A stretch of DNA of 64,000 bases, taken from the NCBI GenBank assembly GCA_964023205.1, contig OZ026833.1, positions 42,191,137 to 42,255,136 on the forward strand. The letters are read 5' to 3'. Source of the DNA: Lutraria lutraria (taxonomy: Eukaryota; Mollusca; Bivalvia; Venerida; Mactridae). The notes under the pieces are model-generated. The model saw only the letters and a list, made by a program, of their open reading frames with translations. It made no database searches and had not been told where the DNA came from. Position 1 is the stretch's first letter, and every line of letters starts with the position of its first letter. This document shows positions 1-64,000 of the stretch, piece after piece. A program made the position numbers and the translations under genes.

Positions 1-1540
1 AGATATGTGACTCTGTCCGCCATTTTTGTTGCTGCGTTGATCGCTTTCCGCAGGAGTTCGTGTTATCCGGATACACGGTGTGCTCATACTCATGACTAAA
101 ATTCGTCCAGAAAATATTGGACAGTGAGAACAAATGGATGACATCACAGAAATTATTTAATACATATTGAAAATAGTTTCATTTAGTAAATTAGTCCAGG
201 AACACAGTTTTGTCTTTGAGCAGTGACTGGGACAAATATACACACATATGATATTACATAATGGCACAATGTCAGAAGTTCAGTATACAGTACAGCATAT
301 GTTACATATTAACTGTATAAAGATCAAAGCGCTGAAGGCACTGAATATTTTTGGGTATGCAACGACTTTTAGCAAATTTCTTCAAGGCAAACGGTTAAAA
401 GATGTTGCTTCTCCTTGGTAATTGTGATTAAATGACCTAAAGACGTACACTGTGCCAAGACTTCATCATACTTGATCTTCAAATTTTATTTCATAGTTAT
501 GACAACATGGGCCTTTACATTTTTAAGGTTGACTTTATCTTACATATTAAAACTTCGCTCATGACAGTACTCTCAGTCAATTGATTCAGATTTGTATTAA
601 TAATTAAATTTATTCATTCATTCATTTGGAACTGTTCATAACTTCGCTCAAGTGACAAGAATGCATGTTAAAGCTTATAAGGTGGTAGTGGTACCAACGT
701 GTTGAAACAGTTGTGAAGTGTCTTGACTGCCTAAATACGCTAAAACGTACATAACTATCTAAAGTTATTCACAAAGATTAAATATCATACTTTCATATAA
801 AAATACAAACCTATCCGAAAGTGCAAAACTCGTTTTCATTGCGATAAACACTTTACCCGTTATCGACTTCACTTTATCAGCTAGAACCATTTCCTATGTG
901 TTGTGCATTGCGTTAGTACGATTGGTATGATACCATTTTGACAATAATTCATTATTAAGTCTCTTACTAGACATCAAATCTGGTCATTGTTTCAATTATT
1001 TAACCGTAAGCAGTCATCGATTTTGATTGGCTGTCAAAATTGAATGGAAGCATAACTTTTTTCGACATTCGTTAGTTCCATGATTCGATAATGATCTCGC
1101 GTTTTGAATTGACAATGGGTGTTATTCTTGGAAAGTGATTTATCACGTTCCTATGTTATCATCAAGCTGAAAACTTTCCTTGGGCTCCATAGGAAATGAG
1201 TCTCAACTAAATAGTGTGAATATACAGACGTACCTGGTATATTTCCTCGAGTTATTTCAAATCATTTTATTGCAACGACATGCAAACAGTCGTGTTTTTA
1301 AATGAGTTTATTTTCATTTGTAAACAAACATGGTACATAAAAATATATCAAATAAACACGTAAAATATTTTATGGCATGAGAAATTTTGAGTAATTTTCT
1401 GCCAAGAGTGCAATACATAAAATTAGTACCAAAGCCAATATTAATTTCGGGAACGGTGTATTGTCATTCTCCTGTGACGTCACCGACATTTGCGCAGTTC
1501 CGATCACTTACGAAGCTTTCGGGAAAACCCTGTCAATGTT
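1..1540. other. No gene recognised
   Basis: AT-rich sequence without an ORF, splice-bounded exon or tandem repeat that I can support on either strand. Confidence 0.5.
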
Positions 1541-1559
1541 ATATGTAAACAATAATCGT

Positions 1560-2260
1560 ATTTCGTCCTCCGTAAATACAGTAACAACTTAATATTCTTC
1601 ACTGCACCAGACATGTCATTGACATATATAAGAAACAGCAATGGACCATGGGGAACACTTCATGCTTTTGTTGCACGAGAAGAGTGACTACCAACGACAT
1701 CTACCAACTGATATCGATCGAACAAATGTGAAGTAAACAACTGAGCTGTAGCATTGAGAGACTTAGCGTCTTTAACTTCTTCAACAGAATGCTATGATCC
1801 ACAAAGGCGGCTTCCTCCAATCCAACAAAGCAATACAAAAATGTTTGCCTTTATCCATTCTGGACCTAATATAATGTGGAAGATGAATGAGAAATGTGTC
1901 AGTAGAAAAACCTTGTCTGAAGCCAGACTAGGAATCATACACTGTCGGGAGACTATTTGAAGACATATATTTTTCAACTTAATCAAAGATACCTTTTTTA
2001 AATGCTTTGGACAAAATACTGAGACTTGACGATAATTACTGACTTCTGTTTTGTCATTTACCTTGAATAAAGCTGACATCAGGTCATCTGGCACAAAACA
2101 CTGGATAATGGACAAATGAATTATGTGGGTGAGTGGGGCTGAAATCATTTGGGAAGCATCTTTAACAAAGCGGGAGGTGGTAACGTCTAACCAAGTAGCT
2201 TTGTTTAAACTAAGCGAATTCAAATATTTAAACATCTTGCTTTCAGAGGCTACTGAAAAC
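1560..2260 (-). pseudogene. Degenerate LINE reverse transcriptase fragment
   Basis: Read on the minus strand, this region gives the central part of a non-LTR retrotransposon reverse transcriptase. A 147-residue frame (2235 down to 1792) contains the familiar stretch starting KATWLD, then VPDDLMSALF and NYRQVSV, which match the fingers/palm blocks of CR1/jockey-type enzymes. After a break the match continues to about 1560 with DHSILLKKL, an in-frame stop, VPHGPLLFLIYVNDM and a decayed LLLY block where the catalytic YADD should be. Neither the endonuclease nor the C-terminal region is seen. With the catalytic aspartates lost and stops present it is a dead copy. Assignment to reverse transcriptase is confident; assignment to a clade is not. 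Confidence 0.8.
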
Positions 2261-4127
2261 AGAAACTTCGATGTTAATATAGTGTAATGGATTTGTAAGT
2301 AATGAACCCTAAAAAAATAACTTATGCATTATTAAAGAAAATTGTAATGTTTTGGCCGCTTTAACTGAAATCACACTAACCTTGGTCTACTGGTGTTCTT
2401 AAGAAAGTTCTAAAGTCTTTGACAGCTTGGTAAAAAAGGCATTTAAGAGTCTGAATTCTTTAAAATTTCTTGAAATACTTGTCCAGGTTCTGTTAGAATA
2501 TTGCTCGCCAATCAGGGGTTTCCATTCCTTATAACGTTTTAAAATATTTGGACCTTCTCTCTTAGAACATTTAACAGATTAAGTGTCTGTAATCTTTAAA
2601 ATCTTATATATTTCTGTGCTTTTTAATAAATACCTTTTTTCTCACATACTATTTAAAATACTTTGTTCAACTATTGTCATATTAGTGTACTATTCTAGAA
2701 CCAGTTTGTTCTCTTTGGCAATTCTATTATTATCCGAAATATCAGTATGTCAAAATATTTCTTTTTATAATTATGTTGTTTGTTTTTATTTGTTTTAATG
2801 TATTCGATTTTAACGTCACATTCGATAGCTATGTTCATTTATTTTGTATATAATTCGATTATCAGGACTTGATCTACTGTTTTCAGAAAATAGATCTTTA
2901 GATGTAATGTGTGGGTATTCACATTGTCAAGACTTGCAGTGAGTTGCTTTTTGTGTTATCACATTTGCATCGTTGTTCAGAATTTCCATACATCGAGAAT
3001 TAAAGGATGACAGATACAAATTTAATTTTGTGCTATCATTCTACATGTATGTGGTATAGTATGCTCCTATCTTTGTATGTGTCTGAGTCTGCATTGTCTT
3101 TTTCTCGTGTTAGATAGAGTTTGTATTAATGTACACTTTAATCGAAAAAAAGAACACATTCATTCTCTAGATTATACTGTATTATAATGTACAGTGACGG
3201 GGAGGTAGCAGAGATACTATTTGCTGACCGACTGATCCTGGTTAAATCACAAAGATTCCGTTCAAGTGGTGATAAGGGTTTGGATACGGAACTGAAATGA
3301 ATAAAAATGACGGAATCGGATCTCCTCGGCGTTTGTCTAAAGAAATTGCCTCGGACATAAAAGGCAGGCCGCCATTTTATTTTCGTTGTTCGTGGGCTAC
3401 TTTCCCTTATGGGAATCCCATGATGGAAACAACTTGATTCTCTTTAAATGGGAACTGATGTCTTTTTTATTAATATAGCGAACGATAAATAGATTTGTTG
3501 GTCTGTAGGCTAATTCTGAGAATAATTCTTGAAAACGAGTACCTTGTGTTTGAAAAGTAGTGATCGGAACCGCTTAATCAGAAATTGTAACCCTACACTT
3601 ATGTACGAGGCGTATTTCTCAGTTACGGAAAAAAAGCATATACATGTACGTGCAATACCTTTATTTTGAAAAGTCCCAAATAAAAAATAACCGTTTTTTT
3701 TTTTTTTAAAGTGCTGTTTATTAAAGATAAGCAACATATGTTATTACATAATTATAAAATATGGTGCAAAAACAGTAAATATTTAAAAACAAGTAACAAT
3801 CAATTAAGCAAAAATAACGTCTAAAAGTTTAGCTAACTTAAGTTGAGCCAAGTGATAAGTTTCAATACGGCGCTTTCAAGCTTCAGCCTAGAGTTACGTC
3901 TTGAATGAAATGTGATGCTTACAACATGGTTTGACGTGAAACTTGTTGTTGCGAAAACTTTCTAGTTTTGTCCGTTCCTTGTTTACTATTTTAGTCTTGG
4001 CTATACGAAATTCTAGTAATTAGTGAACACTTATCACAAATAAACAAACAAATGTACAAGTATGAAGTCAAGTACTCGTATGTGTTTGCTTTTTTTGCTT
4101 TCCGATATATACGCACGTACGTCTGTT
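2261..4127. other. No gene recognised
   Basis: AT-rich intergenic sequence. The short ORFs here have no domain-like pattern, and no flanking splice sites argue for exons. Confidence 0.5.
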
Positions 4128-4337
4128 AGTTTGGTCGAGTTTTACGCCCTTTTTTAACAGTCAGAGTCATATGAGATGGACGGTTCATCTAACCATCGTT
4201 CCTGGGAAAACCAGTACTAGACTTCAATCCTCCATAAGCAATTGCCTACTTTCTCTGGTCGGTAGCTTGTCTCGAATCCAATTAGAGGTAACAGTGATTT
4301 GAAGACCTTAACCACTGGACCACAGAGGCGGGTCAAT
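4128..4337 (-). repeat. tRNA-derived SINE, family 1, copy A
   Basis: Its body matches the copy at 60732-60984. Shared blocks are the tail 'tcgagttttacgcc', the core 'agtactagact', 'ataagcaa', 'tgcctacttt' and the tRNA-like head read on the minus strand (GACCCGCCTCTGTGGTCCAGTGG). The B-box-like segment is damaged in this copy. The minus-strand head is at the high-coordinate end. Confidence 0.7.
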
Positions 4338-5104
4338 ACGCACGTAACCAAACGCATTCAAAATTCAAAAATGTATAAATGACAGATGTATAATTGCAAA
4401 CGACAATCTAAAACACACTTCTCAGATCCATAAATGTGTAAAATATCAAGAATTCAACATGAAACGAGGAAAAAATACAAACGCTCCGTTTTTCACAGGA
4501 TTGTCAGAAGCTAGATATTACCAGTGAAATTGAGACAGATAGACAGACAGACGAATAGACGGACGGACGTACTCACTGAAGTGACGTTGTGGGGTGCCGC
4601 CTTTGATCTTCTTTTGATCTTCTGAACCCCACAAGCAACATTTTTGCACCCCATAAGCACAAATATTCCCCACAACGTCGGTTTGTACGTACTGAAACCC
4701 AATAACGACAACTTGTACTTACCCTAACCTTACCCCTAACCCTATAATGCCACCTGGGTGCGTACGGACACAAACACACAAACAAGATCTGTGTTTTTGT
4801 CGTAGTTGTTTATTCACGCATGCAAGTGTATGTATGCATGTTTATATGACGCTTAGTTCTGTTCTGAATCCATGCAGATGATATTTTTGGCCTTCATTTT
4901 AGGTTTTATGTTAGTCAGAAGTTCTCTTGCATATATTGAGATTTAACGTCTGTCTGCAATTATTTAAGTATCATCATCACTCATAATATAAGGTCTCTTG
5001 TCCATTGTTAAAAGCATTAAGTCGAAACTTCACCGAATAAAACTAACTATGAATTTTATTATTAAAACGAATAACGACCGCTGCACAGTCCGATTTTTCG
5101 GTAA
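4338..5104. other. Intergenic, simple GACA/GACG repeat
   Basis: It contains a short (GACA)n/(GACG)n run near 4531-4570 and a brief 'ccctaacc' stretch near 4723-4743. The latter is too short and irregular to call telomeric. No gene was recognised. Confidence 0.5.
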
Positions 5105-5108
5105 TTAA

Positions 5109-5334
5109 AGTCCCATAAGCATATAAATCTATTGGTCGTATTAGTTTTTGTTTGTTCAATAACAGAGGAATCCTGTGTATGTTCCTCCCGCGCACGCGCT
5201 CTACATATTTCAATTTTACAAAAGCAATAATTACAGTGAAATGATTGTTTTAAGAAGAAGAATTATTTTGCGATAACATCAGCAATTGTTAGTTTTTTGC
5301 ATATATTTTTCTATAACAAAAAGCTAATGGGACT
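5109..5334. mobile_element. TTAA-flanked MITE, family A, copy 1
   Basis: The left end is AGTCCCATAAGC and the right end reads, on the other strand, AGTCCCATTAGC. TTAA lies on both sides (5105-5108 and 5335-5338). At 226 bp it is internally deleted compared with the 376-bp copy at 55928. It carries no coding capacity. TTAA target duplication is the hallmark of piggyBac-type transposition; which autonomous element mobilised it is unknown. Confidence 0.8.
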
Positions 5335-5934
5335 TTAAACATTCGTAAGAAGATGCGTCTTTTAATACGGAAGAATGTAATCTTGGATTTGTAAGTAACT
5401 AAAATAAACAGTAATACATAAAGATAGATGTATATTTAATATAAAATCTGTCCGTACTATTTTGAGATAATAGTTTTGTGAGTTATGTTGAAACAAACAA
5501 GAAATACATCAAACCGCAAGTTCTTGTTTGTAACTGTTCGTCTGGAATAATGCAATTACGGTTTTCATATCATGTTGAAGAATATTTGTAATTGTTTAGG
5601 ATTTGTAAAATTCGAATAAACGACAGTTGCATTCAGTACAACAGTATGGTGGTTTCTGGACTGAATAATCGTTGCTCGAAAAGGGCAAATAGTTATCAAT
5701 AATGCAGCGTAATGCAAAGAACTTGAAAAATTTCCTCTGAATAATTCAAATTTATGTAAAGATAATGAAAATGTATTTGTTTTTCATCTAACCTCTCGGG
5801 TGTCAATAATGACAAGGATGAAACTGTGTATCAATCAATCCTTTATAAACTACGGCATGATGAAATATCAGTGAAAACTTGTCTCAGTTGCGACATGTCA
5901 ATGAAGCCATACCCAACTGAATTGAACTATATAT
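5335..5934. other. No gene recognised
   Basis: AT-rich DNA downstream of the stop codon of the PAN-domain gene. It presumably includes its 3' UTR, but no poly(A) site can be chosen with confidence. Confidence 0.4.
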
Positions 5935-6224
5935 TTACTTTATTTTGAAATATATATCTGTTGACACAGTGTCAGGTAATAACTGAAAAACAGAAAATTT
6001 GTCCGTAATGGTAGCATCTGTACAGGTACATTTTGATAGGTTAGCTACGTAGGTCAATGATGAAAACGTTGGATGCCGTAATGAGCAGAAAGTAACACAT
6101 TCCATAACATTACGAACGAGAGTGCTGCTTCCCAACTCGTTCGCTCTAAAAGAACCATGTCTATCAAAGATTTCAACATGCTTGAAACACATCTCTTCAG
6201 GTAAATGTTTGAAGCACACGTCAT
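5935..6224 (-). CDS. PAN gene, exon 3 (terminal, second PAN domain)
   Basis: The acceptor TATATTTCAG precedes position 6224 on the minus strand. The exon begins with two bases, matching the phase 1 end of exon 2, and stays open to a stop at 5935. Residues include the paired cysteines ECVTFC and a later KCTC, as in molluscan PAN/Apple repeats. One cysteine of the usual pattern is replaced by His. Confidence 0.65.
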
Positions 6225-9200
6225 CTGAAATATAAAAACTACATGGTTTGGTGCATCACAAAAATATGCTAATGCATAATGGTGTTAGTACAAGGTATAT
6301 TCCCAGGGGCGTAGCTTGTCCCAATATAGTGTGTAGTCGCCTTTCTATGGGGTTCGGAGGCATAATTTTTCACTAATCACTACAGATTGCCGGTGACGCA
6401 TTCTTAACCATTTTCCAGTATGTTTTAGCATAAAGATATTTAAGAAGTTCTTGCAGATTTTTCTTTTTAGATTTACTCTTTAAACTTGGCCAAAAACTCT
6501 GGGAACTCGGGTCTTCTATTCTCCTGCCCCCCTACCACCTTATTGTTTCCTTTTTCTTTTCATAGGTACATGCCTACAGTGCCTATAGGAAGATACGCCA
6601 GTGATTCCTGCTTGTTTGCCTGATGAACCCACACTATTAAATGATATTGTAATAAAATGTATCATATCAAGGTCGCAAAAACATGTGACACTTGATTTTA
6701 CACGCAGTTCACCTTTTTAGTAGACAACAGTAGCCCTTCAATATTATCTTTACGTCTATATAAGCAGCCTACCTGGAGTGCGTCTTATCAAAGATCGTAC
6801 GCTAGTTTTGGTCGTACGATAATCGTACGTCGATCGTACGATTATGGAGGTGTCTTATCAAAGATCGTCAATGATCTTAGACGTACGATTATCGTAAGAT
6901 TATACCTCAATCCTACGATCGCCAGAAAGCAGTCGTAGATCAAACAAAATGGCCGCTTTAGTCCTGTTAAATCGACGACGCCGTCGAAAGCAACGAAAAT
7001 TTCGACCTAGACTAGAAGATATAATTTAAATAATGTAGAAGTTGTCGCCAGGTACCGGCTAAACGAAGAAAGTATTTATGAGTTGAAGAGCTGTGTCGAG
7101 ATGACTTTGTCTCCGTCAACAAATCGATCTTGTGCTCTTAGTAGCATGGTAAAGGTATGTAATTGTATATCGTAATAGTATGTAACATTTTAATGTATAT
7201 TTAGTGGTAAGTACCCCAACATTATTTCCCTTACGTAAGCCGGGTGTCATTAGGTTGAACCGTTAAGTTCCGTGTAGTGACTGAACCCTTCCGCATATAC
7301 TCTCTTATCTCGAGTCGATAAAAATATTATCGTGTACAGCATGAAGCATAATCGTCTCAGGAAAATAGAATACAATGAAATGCATAGTTCAGCCACATAG
7401 TCGTTATCAATTTGACAATCTATGACGTAACTTTGTCTTCAAAACAAACATGGCGGCTCGCATACATGATACAAGATGAACGGGCAAGTGATATGCAACC
7501 TTTTTAGTCTTACGATGTGGAAACTCTACGCTAAATAGAATCTAGCCTGTCTGATATGAATTGTGTGTACATTGACTGTATGGACATTGACATGAATGTG
7601 AAGATGAATCGTTTGCCTCGTACTCGTAGCTTACGAATGTTTGGTTCAGACGTGTAAACATTTTATCGCTCAGTCTTCTTTAGCAGTTCGGGGGCATATT
7701 GTTTTTGGCCTCTCTGGTTATCTGTTTGTACCAAACTTTAACCTTGCCTATAAAATCAAAACGCTTGCACCCACATTAATCAAACTTCATAAGTAGGTTC
7801 CTCATGACAACCTCTACAGGACCTGTGCATTTTCAGGTCAATAGGTCAAAGGTCACGGGGTCATTGTGTTTATCAAATATCAAATTATAGTCTTAGATGT
7901 ATGCACAAAACTAGATGAAAACTTAGAAATTGCAAGTATTTTTTTTTCAACATTTGATGTATTATACTCAGTCAATGGAATGGTGATGATGAGGCTTTTT
8001 GCAATGAATGAGGAACAATTTCTTGACTGTATTATGTGAATGATTATCAATATATTGTATATGTGATTATCTATCATTGTATTATTTTCAGCACACACAG
8101 TCTTTATGACACTGGAAATTTCAGTGATGACTATTTTGAAAACCATTGTGTTCCATCAGACGTCACATGTGAAAACAGTATGCAGTGTGAGAATAGCCTC
8201 TTAAAAATAAACACAAATGTGTCTGTATTCATTCAGGAAGTGTAAATCAAAGGATATAGCGATTAGAAACATGAAAGCAAAAAATGCTCATTTTCCTTTT
8301 AAGTCCTTAGAAGGAGTTTTTTTATATTCAGAATGAGTTGTTGATATACTCAAAGCTCATCAGAAGTTGAGAACTGAATATATAGATGTGAAAATAATGT
8401 TTCGACAAAAAATTGTGTTATTATAAACTTATCATTGACAATACAATGTACGCAAATACAATCCAAAGACAGTATGTTTGTCATAAATCAGAATTTAATA
8501 ATGTTTGGACGTTTTTGTATGCCTTCTGAGCAGATGCTACACTTTATGTTGCTCACTGTGAATATGGATACATATTAAAGAAATAATGGTGTTGGTATAT
8601 GTTATCAGTTAGTGGAAACATGGTGTTAACCTTGTTCTCTTAAGTGATAACTTTTGTCAATGACTGAGTGTTATTACTTGTTAATTTGTGTACCTTGCAT
8701 ATCGTGTGGACAGTTTTTGAAGTTTAACAATTGTATGCATTGATATTTAATAATTTATTTTATTTCTGCTGTTATTTGATAATTTAACTGTCACCACAAG
8801 CAGTTTAAATGTCTGTTTTATTTATTATTTGTAGCATGTATATTTATTCAGCTGTATATATAGATATGTCTTTATTTCCTCCAAGTTATATGTTATTGGA
8901 AGCTAGTTTATAAAGGATATGCCATTTTAATGTATGATAAATCAAGTTGAGAAAAAATGTTTTAATAAAAACATATTAAAGTCATCTGCAGTTTATTTAT
9001 TTTTACATTTCATATAGATAGTAAAAGACACCTTCAGTAAACATATGCATTACAATACTGAACAGTTAGAACTGGTTGAAAAACAGTCCCGGAAAACTGG
9101 CGTGGTGAATTGGCGCCGTACATAACTGAAAAAATGTTGAAAAACGGAGTTAAACCCAAATGAATAAAAATAAAACTTATTTTTGGTTTTGGGGAAAGAA

Positions 9201-12200
9201 AATACCCTTTTCTTTTCCAATCAGATTGTTATAAACAATCCTTGGGAAGGACAAATTGTGACTTTGTTGACAGGCTGTCTTTAATCAGAAAAGCATGGCC
9301 TTAATTTACAGGGTGGCCATTATTCGAAGATGGTTTCACAGGTTTAACTGTGCAACAATTACATCATGATTGACCACAGATAGGCCTTGAATCCACTCTC
9401 TTGCTGATATATTTCCCATCGATATGACATAAATAATTTAGTTTGTCTGTACAACCCAGACAATATGTTCAATCATTCTCTAGGAGTCTGTATTCATTAT
9501 GTCACTTGATCATAACTTTCACGTTTCTACATTGCAATCACAAAGGAAGCATTAAAAAAGAACATAAATAATTTGTTGTAATAATGCACACTGGTTCCTA
9601 TGTTCAATTGTTCTATTATTGTTTAATTCAGTGGGCTGTTGTATTTGAATTTGTATTTCAATCGATCATATAACAAATTAATGCATTCATTCTACCTCAA
9701 ACGCTTTACAATAACAAATGTGAGAACTGTTAAATTCTAAGTATAATATGTATTAATGATGCAAATTATTAAAACAAGCAAATGTAAGCAGACTATTAAA
9801 ATAAATATTTTATAACGGATGTCATACTAGACTGATTCCCTGATATACATGTGTAGGGCTTGAAATTTAACCACAAAGAATTGTTGAGTCAGCTTAAAAT
9901 GCTTTGTTCCGAAAAGGTTTTGAACTAATAGATTTAAAATAGTTGGTTAACTCATTTAGCTATTCACTGTTAAATACCAGTATTTCTTCTTTTAACTCTT
10001 ATCTAATAATTATATATATTTACGCTGATAATTATATGACATTAACAATCCCGGTGTCAAGAGTCAGTGTTGTTATTTGTGTATATATAGTTTAATTAGT
10101 CTCAGTACATGACTGACAATAGTTTTATAATGAGTCTTTTTCTTTTCTCTTTCATCCATAAATTTTTCATTCCAAATAGAGATAATCATAATACCGGTTA
10201 AATTCTACATTTCGTTTCGGTAGAATATTATGATCCGGTTATCATTTATCAAAGCTCTGAAGGTTCTGCTGTTGTTCGGAACTACAAAGCAGTCAAAAGT
10301 TGAATTCCTTTGTTCCCGTTCCATGTGCTTTCAGTACTTTGATTTATGTTTCCCACCTGGTCACCAAAAGTAGTTCAGCAATTAGGATAATATTATATAG
10401 TCTACATTACCAGGTAGTTGTATTAACAGTGTTAACAAAGTTTTCCTAAGATTTGACCTGGTGACCTAGTTAATGACCCCAGATGAACCATATTTATACT
10501 TGGCCGTTATATCATTAAAACAAACGATTTGACAAAGTTTGGTGAAGATCCAATAGTAACTGTGAAATCTACAGTGTTAACATGGTTTTTCATAAGATTT
10601 GACCTAGCGACCTAGTGTTTGACCCAAGATGACCCATGTTCGAACTCGTCCAAGATATTATGAAGACAAACATTCTGACAAGGTTTCATGATCATCCAAT
10701 CAAAACAGTGACTTCTAGAGTGTTCACAAGGTTTTCCAGCAATTTGCCCTAGTGACCTAGTTTTTCACCGGAAATGACCCATTATCAAACTTGACCTACA
10801 TATTATTAAAATAAACATTCTGACAAAGTTTCATGAAGATCCAGTCAAAACAGTGATTTCTAAAGTGTTCACAAGGTTTTCCCTTATTTGGCCCTGGTGA
10901 CCTAGTTTTTTACCCAAGATGGCCCAATATCGAACTCGTCCGAGATTTTGTTGATATTAATGTTCTGACCCAGTTTTGCTAAAATTGAGCTAAAAATGTG
11001 GCCCCTAGTGTGGTCACAACATAAAGTTTGACGACGCACGACGCACACCGCACGACGCCGGACGGGAGTGATCCTAATAGCTCACTTTGTCACTTTGTGA
11101 CATGTGAGCTAAAAATACAACAAATCATAATTGTATGTACACTAAACATTGTCACTGTAACGAATATAATATGTCATAATGGCATGACTATCACAAAATT
11201 ATCACAGAATACTGGTATCATATCACAAGTTTACCTATCTATATACATATCAGAATATACATTAAATTTTGAAATGCGTAACATGATAACAATAACTACA
11301 TGTAAGTTTGATTGAAATCACTTGAAAATATTTGTCACCAAGATTCTCCCTATTACAATTGCAAAAAAATGAAGAGTCCAAAAATTCTACATATATAAAC
11401 GAAAGGGCCAATATGGCCCTATATCGCTCACATGACAATCACTGTTCACTCATTAAAACATTGTTTTGAACTGGTGACCTAGTTTTGTACCCCAGATGAC
11501 CCATGTTAGAACTTACATAAAAATAAGACAAAAATTCTGACAAAATTTGGTGAAGATCCAATCAAAACCATGAAAACTACAGCATAGACAAGGTTTCCCT
11601 AAGAGTTGACATCGTGACCTAGTTTTCGACCCCAGATTACCTATGTTCGAATTTGTCTTACATATCATTAAGACAAACATTCTGACAAGGTTTGGTGAAA
11701 ATACAATCAACATTTGACATCTACAGTGTTAATAAGGTTTTCCTAAGATTTGACCTCGTGACCTAGTTCTTGAACCTAGGTGACCCATATTTAAACTTGT
11801 CCATAATACCATTAAGACTAACAATCTTACAAGGTTTGGCCAAGATCCAATTAAAACCATGACATTTAGAGCTTTTACAAGATTTTTACCTAAGATTTGA
11901 CCTGGTGACCCACTTTTTGACCCCGGCTGACCCATGTTCAACCTTGACCCACATATCATTGAGGCAAACATTCTGACAAGGTTTGTTGAAGATCCAATCA
12001 AAACTGTGACATCTACAGTGTTAACAAAGTTTTCCTAAGATTTGACCTGGTGACCTAGTTATTGACCCAGATGACCCATAATTTTACTTCATCATTAAAA
12101 CAAACGATTTTACAAAGTTTGGTGAAGATCCAATTATAACTGTGAAATCTACAGTGTAAACATGGTTTTTCATAATAATTGACCTAACAACCTAGCAAGG

Positions 12201-15200
12201 AACATCCCTGTAAAGAAATTGGCCTACTGCTTATTAAAGGAGATACTGTTTAAAGCAATTATTAGACGGACTGACGGACGGACAACACGTGATCACAATA
12301 GCTAACCATGAGCACTTTCAGTTCTGATGATCTGAAAACACATAATCTACCGTACATATAAAATTTAAAATTCAAACAAAGTGTCTCTTTCATTAAACAT
12401 ATCCATACTATCAGTCAAAGATTTTACTGCACTAGTCAAATTCTGCACGGTTGTAACTATAATTCTTTCAAGACGATTGTCTGTTCTTTCATTAAATGTT
12501 CCGCATTTGTTTCAGCACTTTCTGAAACAGAAAATTTTGTTTATGTATTTTTTTATATATTTTTGTTTCATATTTTTTTTACCGCTATCCTTCATGAGTA
12601 AAGGTATGTGCTACCATATGACTAGATATTAGTTCCGTTAGTCATTTTGAAGAATTATTCAGACATATATTGTGTCGTAACTACTGGCTAAATAACTACT
12701 AAATACCATCCTATTTATATTTTCATTTAATGCTTAAATAATATTGTGCATAACAAAAGTTATGATAAGACTAAAACACTGATGTATTTGAAAACAAGTG
12801 TAAACAACAGTGTATAGTATTTATACATAACAACAATTACTCACTATCACAACTAGCCTTCTTTCGCACAGGCCTCTCTTCACTGGTACTAGCAACTGAA
12901 ATGTAATGTACATGTTCAATTATTGTCAAAAGTGTTTGAGATATATAACAGGAGTATTGCAGAAATTTTGTGAAAATGGTGCTATCAAAGTTTGGAGTAC
13001 TTTTAAATACTATACATTATACATATTATGTGTGAAATTAAAGATCAAAAAGCCAAATACTCACTATCACGTACTGAGTTAATCATTGCAGGCCTAATTT
13101 CACTGGTACCGGCATCTGAAGTGAAAAGTACACATTCAATGATTCAATGATGCAAGTTGATTTGTTGTACAATTCTGAAATTCATTTTCCTACTTATTAG
13201 TGCTAAGATTTTTTTTTTACTGAATTGATAGTTGATTCATCATTAAGAAATTTATGAACGAAACAGAAAATGCAAGGAATTTATGTGTATTTGTAACTAT
13301 CTAATTTAACAAAACACTGTCAAATAATTAGTGTTGAAGATGTTAACTTTCATTGAATACTGATTTTAAAACACTTACTATCCACTCTTAAACTGTTGCT
13401 GTTAATGCTGTTTCTGCTACAGGCATCCAATGGCATTTCAGTTACGTTCCCACCTGAAATATGTTATGGTTGGCAATCATTTTAGTTACACTTACAGCAT
13501 TTACGATAATTTTCCAAACTGTTACAGTGCAGTTCATGACTCTGTTGTTAAACACAAATGTCTTAATATATGCTTTGTCTATTACAAATGACTAAATACA
13601 GGTTTAGAAGTGCAATACATGATAACATGATGAGTTATACATGACATAATTAGAAATTCATACAAGTAAAACTGCGCAAGCAACAATCTGGTATGAACAA
13701 AAAAAACTCAGTTTCACTACCAACTGAAAAACTTGCAAAAAAAAACATCTTCAACAAGTCGGAAACTGGTAAATGATACATTTTTTGGTTATATCACATG
13801 GATTTTTTTATCTAGCATATAGTACCCAAATGTCAAGCTTCTTTAAGTTACATAAGATTAAGATCAAACACCGAACTGAGTGTTTATATTTTTCAACATT
13901 TTCTGTTTATTACTTTTATTAAAACATTGTTATATTTATTCATGTTTGTATGTCTAAAACAATGTTTCAGTAAATTACACATACCCTGAGTTTCACTACC
14001 AACTGGCAAACTTGCATTTGAGTCCATTGCTACAGCAGCAATATTTTCTGAAAGAAAATATACAACATTACATAATCATCAGTACAATTTTACTGAAAAA
14101 TAAATGAATATTTTAAAATAATAAAAATGATATGATTTTTTTCTTTACATGAGTATTTAACATATTTCGTGTAAATACCATTTCTATGGTGCAATATAGG
14201 TTATATTTCAAAATGATCTTGTTTCATTAAAAGAGTAAATACTAGTACCTAAAAAAATGTCTGTTCCATTGGGTATTCCTTCAACTCTACATGTTGGTAT
14301 TGTTTGCAGGACCTATTCAGAGTAACATTTATTTATTACATGGTTACAATAATTAAGCATATATATATGCAACAATGGTTTATAGTCAAAATGTTGCACC
14401 TGTGACATGGAAGGCATATGAGTCATCTCAAACATAAATCATTGTTGACTTTCTATCATTAATGTACTCATAAATAATATCACATATTACAATTATAATT
14501 ATGCGCAGCCTGCCCAGTCAGCTCAGTGGTTAGAGCATTTGTTTAATGATCGAGAGGTTGTGAGTTCTTACCCCTGGCAAGGCGCACACTGTCTGTGACA
14601 AATTTGACTGATGATATTACATCCTATGTTAAATTGTCCTACACCTCTGAATTACGTGGGGTAGCTGGGCAGAAGCTTACGGACAGAATGTGGTTAGTAC
14701 TGGTTAATGCCTGAATGAAATCCAGGAAAGCTCAGAATAGGATAACTGCCCGCCATGATATGACTGAAATAATGTTGAAAATGGCGTTAAACCTGATGAA
14801 ACAAACATTTTTTTTATTTTCATAATACAGCAGACTTAGGACAATTATTCAACACAAAATATGTAATTTATGAAGACCTTCAATCAGTGAAATTAAAAAG
14901 TTTTTACTGTTATATTACATTTAACATTTGGTCAGTTGGATCATGATCAGCACTGTTCAAAAAGTAAAATTCTTTTGAATTTGAATAAGATAAACTACCT
15001 TACTCTCCAATCATTGCAGAGACAGCAATGGAGTTGACCCCCCCCCTGCCGCCTGTCTTCTGCATCTCACATGCATATGATATCATTTTCTTCTTAGTTT
15101 GTGATTAAAACAATAAATTTGTATATTAACATTTATAAATATAAAGTTGATTATACTACTGAAAATTTTTATCACAAAAAATACAATATTTATTATCAAG

Positions 15201-18200
15201 TGTATCATGCATTTGAATTTGTGATTTTAAAACAATTCTTACATACATGTACACTTAATGTATTTTTCTTCATATCTTGCATTAACATGAACAGAGAGTT
15301 ATTTCATTTTGAAGTAGTTTTTTTATAATTGAAAACATAATATTCACATAGACAGCAATCAAAATGTAGCTATATATTTCACATCACTGTTCTATACAAA
15401 ATGACTTGAAATATGGGTAAGATATACTTCCATATACTGGCCACCTTCAACAGGCTGAAGATTATTGCCAGGGTGCGCATAAGAGGTAAAAAAGTGAGAG
15501 TAAAATGTGAAGTATACACAGTGTGAAATAAAGGGTGAACCAGCTGACAGAATGTCATAAACAGATTTCATCAGATTACAAATGAGTTATGCTTACTTTC
15601 AAATCAATCCACTTCTTCTTCGCTTGATCTACCGTTCTTTTTATTTTACTCACACTGTTCACACTAAAAGAAATAATGTAGTCACAAATTATGTCATAAA
15701 ATACAAGATGTGATTGTACAAGATTAAATAGTGAATCAAAACAATAAAATTACACTTTGACACTATACTGTAAATTGTAAAACTTGACATTAATAGTCTT
15801 GGAACATATTGGCAGTCTTCAAATTTGGCCACTGGTACAAAGAACAAGTTTGCTTATTCACTGTCGGTCCCGATAAACATTGGCGGTCATCAGCCCGATG
15901 GTCTGGTGAAATTTTACCTGTCTCAATGTCTGACTATTTACTGGGACATGAAGAAAGAAATGATTATGGAGGTTCCTGACTTGATTGAAACATAAAACAT
16001 GTGGATTCAGAGTACAAAGCTATACTGAATTGGTGTGGCATATTGTATTATAAATTGGCTGGGATATCCACCAGCCCGATTAGCTCAGTTGGTAGAGCAT
16101 CTGACTTGCAAGCAGGAGATCGCGGGTTTGAGCCCCGCAGCGGATACATTATTTTCCTCTTCCTATTACAATACCCATACGTCAGTGATATTCTACTGTT
16201 AGATCATGATGGGAAAAACAAAATTACGGCATGTATGGGCTCTACAAGCATGTTTTCTATTACGAGTTCTGATTACAACTTGATATCCAATATAAAATAA
16301 ATCATTTAATTAGAAACACTGTTATTCCCCATGTTCTCTTTATTCAGTTATAAATTTGATAAATTTGTCAGTAAAATATTATCACAGTTTATAGATCTTG
16401 TATAGAAAGCAAGAGTATTAGGTATGTATGTACCTTTACTGAGTATCTGGGCCCGGTGCCTTAGGATTTTGCCCTTATATACCTGTGACTCGTGTAAACT
16501 CAGATCAGTCTATTACTAAAATATAGGATTATCATCACAAAAGTAAAGCATACACGGACAATAATGATTACACTCATGTCATTTTTTTACCAAACCCCCC
16601 TAAAGTATACTGAATGGAGCGGCCAACACAGACTTGTGTATCTAAAACTTGTCAATCGTGTTTCAATATATTATGTGTAAAGTTTAGATGGCCACAGGAA
16701 ATGTAAGGAATGTGATGAAATATAGCAAACACGTATATATTCATGAACACAGGATATAATAAAATATCATTCCTGTTACACAAACAGGTTTCCAAATTTA
16801 AAGCAGTCAACTTCAATTAAATGTTTGCAACATCCTCATTGGACATGGTGTACAGTAAAAACTTGGCAAATTATACTTTAAAATTGGGCAAAAGTGTTAT
16901 ATTGAAATTTATTGTAAATTTAAATGAAACCAAGATAATTGAAAAAAATACCTTTCCGTCACTTCTGTCCAGAAATCAGCCTTGCTAGAGGCTATTACAG
17001 CGAAAGAAAATTTGCCGGACGCTACAGCAGAATCCTCACATCCGGCAATCAGCAGATCTAGACCAGTTGACTTACTTCTGAGACATTTTTGAGTTAGTAA
17101 GTTGACAGACGACTGTCAGATTGATTGTTCGCGTACTTTCTCCTTTTTGAAGAGTTCTTTGAAGCGAAACGCGCATGCGTGAGAATCGCACCTCGGTAGA
17201 AATCGTACGAAATTGTTCGAAACGTACGACGGCTTTGATAAGACGCTCTTAAGATTGAGCGTACGATTATCGCAGATGAAAATCGTACGACAATATTTAA
17301 AAAAACGAACGATCTTTGATAAGACGCTATAATCCGTTATTATCATAGAACCCAGTATTGTTTGACTCGTTGACATTTTCACTTTTGACTCTTTACTTAG
17401 GAGAACTGTTAAGAAAAACCTACACCTTACTGTCTGCTATATATCACTTTGTACTTATAATCGTAAACATGAGTCTTTTTTTAAGTTTGTCTTAATATCC
17501 TATTTATGTAGAAGCTATAATGACACGTATTTCTGGTGATTTGTAATGTAACTTACGAATGTAAGTCCGCGTAGGAACGTTATAGTAAACATTATTTCTC
17601 GTATTATGTTTGGTTCTGCATGTCATGTGAATAAAAGTTTAGTGGCGCGATTGTTTAAAGTAGACTGCTTTGGGCATTTTTTCCGTCATTGTGGGCGTTG
17701 ATAGTAAATAAATAAACAAAAATAGAGCTACCTTACCAAAACATCCGTTAGGATCCGTCATGAATTCATCAGTCATGTAAGAAATGTTTTTGTCTTATCA
17801 GGTTAATATGTTAATTATGAATACATGTAGATCTAGTCTATAGGGTATTTAACATCATAGTTAATGTATGTTGATGCAAAATATATTATTAACCCCCCCC
17901 ACACACACACACACATTACAGTATGTTAGAGAGCTTGAATGTTGATTGACAATTTTATGTCAAAATAGGACATTAAATCTTTTTCGCGACCATGTAACTG
18001 GGTGCTTTTTTGTATCAAATACACTAAGGTACATAGATAACCGGGAACTAATATTTCAAGTCAAATACATTCCGTATACTAATTCAATCATGCGGCGTTA
18101 AAACGTATTGTGATGATTTTTTCTCTAAGTCTTTGACAATATTCGTACAAACATGCATGCTGTTTAATATATACTCGATATAAAAAAAATCCAAAAACTT

Positions 18201-20152
18201 ACAGGCTTTCTTGCAAACGTACTTTGCTCCAGCAGGGTGACATTTCTCGTCATCTGCGCATGCGTGATCAGAACAAGGTCCCTGAAACATGTGCACACTT
18301 ATTGTAATTAATTGTAAAAATAAATCATCAAGTAGTAGTAAAGTGCTCTAACACGGCAATAATTTGTTTTTATTCATTGTATATTAAAGCACATGGTCTA
18401 CTTCAAGGATTTGCATCGATACTTTGACTATAATTTTCGGTGACATGTAAAATTAAAATGATAAAACCTGTAAAGGCGATATAATGAATATATCTTTCAT
18501 AAAAAAATGGACACAAAACCTATAAAAGAGTTGTTAGATCTTTTTCGTTTGAATTTATTTGCGTCAAGCAATATCCACGTCTTGGTACGTATAGGTGCAC
18601 GTGATAATTCAATATATTACGGTGTCGGTGTATCAAAAACGTCTTTAATGAAGATGTGATGCTCAAATATTAAAGTCAAACATGTGCACTAAGGCCACCC
18701 TTGGGAAATACATAATGTCTCCTTTAATCGGAGAACAGTTTATCAATGACGGTTTTGAAGAATGACCTTCATTCACAGAGTGACCTTTATTCGAAGATGG
18801 CCCCTAAACAGGGTTGAATGTATATATAACAGGAACAGTTTATCAATATACAGTTTATGAGTTGGGAGTTTGAACAATTTCCCCCGTATAAAGGAAGCAG
18901 GCAAATATCTTCATTATAAACACTATTTTCTGGTGCACCCTATGATGACATAACCTGCGCATGGCGCATTTTAAGGATCGTTAGATAACGTCCCCAGTAA
19001 ATATATAACATAAGAAACTGATTACTAAAAAAACACAAACATGTACAATCAAATTCCACGGCTTTGATACAGCGGCCCGATACCTAGGCGACAAATGTGT
19101 TATTAACCGAAAAGAACAATTCATCCTAGTATGTGATAGTACTAGCTGATGTAAGTCAATGTTGGGACTGTCAGGAATAAATGACTGAAGTTTTGCATTT
19201 ATGTACTGGTTCATCCGCGAGTAATTCATTTGTAATTCAATTATGATATTGAGTGCTGTGTCATTTGTTATCAGTGCATCGGTTTTTTATTAACATTTCA
19301 TCCGTGTAGTTCCTATTTGTTTCCCAGTAGGAAATAATTGTGAGGTATGGCACTCTAATTCTACAAACAGTTCCAAGTCCTGAACTTTTATATGATCCTT
19401 TGCGGTGGGTACGTCTTTTGGATTGGGATTTAGGGGAAGGTAGAATTTTAAGGAAGAATTGATGTTTTGTATGCGCTTTTTTGGGGAATCATTTACCTCA
19501 GCTATATCCATGCTCTTATATCATGTGTAGTCATTCCTAACGATTGTATAACAATGGTCCAGTTAGGACTATAATATATGGACAACTTAATTTAAGAAAA
19601 TGATCGTTTGCTTAATCGCTACCAATTCTACAATATTTACATTCGTTTTTGTACAAAGCCTTTACAAGATCTTAATGAATCTGTATTAGTATGATGAACT
19701 GCTTACAAATCTCCAAAAAATGTAACACAATGCATAAATAACGAAGAAAACATTCATTTCAGATAAAATGTTTTACCTAAATGTTTCATAAAACGTGTGG
19801 TCAAAAACAAATTATTTCACTAAATTAAATGCAAAAACGGACATACCACATTCCAGTTCCTAACATCCGAGAGAAACATCCCACCAAAGTATTTTTTAAC
19901 TGGTACATTATTCTCGCGGAACAGAAAGCAGTCCCTGGATATCCTAAAAAACTGAAATGCCCCGCACTCGGACTCAGCCCTACAAACTCGTATGCATTCA
20001 TTAAGTGTATATACCTTTGCATAACGCATTGCATACATACTCATCTTATTTAATTGTTTATTCGTGGCGTTTACACGTTCACAATCCTTCGCATATTTCG
20101 CGCTCAAGTATGTGATAGAAATAGCAATAAACAAAACTGTTACAAAAGACAT
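5935..20152 (-). CDS. Secreted PAN-EGF-PAN protein (3 exons, 224 aa)
   Basis: Exons 20152-19847, 18281-18203 and 6224-5935 total 675 bp, exactly 225 codons including the stop, with every junction in phase. The product starts with a hydrophobic signal peptide (residues 1-18). It is followed by a PAN/Apple domain (about 24-100; Cys 24, 53, 57, 63, 75), a short four-cysteine EGF-like module with spacing C-x4-C-x5-C-x8-C (about 104-125), and a second, diverged PAN-like domain (about 130-210) with an EC-x3-C pair and a later KCTC. No membrane segment is seen, so it is probably secreted. PAN domains bind protein or carbohydrate; the partner here is unknown. Intron 1 is 1.6 kb and intron 2 is 12 kb because a Harbinger-like transposon lies in it. 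The join of exon 2 to exon 3 rests on phase, strand and domain logic across that insertion, and is the least certain step. Confidence 0.65.
6304..6603. mobile_element. hAT-like MITE with CAGGGGCGTAGC ends
   Basis: The left end CAGGGGCGTAGCTTG and the right end, read on the other strand, CACTGGCGTATCTTC are imperfect inverted repeats 300 bp apart. 'attcc' flanks both sides, possibly the remains of an 8-bp target duplication. It lies in PAN gene intron 2 and does not encode anything. The family call rests only on the termini. Confidence 0.45.
6780..6925 (+). repeat. Left terminal repeat cluster of the Harbinger-like element
   Basis: Two direct copies of the terminal motif (6780 and 6850) are interleaved with palindromic GATCGTACG and CGTACGATAATCG words. 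Clustered subterminal copies of this kind are usual transposase-binding sites, which is inference here. Confidence 0.7.
6949..7154 (+). pseudogene. Harbinger transposase N-terminal exon, frameshifted
   Basis: An ATG at 6949 opens a frame starting MAALVLLNRRRRR and continuing through a basic run to KFRPRLED. It then hits a stop near 7026. One base shift later it resumes with ARYRLNEESIYELKS and SPSTNRSCALSS. This order (Arg-rich start, RPRL, RYR, then a SP-TNRS-AL block) is the known N-terminal pattern of PIF/Harbinger transposases. It ends at a good donor, AAG|GTATGT. The helicase-like recognition block and the DDE catalytic exons that should follow are not seen. I conclude this is a broken copy. 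Confidence 0.7.
7155..9060. other. Interior of transposon, possible terminal exon at 8091-8245
   Basis: It holds a dispersed-repeat fragment near 7730-7870 with the phrase 'ggtcaataggtcaaaggtcac', related to one at 54960-55000. A plus-strand frame runs from the acceptor-like 'attttcag' near 8091 to a stop at 8245 and could be a last exon of the transposase. Only position supports this, since no motif is recognisable. AATAAA-like signals occur near 8960. Confidence 0.25.
9085..9350. repeat. SINE 3' tail fragment and family E repeat
   Basis: 9110-9175 contains 'acataactgaaaa', 'atgttgaaaaacgg' and 'gttaaacc', the same tail as the SINE at 14508-14815. 9200-9350 contains 'gacaggctgtctttaatcag' and 'acagggtggccattattcga', matching family E copies near 18.7 and 60.3 kb. 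Confidence 0.5.
10256..10345 (+). repeat. Dispersed repeat, inverted partner at 26312-26385
   Basis: The blocks 'ctgaaggttctgctgttg', 'ttcggaactacaaag' and 'agtcaaaagttgaatt' occur in the opposite orientation at 26312-26385. The second copy stops at a different boundary, so full ends are not defined. Confidence 0.6.
10360..11110 (+). repeat. Bivalve-type tandem repeat element, copy 1
   Basis: About five diverged units of roughly 130 bp, each carrying 'gacctagt', 'gaccc', 'atgaccca', 'cattctgacaa', 'gaagatccaat' and 'gttttcc'. The block ends at 'cgacgcacgacgc' followed by 'agctcac', a terminus repeated at the second copy. This type of repeat is very common in bivalve genomes. ORFs across it are artefacts of the repeat. 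Confidence 0.75.
11395..12320 (+). repeat. Bivalve-type tandem repeat element, copy 2
   Basis: It starts with 'ggccaatatggccctatatc', runs through about six diverged units of the same monomer as at 10360-11110, and ends at 'gtgatcacaatagctaacc'. Minus-strand ORFs of 66 and 90 codons here are periodic translations of the monomer, not genes. Confidence 0.75.
12365..17086 (-). CDS. Myb/SANT-like protein of the Harbinger-like element (nine exons)
   Basis: Exons on the minus strand: 17086-16952, 15663-15597, 15059-15004, 14286-14249, 14047-13985, 13453-13379, 13115-13065, 12895-12845, 12480-12365. From the second exon onward all junctions keep phase and the frame is open to the stop. The first two exons encode a trihelix-type Myb/SANT DNA-binding domain (GKFSFAV, KADFWTEVTE, then NSVSKIKRTVDQ and KKKWIDLK). 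KTGG and VEGIPNGTD follow, as in Harbinger-associated Myb proteins and the domesticated NAIF1. The last exon encodes a helical, Leu-rich tail. In exon 1 the ATG frame needs a one-base shift near codon 4, or an unseen upstream exon. In Harbinger elements this protein escorts the transposase to the nucleus and to the element ends. Confidence 0.7.
13704..13740 (-). pseudogene. Decayed partial duplicate of a Myb-gene exon
   Basis: 'ctcagtttcactaccaact' and 'aaacttgc' repeat the 3' part of the exon at 13985-14047 ('gagtttcactaccaact', 'aaacttgc'). The splice donor is replaced by poly(A). It is a short duplicated exon relic in the adjacent intron. Confidence 0.5.
14508..14815 (+). repeat. tRNA-derived SINE, family 2, full length
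   Basis: The head reads GCCCAGTCAGCTCAGTGG and then TTAGAGC, an A-box-like start. A weakened B box (GTGAGTTCTTACCCC) follows, then a body and the tail 'tatgactgaaataatgttg' running into 'gcgttaaacctgatgaaac'. It lies in an intron of the Myb/SANT gene. Confidence 0.7.
16074..16146 (+). tRNA. tRNA-Ala(TGC)-like sequence, probably repeat-derived
   Basis: 73 nt fold as a tRNA. The D stem is GCTC/GAGC. The anticodon loop CTTGCAA gives anticodon TGC at 16107-16109. The T stem is a perfect GCGGG/CCCGC, and the discriminator is A. The acceptor GCCCGAT pairs with AGCGGAT with two mismatches, and the anticodon stem has one A-G mismatch. The G3-U70 pair that defines alanine tRNAs is absent. Two related copies (46028, 46257) share flanks as well as the tRNA part, so this is more likely a member of a tRNA-like repeat family than a working tRNA gene. 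Confidence 0.5.
17199..17327 (-). repeat. Right terminal repeat cluster of the Harbinger-like element
   Basis: Two inverted copies of the terminal motif lie at 17231-17250 and 17308-17327, with CGTACGA words between. They match the left cluster at 6780-6925 in reverse orientation. Confidence 0.7.
17891..17914. repeat. (CA)n microsatellite
   Basis: A C-run followed by a short CA dinucleotide run. Confidence 0.8.
18203..18281 (-). CDS. PAN gene, exon 2 (four-cysteine EGF-like)
   Basis: 79 bp between the acceptor TTTCAG and the donor GTAAGT on the minus strand. It starts in phase 0, as exon 1 ends, and leaves phase 1. The encoded module begins GPCSDHACADDEKC and continues to a fourth cysteine. 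It is shorter than a full six-cysteine EGF. Confidence 0.75.
18680..18820 (+). repeat. Family E TA-type MITE fragment
   Basis: Contains 'agtgacctttattcgaagat' and ends 'agggttgaatg|ta', matching the termini of the copy at 60288-60467. It lies in PAN gene intron 1. Confidence 0.55.
19847..20152 (-). CDS. PAN gene, exon 1 (signal peptide and first PAN domain)
   Basis: The ATG at 20152 is followed by a hydrophobic stretch (SFVTVLFIAISITYL) and a PAN/Apple cysteine pattern. The exon closes with AATGTG|GTATGT after 102 full codons. Downstream ORF codons beyond the donor are intronic. Confidence 0.8.
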
Positions 20153-21434
20153 AACTACATTTAATAACAGAAGAACTGAATCAAGTTGAAAACAGTCATA
20201 AAACGCAAGCTAACTTTGATCACAATTTTCAGCACGTAGGAAGAATCCAACTGATCGAATCCTTAAAATGATGCCACGTATATATCTATAAAGCAATGCG
20301 CGCGCAGTTAATGGGCGTATAATGGTTGTCATGTAATTAAATTATGAAGATTGTATAAAGTTGGAATGCAGTTTGCTGTTCACGATTCAATTATTTTTTT
20401 TCAATTAAATAAAAACTACTTAAATGAAAAGAAAGATAATAAAATAATAAAATGAAAATGGAACATAAATTTAGAAACAAATTGTGGACTGCGTACCGGA
20501 ACGCAGTAAGAATGTAAAGCACTGTGAATACTCACTGACATTAATTATTATTAACTATTTAATTCAAAACTTTTTCTACCTAATTTAAGGATAACGGACC
20601 CGGATAAAAATGTTTAGTGATTATGAACCTAAGTTAGAGGTACCTGATTGTTATAAATTGTGACAATCAAACATAATTGATGAAATATCAACTTTCAACC
20701 ATACAACATTTTGAAATGTTTGACCTGGGTCAGTTACGTTTTACTTCATATCATAAAGGGAGATAATAGTAACTGTTACTCCCCCTTTTCTATGATTATA
20801 TAGCTGTTTTAATTTCTTGTTTAATTCCAAAAATTAAACAATTCAAGCTCGTGGTGAATGGTTTATAAATATTTCATTCTATATGCGTATTTAATGTTCG
20901 GATTTATATTTTGACCAATGGCATCGCAGTATTTTTCAAATTTGTCGACCGGTTAACTGTATTTAACCATAAGGTTGATTGAATAACTCGTTTAACATTC
21001 GGATCTGTATTTAAAGCTTGATGCGCATGCATTATCGTCAAAACATAGATCCTAACATTAAATATACTAGTGTTTGTTATCGCTGGTTGCTCGCTCGGCA
21101 AGCGCCGAGCCTGAGCGGTTAAGTTTGTTTAACCAGCGATAAATAGATAAGAGTTTAATGATTTGAAATGAATATTTGTTTTAGGGTCTAAAGTCCTTAA
21201 AAATTTATATTTAGTCTGACATCATCTGAATTCAGTGAGAAAAATATTGACAATTAACAATAACTGGCAAGTAAATTTACTCTATATGTTCGGACATAAT
21301 TTTTGTATTTTGCTTTTAAATGACTGAATAAAGTGTTATGTATCTAAGATATACTGGCCTTTATTATCCAGCCGCATCAATGATGTAAAGAACCACTAGT
21401 ATACCAGGCAAATGGTAATAAGAGAGACCTACTC
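20153..21434. other. Upstream region of the PAN gene
   Basis: Presumably includes its promoter and 5' UTR. No TATA box or other site can be assigned convincingly. Confidence 0.3.
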
Positions 21435-21438
21435 TTAA

Positions 21439-21672
21439 AGTCCCATTAGCTTTTTGCTATAAAAATATAAACAAAAAACAAACAATTGCTGATATTATCC
21501 CAAGATAATAATTACCGACGGAACGAGTATTTTTTCTTCTAAAAACACTCATTATGCTGTGAATTTTGCTTTAATTTGTAAACTTAAAATATATAGAGCG
21601 CGGGACGTCACTTTATGCCGTGCGCATAATATGACTGCGGGAAAACACAGCTGTTCTATGAATAGTTTTTTT
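21439..21672. mobile_element. MITE family A, copy 2, 3' truncated
   Basis: It starts AGTCCCATTAGC after TTAA (21435-21438) and follows the family A consensus through 'attatcccaagataataat' and 'acacagctgttctatgaata'. It is then replaced by the TTCATGAA-rich array. The second terminus is missing. Confidence 0.75.
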
Positions 21673-21675
21673 TTC

Positions 21676-22098
21676 AATGAGAATTTGATGAACAGTTCAC
21701 AAAATGTTCATCAGTTTATTCATGAATTGTTTATTAACTTATTCATGACCTACAAATTTGACATGAAGGTCATGAACAAATGTCCATGAACTAATTTATG
21801 AACCTTAGGCAGTCTTTATCAAAAATGTGTTTTTCATTAGGTTCATGAATTATTGATGAATTCATGTTTTGAGGAACCTTTGATGAACAATTCATGAAAC
21901 TTCCTAAACAGATCATGAACTTATGATGTTCATGAACAGTTCATTAAGTTTCATGAATTGTTCACGGACTTCAGTTGATGACAGTTCATGAAACTTAGGT
22001 TCATCAGCTGTTGATGAGTTAAATTGATGAATCTTTGACAAACTTTGATGAACAATTAATGAAACTTCATAAACTGTTCATGAACAAATTCTCAACAG
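21676..22098. repeat. Degenerate array of TTCATGAA palindromes
   Basis: Over about 420 bp the words 'gttcatgaa', 'ttcatgaac', 'gatgaacaattcatgaaac' and their inversions recur at irregular spacing. Because the core is its own reverse complement, both strands look alike. The array directly abuts the truncated MITE. Function is unknown. Confidence 0.7.
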
Positions 22099-22099
22099 G

Positions 22100-23270
22100 G
22101 GTGTTATCTTAATTATGAATTAGAATTTGAGGGTCAAGTATATAGTCTTGAAAAAATGTACATCTTAAAGCCAATTAACCACAATTATCAAGGAAAAGCT
22201 ACACTCTATAAGTCATAACATACAGTGAGAAATTACTAGCTGAAAACCCAAACAAATTCAGTACCTTTAGCGCTTTGATTTGTATACACACATTGAACTG
22301 TATTAACCATCTGTACTGAACTTCTAACCCTGTGTCATTATGTAAACTCTCTACATTGAGAGACAATATAGTATTGTAGCACTACTTTTGTGAATGAAAC
22401 TATTTCCAGTATGTAGTAAATCTTGTCACCTGGACAGATTATGAATGACTTTTAGTGTGGATGAATACTGAATTATTATACTTGTTAGTTTTACTGTTTA
22501 AATTGCCAAAATATTTTCCGTGCTTTCATAATCAACAGAATTCTGCAATATATCTTCAATATTTATCAAAACTGCAAAGTCTGCAATGTAAACTTATACA
22601 ACAAGTGGTACTATTTTTCAGCACGGATGAGAGGCGTCACTGTTTTGTCGCTAAAAAAAAGTTCCTAAAAACAAATATCACAATCTTAATTAGTATTAAA
22701 GTAAAAAAGAGTTTAAAAGTATTTGACAAATAATTATGCTTTGCTATAACTACTCGTATGTCTGAAGAGCAGAAATAAACTTTGTCTAGAGTTATGAGTC
22801 ACTGTCACAAGATATTGTAAAATATAAGATTCATTTCGATCGTCCTTTACTATACATGAATATATACAACACAAACCCTTTTAAAATGTATGGACATGCA
22901 TTGACAGGTACATTAATTATATCACCGCAATAATCATAGGGACTACTTTGTAATATTCTAACTAAGAAGAAGTCTGTCTGAGCAATTGGAATTCAAATAA
23001 ATTCGTTCAGCACCAGTTTATTGATTCAACAGTCTACAATAACATCTTGATCAAAATCATCGGTAAACGAAGGACGTATGGATGTTTCCTCTTGGATGAC
23101 CTTTGATGACCGCAGGAGTTACTTCTTTTACTTGTTTTGAGCATTTCTGGTATTGCATATACATGTAAATAGGCTGTCGAGGAAGTGACGACACTTACAG
23201 CAGTACCTTCATTCTTAATACCAAGTGATTGTTCAAAATGTCATGATATTGGAAATTCTATTTACAACAA
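22100..23270. other. No gene recognised
   Basis: AT-rich sequence. The 92-codon plus-strand ORF at 22455 has no recognisable pattern. Confidence 0.4.
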
Positions 23271-23279
23271 CAGTCAATG

Positions 23280-23660
23280 GTCATATTCTTCTCCGCGTTC
23301 GCTACTTGTCACACAGTTACTCCAGCAGCATCGATGAAGACACAAATCAATTTCAGGTCTTCCAACGAGCCATGCAGCTTTTTGTGATACGAGTTTGGTA
23401 TGGGCTAGACCTCTCTTCTTTCTTTGGAGTACATCCTGCAAGTCTGGAGTAGATGTTCTGATGTCTGATCTTCCTGTTCACAGGCACAGATTGGTGACTC
23501 GATCAGCTTCAATTTTATATGCATATGTGCATTGAGCCTTATATCGTGGCCAGTTCGCAGTCTGAATATTATCACCTGCTCAACCCTCTGAAGTTGATGA
23601 TGGTCATCCTCTTCTTCAGAAGGTTGAGCAGATCAATGGTCATAAAATGTGTGTTATGTA
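23280..23660 (-). pseudogene. LINE C-terminal fragment (zinc-knuckle region)
   Basis: The minus strand encodes VIIFRLRTGHDIRLNAHMH, then SPICACEQEDQTSEHLLQTC, an in-frame stop and a further diverged stretch. This RLRTGH...C-x-C...EH...C pattern is the C-terminal segment after the reverse transcriptase/RNase H part of many invertebrate LINEs. The plus-strand ORFs here are shadows. No catalytic domains are present. Confidence 0.75.
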
Positions 23661-23939
23661 AAATGTTGCCTTGTTTTCTTCATGTGTGCATTCGATTGTT
23701 ATAAAGAACAATTGTATTGCATATATAAATTGAAGATCTAATTAAGTAATCCTTTTATTCCCCAGTGTTAAAACGGAAATCTAAATATGTCATGATCGAT
23801 TTTTTTCATCACATTCCTTAAATTACTTAACCTATGTATGAATTATCTGTACTTTCTGTAAATATAACAGCACCTTCAATAAATTTAACAACACATCCAT
23901 ATTGTTTTATTATTAGTCTGCTAAATTATATACAAGAAA

Positions 23940-24132
23940 AATACATATATTAAACAAACATACAAAACTTGAATACTTCTGTACTGTCCGGTCGAAGACC
24001 ACTTCGTTCATCACTGATTTCCCTGAGCGCCTGTATGGCAATGTCGTTCTTACCATAGTTACATACATTGATCAGTCCCCCCACAGTGATCCCGCCCACA
24101 AAGCCATATGAGGTCCAATCCCTTGTTTTGTG
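23940..24132 (-). other. Unrecognised open frame, possible exon
   Basis: About 62 codons are open on the minus strand to a stop near 23955. The frame includes TSYGFVGGITVGGLINVCNY and NDIAIQALREISDERSGLRP, with balanced composition unlike the surrounding AT-rich noise. It has no ATG and begins at the edge of the repeat at 24133. It may be an exon or a piece of a repeat-encoded protein. I do not recognise a family. Confidence 0.3.
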
Positions 24133-24213
24133 TCCCTTACAGGATTAATCCTGTCTGGTCTATGTCACCTCAGTGTCTGTAGATTTGATACCAAGTCGAA
24201 CAAAAGGCCAGTA
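24133..24213 (-). repeat. Dispersed repeat paired with 28470-28532
   Basis: Read on the minus strand, 'agaccagacaggattaatc' and 'gacttggta...atctacagaca' match 28470-28532 in the opposite orientation. Confidence 0.6.
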
Positions 24214-24544
24214 GATTTTATTGATATATAATGATGATTAGTAAGTGTCTAAATTTCGGCTTTTTTGTGTAAACAGAAGCTAGTCAGTTTTTTGGGGCTC
24301 CATTTATTTGTTTGTGTTAGTTTTTTATTGTTATTTACATAGTTTATCTTGATCATAAAAATGTGATAAATGACAATGTATATCTATTTTCGTACTTACA
24401 TGTTTTCAAACTGATGTTTTTCCTTGCCGGGTAGTGGTAGGTAGGTTTTGAAAATTGTCAAACCTGATGCTTTAAAACATACAATGTCATCTAGTTTTCA
24501 AATAAATGCCATTCTTTAAAAAAACGGTCATTAATTATCTAGTA

Positions 24545-24632
24545 GATCTACAGCGTGACTTCTAAATAATGGCCACATTATGTCTTTTCCAAGGGTGGCC
24601 TTTGTATACAGGGTTGACTGTATATGTCAGCA
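24545..24632 (+). repeat. Family E TA-type MITE fragment
   Basis: Contains 'aatggccac' and 'ggtggcctttgtatacaggg', and ends 'gttgactg|ta'. Confidence 0.5.
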
Positions 24633-24639
24633 AGCAAAC

Positions 24640-26310
24640 TAATATACACGATAGCCAAATGATTATATCATATTTCATTGTAATCAAACTTTTACAGTAT
24701 ACTTTGTTCAATGTATTTCTACAGAGGCATAAAAGAGACATGGCATAAATGGAAAATCTTGTTTAGTATATCGAATGGACACAGTCTACATTTTACCACC
24801 ATGTAAAATGATAATTGTTTAGTTTACGTCTATGACTTGTATATCCCCATTAGTATTACAGTAAAAGCAATTGATCTGCCTTACCTATGATATATCATGA
24901 TATCATATGTAATTCAAAAGTAGGTAATAAATACTTAAACTACCGAAATCATTGCAATGTGGTAAAGTTTGACAGTCTTGTTCATTATGCGCTAAAGTTG
25001 TATGTATTATGATTGTATTAAAACATACATATCATATATAGTTTATGCCATATTGCAAAATTTATATTGATAGTTACAGGGTGAGTAACTGACCCAATAC
25101 GGGATATACGGTCTGTGTAAAACCATATGGGGCGAGACCGAAGGTTACGCGGACTACCTTCTTCCTCATCATTTAAAATAAATATCTCCATTAAAGACCC
25201 AATATATTCTGGTACCTAAAATAGGATATAGTTGGTCACCACGTGACGTCGAAACATCCAATGACAGAAGGGTATTTTGCAGTAATATAATTACATACAT
25301 TTCTGGAAATGTAAGTACAGGTAAAAGCTACCTAATAAAGGTAACTTGCACCAATATCTTCATAACCTTTTGCATGATAAAAAGTGACATATGTCAGATA
25401 GACCTTCTTATAAGGACGAAAATGCCAATTTAATTAATGGTAACGTGTGCCATGATATGAGAACAATCAAAATTAAAATCTATAATTATAAAGGGCAGAT
25501 AACTCAAAAACGAGATCAGTGACCCCCATTTTTTTTTGCTTAAAATGTTTCTGTTATCATATGCTACGATTATGCAAAGTTTAAAAAAATTCATCGTTCA
25601 GTTTTAATGTTCCCTATATGTCTATGTGAAAACTGTAGCGAACTACCGAAAACGTCTTTAAATTATACACGATTTCTTCGAAAACATGTGCCACTGGACA
25701 CTTTTTTGTTGTTCAGTACGAACACAAAGTTAATACCATTTCTCAAGAATCGGTCTGTTTTCATTTTCCTGCATACCGAACAGCTTCCATTAACCTAGCT
25801 TCCGTCTAAGTTCCAATTTTTCAATTCAATAGCATATATAGAAATTCCAATATTTCATGCATTCAAGTCAAACTCATATAGCTAATAAAATCGTAAACGA
25901 GAAATACAAAACAGTCGCAAAAAAATTCTAAATAAATACTTTACCTCGAATTACTGCAATATTTACTATCAGTACACACATTTTAACGTCATAATTCATG
26001 CACTGTATACATGCTTATTTAGTCTGGTTCCTAGCCTCTGTTGTAAACAAATAGAGGTCATCATTGAATTCATGGACGATGTGATGATAAATTTGTGTCA
26101 ACCAGATAAAACAGTTGTTCATCGGGAAGTTATCGTCGATTAATTTAATGCTTATAACCTGTAACTTTCTCTTCGTGTATGTCCTCATGTATGATATATT
26201 GCATTCTGTATAAGTTATGTATACGAATGGACAGGTAATGCAGCGTAGTTTTAGGTCTACATAAAAATTCATGCGCGAACTAGCGTTCGGTTTTAAAAAC
26301 TGAGCCAAAT
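24640..26310. other. No gene recognised
   Basis: AT-rich DNA. The 115-codon minus ORF at 26015-26362 overlaps a dispersed repeat and shows no domain. Confidence 0.4.
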
Positions 26311-26311
26311 A

Positions 26312-26385
26312 CCACACCCTACAAAGAAATTCAACTTTTGACTTCTTTGTAGTTCCGAACAACAGCAGAACCTTCAGACCTTCGA
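26312..26385 (-). repeat. Dispersed repeat, inverted partner of 10256-10345
   Basis: Opposite-strand match to the copy at 10256-10345. Confidence 0.6.
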
Positions 26386-26849
26386 TTGTTCTATGGGGTT
26401 GTTATGCATCTACGAGATTTTTGGGAAGGCTTGCCTTCCCATACTTACTACAATGGATAATAGTCATTTGAGGTTGAGATAACCAAATTCCTTACAGCGG
26501 CGGTAAATTAAGAAAGGGCGGAAGTACTTCCGCGATATAATAAAGACCGAGAAGTAGTTCCATCATTTTATGAAGATATACAGCGCTATTTGCCGGTTTT
26601 CATAAATTAATACCCATTGTGATATATGATCTAATGTTTTGTTTATTGTTTTAGGGAAGAAATATGGTTATTATGCTTTTATTGTTAAAAACAAATCTCA
26701 GAATAACTACGCACCGACCAAGGCGATCAGCAGATGACCCGACTTAAAAACAAAATTACCGAAAATCAACCAAGCACTGCCACGGTTGTTTTCATAAAAA
26801 ACGAAACAAATTAGTAGTCATAAATATTAGTAATCAATGGAAGCGTTTA

Positions 26850-26915
26850 AATGGACTTTATTGACATGGTGGCCTTTATTTTGAGGTTGCTTCTAACACA
26901 GGTTTGACGGTATAT
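26850..26915 (+). repeat. Family E TA-type MITE fragment
   Basis: 'tggtggcctttattttgagg' and the end 'caggtttgacgg|ta' match the right end of family E. Confidence 0.5.
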
Positions 26916-27456
26916 TGATGTATGTTTGTACGCTGATGTCAGACTGATGTAAGACTGATGATCGATATACCATATCCTATTGATTAGACACCTACATGAC
27001 CTTAAGCAATTGATCAAGTGTGATATGGTTATAGCTAAAATAATTGATCTTAATTTGGATGCAATCATCTTCTTCCTATCTTAAGTATACTTGTTAGTTC
27101 AGTAATAATAATATATAGTAGCTTGTAATTAACATTTTCGCATTATAATAGCACATCCATAGGTTAGGTCCTGTTCGAAAAGTGTACAGCACTTCAAAAT
27201 TGTTGCGTGCTTATGTGTCAGGCAGTAACAACATTTAAAGCTGTTGTTATTGAAAGGTTAAGTTAGATCAAATTTAAATTGTCAGTGCAATAAACGTTTG
27301 CCATACTGTATTATATTCACCAGTCGTTGTATTATTATTTAGTGTGACACACTTTCACTTCGAAAATGATTAATTTCGCAACTTCATGTATCACAAAACG
27401 CGTTTTAAAAGTATGTTTTAGCGGATGGTACTGACAAATATTTCTTGAGTAATATA

Positions 27457-27580
27457 CAGTAAAACCTGTGTTAGCGGACACCTAAACATAAAGGCCATTC
27501 TCCGAATAAAGACCATATGTCAATAAAGGCCATATTTTGTATATTTTTCCGAAGGTGGCTTTTGTTCTAAGGTTTGGATG
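27457..27580 (+). mobile_element. Family E TA-type MITE
   Basis: TA precedes CAGTAAAACCTGTGTTAGCG, and the inner part has 'caataaaggccat'. The right end 'aggtttggatg' is decayed. Confidence 0.55.
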
Positions 27581-27844
27581 CATATAACTTGAATAGGGTA
27601 ATTGAGACTTCTAACTGACAAATTAGTGCTTCGTCAAAGAAATACACAAATAAAGCATCAAACATTCTTTTACCGATTTTGAACAGTCTGAAAGTTTAGA
27701 AGGACATTACAATATTTCATACCAAATGTTCTTTCGTCAACAGTACTCTGCCCCTTAATACGTGGACAGTTTCCATTTCTATCAAGGTTAATATGATAAT
27801 CACACTCTATATAGTGTAAACGGCACACTTTTTTTAATTCTTTA

Positions 27845-27990
27845 ATTCAGCTTTCCGTAGCCGTCACTCGCTCGTCGCGCAATGATTTTTATGCGGACCA
27901 AAGTGCTACGTCTTTCTACCTCTGCCATGCAATTATTAAAGTGGTTCCCGTTACATTTCAACTAATATATTAAGTTGTTTTTTTAAATGT
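27845..27990 (+). repeat. Family C repeat, empty-site copy
   Basis: Contains 'cactcgctcgtcgcgcaatg', 'gcggaccaaagtgctacg' and 'gccatgcaattattaaagtg' followed by 'gttcccgtt'. It is the uninterrupted version of the sequence that carries MITE B at 30563-30891. Confidence 0.7.
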
Positions 27991-28248
27991 TATGAACACA
28001 TGAACATATACTTACCAGATACGCTGAAATACTAGGTACTGGCCAGTATCATGAAGTAAGTATCGAAAAATTGCCCAGATAGTGATACTTTTATTTTTTA
28101 AAGACATTAAACCAGGAATGCGAAGCATGTGACTTATGCCCGACAAGTCCTTCGAATTCCACATTAGGGGGTAACAGGACAGACAGTGTTATTGGCAGAT
28201 TATGTTTTTAAATGTTTATAAAAACAGCTGAAAATTAGACATAAACTA

Positions 28249-28423
28249 CAGTTCAACCTCTACATAGCGGCCATCTGTAGAGCAACAAACTCTCTATAAC
28301 AACATCTTTAAAAGTTCCCTCAGCTGATATATATTATAAATAAACCTCCGTCGAGCAACAACCTCTGAACAACGGCCAATGTTTGCAGCTCCCACATGGT
28401 GTTGCTCTACAGAGGTTGTACTG
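28249..28423. mobile_element. Family D TA-flanked MITE, 175 bp
   Basis: TA|CAGTTCAACCTCTACATAGC on the left and CTACAGAGGTTGTACTG|TA on the right form imperfect inverted ends. The interior carries further 'agcaacaacctct' copies. The CAGT...ACTG ends with a TA duplication fit the pogo/mariner type. Confidence 0.7.
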
Positions 28424-28469
28424 TAGTCATCAGTATAAATCAATGAAATATATGGCCCTATTATTGACT

Positions 28470-28532
28470 TGGTGTCAAGTCTACAGACATGAGCTGACCT
28501 AGACCAGACAGGATTAATCTTATTGGGGACAT
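28470..28532 (+). repeat. Dispersed repeat paired with 24133-24213
   Basis: It is cut off at its right side by insertion of MITE B copy 1. Confidence 0.55.
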
Positions 28533-28535
28533 TAA

Positions 28536-28848
28536 AGCCCCATTAGCATTTCGGATGATAAAATTAAAGTATGTCTTATTTTACCTAGAAAGATATCTTA
28601 TCAGTGAAATTGACTTTTACTTGCAATAAAAACATTCCGAAATTTTCTTTTTTAATCATAAAGAAATATAGCACAGTATTTTTTTCAATGATAGTGCAAA
28701 AAAAAAGCGCCTGACAACATTTCTACGCGTTGTGGCTAAAGAAATGCATTGTGTAAATATATCTTAGAGCACATAAAATATATTTCTTATATTTAATATC
28801 ACAACATCTATTGTTATGTATTATTTAATTTAAAAAACTAATGGGGCA
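28536..28848. mobile_element. TTAA-flanked MITE, family B, copy 1
   Basis: The ends are AGCCCCATTAGC and CTAATGGGGCA, with TTAA on each side (28532-28535 and 28849-28852). The 313-bp body shares 'cttgcaataaaaacattccg' and 'tgtggctaaagaaa' with copy 2. Noncoding. Confidence 0.8.
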
Positions 28849-28864
28849 TTAAACAGCACTAAAT

Positions 28865-29055
28865 TGTTGCTTTTAGTTCAGCTTTCCTTAATCGCCACTC
28901 GCTCGTTGCGCATTGATTTTGATGCAAACCAAAGCACTACGTTTTTCCTAATCCGCCATGCAATTGTTGAACTGGTTCCCGTTCCATGTTGCTATGCAAG
29001 TCTATGTTAGTTCGGTTTCCATGAGTACTTTCAGCGCTTAATTATTTACGAAGAA
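28865..29055 (+). repeat. Family C repeat
   Basis: 'gccatgcaattgttgaactg' continues to 'gttcccgttccatgttgc' and 'agtactttcagcgctt'. This extends the family beyond the copy at 27845. Confidence 0.65.
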
Positions 29056-29059
29056 GGTT

Positions 29060-30248
29060 TGGTTCTAGGAACTAATTATTGTGCTCATGATTCCACTTAA
29101 ATCAACAAGATTTACCAGAAATCAGCAATGAATGTATTAGATTTCACTATCGTTGTCAATTATTTATAATTGCATTGATCCTTCTGAACAGGATCTTGTA
29201 CAGTGTGTAGGATTGACGCTGGTTAACGTTGAAACAAGTTGGAGTGTCAAGTGAGTTTACAGCATGTTTCAATTGTCCTTGACATTAAGATAAGCTTATA
29301 CGGTAGTTCAGTTGTTCGTTTTATTGTTTCAAAATGGATATTGCGTAATTGTTCATGATATATGGCTAAATAACTAGCGCAACTGATAATCACCTTTAGT
29401 ACGATCGGGAACTGAATATATAATCTGGGTTCGAGGTTATAAAACTCGAGATGTACTTGAGTTCTACAAAGGCATCAGATGGCCAATTAAAATACCGGTC
29501 AGTTGTAAGATTTTTTTACACAATAATGCAAAATTACCACTTTTAAAACACTGTAGAAATTATGTGCAAGCGAAATTTGCCACAATATAGTTGCAACATA
29601 AATATCTTTCTCGTGTACTTTAACAACACATCATTAAATCATTATTATAACCTGCCTCATTTAATTGTAGAATTTTTTTTTCATCACTTCAGTTTAATTT
29701 GCACAACTTTTTGTTAATTTTTGGTGCCCCATCTTGTTTTATAGTTACATGCTTACATTATTGTAAGGTGTCATGGGGATAGTTCCCCATGTCACTTATG
29801 ACAAGGCAAATAAATGGGGTGAACTTGAGATATCTCCTTGATCTTAAATCTCATATTCTGTCACACTGGTGGTATAGCATGTTCTTTAATTTTGTGCGGT
29901 CCTTATGAAGTAAGGTCGCGTTATCGGTTCAACCCGTTTTATCATATTTTAAGAAACCAACATTGTCGATTATGGTAATTTTAAGAAATTTCGAGCACAC
30001 TGATTTAATTTCGATAATTACTTTCCTGTTGCAGTCATACAGATATACATATCATCCTTGTTTCACCATCCTCTTTTAATTGAAGTGTCGCTGATTTCAG
30101 GATGTGGGCGTATAATTTACATCAAAATTTGTATATAATTATATTCAAATAATGTTGTGACCTTACACGTAAATGATTGGTTGTAAGAACGTACTAAACT
30201 ACTAGCAATAGATTGTTCTATAGCAGTGCATTTCTTGAGTTGTTTACG
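29060..30248. other. Upstream region of the receptor gene
   Basis: Presumably promoter and 5' UTR of the plus-strand receptor. No core promoter motif can be fixed. Confidence 0.3.
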
Positions 30249-30342
30249 ATGGCTTCGACACATTTGATTATGGATTTTTTTGTAAAGCTTATAATAACAA
30301 CCCAAATTGTGATCTTCCTTGACGCAGACATTGTTAGAGCAG
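30249..30342 (+). CDS. Receptor exon 1, signal peptide
   Basis: ATG, a polar start and then a hydrophobic run (FFVKLIITTQIVIFL), ending GCA G|GTAAGA in phase 1. The start is chosen because the frame joins exactly to the EGF exon. An upstream noncoding exon cannot be excluded. Confidence 0.75.
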
Positions 30343-33300
30343 GTAAGATCTGATTTGTCTCTGTCAATGATGATAATAATATTATATTAACATGTCGCAG
30401 ATTACGTCTTTATGTTGATAAAATTTAACAGAGATAATACGATGAAATTTCTTTTTAACTGAGTCCACTATAATAATAATGATGTAACTTAGATAAAAAT
30501 CAAAGTACTGAAAGTGAACTTACATAGATTTGCACTTCAACATGTAACGGGAACTATTTTAAAGGCCCGTCAGCTTTTTGGAGGTTCAAATTAAACTAGG
30601 CCTAATTTTGCCTAGAAAAAAGGTCCAACAATGAAACTGACTTTCTCTTGCAATAAAAACATTCCGAAATTTCTTTTTTTAATCACGAAGTACATAGATG
30701 AATGTAGCACAGATTTTTTTGTCAACGATATTGCAACAAAAGAAGAAAAAGCATCTGGCAACATTTTTACGAAATGTGGCTAAAGAAAGGCATTATGTGA
30801 ATATTGCTTAAAAGCAATTAAATGTATTTCTTATGGTTTACTATCATTTTATCGTTTGTTCTGTATTACTAAATTCAGAAAGCTATGGGCTTTAACAATT
30901 GTATGGCGGATGTAGAAAAACGTAGTACTTTGGTCCGCATCAGAATTCATGCGCGCTGAGCAAGTGACAACTTTGCAAAGCTAAACTATCGCTCTGTTAC
31001 CAACATCAGCACTTCAAAATATATCAAGCTAAATTTATTTCTATAGTAACATAATAATTATAAGAATATTTTTTTTTTAATTGCAAAAGAAAACAACACC
31101 TTTAAAACTCAAATTTCTTGAATAAAAATATAACGTGTAGTAATCAAGGTAATTCTTGTATATAGGTGCTGATAGTTGCATTTACACTGACATTGTGTAT
31201 ATTAATTGTTAAATTTTCTAATTATTTCCTTCACAAATAGGCAACATTTAATATACCAGTTTGCTATTTGTATTCATCAACCTTGGTTTCCCGCCGTAAC
31301 ACGTCATCTTTTTACTAAATCTTCAGTCTCATAGTAAATGCATGAAAGGAAGGACGAGTTACGTTTTACTTAAAGGTTATTGTGTACTTTCAGGCTGAAA
31401 AGCCACTTTGGGCCACCTAGACTCAATTTCATAATTGTCACATTCCCCGTGATAAGGAAATAATATAGGGGAGAACCCGCGACAATTGTAAAGAAGAATA
31501 ATGCAAATTTGTGCTAATAACTAGGAAAGTGTTGTGACTGTACTACAAAGAAAGTTATTACAGTTTAATTCATTCTCCCTCTATAACTCCTTATAGTGCA
31601 CCTGTCACCGCCATTTGAACGATACCGCAAAAAACGTTGACTTTCGAGGGAAACAACTTTTCTGATATTAAGCCTACACATAAGTGATGAAAGCTGGCAA
31701 TTTGTACTTGCGTGTTAAAATTAAACTCGTAGATATCAACTTTGTTTCGTTTTCGTCGAGTCCTTGTTTTAATTTGCTGTCAATAATGATAAGACTATCA
31801 TGGTTTGATAAATTGATTAATTTTATCAATTCTGTCGTCTTTTAGATTAAAGTGCTCCAAAAATGCATGCAGTAATATCGAATTTTACTGATGCTTTTTT
31901 TATTAGTGGCTATGTAAGTTTTTCGCATTACAAGATACTATAGAAGTTTCTTTCAGAAACAAATGTATAGATAGGATATTTTGTATGTTTTATTTTCAAT
32001 ACTCGGAAGTTTTTTTTCTTATATAGATGTATAAATAGTAACCACTCTTTTGTAGCGGACTGTTCCAATAAATATCAAGACGTGCCAACATTTAAGAATT
32101 GCCAATATCGTTGCCACTGTGTAAATGACACAGCATGTGACGAGGATACGGGGGAATGTTCCGATGGCTGCGAATTCGGTTGGATGGGACCTGGATGCCA
32201 ATATCGTGAGTAGCGTCTGTTACATGTTCGCATAATGACTACAGACTTTATCGAACCACTCCACGGTAGTCTTGCCTGTTGGTGCACAATGGACTTGAAG
32301 CCACGATAGTTCATTGGATTTTTATTTTGAACCCTTGGGCTGAGCACCGCTAGCAAAGTGACTTTTGATTAATGTGTTGATTAATTAAGTGTTCTTACAA
32401 CTTTTCTCTACAACTATTGTTATAATTCAGTAATTCATTTTGGGCTATGATCGTAACTGAATTTTATTCCATTCAATAAGTATTGGATTTCTTTAGTTTC
32501 CGATAAATAAAATCGATTGATGTTCATGAATAGTAACAATTAGTCTTGCAAAATATTTGACATACAATGTAGTTAAATTATTGTGAGAAATGCGAACTTG
32601 TATTTCGTTTACGCGATAGTATTTAATATGCAAAATTGTCCATTATCTTAAATACAAATTAGCATATAACTATAGGCCGGTTCGATTGGACTCTCGTAAG
32701 AAGAGAATACGCTGGTAGAAGAGCTCAGAAAAGAAACCCAATCGAACGCAATCGCAGCCGAAATGTTTGCGTCTGAATATTAGGTATGACTAAAACTAAC
32801 CGTCAAACCATTTTTCGTTAAACCGTGTAGATAAACTTATGCACACTCTGACATTGTAAACAATGCTGTTTGGTCATGTGACTAATACCTCTTACACCTC
32901 TTCTAACCATCAGGCGGAATAGATAGAAGAGCTTCTAAAATTAGAAGACGACCAATCGAACAGTTTAGAAGAGCTGTGCCTCTTCCGGCAGCTCTCCCGT
33001 TTGACCAATCGAACCGGCCTTATAATTCAGTAAATCAAACTAAATACAAGTTAAATGATCATTCTTGATAACAACTTCCCAAACAATATTTCCATGTAAA
33101 TATATAAATCTATACAAATGTAACAACCTCCAATAAACAACAGCATGATTGTTCCGAACAGCGCGATTTAACTATTTACATGTATTTAACCTTTCTGGAG
33201 CAACATACTTTTATCAACAACTTAATTTCGCTACTTCCAGATTATGTTACTTTAGAGAGGTTGCAATGTATAAATGTAATGTAAATCGATGTCAATAAAG

Positions 33301-36300
33301 GTGTGTATTGGATGGTTCTCCGGCCTATACTAACCAAGTAACGGGGAAAATAAATGGGGTTTCCATCTAGGGCCCAACATAATTATTCCCAAACATTTCT
33401 CTGATTTTGTCTTTTTTGTGCAAACAGGTAACATTGCGAAATACAACAAGTTTGTCACACAATTTAAACGAAACTCAAACTCTGCTTATTATGCCCGAAA
33501 AGCTGTTGATGGTGATTTACAAACCTGCTCTAGGACAGCCCCCACTGAAAGCTCTGTGCAACAGTATTGGTACATAACGTTTGATAAAACACATCAAGTT
33601 CTTGGCCTGATAATGAAAGTTCCACATAAAGACGTGGGTGAGTAAATTGCAAAATAATCGATTTTTTGTTATCATTATTTGGTTAATATTGTTGTTAGTA
33701 TTTAATAAGTACATGACAGTAAACCGCATTATGCGGCAAAACGTTTGTTCTGTACATCAAATTGTTATTTTATTTGTAAAAAATATATGATGATAAAAAA
33801 TCATAGCTTATAGTCTTGTTTAGAGTTGCTGATTCATAAATTGCAAAACTCTAAAGTTTAAGAATCTCGTAACTAATGTAACCAGAGCGCTATACGAATA
33901 AAAAAAAACTTATTTATGAACGTTCGGTTACTTCCAATTTTGTTTTGAAAGCGTATTCATTTTATTAATTTGGTTAGAATACGTTACGTTAGTGGCATGC
34001 GTTCGATACATACTGTTCAAACCCCTACAAAACAAAACATCATTTATTTGTAGACAACTTTCGACTGTTCAGTGTTACGACAGGCGAACAATCTGATGAG
34101 ATTAATTTCCCAACACTCTGTTACCGTCATGCGAATTCTAGCATTAAGCAGAATATGGAGATATTGTGTAACCAAACAACGAAAATTAAGCAACTAAAGA
34201 TCACGCTGAACAAGCCAAAAGTATCACTGCGTTTGTGTGAGGTAGAGATTTACGGAGGTATGACAAAATTATATCAGCCTATTCTATAATGGTAACTAGA
34301 ACAAGTATTCAGTATAAAGATATACTAACGTTACCTTTCTACATGAATTGTCTCGTTTGTGGCACATTAATGTCGCACTTGTCACAAAAAAGATACACTT
34401 CCTGGTAAAAATATCGCACTTACCGTTTAATGCCTCGAAAGCCGCCAAGTGTCACTAAATATTCTGCCGTTATATGTCGAAATTTAAACGATACATTTCA
34501 TACCTTTAAAGTCCCATAAGTTTATAAACTTATCGGTCGTAACAGTTTCTGTCTGTCCTATAACCAAGGAATCCGGTGTGTTTTCCTCCCGTGCATACTT
34601 TATAGCGCAGGTGCCTGACGAATCTGGTCTGACACGCCCCCAATATACACATAATAAATACAAGGTATGCAACGAGTCGTTTTTTCGACTTCACACTGTC
34701 CCGAAATAATGAACAACTGAGAAGACAAATGAAGTCCTATGATCAAATAAACTTATTCAGTCGGCGCTTAAATAATTATTCTTCCTATACAACACATTTT
34801 TTTTTATTTCAAAACGAACTTAAAGGCAACGTTTTATGCTCAGTTTCTACGAAATATTGCCGTTTTTGGAAAATCGAGTTAAACCTGTCCCCTCGATTTC
34901 ACGCTTTAACTCATCATTTTGGCGTTTTTTCCGGAGATTTATACGTAAAGCATATGTGTTTTGGCATGTACGTATTTCTTCGATGTTTCGACACTGATTG
35001 CAGGTATAAAGACAATCCTACCTGGTTTACTAATCGCAATAATCGTTAATTTCTACAAATAATCAGTCCTTTCGTTGACACAACGGCCTTTTTGACCGAA
35101 GTAGTCCGCATTATTTAATCATTCATATAATCTATCACATCATTGGTCAAAAATAAAAAGAAGTCACATGTGTTTTAACTACAACCAATGAAAATGTTTG
35201 TTTATTATTTCACGTGACGTAAGCCCTACATGTGGACTTGTTCGGTCAAAATGGCCGTATTGTCAGCGAAAGGACTGATTATTTGTAGAAATTAACGATT
35301 ATTGCGATTAGTAAACCAGGTAGGATTGTCTTTATACCTGCAATCAGTGTCGAAACATCGAAGAAATACGTACATGCCAAAACACATATGCTTTCCGTAT
35401 AAATCTCCGGAAAAAACGCCAAAATGATGAGTTAACGCGTGAAATCGAGGGGACAGGTTTAACTCGATTTTCCAAAAAACGGCAATATTTCGTAGAAACT
35501 GAGCATAAAACGTTGCCTTTAAGTTCGTTTTGAAATAAAAAAAATGTGTTGTGTAGGAAGAATAATCATTTAAGCGCCGACTGAATAAGTTTATTTGATC
35601 ATAGGACTTCATTTGTCTTCTCAGTTGTTCATTATTTCGGGACAGTGTGAGGTCGAAAAAACGACTCGTTGCATACCTTGTACAGGGTGTCCCAAAAGAA
35701 AGGTAACACTTTCATACATGTTCAATGTTCCTTTAAGTTGCAGATGAATACATATTATATATATAGACATGTAGATCAAAGATGTATTTTTTTGTGTCAG
35801 AGAACCTTATAAATATCTTCATAATTTGCAAGTTAATACAAATTTGAAAACAAAAGTGCATTTTTCATCATTGACGTCGTTTAAGTAATTTTTGACGTTT
35901 TTGATGTGACGACTTTTCATCCTCTTCACTTATACATTTTTGTACCATATACGCACGATAAAATTATCTAACACGTCTTTGCTGGACTTTCTTTACCTTG
36001 ACTTTGATTTGTTTCAATCATTGAAAGACACCGTATCCTCAAAGATGAACAGTCCAATTTATACCATGGCATGAAGTTGCACGCCGCGAGTTTCTCACTG
36101 TGTAGTGGTCTCTCCGCAAAAGAATGAGGTCTCTTTTGAAAAACAAGTTTGTTAATATGCTCAAAAAGAAGTCTCATACCTTACAAACAACTGGTTCATA
36201 CAGGGTGGTGGTATGGCACATACATATCAAGTAGTGTACTATACTTTCTACAAATATATTTGGTGATTGAGTAATATTCAGACGATATATACGGAGGTGA

Positions 36301-39300
36301 AATATTGCTGAATAGCTCGACCTGCGCATAGTCTTAACCTCAACCCATGGAACTTTTTTCTTCGTGAATATTTTTTAAGTCTATAGTCCTAAGGCACCAA
36401 CCAAAGAAATGCTGTTGAAGTGTTAAAGTGGTATAGATTTTATCATGCGTGTATGGTAAGTAAGAGGATGAAAGGTTGGCACATCAGAAACGTCATAAAT
36501 TACTAAAACGACGTCAATGATGGAAAATGCACTTTTGTTCTCAAAATTGTATTAAATTGCAAATTATGAAAATATTAATAAGGTTCTCTGAGAACAAAAA
36601 ACTTACATCTTTGATCTACATATCTATATAAATATTATGTATTCATCTGCAATTTAAAGGGACATTAAACATGCATGAAAGTGTTACCTTTCTTTTGGGA
36701 CACCCTGTATTTATTATGTGTATGTTGGGGGCGTGTCAGACCAGATTCGTCAGGCACCTGTGCTTTATAGCAAGAACAAGAACAACTATAACAAAACGTT
36801 ATAGTTAGACGAATTACAAGAAGCATATTGGTTTATGTTTTTTGCATGAAGTTTTTTTTTCATAAAGGATATTGACTGTATATTATATTCAATCTCCCAT
36901 TATGGAGAGTCGAACATATTTACATGATATGAGTAATACACATATATTGACAATCATGAGTATTTGACAAATGAATAAATTCATGTATATAGTTCACAAG
37001 CACATGGTAATATCATACCCTAAATCAATCAAATAGAATAAACCCTAAATGTTAACAAATTCACCATAATCTGCTATAATACAACCACATTTAGCTTCAA
37101 ATAGCATTTCAGATATTAACACAACAGCTTATCTATGAGAAATGCCTGCATGATTTACTTACCTATCAACTATAAATAGATTCAGTCATCACTGTTAGCC
37201 AATCAATTGGCCAGGATTAGCCAAACTACTAATAGACACTATAAACTAATACTCATAAGTATAATTCGTCTAGAAAAATGTTTCCGAAACCACTATCGTA
37301 TTTTTGAACAGGATTGCTTGCAACATTGTTCTTGGTTACTACCAGTTTTCGACCCTCACAGACTCAAAATCTTTAGCGGAATCTAAAAATAGATTTCATG
37401 GCTTCCCGAATCACAACTTAAGAAGAAGCTCTTCACCAAACGCCAAAACATAGTTCCAAGGAGAAGACGGTAATCGGTCATATCTGGTTCACACTATCTA
37501 TATAAAACGACTTTGGTGTAAAGACAATAATATAATATATGTTGCTTAATGAGTGGAATCAAATGAAATACGTTAAAACAAAAGTCGAACATGATGAGAT
37601 TACTGAGCAGCTGAACTATTGACAGCCGGTTTGTATGTATATAAAAAACGAACTTCGTCATAGCAAGGAGATTGGTGGACTAGCGATAAGGATGCTCGCT
37701 TACGGAATAAGAGGTCATGGGTTCGATACTCGATAGTAGCATATTTTTTTTATTTATATGAACTTTTTTCATATAATTAGATAAGACATCAAAGAGAAAG
37801 TACATTTGGGTTAAAAAATGTATTTCAATGAAATAAAAAACAAATCTACATGAAAAGTCCAAATCATAATTATATGCAGTTTTCATGAAAATTGATTAAA
37901 CAATATCAATAATCAACAAACTGCCTAAAACATGTAAATAAATTGTAATTTGTAAATCGTGGCTGTGTGTGTGGAACTCTGTTGCTGATAATGCAACTGT
38001 CTAACCTCAGGATCAAACCCTGTTCTTCCAGCGCTATCAGCGCTTTGATTTTCAATATCATTGAAATAATTACTATTTATAGAACAGTTGTGTTTTCCCG
38101 CAGTCATGTTGTGCACACGTCGTAAAGTGACGTCACGCGCTGGAACATATTTCCAGTTTACAAAAGCAAAAATCACAGTGAAATGATCGTGTTGAGAAGA
38201 AAAAGGGCTTGTATCGTCGGTAATAATTATCTTGGGATTACATCAACTATTGAATGTTTTTTGCATATTTTGTGTATAGCAAAAAGCTAATGGGAATTTA
38301 AATGAATATGCTTCACATATACATATATTAATTAAGGTGTTTGCGACATTTAACGGCAATTGTGACATTTGACGGCAACGTTGCGACATTTAAGTTATTT
38401 TCCGGTACTTGTAGCAGACGACGCATGTGAGGACAGTTCAGTTGCAAATATTAATACTACGAACGGTAACATTTACGCTACATACAAGAAGAAAAAATGT
38501 CGTAATATCGCCTCCAGATGATTTATTCAAGATCGATATGACCCCTGAACTTGAAGTCCTAGGTTTGAAATCTTGCTTAGTAGGGAATGTTGTTTCTCGT
38601 TTGATACACAGGTAAAAGGACTGGTGAATAGACTCAAAATCAATATGCTTGACTCAGAAACAAATCTCACCCTGGGCACGAGAAAACTTATACTTATCTC
38701 CAAGCCTCGTTCGAGATTGCCTTATCCACAACCCAACGCAATGGTAGATTCACTACTTCCAGAACTGGGATAGAACAAATGGTGTCTCTAGTAAATTCCT
38801 TAATTATAGAATGTATAAACATTAAATAAATATGTTTTTGAGAAATAGTTTTAAGTCTTACAGACAGATCTTGCCAATGCCTTTTGTAAATTCGGGTTGA
38901 TGAAGCATACACTTCCCAAGAGAAAGGAAGATTTGAAAATGTTGTCCTTGAGCAGACACCATGTCATTTATGTGGCGATAATTTATTAGGTGATGAATTG
39001 CACTACCTGTTTAACTGTAAATATTTTGATGTTGCAAGATAGAATAGAATATTTAGAGGAATATTTCAATACATTCACAACAGCCATGAAATTCTCGTGT
39101 CTGATGAATAATAAAGGCAGGGGTGCATTGCTATAACTAGCAGTATCTTGCAAAAGATTTATGTCTTAGATAAGTTATTGGTGAGTAAAAGCGAAAATAA
39201 AGTATAATGATTGGGCATATCTAAGCATTAGTCTATAAGGTAATAGCGTAATGTAATAATATAATTGGTTATAGTTTTTTAAGTAATTAACTTCTCATAT

Positions 39301-42300
39301 TATATTTTTCTGATTTATACTGGTAAAATATATATTCATTTATTCAAAATATTCTCTATATGCGTTCTGCTATGTTTGTTTATACATCGTATGTTATATT
39401 ATTTTTTTACATGCTCATATAGGCCTTAACTTGTTAATAAAAGCTTTTGAAAAAACTTCTGACATTTAACGGCAGTTGTGACATTAAACGGCAACGTTGC
39501 GACATTTAACGGTAAGTGCGACAGTTAACCGTGACAAAATATCTAACTCCTTCAAAATATGAAACATATTGTAAAATTAAAGAAGGTATTTTGAAATAGT
39601 TATTTTTTTATACAATTATGTTTACCACATGTAAATTCATGTTTTCTTTTGCAATGTCCGAATTTCTGATCAATCATTTCCTGATGTTCGTGACGAACTT
39701 ACTGTATAAAGAAAGACACATTGTATGAACATTCTTACATCTATGTTTGAGTGACAATTTCCTGTTTGACAAATACTGTAATTGATTACATATTACATGT
39801 ATATTGTTGTTATACAATATTCTATATGAATAAGGGAGAAGTGTGGCGTTTAATAAGCCGACAAAACAGATATCTACGTACCACGATAGGTACAAGAACG
39901 TATTTTGGAACGCTTCAAAAGCAGTAGATGGACATTTACCAACTGATTGGTATGATGTTTGTTCAGCTACGAAAGATGAGCTTGTTCCATGGTGGAGAGT
40001 GGATTTAGAAACACAATTTGTATTACATGATGTCCAGTTCTATGGAAGACGGGGACGGGGACACCTAAGTATAATGAATTTCCTAACCTAATATTGATAT
40101 TAAACATTGAGACATATGTTCAATTTAGTAAATTTTGATCGCTCAAAATTTCTGATAATGTTATGGTTGAATCCTATAAAAGATCAGTTCCCTGCGTTGT
40201 GAATATGATTTTGTATTGTTAATTTGTTGCTCAATAAATCATTATTTGATATACAGGACAACCTCTCCAGAGTTGCCATCTCTTGAGCAATAACCTTCCT
40301 TCAACAACAACATGATTTCGCTTCTTTCAAAGGATGTTGCTTTGAATAGGTTGCACTGTACATTTAATATTTCATAAATTGACTTCGCGCTGTTTTTTTT
40401 TTCATGAAAGCAATCTGCCTGCTTCCTGAGGTATTAAAAAAGTGGTGATTCATGCATTTGTGGCTTCGCATTGTGTAAAGATATGTATTTTGTGTACCAG
40501 TCAAATCATCTAGACAACAATTGAAAAATTAAAATGAATACATGTATACTAAACTGGTGTCTCAAATAGTATTTTATTGAACTTGAATTTATGGCTACTA
40601 AAAGAAAGATTGTGGGCTCGATTCGCGGGCCCGCCTTTCAATATTTCAGGGACGCTTTTCAGTGTCCATATCATAACTACCGAGCAAGTACTGTGTTCAG
40701 AATATCACAGGAAACGGATGAGGCGCGTTATAATCGGTGCTTAACACCGGAAAAAATAAAGAAATGAGCACAGGAATAGGTATCTCCTCTCCTGTCTTCC
40801 TGTGTCTGCTCTGAAATGTCCATAGTTGTCGAATAGGCTGTTAAACAACAGATAAATAAAAACATCACATTTTATATTCAACAGAACTGACACGAAGTAA
40901 CTATGAAAATATGGATACGTTTCTTATAAATTAACATGAAATAGACCTAATATAACCAGATTTTTGTAAAGGTTTACAAAGGTATGTGTGAGATATATTT
41001 TTACAAAAATCATCGTCTACTTCAGAACAATTCAGAGGTTTTTGTCTGTATTATGGAACAGATGAAGACACCATGACTGAGCTGTATCATGATATGTCAC
41101 CTCCAAATGTGCCTGTCTCGGCTTACTTTCCAATGGACATACTTGTTAGTCCGTATGTCACTGGACAATACTTACAGATTGAGCTTAAAAATACCAGTTA
41201 TGTTGCACGGACCAAAGGCACCGCCTTACTCGCAGTGTGTGAGGTGATCGCTTTCGCTGGTAAAATACCATTTACTATATACGCGTATACATAATTAACT
41301 TACAGACGTCGATGGGAAAATGAAGCTACCCAAAACGTTAAAATGCTTGGTCAGTTAATTGCTTTGCATATAGAGGGACAGGGTTTATTTGTTCATGTGT
41401 AGCATACGATGAGTAGTTATCGTTCTTGGGAATTTAAAGTGACAACCAATGCAGTAGAGCCTTTCTAATCCGAACGTGTTTTGACCGACAGAAATGCTCG
41501 AGCTGAAGAGGTTTTCGGATCAGAAATGTTCAGGATTTCCGAGTTTTTAGTATTAATATATAATGCAAAATCTGGACCACCTGATTTGTTCCGTTTAGTG
41601 AGGATTCCGGATAAGAAAGGTAGGGATTAGGAGGTTCGACTGTATCGCAATAATTCCAATATGAATTCCAATATGAAAACAAGAAAAGCATCTTAAGTAG
41701 AAAACCTTCTACTGCACCACCGTAATTATGTGAGCAATTTGTAAAACGTCTGCTTTGTATACAATCAGATCTGCGAGTATGTTTGGCGTTGCTGCATATT
41801 GTATTTCTAATCCACACTCAACTTTGAATCTGAATCAATTTAATTTATGAGGACTTACTTCAAATACTCATTACAGAATGTCCAAAGAACAAATGCGGCT
41901 GGGACTGTTCCAAAAGTTGTCATTGTTCTACAGAAATCACCGGAAGTTATAAAATAGAAGGAACATGTCCATATGGCTGTAGTGGACGTTGGACAGGAGT
42001 GAATAACAAATGCGACTATGGTAAAGCAATTTTCAGAAATTGCATTCATTACATCGAACAGTTTACCATTAAACAATAATGCATACAATAAAATATCACC
42101 AGTTACTAGTATTTAGTTTTAATTTTGGAACAGACAACGAGCACAAAGGGGACTTAATAATACGCGGTATATTTCATGCAGTATACAAATATTCTCATTA
42201 CGTATGCAAATCATCATTTCATAGAATGCAACTTATCCAAATGGGGAACACGGTGCGAGAAAGCATGTCCAGGAAACAAGTCATGCCATGTTGTAACCGG

Positions 42301-44343
42301 CGAAAATCTGCTTGAATCCGACGGGCTATGGACGCCATCAAAAGGTAAAATACACAATTAACTGGACTGATTTTCTTACATTCCGGTCTTGAAGCATTGC
42401 ATCCAAACAATTACTCTCCCCAAAATCCAGAAGACAACATCCATACCCTCAGGGTCGACTTGAAAGTATCTCAATGCCAACCTTAAATCGAAGGTCTTGA
42501 ACCATGTTGTTCTGTCGTATACCTGTTCTTAAGTAACGCATAATTCTGGCATTTGGCATAGTTGTGGCAAAAATATGGCAGATACAGTTATGGTACAAAT
42601 GATATTTGCCTGAAGTTGAATAGCCAACTTGAAGATACTTACATTTTTTTAGTTCAATCAATCTGATGATAGAAAAAGTTGGCCAAAGTCAACATAAGCC
42701 TTTAAAAGTCGATGTGCGCGTATATGATTAACAAGTGTGCCAACATGGACGTATTGCGCGACACATTACTGAACTTTTTCTATTCACAGAATCGTTGATA
42801 GGAAAGTAGAGATGTTCAAATGACATCATTCTGAAGATTTGTTTATTATTATATAATAGTAACAATTGTTATCGACGGTCTATCAAATTCACAGAAAATT
42901 CCTGAAACATATCTATAGACATTTCCCGACTTGCTGACTTGCTTGATAACTTCGTGTTCACTCAATTGTGATATCATTGCGAATTGCCCCGGACAGTTTC
43001 CCCACTGCACGAGGTTACATGCCTTATATTCATCATTTTTGGTAAGCTCTTTATCAGAACAGAACAGAACAGAACAGACTTTTATTTACAACTTGTTTAT
43101 CACGTACATCCGTTATTATTTCTAATAGAATAATGCATGAGTTTACGGTGTTTAAATCATTCAACACTGAATGACCTTATTACTTATTTGACAGTATACA
43201 ATAAATATTAGTTAGTTCTAGATGTAAGACATTGTTTAATAAAGGCTGTGATAACTGGACCATAGTTGCTATTGTTGGTGGTCCTGCTGGGGCAATAATA
43301 GTTGCATTGATAATGACAATAGTATTCCTCATATACAGACGAGAAAGGTCAAAAAGGTAATATCTAAAGTATTTATGATTAAAATTTTGTAAATATTTAT
43401 TTAAAATGCTTACATAAATAGTACAATATCATTATACATAACAATATATGTTTTTCCTGTTTAAAACTAGTGTTCCTTTCGATTTCTTTAATATGTTAAA
43501 CCAACAAGAATACAATCGCGTACAGACCCACCATCTTACCTCATTGCGTATCTAGCATTAAGTCAGCGTGTGTCACGCTTGTAGGTCCTGAAACTGGCTG
43601 CGATTTTTTTCTATGGTGATTCTTTTGTAAGTTTGTCCTCTAACATTCTTCCAGCGATTAATATTACGCAAAAGCAGGTTAACGTTCCAGAACTAAGTAG
43701 TGCTGATACATGATAAACCTGGTAAATCAACGGCCTGTCGGTGTATAATATAGCATGCTGCTGAAAACGGGAGTAAACTCCGAAAAATATATACTCACTC
43801 TATCGTGCAATATTGTCAAGATTTTTATTTTCATCACTGTTTTAAAAGAAGACGTGAAATGAAAAACACTATTGCTACATCTGATGAGCCCACGTATGAG
43901 CAAATCGATCGGGGAACAGGTTAGTTCAGTCTTATAATACTACATGTAGTTAGTATCTCGTACGTCATAAATATATTTTTATCTTTAGTCAATTCATTGT
44001 CAAACATTATTCGAAACTTCGGTAATCTATGTCGGTAGAATAGTTCTGGGTGCAATTAATTTTGTTTAGGACATACGTGAACTAGTTCAGAAATCGACAT
44101 GATTACTTTATAAATTATTCCTGATAAACACTAACCTACATCACAGATAACAAAGCCACGGGTTCAATATCACAGTTAAACAGTATCCTACATCACAGAT
44201 AACACAGTCACTGGTTCAATATTACAGTTAAACACTACCTTACATCACATAAAACACCATAACGGGTCAAACTCGATTTTATATAAAGTCTATGTTTTGC
44301 ATTTACAGAATTATCGGAGAAAACGTACCGTGAACTCGACTAA
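30249..44343 (+). CDS. ITAM-bearing EGF/fucolectin-domain receptor (11 exons, 535 aa)
   Basis: Exons: 30249-30342, 32056-32205, 33428-33637, 34054-34257, 39835-40068, 41026-41259, 41877-42020, 42225-42344, 43245-43356, 43849-43919, 44309-44343. They total 1608 bp, 536 codons with the stop. Every donor is GT and every acceptor AG, and all junctions keep phase. Domains: signal peptide 1-31; laminin-type EGF 33-81; two fucolectin/F5-8-like galactose-binding domains (83-219 and 222-374), each split over two exons; EGF-like 377-423 and 425-463; transmembrane helix about 469-493; basic stop-transfer 495-506; tail with Y517EQI and Y531REL. Ten residues separate the two motifs, within the ITAM spacing. 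Inference: a cell-surface pattern or apoptotic-cell receptor, analogous in layout to Draper/MEGF10, signalling through a Syk/Shark-type kinase. The usual fucose-binding Arg pattern is not obvious, so the ligand is unknown. Confidence 0.85.
30478..31000 (-). repeat. Family C repeat split by MITE B
   Basis: The minus strand of 30892-31000 and 30478-30562 together reproduces the family C sequence seen intact at 27845 and 28865. The break is at the TTAA used by the MITE. Confidence 0.75.
30563..30891. mobile_element. TTAA-flanked MITE, family B, copy 2
   Basis: The ends are AGGCCCGTCAGC and GCTATGGGCT, with TTAA at 30559-30562 and 30892-30895. It lies in receptor intron 1. The uninterrupted family C copy at 27845-27990 shows the pre-insertion site with a single TTAA. 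Confidence 0.85.
32056..32205 (+). CDS. Receptor exon 2, EGF-like
   Basis: The acceptor TTTTGTAG and donor C|GTGAGT give a 150-bp phase 1-1 exon. It encodes a laminin-type EGF with CHC, CDEDTGEC and a GWMGPGC ending, plus one N-glycosylation site (NDT). Confidence 0.85.
32675..33019. mobile_element. MITE with GGCCGGTTCGATTGG inverted ends
   Basis: A 15-bp perfect inverted repeat lies at both ends of a 345-bp noncoding element inside receptor intron 2. The interior holds several 'agaagagct' words and their inversions. The flanks 'ata' and 'tta' might be a decayed 3-bp duplication, as in Harbinger MITEs. Confidence 0.7.
33107..33268. mobile_element. Family D MITE, decayed
   Basis: 'gtaacaacctcc' at the left, 'gagaggttgcaatg|ta' at the right and 'agcaaca' words inside match the other family D copies. 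Confidence 0.5.
33428..33637 (+). CDS. Receptor exon 3, first half of fucolectin-like domain 1
   Basis: The acceptor is CAAACAG and the donor GTGAGT, phase 1-1. The encoded ARKAVDGDLQTCSRT and QYWYITFDKTHQVLGL are the fold-defining blocks of galactose-binding-like domains. Confidence 0.85.
34054..34257 (+). CDS. Receptor exon 4, second half of fucolectin-like domain 1
   Basis: The acceptor is TATTTGTAG and the donor GTATGA, phase 1-1. It ends LRLCEVEIYGG, the characteristic last strand of this domain family, and has two N-glycosylation sites. Confidence 0.85.
34607..36763. mobile_element. Giant palindromic (foldback) element with 8-bp target duplication
   Basis: TTTATAGC flanks it on both sides (34599-34606 and 36764-36771). 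The left arm (about 34607-35104) is the near-exact reverse complement of 35240-35682 joined to 36708-36763, leaving a loop of about 130 bp. The ends are GCACAGGTGCCTGACG-type, with a 2-bp CA deletion in the left copy. Without the mariner-like insertion in its right arm it is about 1.13 kb. The 8-bp duplication suggests the hAT or P type. The two 106-codon ORFs are mirror images of the arms and diverge by frameshift, so they are not genes. Confidence 0.8.
35683..36707. mobile_element. Mariner-like element with long inverted ends (1025 bp)
   Basis: TA|CAGGGTGTCCCAAAAGAAAG at the left and its inverse ending CACCCTG|TA at the right. The inverted similarity extends about 290 bp inwards, leaving a centre of about 440 bp without a recognisable transposase. 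It is inserted at a TA in the right arm of the palindromic element. Confidence 0.8.
36777..37273. mobile_element. Insertion in MITE A copy 3, short TAGACGAATTA ends
   Basis: It fills a gap in the family A consensus. 'gttagacgaattac' near the left and 'gtataattcgtctag' at the right form a short inverted repeat. Otherwise unknown. Confidence 0.4.
37308..38048. mobile_element. Insertion in MITE A copy 3 with a tRNA-like SINE head
   Basis: It fills the second gap. 37665-37740 has an A-box-like and a B-box-like start (GGTTCGATACTC) typical of tRNA-derived SINEs, followed by AT-rich sequence. The right part holds another inverted B-box-like segment (near 38010). Confidence 0.4.
38340..38395 (+). 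repeat. 22-bp GACATTTAACGGCAA repeat, left block
   Basis: About two and a half units of 'gcgacatttaacggcaattg'. The same block recurs at 39463-39522 on the far side of a LINE fragment. Confidence 0.75.
38396..39462 (+). pseudogene. LINE insertion, 5' truncated
   Basis: Its 3' part encodes the C-terminal zinc knuckle of a LINE polyprotein. The frame includes LPQEKGRFENVVLEQTPC, then HLCG, GDELHYLFNCKYFD and a stop near 39046. The 3' end is A-rich ('aataaaagcttttgaaaaaa') and abuts the right-hand GACATTTAACGG block. No catalytic core is seen. It lies in receptor intron 4. Confidence 0.75.
39463..39522 (+). repeat. 22-bp GACATTTAACGGCAA repeat, right block
   Basis: Near-copy of 38340-38395, with one further unit 'cggtaagtgcgacagttaac'. 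Confidence 0.75.
39835..40068 (+). CDS. Receptor exon 5, first half of fucolectin-like domain 2
   Basis: Acceptor 'gaataag' and donor CTAA|GTATAA, phase 1-1. The acceptor has a weak pyrimidine tract and is chosen because it is the one that keeps phase. It encodes ASKAVDGHLPTDWYDVC and WWRVDLETQFVLHDVQFYG, the strongest domain match in the gene. Confidence 0.85.
40254..40358. mobile_element. Family D TA-flanked MITE, 105 bp
   Basis: TA|CAGGACAACCTCTCCAGAG at the left and AATAGGTTGCACTG|TA at the right, in receptor intron 5. Confidence 0.7.
41026..41259 (+). CDS. Receptor exon 6, second half of fucolectin-like domain 2
   Basis: The acceptor CTACTTCAG and donor G|GTAAAA are in phase 1-1. It begins QFRGFCLYYG and ends LLAVCEVIAFA, the last strand of the domain. 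Confidence 0.85.
41452..41642. mobile_element. Family F MITE (CAGTCGAACCTCC-type ends)
   Basis: Left CAGTAGAGCCTTTCTAATCC; right, read inversely, CAGTCGAACCTCCTAATCC, followed by TA. Pogo/Tigger-like termini in receptor intron 6. Confidence 0.6.
41877..42020 (+). CDS. Receptor exon 7, EGF-like
   Basis: The acceptor ATTACAG and donor G|GTAAAG are in phase 1-1. Cysteine-rich module with CGWDC, CHC and CPYGCSGRW. Confidence 0.85.
42225..42344 (+). CDS. Receptor exon 8, EGF-like, membrane-proximal
   Basis: The acceptor TTTCATAG and donor AAAAG|GTAAAA are in phase 1-1. It has four cysteines (CNLSKWGTRCEKACP...SC). It looks like a degenerate EGF followed by a juxtamembrane linker. Confidence 0.8.
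43047..43092 (-). repeat. LINE 3' end with (TTCTG)n tail
   Basis: On the minus strand 'acttgtaaataaaagtctg' is followed by four TTCTG units. The same tail ends the LINE at 47042. It is a very short 5'-truncated insertion in receptor intron 8. Confidence 0.55.
43245..43356 (+). CDS. Receptor exon 9, transmembrane helix
   Basis: It enters in phase 1 and leaves in phase 2 (AAAAAG|GTAATA). It encodes TIVAIVGGPAGAIIVALIMT followed by IVFLIYRRERSKR, a single-pass helix with a basic stop-transfer. The acceptor tract is purine-rich (TTTAATAAAG), but phase and content support it. Confidence 0.8.
43849..43919 (+). CDS. Receptor exon 10, cytoplasmic tail with first ITAM tyrosine
   Basis: The acceptor TTTTAAAAG and donor ACAG|GTTAGT run from phase 2 to phase 1. 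The encoded tail ends DEPTYEQIDRGT. Confidence 0.8.
44309..44343 (+). CDS. Receptor exon 11, second ITAM tyrosine and stop
   Basis: The acceptor TTTACAG leads into ELSEKTYRELD and a TAA. The very short last coding exon completes the ITAM. A candidate AATAAA lies at 44590-44595. Confidence 0.8.
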
Positions 44344-44589
44344 GTTGGATGTGTTGTGACTACTGACTTATCTGATGATAACTTCAAATATTCCAACATG
44401 ATGTATGAGTCAAAGATGAGCTAGATTTACCTTAGATCATTGTTCGATTAGACTGACAAGGGAAACATGTGCTCACACACTTGATTCTGGTATCAATAAG
44501 TACTGCTCTTATACATATATACTTATATAATTACAACAATGAGTGTATGATTCAATTGCCGACAATTGCTTGGGCGATAGTTAAACTGA

Positions 44590-44595
44590 AATAAA
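44590..44595 (+). terminator. Candidate poly(A) signal of the receptor gene
   Basis: AATAAA about 250 bp after the stop codon. Not the only such hexamer downstream, so tentative. Confidence 0.35.
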
Positions 44596-44959
44596 CCTAA
44601 GCTTCAATTTCGACAACTAAATGACATAAAATTAATTAACACATCTGAATGATGCAGTCCACTGTCTTCCCGTTTTGAGTTTGTATCCGCAAAGCATTCA
44701 TAGTTTTCTGTCGGATGTAATATTAACAAGGACAATGCCACGTTGTAATGAATTATATTGGACTGAACTAATTCGACTTTGACTTGAAATATCAGGTCTC
44801 CGGGATGTTCTTTCAATGGACAGTTTTCTCTGGTTTAAAATATTAGTATAGCCATATTTGTATTTCATAGTTTAAAATTAATTGGAATATGGTATCTCCG
44901 TCAAGATTATTATCGATAATTCTATGTTCCCATTATCAACATTCGCATCACAATTGAAG

Positions 44960-45540
44960 CAGTGATCTTAATCGTCGACCAATCGTGTTGGTCCTATCTG
45001 AGCTTTTCAGATCTTGAGGCTAGTCGTGGCAATTGTTAATGTTTTTGAAGGTTAAAACATGTCTACGATTAATACGATCAATTGCAAATCGGGATCATCG
45101 TATCAGATCGTTTTGGATCATCTCAAAACTTGACAGATAGTATTCAATTTAGTTTCAAAATAACGATGATTGGGGCCGATCTTGGGCAAGATAAACACCA
45201 CGCCCTGTAAATGTTAAAGAAACAGTGATGTCCATGTTCAGTCAATGCTCGGTCGGGTTGTATATATACCCGTCTGGGTCCATTCGTTGCTTTAAATCGT
45301 CCGTCAACGTCGATTCTGATCGTGATAGACAACCGTATCATATCGTTACGAAGCGTATCACTTCGTGATGAACGTTATTTGAACGTATCTACACGTACCA
45401 GATCGTCCAAATTCGGAAAACCCGATCATGATGATCGTGTCAGATCGAGAACTTATCGTTGACTCAAAATCAAAATAATCCTATCGGAACGTATGTGACC
45501 CTATCTAAAATCGAACCAGATCGCACCGCACTCTTCGACT
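44960..45540. repeat. GATCGT/ATCGTATC-rich region
   Basis: Words such as 'cgtatcagatcgt', 'gatcgtg' and 'accagatcg' recur in both orientations across about 570 bp. It may be a degenerate MITE or a pair of inverted ends. No gene was recognised. Confidence 0.4.
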
Positions 45541-46027
45541 TAAATTCATCACCAATGTCACAATATTACCTACACTATTGATAAGTTTTAAGTGGTATTT
45601 TCTTCAGTTTGTATGTTTCATACGAATGTTCACATTCAACTTAGCCTAAATGATAGAAATATCTTGATTATTTTTCAAAAATACTAAAAAAATAGTATGT
45701 TAACAAGTAAAGACCTACATCGACGTCATTTGTTGATTTGATATGACGTTCCGTCGCGATTATCTCCAAGCTAGTACGAAATATTGCCCTGTGCATTGTT
45801 TGAAAATGTAAACTTGTATGTAATTATATTAGAAATGATTTCTGTTGTTAATTGTCTTCTTTTACATGAATTGTGAACTTTGTTTTTGTCTGCAAATATT
45901 GTGTATATCAGTAACCTACGCTGATAAATAATCAAATCTTTGTACACAGTAAACCATTAATATTAATAAATTACAATAATTGTAGAGTATGGTACATAGT
46001 ATTTATAAATTGGCTGTAATATTAACA

Positions 46028-46100
46028 GCCCGATTAGCTCAGTTGGAACAGCATTTAACTTGCCATCAGGTGGTCGTGGGTTCGAGTCCCGCATCAGGTA
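46028..46100 (+). repeat. tRNA-Ala(TGC)-like copy, decayed
   Basis: Same family as 16074-16146. It has a nearly perfect acceptor (one mismatch), a decayed anticodon stem, and shared flanks: 'tataaattggctg' upstream and 'tacattattttcct' downstream. Confidence 0.65.
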
Positions 46101-46256
46101 CATTATTTTCCTTATCCTATTACATTTGATGCCGTTAGTGTGTGACTAACCTAAAGAGTCGGGGAATTTTGCGTTTAATTACTTTGAGAAAATGGAAGGA
46201 GGAATGTATCTAGCAGTATGATATAGAGTATTTATATTTATGAATTGACTCAAACA

Positions 46257-46325
46257 GCCCGATTAGCTCAATTGGTAAAACATCTGACTTGCAAGCAGGA
46301 GGCCGCGTTTTCGAGCACTACCAAC
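46257..46325 (+). repeat. tRNA-Ala(TGC)-like copy, 3' half broken
   Basis: GCCCGATTAGCTCAATTGG through the anticodon arm is intact. The T arm and acceptor are destroyed. It lies 160 bp after the previous copy. Confidence 0.6.
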
Positions 46326-48358
46326 ATGTTTAGGACCACTTCGTTGTAATATTCACTTATTTTCGGACCGATTTTCTATATGGCTTGTACTTGTAAATAT
46401 CATGAAAATATTATATGAGGTTTTACTGTACTGACTTCCTAATGATATATCAAAATTGTAGATAAGACCTGATAAAATAGTCGTGATTCCGGTTAACCAA
46501 TTTTTAGCGCCATCCCTTAAACGTTTCTTATAGAAAAATGTAGATCCGGAAATAATAGGGGATTGGTCGTGTTTCTAATGTATGTTAAGAAGATAGAACC
46601 CAAAAATGCGACCTTGCTTTCCTTTTTTTAAGTATTAACTGTAGACATGATTGTCTTCTAGCCTTTTCTATTTTTTCTTATTTTGCAAATATTGTATACA
46701 ATGGCATGTATTATCAATAAATGTTACTATATATGCATTTAGTGTTACTGAATTTTTTTCTGAATTTCAACAAATTTTCTTCAACGTGTGAGTACTTTAA
46801 GTTCAGATTGACTTTGGACTGAAATAATGAAGCAGACATGTGCGGAGAAAAGGTTAGATATAAGCTGGCACCATTTTGATAAAAAATATAAGGACACGAA
46901 AGCAAATTCTAAGAATAAGCATAGAAAACAAACTGGGGCTACCAGACATTGGTGTTACTGTCTGTGTAAAGAATGACTCACGTTACGCGGACCGTGAGAA
47001 AATGACAAATGTGTGGTGGATTCGAACTAGTAACGACTTATGAAACAGAACAGAACGGAACAGAATTTCATTAAGTAACGTATACACAAAGTATATTGTT
47101 ACAAACATATCAAAATAACAATGACAAACACGTGAGAAATAAATACAAACGATTTAAGTGAAACAAAAAATGAAAGGGATATAACATAGATATTTAAGAG
47201 AGAAACACAGTTCATTGAGGATGAACAACATGAAAAAAATCTGAAAAGAATATAGTACTGAGGAATTCAATGAATTGGTGATTTACGTTGCTGCAGATAG
47301 AAATGTATGCATACAAACATAACGCATATATTTACACTCGAGAGAATTATGATACAGATTAACAAAAAATGCGCGCTTATCTTGACATAAATTAACCAGC
47401 TACTTTTTATTTTAAGGCAGTTATTAAATATCCAATTATACTTTGAAAAAAGCATTTAATTTAAGACTTGGTTTTACAGACAAAAGGAAATTGTACCAAC
47501 GCTACAATGAAAATTAATAGCACAATGGATCAATCGTTCCTTGCAATAGAAGATTGGCGCAAGGAAAATGCAAAATATATGAATTTAGCTAGGTTGATTG
47601 CTTCAGTTTTATTAATTGATTGCATTATTTGTATAAACTATAAAACACTAGGACGAACAAAATAATAAGATTTTAAGTATTGTTTACGAATGTTCCTGTA
47701 CAATGGACACACAATAAGGAAATGGTAATCATCTTCAATGTCAGTATAATTACAAATATTACATGTACGAAGGTTACGATCAAACCGTTGAGTACCATAA
47801 CGACCAGTTTCAATTCTAAGCTGGTGTGAGGCAAGTCTTAATCGGGTTAAGAAAATTCGGTATTTCTTAGGAACAAAGTCCAAGTATTCCTCATAACGAA
47901 ATGCATCTTTGAAATGATAATAGGATTGTAGACTCGGACTTGTAGAAACATTATTGTACTATGACTGAAGAAAAACACCTCTATAAACCGTCGTTTAAAA
48001 ACATGAATTCAATAATTAAGATCTACACTGGAAGGGTCTATCCAAACATACCCAAAGTCATACTAATTGTTTAGTAGCGTTTTTATTTTACTAGCCCAAT
48101 GGGATTGTCATTTTTACATCCACTTACAATCGATACATATAGACGTTTTACTAGAATACTTTTTGTTGTAACAATTTTAGACCAGAATTTAATAATTTTA
48201 ACAATTCTGCTTACATATAATAGACATCTACAAAGCTCGCCATAAATACTCATGCTAGGAGAAAAATATTTAATAATAATTTGCAAAATTTGCAAAAAGT
48301 GCACACGTTCAATTTCTTTGTTTTTGGAGAATCCCCAAATTTCAGACGCATTATTTAA

Positions 48359-48562
48359 AGTCCCATAACCTTATACATGTACTGGTTTTGATAGGTTCTG
48401 CTTGTTCTATAACAGAGGAATACGGTGTGTTTCCTCCCGTGCATACTTTATAGCAAGAAAAAATGTTTCCGAAACTAATATCGTATTTTTTAATATCATT
48501 GAAATAAATGCTATTTATAGAACACCTAAGTGTTCCCGCAGTCATGCTATGCAAATGGGGCT
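48359..48562. mobile_element. MITE family A, copy 4, inside the LINE
   Basis: TTAA (48355-48358) precedes AGTCCCATAACC, and the right end AAATGGGGCT is followed by TTAA (48563-48566). At 204 bp it lacks the family's right third. Confidence 0.75.
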
Positions 48563-48719
48563 TTAAAGAAGACAAGCATTTCTAAATTTAAAGAAAAACT
48601 GCCATTCGAATTGAAAACCGTGTCGAGGTAATTAAATTTTTCAACAACTTCCGATGGTGCCCCGTTATAATAGCATTTCTCGTTTTTCTTCAACGGCCCT
48701 CTTGTCCTACAAACAACTA

Positions 48720-49936
48720 CAGTAAAACCCCGATTATCCGAAGTCGTCGGGACCGAAAAATTACTTCGGATAATCCGGGGTTTCGGATAATCCAGGGTAA
48801 GGGAAATCTAGACAAGTGCAAGAAAATAAAGGGAGATCACTCCCATATATATGGCGTACATGTATAGGTATAATGACAACAAAGTTAATGCGTTATATTT
48901 CATAATTTATTTACGAAAAAATACATTTTACGACAAACATGTGTATGTTTAAGGTAAAACAAATGTATGAGTAGTTTGTGAGTTTGTACCATTATTAATT
49001 CGTCAAAGTCATGAGGAATCCAAAGTGAAACTACCAAAACAAATGAATACCCAAACGGTAGCACATGTCATTTTAAAAGCACATTAATCCATCGATAAAA
49101 TGAAATATACACGGGATGTAGAAAAAGACACTCTTTAAATAAATTATAAGCTGAATTAAAATAAAAATCCAACGCGGAGTTTCATTTTCGATAAAATGAT
49201 ACCGTGAAATGAATTGAAATATACACGGGATGTAGAAAAAGACACTGTTTAAATAAATTATAAACTGAATTAAAATAAAAATCCAACGCGGAGTTTCATT
49301 TTATTGCTACAGTCACAAACACTTCGAGCGTCACACAAATCGTTGTCGTCCTAAGAATCGTGTTCGTATTCATTTTCCGAAAATGGAATAATTTTGAAAT
49401 CGAGTGCCGGTAATTTATATTGGTCATGTGTATTGTTTGTCAATTTAACAAACTTCGAAAAATAAAATGAACATTTTTAATGTTGGTTGCTTTTTCAAGT
49501 GAAATTATGATGCAATTCATAAATCAAAGGAAAAATAAAAGGTGAATGATCTAACCCAGTCCGTATCGTAATAGGCTAATTGTGTTCCCATTACTGCAAA
49601 CAATGATCCAAACCAACAATCCATTGTTCTCAGTGGTTTGATAATATGTTGTTAACACCTTTTGACACGTTAAAGAAATCCTACAAATTGAATGAACTTC
49701 TCTGATCGATCAGAGTTAATTGTCGACTTCGGATAATAGGTGCGAAAATACGCGTTCGGATAATTGTGGGGACCTGTTTATCACTTCGGATAAGCCATGG
49801 TATTCGGTTAAGACGATTCGGATAATCGAGGTTTATTTACATTGAAATATATAGAGGGAAATTCGGGACCGAAATTTCACTTCGGATAAGACCAGGTTTT
49901 CGGATAATCCGAGTTCGGATAATCGAGGTTTTACTG
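48720..49936. mobile_element. Pogo/Tigger-like element, 1217 bp, TA duplication
   Basis: TA|CAGTAAAACCCCGATTATCC at the left and GGATAATCGAGGTTTTACTG|TA at the right. Subterminal 'ttcggataa' repeats are dense at both ends. The centre has no transposase frame and contains an 88-bp direct duplication. It is inserted in the LINE. Confidence 0.85.
49101..49302 (+). repeat. 88-bp tandem duplication (period 114)
   Basis: 49101-49188 and 49215-49302 are almost identical, both starting 'tgaaatatacacgggatg' and ending 'gcggagtttcatttt'. Confidence 0.85.
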
Positions 49937-50449
49937 TATTTTACTTTTAGAAAAAAATACTGTTAATCCCCAATTATCACAAAAATAAATCTAGACTACG
50001 CTGAGGCTCCTCGTGGTCTTTACCAAAAATAATCATGTCGTCAGCAAATAACATCAATATAAATAACGATGATAATTATGGGACATTGTTAAGTTTGAAG
50101 AAACAAATTGTTACACTGCAAATAAGATTCGAAATCCACAACTTTACCAGTGTAGTACAAATTCAATAATGTTGTAAATTATTTATTTTTCTTTGATTAT
50201 TAACCTTAGTCTAATTTTGAAATATCTGTCAAAAAAGGTCTCTGTTAGAAGTGTTTTAATATTTGGCTGAAGTATGAACCCTGGATATATAGTGCGAAAA
50301 TACAAGGGAAGTAACTGCTACATAACGTCAATATTTTGTGAAACGTGTTTCATTTCCCTTTCCTGCCCAACAATTCTAGTCATTTTATTTCAAAGGGTTT
50401 CAACAAAGTGTCAGTCATATACAGCGGCTGGATCACCTAGATACGTTTA

Positions 50450-50665
50450 TTATTAATATACAGCGACAGGTTTACCTGGCCAGTTTTGTATTCTAAGCAG
50501 CACTAACTTACCCTTCCACAAAAGTCCGGTAATTTCTTTACATATGGATGAAAATCGACAGTATTGACACATTTTCATAGACGAAAATGGCTAGACGCGA
50601 CTCGGATTCCAACCGGGATCGCCATGTTAGAATTCCAGCGCATAAACCACTGGACCACGGTCGCG
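50450..50665 (-). repeat. tRNA-derived SINE, family 3, copy A
   Basis: The minus-strand head GGCCGCGACCGTGGTCCAGTG and a B-box-like GGTTGGAATCC are followed by a body ending at 'cctggccagttttgtattc'. Relatives lie at 52700-52870 and 62385-62577. Confidence 0.6.
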
Positions 50666-50679
50666 GCCTAGCGCTATAA

Positions 50680-51380
50680 TCAATATGTTCATGTAAGACA
50701 CGGGCGAAAATAATGTAAATGATATCTCATAGGTACCCCGTCTCCTGTTTGTAATTCATCTGTATTTCCTGATGGTAGTCGAGCTAATCTGATATGACCG
50801 CATGCTGATTTAGGGCCCTGTGAAACAGGGGTGGGGGTGGGAGGGATTCTAAGCCCTTGATAATGTTTTCTGTAATGGTTTAATAAGTAGCTATATCTGA
50901 CCTCCCGCCTGATGTCAGAGAAATCTAAAATTGCCCCCATCTGTTATTGCTTCCCACGTGCCTGATTTATAATCTTTTTTCAGAAGCTCACCTTGTATTA
51001 TATCTACGCAAGAACACTTAATATATATATAACCCATTACAAAGCTTGTCTATCAGCTTAAACTTATCAGTTTTCATTCACTTGGTACTAATAAATAGAA
51101 GCGTGCTATGAAAACTATTAAAACTTACTTCTGTATTAGCAATATTCGAGGATTAAATGATGCAACGCAAGATAAAATCAAACATACTAAAGACGAACTG
51201 AAGGATACTGGGTTATTGTTTAACATGATAGGTGAACCTGATAAACACCGCGTCTAGACGCTTACAATTTGGCTGTATCTTCTCGAATAAGAATAAGTGC
51301 AGATGACCGTTATGTTATATTCTCGTAGAAGCTTCGCCATGTTATACTGACGTTTATTCAATATCCAAGTAATATAAAAC
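50680..51380. other. No gene recognised
   Basis: Includes a G/C-rich 'ggggtgggggtgggaggg' run at 50827-50845. The 83-codon minus ORF here shows no domain. Confidence 0.4.
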
Positions 51381-51389
51381 TTCAGTCTA

Positions 51390-52340
51390 TGAATACATTT
51401 CTGAAATGCATCACGAATGGCTGATTTGGATATACTTCAAAGACACTGACAAACAGCTGAGCCAAAGGCTTGTCTGGAGTGATTTCGACGACCAGATAAG
51501 AACTTTTTCAGTTTTTAAAAGCGGAAAAAGTCGCAGGGCGCAAGATCTGGTGAGTACGGTGTGTACGACAAGACGGTAACATTTTCCGACTTCAGATATT
51601 GGTTTTACAATGTCAGATGATTGTGCTGGAACATTATCATGTAGTGGATAAACGTTGAAAGCCAGTCACTGGATGTCGTTTTTTTTTTTTTGATAATATA
51701 CCATGAGCTTTCTAAGTACAACATCACGGTAATACCGACCTGTGCCACGTTTGCGATTAGGCATAGAAATGTGTTTGGCTATTCCGTCACATGAGAAGAT
51801 TATGGCATAGATGGCATTTTTTGCTTATAGCCTTTTAGACAAATACTGACCGTTTAATGCGTTTGATAAGCTATATATCTTGTTTCCAATTTGCCTAACT
51901 GTCTTGATATAACGAACCTAAGTCTCATCACCAATATTAATATTTACATATTGTCTATAGTTGAAATTTGGAAACCTTTTGAGCCATTGTTTTCCCGTTT
52001 GTAAGCGTAACATTGTTGAGCATCTGTCAATAGAGGGGGTATCCATATGGCATTAATAGTTCGTACTTCAAAAATACTTTTCAGAATGTAATTTACTCTC
52101 GATAGTGAAATGTCAACAGCTTTGGCAACATCACGAATCGTATATCTGCAATCCCTTTCAGTATTTTCCCTGATTTTGGAGACATGTTGCTATCATCGGT
52201 CGTCCTGTTTTAACTGTCTCCTTCAAAGTCACAAAACTCTTTTCCCAACTACTATCTGTCACATAAGATACCTTAAGAGACCACCCACATATTTACCCCA
52301 ATTAGTTGAAATTTGCTTCTGTCAATGAATGACCGAGTTT
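51390..52340 (-). pseudogene. Mariner-family transposase pseudogene
   Basis: The minus strand reads, in order and with shifts and stops: TVKTGRP, INAIW, TDAQQCYAYKREN, GDET, VRYIKTVRQIGNK, HDNVPAQSS, YTPYSPDLAPCDFF and KLKKFLSGRR. The GDET...HDN...YSPDLAPCD series is the mariner DDE/D catalytic signature. Terminal inverted repeats were not identified. It is unlikely to be active. Confidence 0.8.
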
Positions 52341-52576
52341 TCAAGGAAGTTTTATGAAAGCTCAAATTTCTTTAACATTCTCAACACGCTTTCCAACCAT
52401 TTTTTCAACAGTGGTCAACGAGTGGCTCTCTTGAAATAAAGATTTTTAGCAATTTTGTGTTGAACTTAATATTCATTTATGTACCATTGTAAAGGTATTG
52501 AATAGAGTTATCCGGACATATCAATATTTGTGAACTCGTGCATACTTTTTTCGTGTTATAGTACAATGCACATTAC

Positions 52577-52782
52577 ATATTGAACATCCCTCGTATTACC
52601 ATTTTACAAAGAGTCGGCAACTTCTCCGCATTTGGAGGAAATTGTCAAATTTCACAGAATATGAAGGCGGTAGAAATAAAAATATCGCGACCGTGGAAAT
52701 ATTGAACATCCCTCGTATTACCATTTTACAAAGAGTCGGCAACTTCTCCGCATTTGGAGGAAATTGTCAAATTTCACAGAAG
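52577..52782 (+). repeat. Direct duplication, period 122
   Basis: 52577-52660 and 52699-52782 are identical over about 84 bp, including 'cctcgtattaccattttac' and 'cggcaacttctccgcatttg'. Confidence 0.85.
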
Positions 52783-52884
52783 GGTACGATTTGCCGCGAT
52801 CGAGATACGAACCGGATCACCGGATTACAATTCAAGTGAACCAACCACTGAACCACGGTCGCGATATTTTTATTATTACCGCCT
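52668..52884. repeat. Inverted repeat capped by SINE family 3 heads
   Basis: 52668-52698 ('gcggtagaaataaaaatatc' then 'gcgaccgtgg') and 52854-52884 ('ccacggtcgcgatatttt', then 'accgcc') are inverted copies. The right one continues into a minus-strand SINE family 3 head and B-box region ending near 52780. Confidence 0.65.
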
Positions 52885-52959
52885 ACATCCGGAATCACTA
52901 TAAAATCCTCTCCCCATCAAACAGATATTTTTGCATGATTATAAATTTGTATTAAATGA

Positions 52960-55310
52960 CTTGCTGTAAAGAAAATAATGTTTAGAAAGTTGAGCGACTC
53001 TCATTCATAAAGTCATGCTCAGTTACAGTTATTTTTATTGTAAAGATACCCATGTGACTTAATAGCACGTTATGTTTGGATTTGGAAGATGGCGAATATC
53101 CATAGCCAATACTATTTCGTAGATCGAGTAACACATTGAATAAAGGTTTATCTATTCACATATTTCCGTTCAATTTTAAAGTATCTAAGGAAATCTAAGC
53201 TGTAGCTTACTCCAGCGCGTTAACCTAACTCATCTCTAATGTTGCATACGATTGTCACAAAGTAGACACAGTAATTTGCATTAAGCGGAGAGGATAATGT
53301 CTATATACACCACGCGAGTGTAATAATCTTGCCCCAGAACTGTTACGGACACTTAAGCACAGTGGATGAATAAGTCTGTGAGTTGTTTGAAGGATTTAAT
53401 ATACTAGTGTAATGGATAACGAAGGCAAAGAAAGTAAGTTTGTTTTAAATTCTATGTATTATTATACGATATATTCAAAATATGCGTTTAGTAGCAAGGA
53501 CGTATTGGTATTGACGCAAAAACGCATTGTGTTACATATCAGTAATTCCACTATAAATGTTGCGATTAATGATTCGATATCGTTCATTTTTTCTGTCTTG
53601 CAAGTTCATTTTGACTAACGGAATTATCATACTTATCAAAGATTAACAAGTTTATGTATTTCCCCGACTGGCATACTGGAAAAATTATACAAAAAAGGAC
53701 ACAAGTACATTATAACTAATGCGAGTACTGAATCGATCGATTTATTCAGATAAGTGAAACAAGGCTTAATTATGTGCCTCGAAATAAAACTTTAACTTTT
53801 GTTGAAAGGGATCATCAGATAACTCGGTTGTTTGGGCATGTTGTATTATTACGTGGTGCTATTAAATTGTTACGTAGAATTGGTCTGCCATATGCTATAG
53901 GCGACCACGTGGGTTATCTGTCCATTTTATACAGATTTAAAAATAAAAAGTGTTGTGTTGATAAAATAATTAGTATTCGTTTTATTACTACATGTGACAT
54001 AGATCATTTATTTGTAATTGTGTACACGATTGCTGTTGCATTCAGCATTGTCATGAATCAAACTCTGCGAGACACACATTACCGTTATATTATCTTCGTG
54101 TAAAGTGTAGGAAATTGTTATTTTTCCAGGGATTGCATTAATTAACACCAGTCAATTGGTCTAGTATTTCAGTTGTTTATATTTGAAATTGATTACATAA
54201 GTAGCTAACAATTATTCGAGAAAATGTATTTTTTATCTTAAACATGCGCATTTGCATTTTCTAAAATTAACTTGTTAACACTGTTTGATGATAAAGTAGG
54301 TACCAAATTAATATGTTCTATTTGCAATAGTTTAACTTATTTAAGAGGTTGGTCAAATTTGAATTACATTATCTCTCTCATGAAAAACAATGATAGCACA
54401 CTATGTCACCAGTTGATCCTTCGGGCCTTATATTTGTAAATATAATCTCTCGACTCACTGGTAAATTGCCTTATGTTTGTATGAAATCATTTAAGTAATT
54501 TAAAATGATGTAGCGCACTAATGATTTACAACTGTCTGATATGATGTTGTGAAGAAAGTTTGTAGTTAGAATCTTTGATAATGGCCTGAAAACTGCGTTG
54601 CCCGAGGAGGTATTAATATAATATTTAATATGAACAGACATTTGTTCAGTCATTTCGATGTTATGAAACAATTTCAAACAGTTCTAATCATGTCATTTGT
54701 TATTATTTTGAGGTTAATTTTAAACTGCTGTCGAATAATTTAGCTATGTGTGAAGATCTTGCTGACATAGAGTAAACAAACCAAGGAAATTCCCGTACTT
54801 ATATTATATTCATTTGATAATTTGGCGAACATACCATCGGTTGCTAGCATTATGACTTTTCCATCCGTAACCAAACATTGTCCGGGCAATAAACTAGAGC
54901 ACCATTTGGTCTAAGCTTCTCAGATTTGGTTGGGAGATTGCTCATCACCCGTAGATGACCCCTTTGCTGATTTTGAGTTCAGTAGGTCAAAGGTCAATGT
55001 CATACAATCCAGTTTCACAAACACTTCTTGTAATTGTCTAAATCAATGGTGCATGGCAAAGTTAATTGTAACATCAACACAAGAGCTCCGCGAAAAATAA
55101 CCAATAATATTTATTATATTGTATTCACAAGTCATCCATATACAAATGTAGTATGTATAATGAATAAATGATGTCGACCTTATATACATTTTGCATGATT
55201 GTATTACTAGTATAGTCCATTTATAAAGATATCCAAGACAAGACTATATCCTGATGTTTAAACTGGAACATAATCACTTTTTTAAGAAACCAAATTGGTT
55301 AGATTTTAAA
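52960..55310. other. No gene recognised
   Basis: A possible short first exon at 53412-53434 (MDNEGKE, then A|GTAAGT) has no partner that I can find. The 109-codon ORF at 53774-54103 matches no family I know. 54960-55000 has the 'gtaggtcaaaggtcaa' dispersed repeat. Confidence 0.35.
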
Positions 55311-55316
55311 TGCATA

Positions 55317-55488
55317 CAGTACAAACTCTCCACAGTGGTCCTGACTTGAGCAACATCCTCTCTTCAACAACAACATTTTTATTTTATTTTGCACGAATTA
55401 CCTAGTATTGATTTAACCCCTCCAGAGCAACAACCTCTCCACAACAACATTTCTTCCAAATGAGTGTTGCTTTAGAGAGGTTGTACTG
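55317..55488. mobile_element. Family D MITE, 172 bp
   Basis: TA|CAGTACAAACTCTCCACAG at the left; TTAGAGAGGTTGTACTG|tg at the right. It has internal 'agcaacaacctctcc' copies. Confidence 0.7.
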
Positions 55489-55927
55489 TGTTATTGTTTC
55501 TAAATATGCTTTAATGTTTCCTAATTGTTGACATTTGTGTATAGTTCCTCAATTTACAGAGTAATGTTTTAATATAATGACGTTTTTTTGTGCAAAAGGG
55601 TAACAGGAAGAAGGATTGTGATAGTTAACTGACACTAACAGAAGTCTTCTCACATAATTCTACACATTCATTCCAGTATAATATACGATGTCGTATATCC
55701 CGTGTAAAATTGACATTTCGAGAGAATGCATGAACTAACTTATTTATCTACTGACTCCCGGAGACGTATGGGTTTCCCGATAATAGTATTCAAATTTGTA
55801 TTGGGGTACGCTATAATGCCAACAATGTGTCAGTTGTATACGCGTTGGCCGAACCCATGGTCCAAATCACGTACTCCTGTCTATTGGACTTAGTGTGGTG
55901 ACTATATAGCATCGTTCAAGGTGCTAA

Positions 55928-56303
55928 AGTCCCATTAGCTTTTTGCCATAAAACTATGCAAAAAACAAGCAATGGCTGATATTATCCCAAGATAATAATC
56001 AACGACGAAACGAGCCATTTTTCTTCTTAAAATACTCATTTCGCTGTGACATTTGCTTTTGCAAACTGGCAATTTCTAGTGCGCGTGACGTCACTTTATG
56101 ATGTGTGCATAACATGACTGCGGTAAAACACAGCTGTTCTATGAATAGTATTTTTTTCCATGATATTGAAAAAATACGATGGTGTTTTGGGAAACAATTT
56201 TTCTTGCTGTAAAGTATGTACTGGAGGGAAAACACACCGGATTCCTCTGTTCAAGGATAAACTGAAACTTTTGCGACCGATAAATTTATAAGCTTATAGG
56301 ACT
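55928..56303. mobile_element. MITE family A, copy 5, full length 376 bp
   Basis: AGTCCCATTAGC and GCTTATAGGACT ends with TTAA at 56304-56307 and a mutated CTAA at 55924-55927. It is the most complete family A copy and serves as reference for the others. It carries 'gacgtcac', a CRE-like word, in its centre. Confidence 0.8.
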
Positions 56304-57199
56304 TTAAGTAATCTAAATGTACAGTTACTTTTTTATGTTTTATGTCTCGAACGCCAGTGATGACAGCTCATTTATCAAATGTGTTTTTATATAATATATG
56401 TGTGTGTCCAAAAATGAGGTTGCTTATGGCGATAGGTGTTAAATTGTTTAGTTAAACATTTTTACGTACTTCTTGAAAGTAAGTATTTTCAGATCCTGCC
56501 ATGAAAAAATAACCGGTTTCCAAGTACCAAGAATATAGTATAGGTTAGTTGGTCGCAAAACTTCTTTTATATATGTTTTAAGCATTTTTCCTTCTTATTT
56601 GTTTTTAAATTTTTGACATTTGTTATTGTCACCATACAATGGGGCTTTCAGGTAACCGGAACAAATTGCTATTTTTCTGGCATAATACTAGCCTCCATTG
56701 CTTTAGTTTCGTAGCGGTTATAACATACATAGTATATGTAATTAATTTCTTATGTGTATGATGGACAAAAACACTTAAACATTATTATGCTGGTATAACA
56801 GGTACTGGAGTGTTAATGAAAACAGCATATTTTTTCTGATATGAAGTACAACACAGAGAATATACTAACGTTTCTATGGTACAACTTTGTGTCCGCTTCT
56901 TATAACGCGAACCGTTTTGTGATATTATTAGAACTTCCTTTATAATGTGACCGATATCTGTTTACGTACAATCATCCACTGTTACAATGAACTCGTATAT
57001 AGTGCATGAATAATTTGTATTAGTATGTGTCCTTGGATACACGTACCGTGCTTTTTTTAGTGTAATAAATATAATGTAATAATGACGTAATAAAGTTATC
57101 ATTCGGCTCCTTCTGAGTTGATAATAACCATGCTCAACTGTACAAAACATTTACACTTTACTGGCTTTACACGATTTTAATTAAAACAAGTGAAACTCG

Positions 57200-57685
57200 T
57201 TTTACAGCCAATCCCCCCTAACCCGAAACTTTCTATAAGGCGTAATTCTCTCTACACCGAACCTTTCTATAAGGCGCAATTCTCTCTACATCGAACCTTT
57301 CTATAAGGCGCAATTCTCTCTACACCGAACCTTTCTATAAAGCGCAATTCTCTCTACACCGAACCTTTCTATAAGGCGCAATTCTCTCTACACCGAACCT
57401 TTCTATAAGGCGCAATTCTCTCTACATCGAACCTTTCCATAAGGCGCAATTCTCTCTACACCGAACCTTTCTATAAGGCGCAATTCTCTCTACACCAAAC
57501 CTTTCTATAAGGCGCAATTCTCTCTACACCGAACATACCAGCTGGTCCCGGCATTTTAATCATACATCTATAATGCTAAAAAAAACTATAAAAAAAAACA
57601 AAAAAAACATTGTAATCCGAAACCTCTCTGATCCGAACATGTTTGTTAGTCCGATCAAGATCGTATAGGAACGGTTCTATTGTAT
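57200..57685. mobile_element. Family F-like TA element carrying the minisatellite
   Basis: 'ttttacagccaatcccc' at the left, and at the right 'ctctgatccgaacatg', 'gtccgatcaagatcg' and 'ggttctattg|ta'. The right end inverted resembles the family F start at 41452. Confidence 0.45.
57224..57535 (+). repeat. 34-bp minisatellite, about nine units
   Basis: Unit 'cctttctataaggcgcaatt' plus 'ctctctacaccgaa', repeated with only a few substitutions. Confidence 0.95.
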
Positions 57686-57689
57686 ATTT

Positions 57690-60285
57690 AAAAGTTGACA
57701 ATTATTTCTTGGAGTTCCAAGTTAAAATATACTATATACGCTTTCTCAAACTCTTTTTAATACGTTACTACGAGTCAATATCACCAATTTATATCATTTC
57801 TCCTTCATTCTTATTAATGGATTATGGATTATCAGTTTTGTTCACATGGAGTATAATATATAATTGTTACTTACCCTGTAATCTGAATGCTTGTTACATG
57901 ATAACATTAAATAAACAAACACACTTTCTCAAGGCACTGAAATAATAATTTTTGATTTGTCTTTCTCGAGACAGATACGGGGTCAGAACGCACGATGTGA
58001 CACAAGTCAAAATATGAGCCTTCATCACCGATGCTGGACTTAAAGCCTATGGTCAATATACACTTATAACAAAATTTACACGAATGTGGCTACACAAAAA
58101 TACAGCAAATAAAGCCCACGGAATTCGTACAAATGTGTGCGATAAACATTCCGGCGTCATTTCGATAACAAATTTATGATGAGTGGAATTCGTAACAATA
58201 CATTCCGACAATATCAGTAGTTCAATCAAAAAGTAGGCAAACAAATAGATGACGTGGAAGGCAAATATAAAGAAATGTAACACGTGTTATTTTTATTGTG
58301 ATACATATAGAGTATTTTAAGATATTAGTCTTGGACTAAGGTTTCTGCGCAACACGGAATGCCATACTTTCTACATTATTTTGTATCAATGTGAAACATT
58401 CCGGTGAATTTTCATTTCGCTCTTTTAAAGTTTCTTCTAGTGTACTACAGGGAAAAAAGGTAATAAGTGATAATTGCTCAACAGACAAACCTGAACATTA
58501 ATCTAAAAAAAATGCGTACACGTGGTAAACACGTGGCTGTGTTTATATTTTTGCTGATTAATAAGTACGATGAACTGTTTGCCTTCCATACATATGTAAG
58601 TCCTTGATAATACGTAGTAACCTAGTGTTGTCGCTGCAGTTACTATATTTTAAGATCTTGAAGAATAAGCGTGTGCTCTAATTTTATAATGTTCTTAGAA
58701 ACAAAACCTAGATGGTTTAGTTCTATCCGGATCCATTTTTATCATTATTTCGGTCATAATTGTGTGATGATTAGTTTATATATAACTAGATTGTTACATT
58801 AGGCATGGACAAATTGAGGTCCGACGGGTATCTGACCAAAAAATGCAGTAGGTAGTTCTCATTATGTTTTTAAATTTCTTCTTCTATACATACATACTGT
58901 AATTTTAAAATATGATTCGACCTACAATACATTCGTACTGAGATTGGTGCTGTTACAAGCTTAAGGGTCGGCCAAAATTAAATTCGGGTTTGTCGGCTAA
59001 ACACTATTGTTCTGGCCTTGTCAGTACAAGTACATGATTAGTCTTCAGCACTCTGGAAACTGGACAACATGACTTTTAAAATTGAAAAAAAAACTAAGTT
59101 GTGGCAAGTAAATCTGGTTTTAGATATTACGCCATTTTATTAATATTGTCATTAAAAATATATTTTTGACCGGGACAGATTTACCATTAGGAAAGGTAAA
59201 ACGCCATGATATTTAGGGGGTACCTCGACATAACATTCAGCCGACCGCATAGTTCAATTTGTTTAGCGGGGACGTTGAATCGAACTCTGTTAATCACGTG
59301 TCCATTGATCGAGGGTCGCTTGTCTGGGCTTCATTTGATGTGACTGAATATATTGCATGCGTACCCATTATTATTGTTCTTACACTTCAACTTTATAAAG
59401 TTCGAACGTATGAGCTTAGTTGTGTATGGCTTCAAGTAGCTGAATCTTTTGCTTGGTGGTCAATGACTCGTGCAAGGAAACAATCTCAACTGGCTGAAAC
59501 AATTATAAGACCTTGAATAAAACCCAATCCAAGTTGCTGCCTTTGTCTTGCGTAAATCAATGGCCTTTTAATATTCAGAATCAAGCTCATAAAACAATCA
59601 TGAAATTTTTTTTCTGAGTTGAATCTTTTGTATGATAAGTTATATGAGTTCTCAAAAAAAAAACTTGCTTTCTATCGAACAAATATATGTCTTGGTAAAA
59701 TATGTAAAACACATGGTATAGGTAAACCTATATGTATATAGAACAGTGATTCGCCCTATTTTTATCATCTCAGGTAAACTTACCGTAACTCTAGTATGCA
59801 TCTTTTCAAAGTTAATGATTATCATTTTTTTATTACCACTTGAACACGAATGCAAGTGTTACCTGGATGAGAAGAAACATATTGACACTCGTAAAAAAGA
59901 ATGCCAAAATGATTGCAAAAAGCTGTAGGGTAGATGAATCAAGTTTTCGCAACGTACGATCGTATTCATTAGTGATTCAACACGCTGGAATCTGTTTTAT
60001 AAACACCCCAGTTATCAGGAACCTACCCGCTGTGTTTACCCAGAGAAACTTCATGGAAGAATCTTATTGTAATATACACCGTCAAAATATTAAAAAAAAA
60101 TTGTCTTAAGATAAAAAAAGTTTTAATTCTAGGTAATAACGGAGATTGGTTGTCAGAAACAATTTGAAGCAATTATTTTATTGTGTATTCATGTAGTCCA
60201 TCTATTCATTTACCAAGACATCAGCATTCTCCATTTTTTTAATGATTCTGTTCTATCTTTTAAACACAAATAAAATACACAAACA
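57690..60285. other. No gene recognised
   Basis: ORFs of 85-100 codons (57643, 59259) have no recognisable pattern. Confidence 0.4.
59814..59928 (+). CDS. Small Cys-containing ORF, possible secreted peptide or exon
   Basis: From an ATG at 59814 the frame reads MIIIFLLPL followed by a 27-residue polar part with four cysteines (C-x-C-x13-C-x3-C) and a stop at 59928. The hydrophobic start could be a minimal signal peptide, or this may be the end of an exon with upstream coding. No family is recognised. Confidence 0.2.
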
Positions 60286-60287
60286 TA

Positions 60288-60467
60288 CGGTCAAACCTGT
60301 GAATAAAGACCTCCCTTCGGAAAGACAAAGTGTGGCCTTTATTGACAGGTGACCTTTATTCAGAGATCATTTTGTTCTAATTATTCAAAGATGTTTTTAA
60401 AAAAAGAATTGCCCTTACTCACAGGGTGACCTTTATTCGGATGTGTCCCCTAACACAAGTTTGACTA
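60288..60467. mobile_element. Family E TA-flanked MITE, 180 bp
   Basis: TA|CGGTCAAACCTGTGAATAAA at the left and ACACAAGTTTGACTA|TA at the right, with 'ggcctttattgacagg' inside. It is the most complete family E copy. Confidence 0.65.
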
Positions 60468-60731
60468 TATAGGTATTGTATGATAATAATATATAAAAAT
60501 CATGAATAACAATGTCGCTTTACTCGTCGATATTGTAACTTCGCATCTAAATTATACACAGACTTAATGTGTTATAAACTATGTATGAACTAGCATGTTT
60601 TACTCTTATTAGAGTAAATCATATAAAATACAATGTAATTGAAAACCCGTTTGACTCGGGGCCCCTGCTTCGCATATGTCCGTATTAGAATGGGTCTATT
60701 GCTTTATTGATCCGGTATTATTTTTTTTGTT

Positions 60732-60984
60732 CGTTGTCGAGTTTTACGCCTCGTTTTAAGTCAGTTATACGACTCATATTCGTATGAGGCGGACAGTTCA
60801 CGTAACCACCGTTTCTGGGAAGAACCATGGCAGTACTAGACTCCCATCCTCTATAAGCAACTGCCTACTTTTTCACATAAAGATACATGGTCGGTACGGG
60901 ACTCGAACCCACGACGGTCTATCAGTGAGAGGTTAAAGTGATTTGAAGTCGGCGACCTTGACCACTCGACTACGGAAGCGGGTC
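60732..60984 (-). repeat. tRNA-derived SINE, family 1, copy B
   Basis: The minus-strand head GACCCGCTTCCGTAGTCGAG is followed by a good B box (GGGTTCGAGTCCC at about 60900-60912) and a body and tail shared with 4128-4337. It has the better preserved pol III promoter of the two copies. Confidence 0.8.
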
Positions 60985-60989
60985 TATTG

Positions 60990-62380
60990 ATATTGTTGGG
61001 ACGGTTAATAATCAAGGTTTATTTTAGCAGAACGGCAGTCTTACATTTAATACGCATGAAATAAAGGCTTTCACTATTAAAATAGGCAATAGTAGGGGCG
61101 GCTTCCCCCACTGTAATCAACAACAAATGCGATAGCTATAGGGACATACTTTTTGGGGGGGGGGGGGCTGACCTCATTGAAACAGAATATTTTTGGAGGC
61201 AGCCCTGACATCACAGCTTGCCGTTGTAACCTGAATGAACTTACGCCGGAGTTTACTACAACAGATGGCAAGTTTTGTCGGTTAGTATATTGCGTACCTG
61301 TAGAAAGCATTCCAGGGCAGTCACCTTCATTTGCACTTCTTACACTAGTGCATTTCTGTCGTAAATATCGGTGTACAATACACTTCTATGCATTTAATAG
61401 CACTGCGTATATTGTTCACTTGACTGTATAGGCCGGAGGCCATGTTTTTATCACAATACAGAATTGAAATGGATCTACACTGTTTTAGTATATCAACGCG
61501 CAGGGGGAACTTGAACAGATCAGCAAGTAGATATAACCAGTTTATTCCAAAAACAAGTATTCAAAGAATAAAGTTCAAGTCTTTTTCACGTCAATTTAGA
61601 CAAATAATGAAATAGTTTAAGGACGTTGAAGGTACGTTACGGTTATCAGTGTAGATCATATCGAGACTATGATGAGCGCCTTGTAGATCCAGGTCATGAA
61701 AGTGATGAAACTTTATTACTTTATGGAAAATCCTCGGTTTGAAACAACATTAATTTAGTACAAACCTATCATCATCAAGTGGGGGAATATCGAAGCAATA
61801 CAAGTTACATGTGTTGCGTCGCCTAGAGCTATCCTCACGTTTGCTTCATACTTGTTACAGATAAAAAGTTTACAACCAAAACTTATTATACTATTAGCTA
61901 CATTAATGCAGATAATTTGATCAGAGCACGTGTATTCATGATATTTGGTGAATAATAATAGTAGCGTATAATGTATATACATGTACATGTAATTAACAAT
62001 AAAATTCTGAAAACTGAAGACAAAACACTGATGGATGAGCTGGAAGATTTATCTGAAGGAGTTTTACTTAAATTTGCACTAGTGGTTAACTTCGCATCAA
62101 CAGCCAGGTTATCTGGAGACTGTCCAGTGTTGACGGTAGAGTAAGACCCAATGTGTACAACTTAGAACCACCCACCTTCCGAAAGCTAGCTAGACAATTT
62201 CCTCAAATTCGTCAGATCCCGGATTTGTTAGGGGCTTGTGATTATCTTCGGGACTCCGTAACTCCTCGACCATCCCAACTTGACCGAAAAGGCCCTTCAA
62301 GATATATATGCTATATTTATAAACTTATATATAACGCTGGACTGTAACCATTTTTACGCTATTTGTTAAAACTTTTTTTC
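60990..62380. other. No gene recognised
   Basis: A G-run at 61153-61167 and overlapping ORFs on both strands (61077-61431) with no domain. I see nothing else supportable. Confidence 0.4.
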
Positions 62381-62384
62381 AGTT

Positions 62385-62577
62385 ATATACGGCGGCCGAT
62401 TCCCAAGTTTCCCGGTGTTGTATTTTTATCAGTACTAACGTAACCTACCATAAGGTACCTGCTCCATGTCAAATCTTCATGCAATGGTATGACCTGCCGC
62501 GACCCGAAATCGAACCCGGAACGCCGGGTAACTAATCCAGCGCACTGACTACTAGACCAAGCTGCGACTCTTTACAA
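62385..62577 (-). repeat. tRNA-derived SINE, family 3, copy B
   Basis: The minus-strand head GTCGCAGCTTGGTCTAGTAG is followed by the B box GGGTTCGATTTCGGG, 'gcggcaggtc' and a body ending near 'tatacggcggcc'. Confidence 0.7.
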
Positions 62578-63088
62578 AACATACAACATACTTGGCCATT
62601 TGACTTAAAGCATATATTAGTATAATATATTTCACCTAAGAGGGAAGTTATTAATTATATTGGGATGAACATGTTAATTTTGGTTGACAACCAAGGAGCA
62701 CTTAGTGAAACTCCTGTCAGTCGTGCATACATTATTTAAATGTTAATGAGCTTTAGGTGGACAAACGAAGCAAAGGTCGCCCATTTAGGTTCAAAAACTG
62801 AAATAAAATAAATCTAATGTCGGGGAAAAAGACACAGTTTTTCACCTTAGGTTTAAATCACGTCGTTTCTAAATAACCATTAAAGGGACGTATGATATTT
62901 CACGTTGGTGACTCGCATTTGTTATTCACAATGTGACGATGTCCAGTATCTCTAATTTAATTTTCTCTTCAGTTCAATTATTGGACTATGGTTAAATTGT
63001 ATTTCTTTTTCTCACATACGCTATCTACTACATCTTCTTTTTAACATTTATCTAGAATATCCATAATATATTTTGTTCAAGTGTAGAA

Positions 63089-63200
63089 CCGCAACCGTGG
63101 CCGAGTGGTTACGTTGTCCGCCACGTGTCGAAGGTTCGAACCGAGTGGAGACTGAGTAGAACTGTCATGGTCGGTTGGTGAGCCACAGGTTAGTCAAATG
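63089..63200 (+). repeat. tRNA-like SINE head
   Basis: CGCAACCGTGGCCGAGTGG resembles a class II tRNA start, and AAGGTTCGAACCG is a B box. The body downstream is short or unmatched. Confidence 0.55.
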
Positions 63201-64000
63201 AAAGTTACCATAGGCCTATCTTACGCAGGCGCCCTGGAGAAAGAGAAGTGATTTGGGAGTTACTCTGTGCACAAACGATAGGTGTCTCATAAGCCATCTT
63301 GGCTTGCCGTTTCAATAGGGGTGAAACTATAATAAACAAAACCGTCACCTTTATATGTAATGTATAATTATACATGCATGTAGTGCTAACTGTTTTGCAT
63401 ATATTCAAAGATCTATATTTGAATCTTCCCTTCCTATTCCCACCACAGGCTACCGGCATGTGATAAAAGCAAAATAAAGTTTCAATTTTTTTTTCACCTT
63501 ATATATACTATAGAGTAAAGGTATAGAACTCCTGGGCTCAGAAATCACACCGGTCATGTTCATCCTGTTGTAACAATTCTGAACCGATTCTTAAAAGCCT
63601 GGTCTTATTCGACGCAGAAATAATTTCTCTTTAATCACCATCCACTCTTATATCCAGACATTGCTCTGAACTGGAGCAATAAGCCCTTCAACTTACAAAA
63701 AGTACCACTAGGCATCGATGTGACCTAAGTTTCTTTTCATTAGCTACAGAGTAAATTTCTTTATTCCTTCGGAATTTCATACCCACTCCGGTGTAAATCG
63801 AAAGAAAATCAAATCATTCAGTTGATGGATACGATTCAATATTCCACGCTTTCGTCGATTCCGCTTCTCAGCTGCCCATAATCGCACAGTTTAAACGCCG
63901 TACCATTTTCGTGCCGTTTCGGCTCAACGATTGGTCAAAATCGGAGGTGTGGCAACCTTCACCTTTAACAGTCATTTTGCCAAAGAGAGTTTGAATCGTC
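63201..64000. other. No gene recognised
   Basis: Nothing supportable beyond short noise ORFs up to the window end. Confidence 0.4.

Follow-up and report, generated by a model that had tools for sequence, protein, structure and literature searches.

An 11-exon gene in a 64-kb window of Lutraria lutraria DNA (the window being the whole stretch analyzed) is predicted to encode a receptor with lectin-fold and EGF-like modules outside the cell, one transmembrane helix and a short tail that resembles an ITAM. On balance, we favor the view that its product is a type I single-pass activating receptor of the recognition or engulfment type, signaling as Draper does. This reading is supported by consistent exons, a lectin fold, a transmembrane-like stretch and a pair of tyrosine motifs.

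Results

An 11-exon gene model

The exons lie on the forward strand between positions 30249 and 44343 and join into a frame of 1605 nt with no internal stops. The earlier note had described an 11-exon, phase-consistent frame of 535 residues; the frame was borne out, and the count corresponds to 534 amino acids plus the stop codon. All 10 introns are of the GT-AG type with compatible phases, and each of exons 2 to 8 is of phase 1-1. The start codon at 30249 is preceded by A at -3 and followed by G at +4, a signal peptide is predicted from hydropathy (mean of 2.12 over the 19 residues that begin at residue 6), and an AATAAA begins 3' of the gene at 44590.

We scored the splice sites on the forward strand (3832 GTs and 3028 AGs) with matrices representing general metazoan averages. 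Nine of the 10 donors ranked within the best 5.5% of the scored GTs, and seven of the 10 acceptors within the best 15% of the scored AGs; by these averaged matrices both splice sites of exon 5 and the acceptors of exons 9 and 10 were weak or unremarkable. An exon 5 start at 39839 was ruled out because it breaks the frame, which a start at 39835 preserves. Exon 10 has an alternative in-frame acceptor 3 nt upstream, whose use would add one Arg. The gene model is confirmed by these data.

Features of the receptor gene and of its fourth intron
Feature	Position	Strand	Evidence
Exon 1: start codon and predicted signal peptide (MASTHLIMDFFVKLIITTQIVIFLDADIVRA)	30249..30342	+	Donor within best 0.03% of scored GTs
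Exon 2: putative 8-Cys EGF-like module 1, aa 32-82	32056..32205	+	Cys pattern, CEFGWMGPGC signature; no Pfam match
Exon 3: predicted lectin-fold domain 1, first half; AVDGD cation-type motif	33428..33637	+	PF00754, 1.6e-5 (domain)
Exon 4: predicted lectin-fold domain 1, second half	34054..34257	+	PF00754 on domain
Exon 5: predicted lectin-fold domain 2, first half; AVDGH, PWWRVDL	39835..40068	+	PF00754; weak acceptor and donor
Exon 6: predicted lectin-fold domain 2, second half	41026..41259	+	PF00754
Exon 7: putative 8-Cys EGF-like module 2, aa 376-424	41877..42020	+	Cys pattern; no Pfam match
Exon 8: putative degenerate EGF-like module 3, 4 Cys	42225..42344	+	Cys pattern
Exon 9: predicted transmembrane helix and basic stop-transfer RRERSKR	43245..43356	+	Hydropathy 2.39; acceptor unremarkable
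Exon 10: tail, tyrosine motif 1 DEPTYEQI	43852..43919	+	Letters; acceptor weak
Exon 11: tail, tyrosine motif 2 SEKTYREL, stop	44309..44343	+	Acceptor within best 1.6%
Nested inverted-repeat (foldback-type) element, intron 4, outside coding	34591..36777		Six arm pairs, 89-97% complementary

Two predicted lectin-fold domains and their relation to sugar binding

The whole protein matched PF00754 (F5/8C) at 2.8e-14 in two stretches, the better one covering aa 242-353, and its nearest solved structure by sequence was the F-type lectin FBP32 (3cqo, 2.5e-12). Lectin-fold domain 1 alone matched PF00754 at 1.6e-5 (25.5 bits, below the cut-off of 28.2) and a solved fucolectin-related protein only at E 0.11. 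These matches argue for two domains of the F5/8C or F-type-lectin fold in the ectodomain, in line with the two fucolectin-like domains proposed earlier.

In the excerpted description of F-type lectins, the cation motif is h2DGx with N, D, or S at x (PMC5712786). AVDGD of domain 1 fits this motif; AVDGH of domain 2 deviates at x. The fucose motif HX24RXDX4[RK] had no match in the 534 residues, nor did the form with a His spacing of 22-28 or RXDX4[RK] by itself, the closest approach being RRGRGHLK in domain 2. As a control, the FBP32 stretch matched RXDX4[RK] and the His 22-28 form, though not the strict X24 form, and in the alignment to FBP32 the His of the fucose motif falls on Ala264 of domain 2. 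The receptor shares with FBP32 and with 1k12 the lectin-fold domain (in tandem in FBP32) and, in domain 1 only, a fitting h2DGx motif, but differs from FBP32 in lacking the fucose motif. F-type lectins such as FBP32 are not known as membrane receptors. Because the fucose motif of F-type lectins is absent, the case for sugar binding is weakened; the fold of the galactose-binding-type head postulated in the earlier note stands, and 'galactose-binding type' is here the name of a fold.

EGF-like modules

The EGF-like modules are candidates assigned solely by cysteine pattern. Modules 1 and 2 have eight Cys each, while the third, in exon 8, is degenerate with four, so that of the arrangement first described (one EGF before the lectin domains and two after) the two 8-Cys modules are retained and the last is reduced. 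Whereas the F5/8C profile matched, Pfam searches with the whole protein and with two pieces of it yielded no EGF family; module 1 matched solved EGF-like chains only at E 0.56-0.83. A scan of all 10 introns for Cys-rich missed exons (phase 1-1, 60-300 nt, at least three Cys, purine at donor +3) recovered exons 2 and 7 and yielded one candidate, in intron 4, with three Cys and without the look of an EGF. It found none in intron 8, and we rejected the idea that a missed exon there completes the third module.

A short tail with an ITAM-like motif pair

A transmembrane stretch is predicted at about residues 470-493 (best 19-residue mean hydropathy 2.39), followed by a tail of about 40 aa in which YEQI, the spacer DRGTELSEKT, and YREL succeed one another. 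The ITAM consensus YxxI/L-x(6-12)-YxxI/L is matched by YEQIDRGTELSEKTYREL (aa 516-533, tyrosines Y516 and Y530), the sole match in the protein; the spacing of 10 and the position of both motifs in a single chain with the transmembrane helix are as previously claimed. The two motifs share the pattern E-x-T-Y-x-x-[IL], so that an acid lies at -3 of either tyrosine. The ITIM consensus, [ILVS]xYxx[LIV], has no match anywhere in the 534 residues, and NPxY has none in the protein. The tail therefore appears, by its spacing and lack of ITIM matches, to resemble an ITAM, as the earlier note had it, and is a candidate switch at the level of sequence. A similarity of the tail to a solved protein was rejected, as the only two matches had E values of 1.9 and 5.9.

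We considered whether the pair could have arisen by chance in an ordinary adhesion receptor with lectin-fold and EGF domains, or whether the transcript mostly stops at exon 10, leaving a product with a single tyrosine motif. Random 41-aa tails matched the ITAM in 0.34% of cases, and residue shuffles of the tail did so in 0.28% (0.0165% with both -3 acids). When exons were chosen in shuffled sequence at the splice scores of the real sites, an ITAM arose in 1 of 1000 shuffles and none of the 1000 had both acidic -3 residues; this 1/1000 mostly reflects the scarcity of such splice-site sets, because the strict thresholds were taken post hoc from the real sites and only 54 candidate exon paths occurred in the 1000 shuffles, one of them with an ITAM. 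At a looser acceptor threshold some ITAM path occurred in 22 of 200 shuffles, and since about 0.3% of tails match, several chance ITAMs are expected among thousands of membrane proteins. For one tail taken by itself a chance match is unlikely; across all the tails of a genome it is not. An early end is favored by the weak acceptor of exon 10 and by its donor, read-through of which stops at once (YEQIDRGTG, then stop). Against this, that donor is strong (best 0.7% of GTs), as is the acceptor of exon 11 (best 1.6% of AGs), and at the thresholds of the real sites the real region holds only two exon paths, which differ by one Arg and both give the ITAM. We regard chance or early termination as an improbable account of the tail.

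YxxPhi is the consensus of endocytic sorting signals, and YEQI and YREL each fit it, as YxxI and YxxL do in general. With a tail this short, the product could act as a receptor for endocytic scavenging or for adhesion, its tail engaging clathrin adaptors and recruiting no kinase. A single sorting signal does not require a second motif at the ITAM spacing or acids at -3 of both motifs, and the low frequency of ITAMs among the tail shuffles also speaks against sorting as the sole role, which we hold to be unlikely. Sorting and kinase recruitment could coexist in the same tail.

Comparison with known receptors

According to the excerpted account of the SudRes1 region of Biomphalaria sudanica, receptor tyrosine phosphatases (RPTPs) at or near it carry EGF and galactose-binding-domain ectodomains on a single transmembrane helix (PMC12297450). 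The same ingredients were found here, with EGF-like modules called by cysteine pattern and two lectin-fold domains, and the earlier claim of an unfamiliar architecture is weakened accordingly. As far as these partial descriptions allow a comparison, both are single-pass mollusc receptors that combine EGF modules with a galactose-binding fold outside the cell, but the snail proteins have tandem intracellular PTP domains where the present one has an ITAM-like tail of about 40 aa and no PTP signature. An RPTP with phosphatase exons further downstream was rejected: exon 11 contains a stop, and HCxxGxGR, the single signature on which this rests, has no match in the six frames of the window. Pfam likewise matched no PTP family in the protein.

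The gene might be a paralogue of these mollusc MEGF/galactose-binding-domain phosphatases in which an ITAM-like tail replaced the phosphatase, giving shared ligands and opposing signals. Besides the common ectodomain ingredients and the missing PTP signature, this is favored by a further SudRes1 gene (contig c6), described in the same excerpt as expressing a MEGF/GBD-containing protein (PMC12297450), and by linked receptors of Botryllus with ITIM or hemITAM/core motifs (PMC12065747, in excerpt). However, the RPTPs are described with one galactose-binding domain and not two, the likeness is one of description and not of sequence, and HCxxGxGR, which an intron could split, reveals no PTP-bearing paralogue in the window. 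That the gene is an ITAM-tailed paralogue of these phosphatases is possible but doubtful; more doubtful still is that the gene forms the activating half of an unrecognized mollusc paired-receptor system, in which kinase-recruiting and phosphatase-bearing receptors read one ligand family. The paralogue reading is compatible with an activating, Draper-like receptor.

Draper and MEGF10 employ ITAMs with Src-family kinases and Shark/Syk, and the oyster receptor CgIgIT2 also has an ITAM (PMC8092387 and PMC11999971, both in excerpt). Like the present protein, Draper, MEGF10, and CED-1 are single-pass receptors with EGF-type modules, Draper and MEGF10 having ITAM tails; unlike it, they are described with NPxY and with an EMI domain in addition to EGF-like or NIM repeats (PMC8092387). 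The EMI domain is absent among the three Pfam families reported up to E 1 for our protein, which has two full EGF-like modules and a degenerate one, and two lectin-fold domains that the excerpt does not describe for that group. CgIgIT2 of the Pacific oyster is likewise a mollusc single-chain recognition receptor, but with five Ig domains in place of lectin-fold and EGF modules (PMC11999971). The Fester co-receptors of Botryllus are invertebrate type I proteins of 520-610 aa with Yxx[ILV] tail motifs; their excerpted description gives an Ig and sushi ectodomain and ITIM, hemITAM, or core motifs instead of a two-tyrosine ITAM (PMC12065747).

Searches for relatives gave no match in viral contigs (whole protein) or in phages (tblastn with domain 2), and two pattern matches, neither a relative, in genome contigs (a 205-aa piece with domain 2 and EGF2). 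Among the open-licence papers listed, no title or abstract opening pairs such an ectodomain with an ITAM in any mollusc. The interpretation in the earlier note is thus supported in part, and the novelty is narrower than first claimed, as the ectodomain type is known in snail RPTPs and the ITAM in an oyster receptor; what may be new is an EGF/lectin-fold ectodomain on an ITAM-like tail instead of a phosphatase.

Discussion

In the activating receptor that we favor, the two lectin-fold domains and the EGF-like modules would bind a ligand outside the cell; a protein surface, or one that carries glycans, is likelier than free fucose. The ligand would cluster the receptor, upon which a Src-family kinase would phosphorylate both tyrosines of YxxI-x10-YxxL (Y516 and Y530). 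A Syk/Shark-type kinase with tandem SH2 domains could then dock on the phosphorylated pair, leading to engulfment or another cellular response. Counting against this scheme are the weak splice sites of exons 5, 9, and 10, the 22 of 200 shuffles with an ITAM path at the loose threshold, the absence of the fucose motif and, in contrast to Draper and MEGF10, of NPxY, and the fit of both tyrosine motifs to sorting signals. Expression, phosphorylation, and kinase docking are what we infer in this scheme, as are the cell type, the ligand, and the outcome.

In molluscs, which have no antibodies, recognition falls to germline-encoded proteins that are either secreted or displayed on the cell surface. 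Association mapping ties one cluster of EGF/galactose-binding receptor phosphatases to schistosome resistance in snails (PMC12297450, in excerpt). If our reading is true, an ITAM-like tail on such an ectodomain would provide a concrete and testable signaling route for these receptors, and a paired activating and inhibitory arrangement in molluscs would become directly testable.

Gene model and splicing

The exons of the receptor gene were found by reading the window and by scripted junction tests, and their summed length of 1605 nt encodes 534 amino acids plus a stop codon. This confirms the 11 exons in a compatible frame described in the earlier note, with the protein length and the EGF count corrected. 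All ten introns are GT-AG, and each of exons 2 to 8 is of phase 1-1, as is typical of extracellular modules spread by exon shuffling. Splice sites were scored with average matrices and ranked against the scored GTs and AGs of the plus strand, which placed 9/10 donors in the best 5.5% and 7/10 acceptors in the best 15%. Exon 5 scored weakly at both its acceptor and its donor; exons 9 and 10 also have weak acceptors, and an in-frame alternative lies 3 bases upstream of the exon 10 acceptor.

Exons of the receptor gene and other features of the window
Feature	Position	Strand	Basis or description
Exon 1	30249-30342	+	scripted junction test
Exon 2	32056-32205	+	scripted junction test
Exon 3	33428-33637	+	scripted junction test
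Exon 4	34054-34257	+	scripted junction test
Exon 5	39835-40068	+	scripted junction test
Exon 6	41026-41259	+	scripted junction test
Exon 7	41877-42020	+	scripted junction test
Exon 8	42225-42344	+	scripted junction test
Exon 9	43245-43356	+	scripted junction test
Exon 10	43852-43919	+	scripted junction test
Exon 11	44309-44343	+	scripted junction test
Intron 4 nested inverted repeats	34591-36777		six arm pairs, 89-97% complementary
Intron 4 short arrays	38341-38393, 39460-39529		similar unit GACATTTAACGGCAA, ~1.1 kb apart
Intron 10 repeat	44125-44257		52-bp unit x2.6, between the two tyrosine-motif exons
Tandem repeat arrays	10428-10946, 11465-12185		similar 144-145 bp unit
Cys-rich open frame	18087-18347	-
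PAN open frame	19823-20209	-	PF00024, 9.5e-07
tRNA-Ala (TGC) matches	16074-16147, 46028-46101	+
Array	57223-57534		34-bp unit, about nine copies, 95% matches

Searching the window with the protein (tblastn, E up to 10) revealed no second copy of the gene; apart from the gene's own exons, its EGF modules weakly matched one another, and one further match had E 8.2. No PTP signature occurs in the six frames of the window. GC per 2 kb is 0.30-0.39, which together with the type of gene points to a mollusc as the source, probably a bivalve. The open frame with a PAN domain is probably one exon of a neighbouring gene, and no significant family was found for the Cys-rich frame. The inverted repeats of intron 4 look as if one foldback element had inserted into another or next to it, the two short arrays are possibly the ends of one mobile element, and the tRNA matches may represent either genes or short repeats derived from tRNAs.

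Extracellular domains and sugar binding

Against the whole protein, Pfam matched F5_F8_type_C in two stretches (2.8e-14) and the related PF22633 (3.6e-10); a third family, TM_ErbB1, was reported under its cut-off. Lectin-fold domain 1 is divergent, since by itself it reached 25.5 bits, short of the 28.2 cut-off, and E 0.11 to its best solved relative. No Pfam EGF model matched, and EGF-like module 1 gave at best E 0.56-0.83 against solved EGF-like chains; the EGF identity of the modules rests on their cysteine pattern. Modules 1 and 2 have 8 cysteines each and module 3 (exon 8) has 4; of the "two EGFs" before the membrane, one is thus complete and the other degenerate. The protein contains eight N-glycosylation sequons.

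Among solved structures, the F-type lectin FBP32 is closest in sequence to the whole protein. The fucose motif of F-type lectins, HX24RXDX4[RK] (PMC5712786), has no match in the whole receptor protein, nor do its form with a His spacing of 22-28 or RXDX4[RK]. The FBP32 stretch, used as a control, also lacks the strict X24 form but matches both others. The motif His aligns to Ala264 in lectin-fold domain 2, and alignment of the Arg loop after it shifts by one residue between readings. According to the same review (PMC5712786), some family members depart from the motif, and the basic triad is missing from five oyster isoforms. Of the proposed galactose-binding-type head, the predicted lectin fold is supported by sequence, and binding of fucose or galactose is not.

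Tail motifs

The claimed tyrosine pair ten residues apart held: Y516 to L533 is the sole ITAM match in the protein, and both halves read E-x-T-Y-x-x-[IL]. Neither an ITIM nor an NPxY matched in the protein. The tail has a third tyrosine, Y494, at the membrane.

When the residues of the tail were shuffled, 0.28% of the shuffles gave an ITAM by chance; random 41-aa tails with an average composition did so in 0.34% of cases. We also shuffled dinucleotides in the 1.2 kb after exon 9 and picked two exons at the splice scores of the real sites. An ITAM appeared in 1 of 1000 shuffles (one of 54 candidate paths), a figure that favours the finding because the strict thresholds came from the real sites; at these thresholds the real region has two candidate paths, both with the ITAM. 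In a looser test, with one loose acceptor threshold common to both exons and single-exon tails permitted, an ITAM path of some kind turned up in 22/200 shuffles. Across a whole genome, several ITAMs are expected by chance.

Comparison with known receptors and proposed function

In snails, receptor phosphatases whose ectodomains combine EGF and galactose-binding domains, the type seen here, number three in the schistosome-resistance locus SudRes1 and 14 elsewhere, 13 of them clustered nearby; SudRes1 contig c6 has one further gene, with a MEGF/GBD protein (PMC12297450). "ITAM" does not occur in the main text of that paper. An oyster receptor built of Ig domains carries an ITAM (PMC11999971). 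Because these sources describe such receptors, both tyrosine-motif signalling in invertebrate recognition receptors and this mollusc ectodomain type are already known. Their combination was not found among the matches listed in our literature searches. The earlier note's claim of an unfamiliar architecture is weakened by the snail receptors, and its receptor interpretation overall is partly supported.

The boldest reading, a paired system of this receptor with the phosphatase-bearing receptors, seems rather unlikely. We lean towards an activating receptor, of which the anatomy alone is shown here: a ligand would cluster the receptor, a Src-family kinase would phosphorylate Y516 and Y530, and a Syk/Shark-type kinase would dock on the phosphorylated tail, leading to engulfment or another response.
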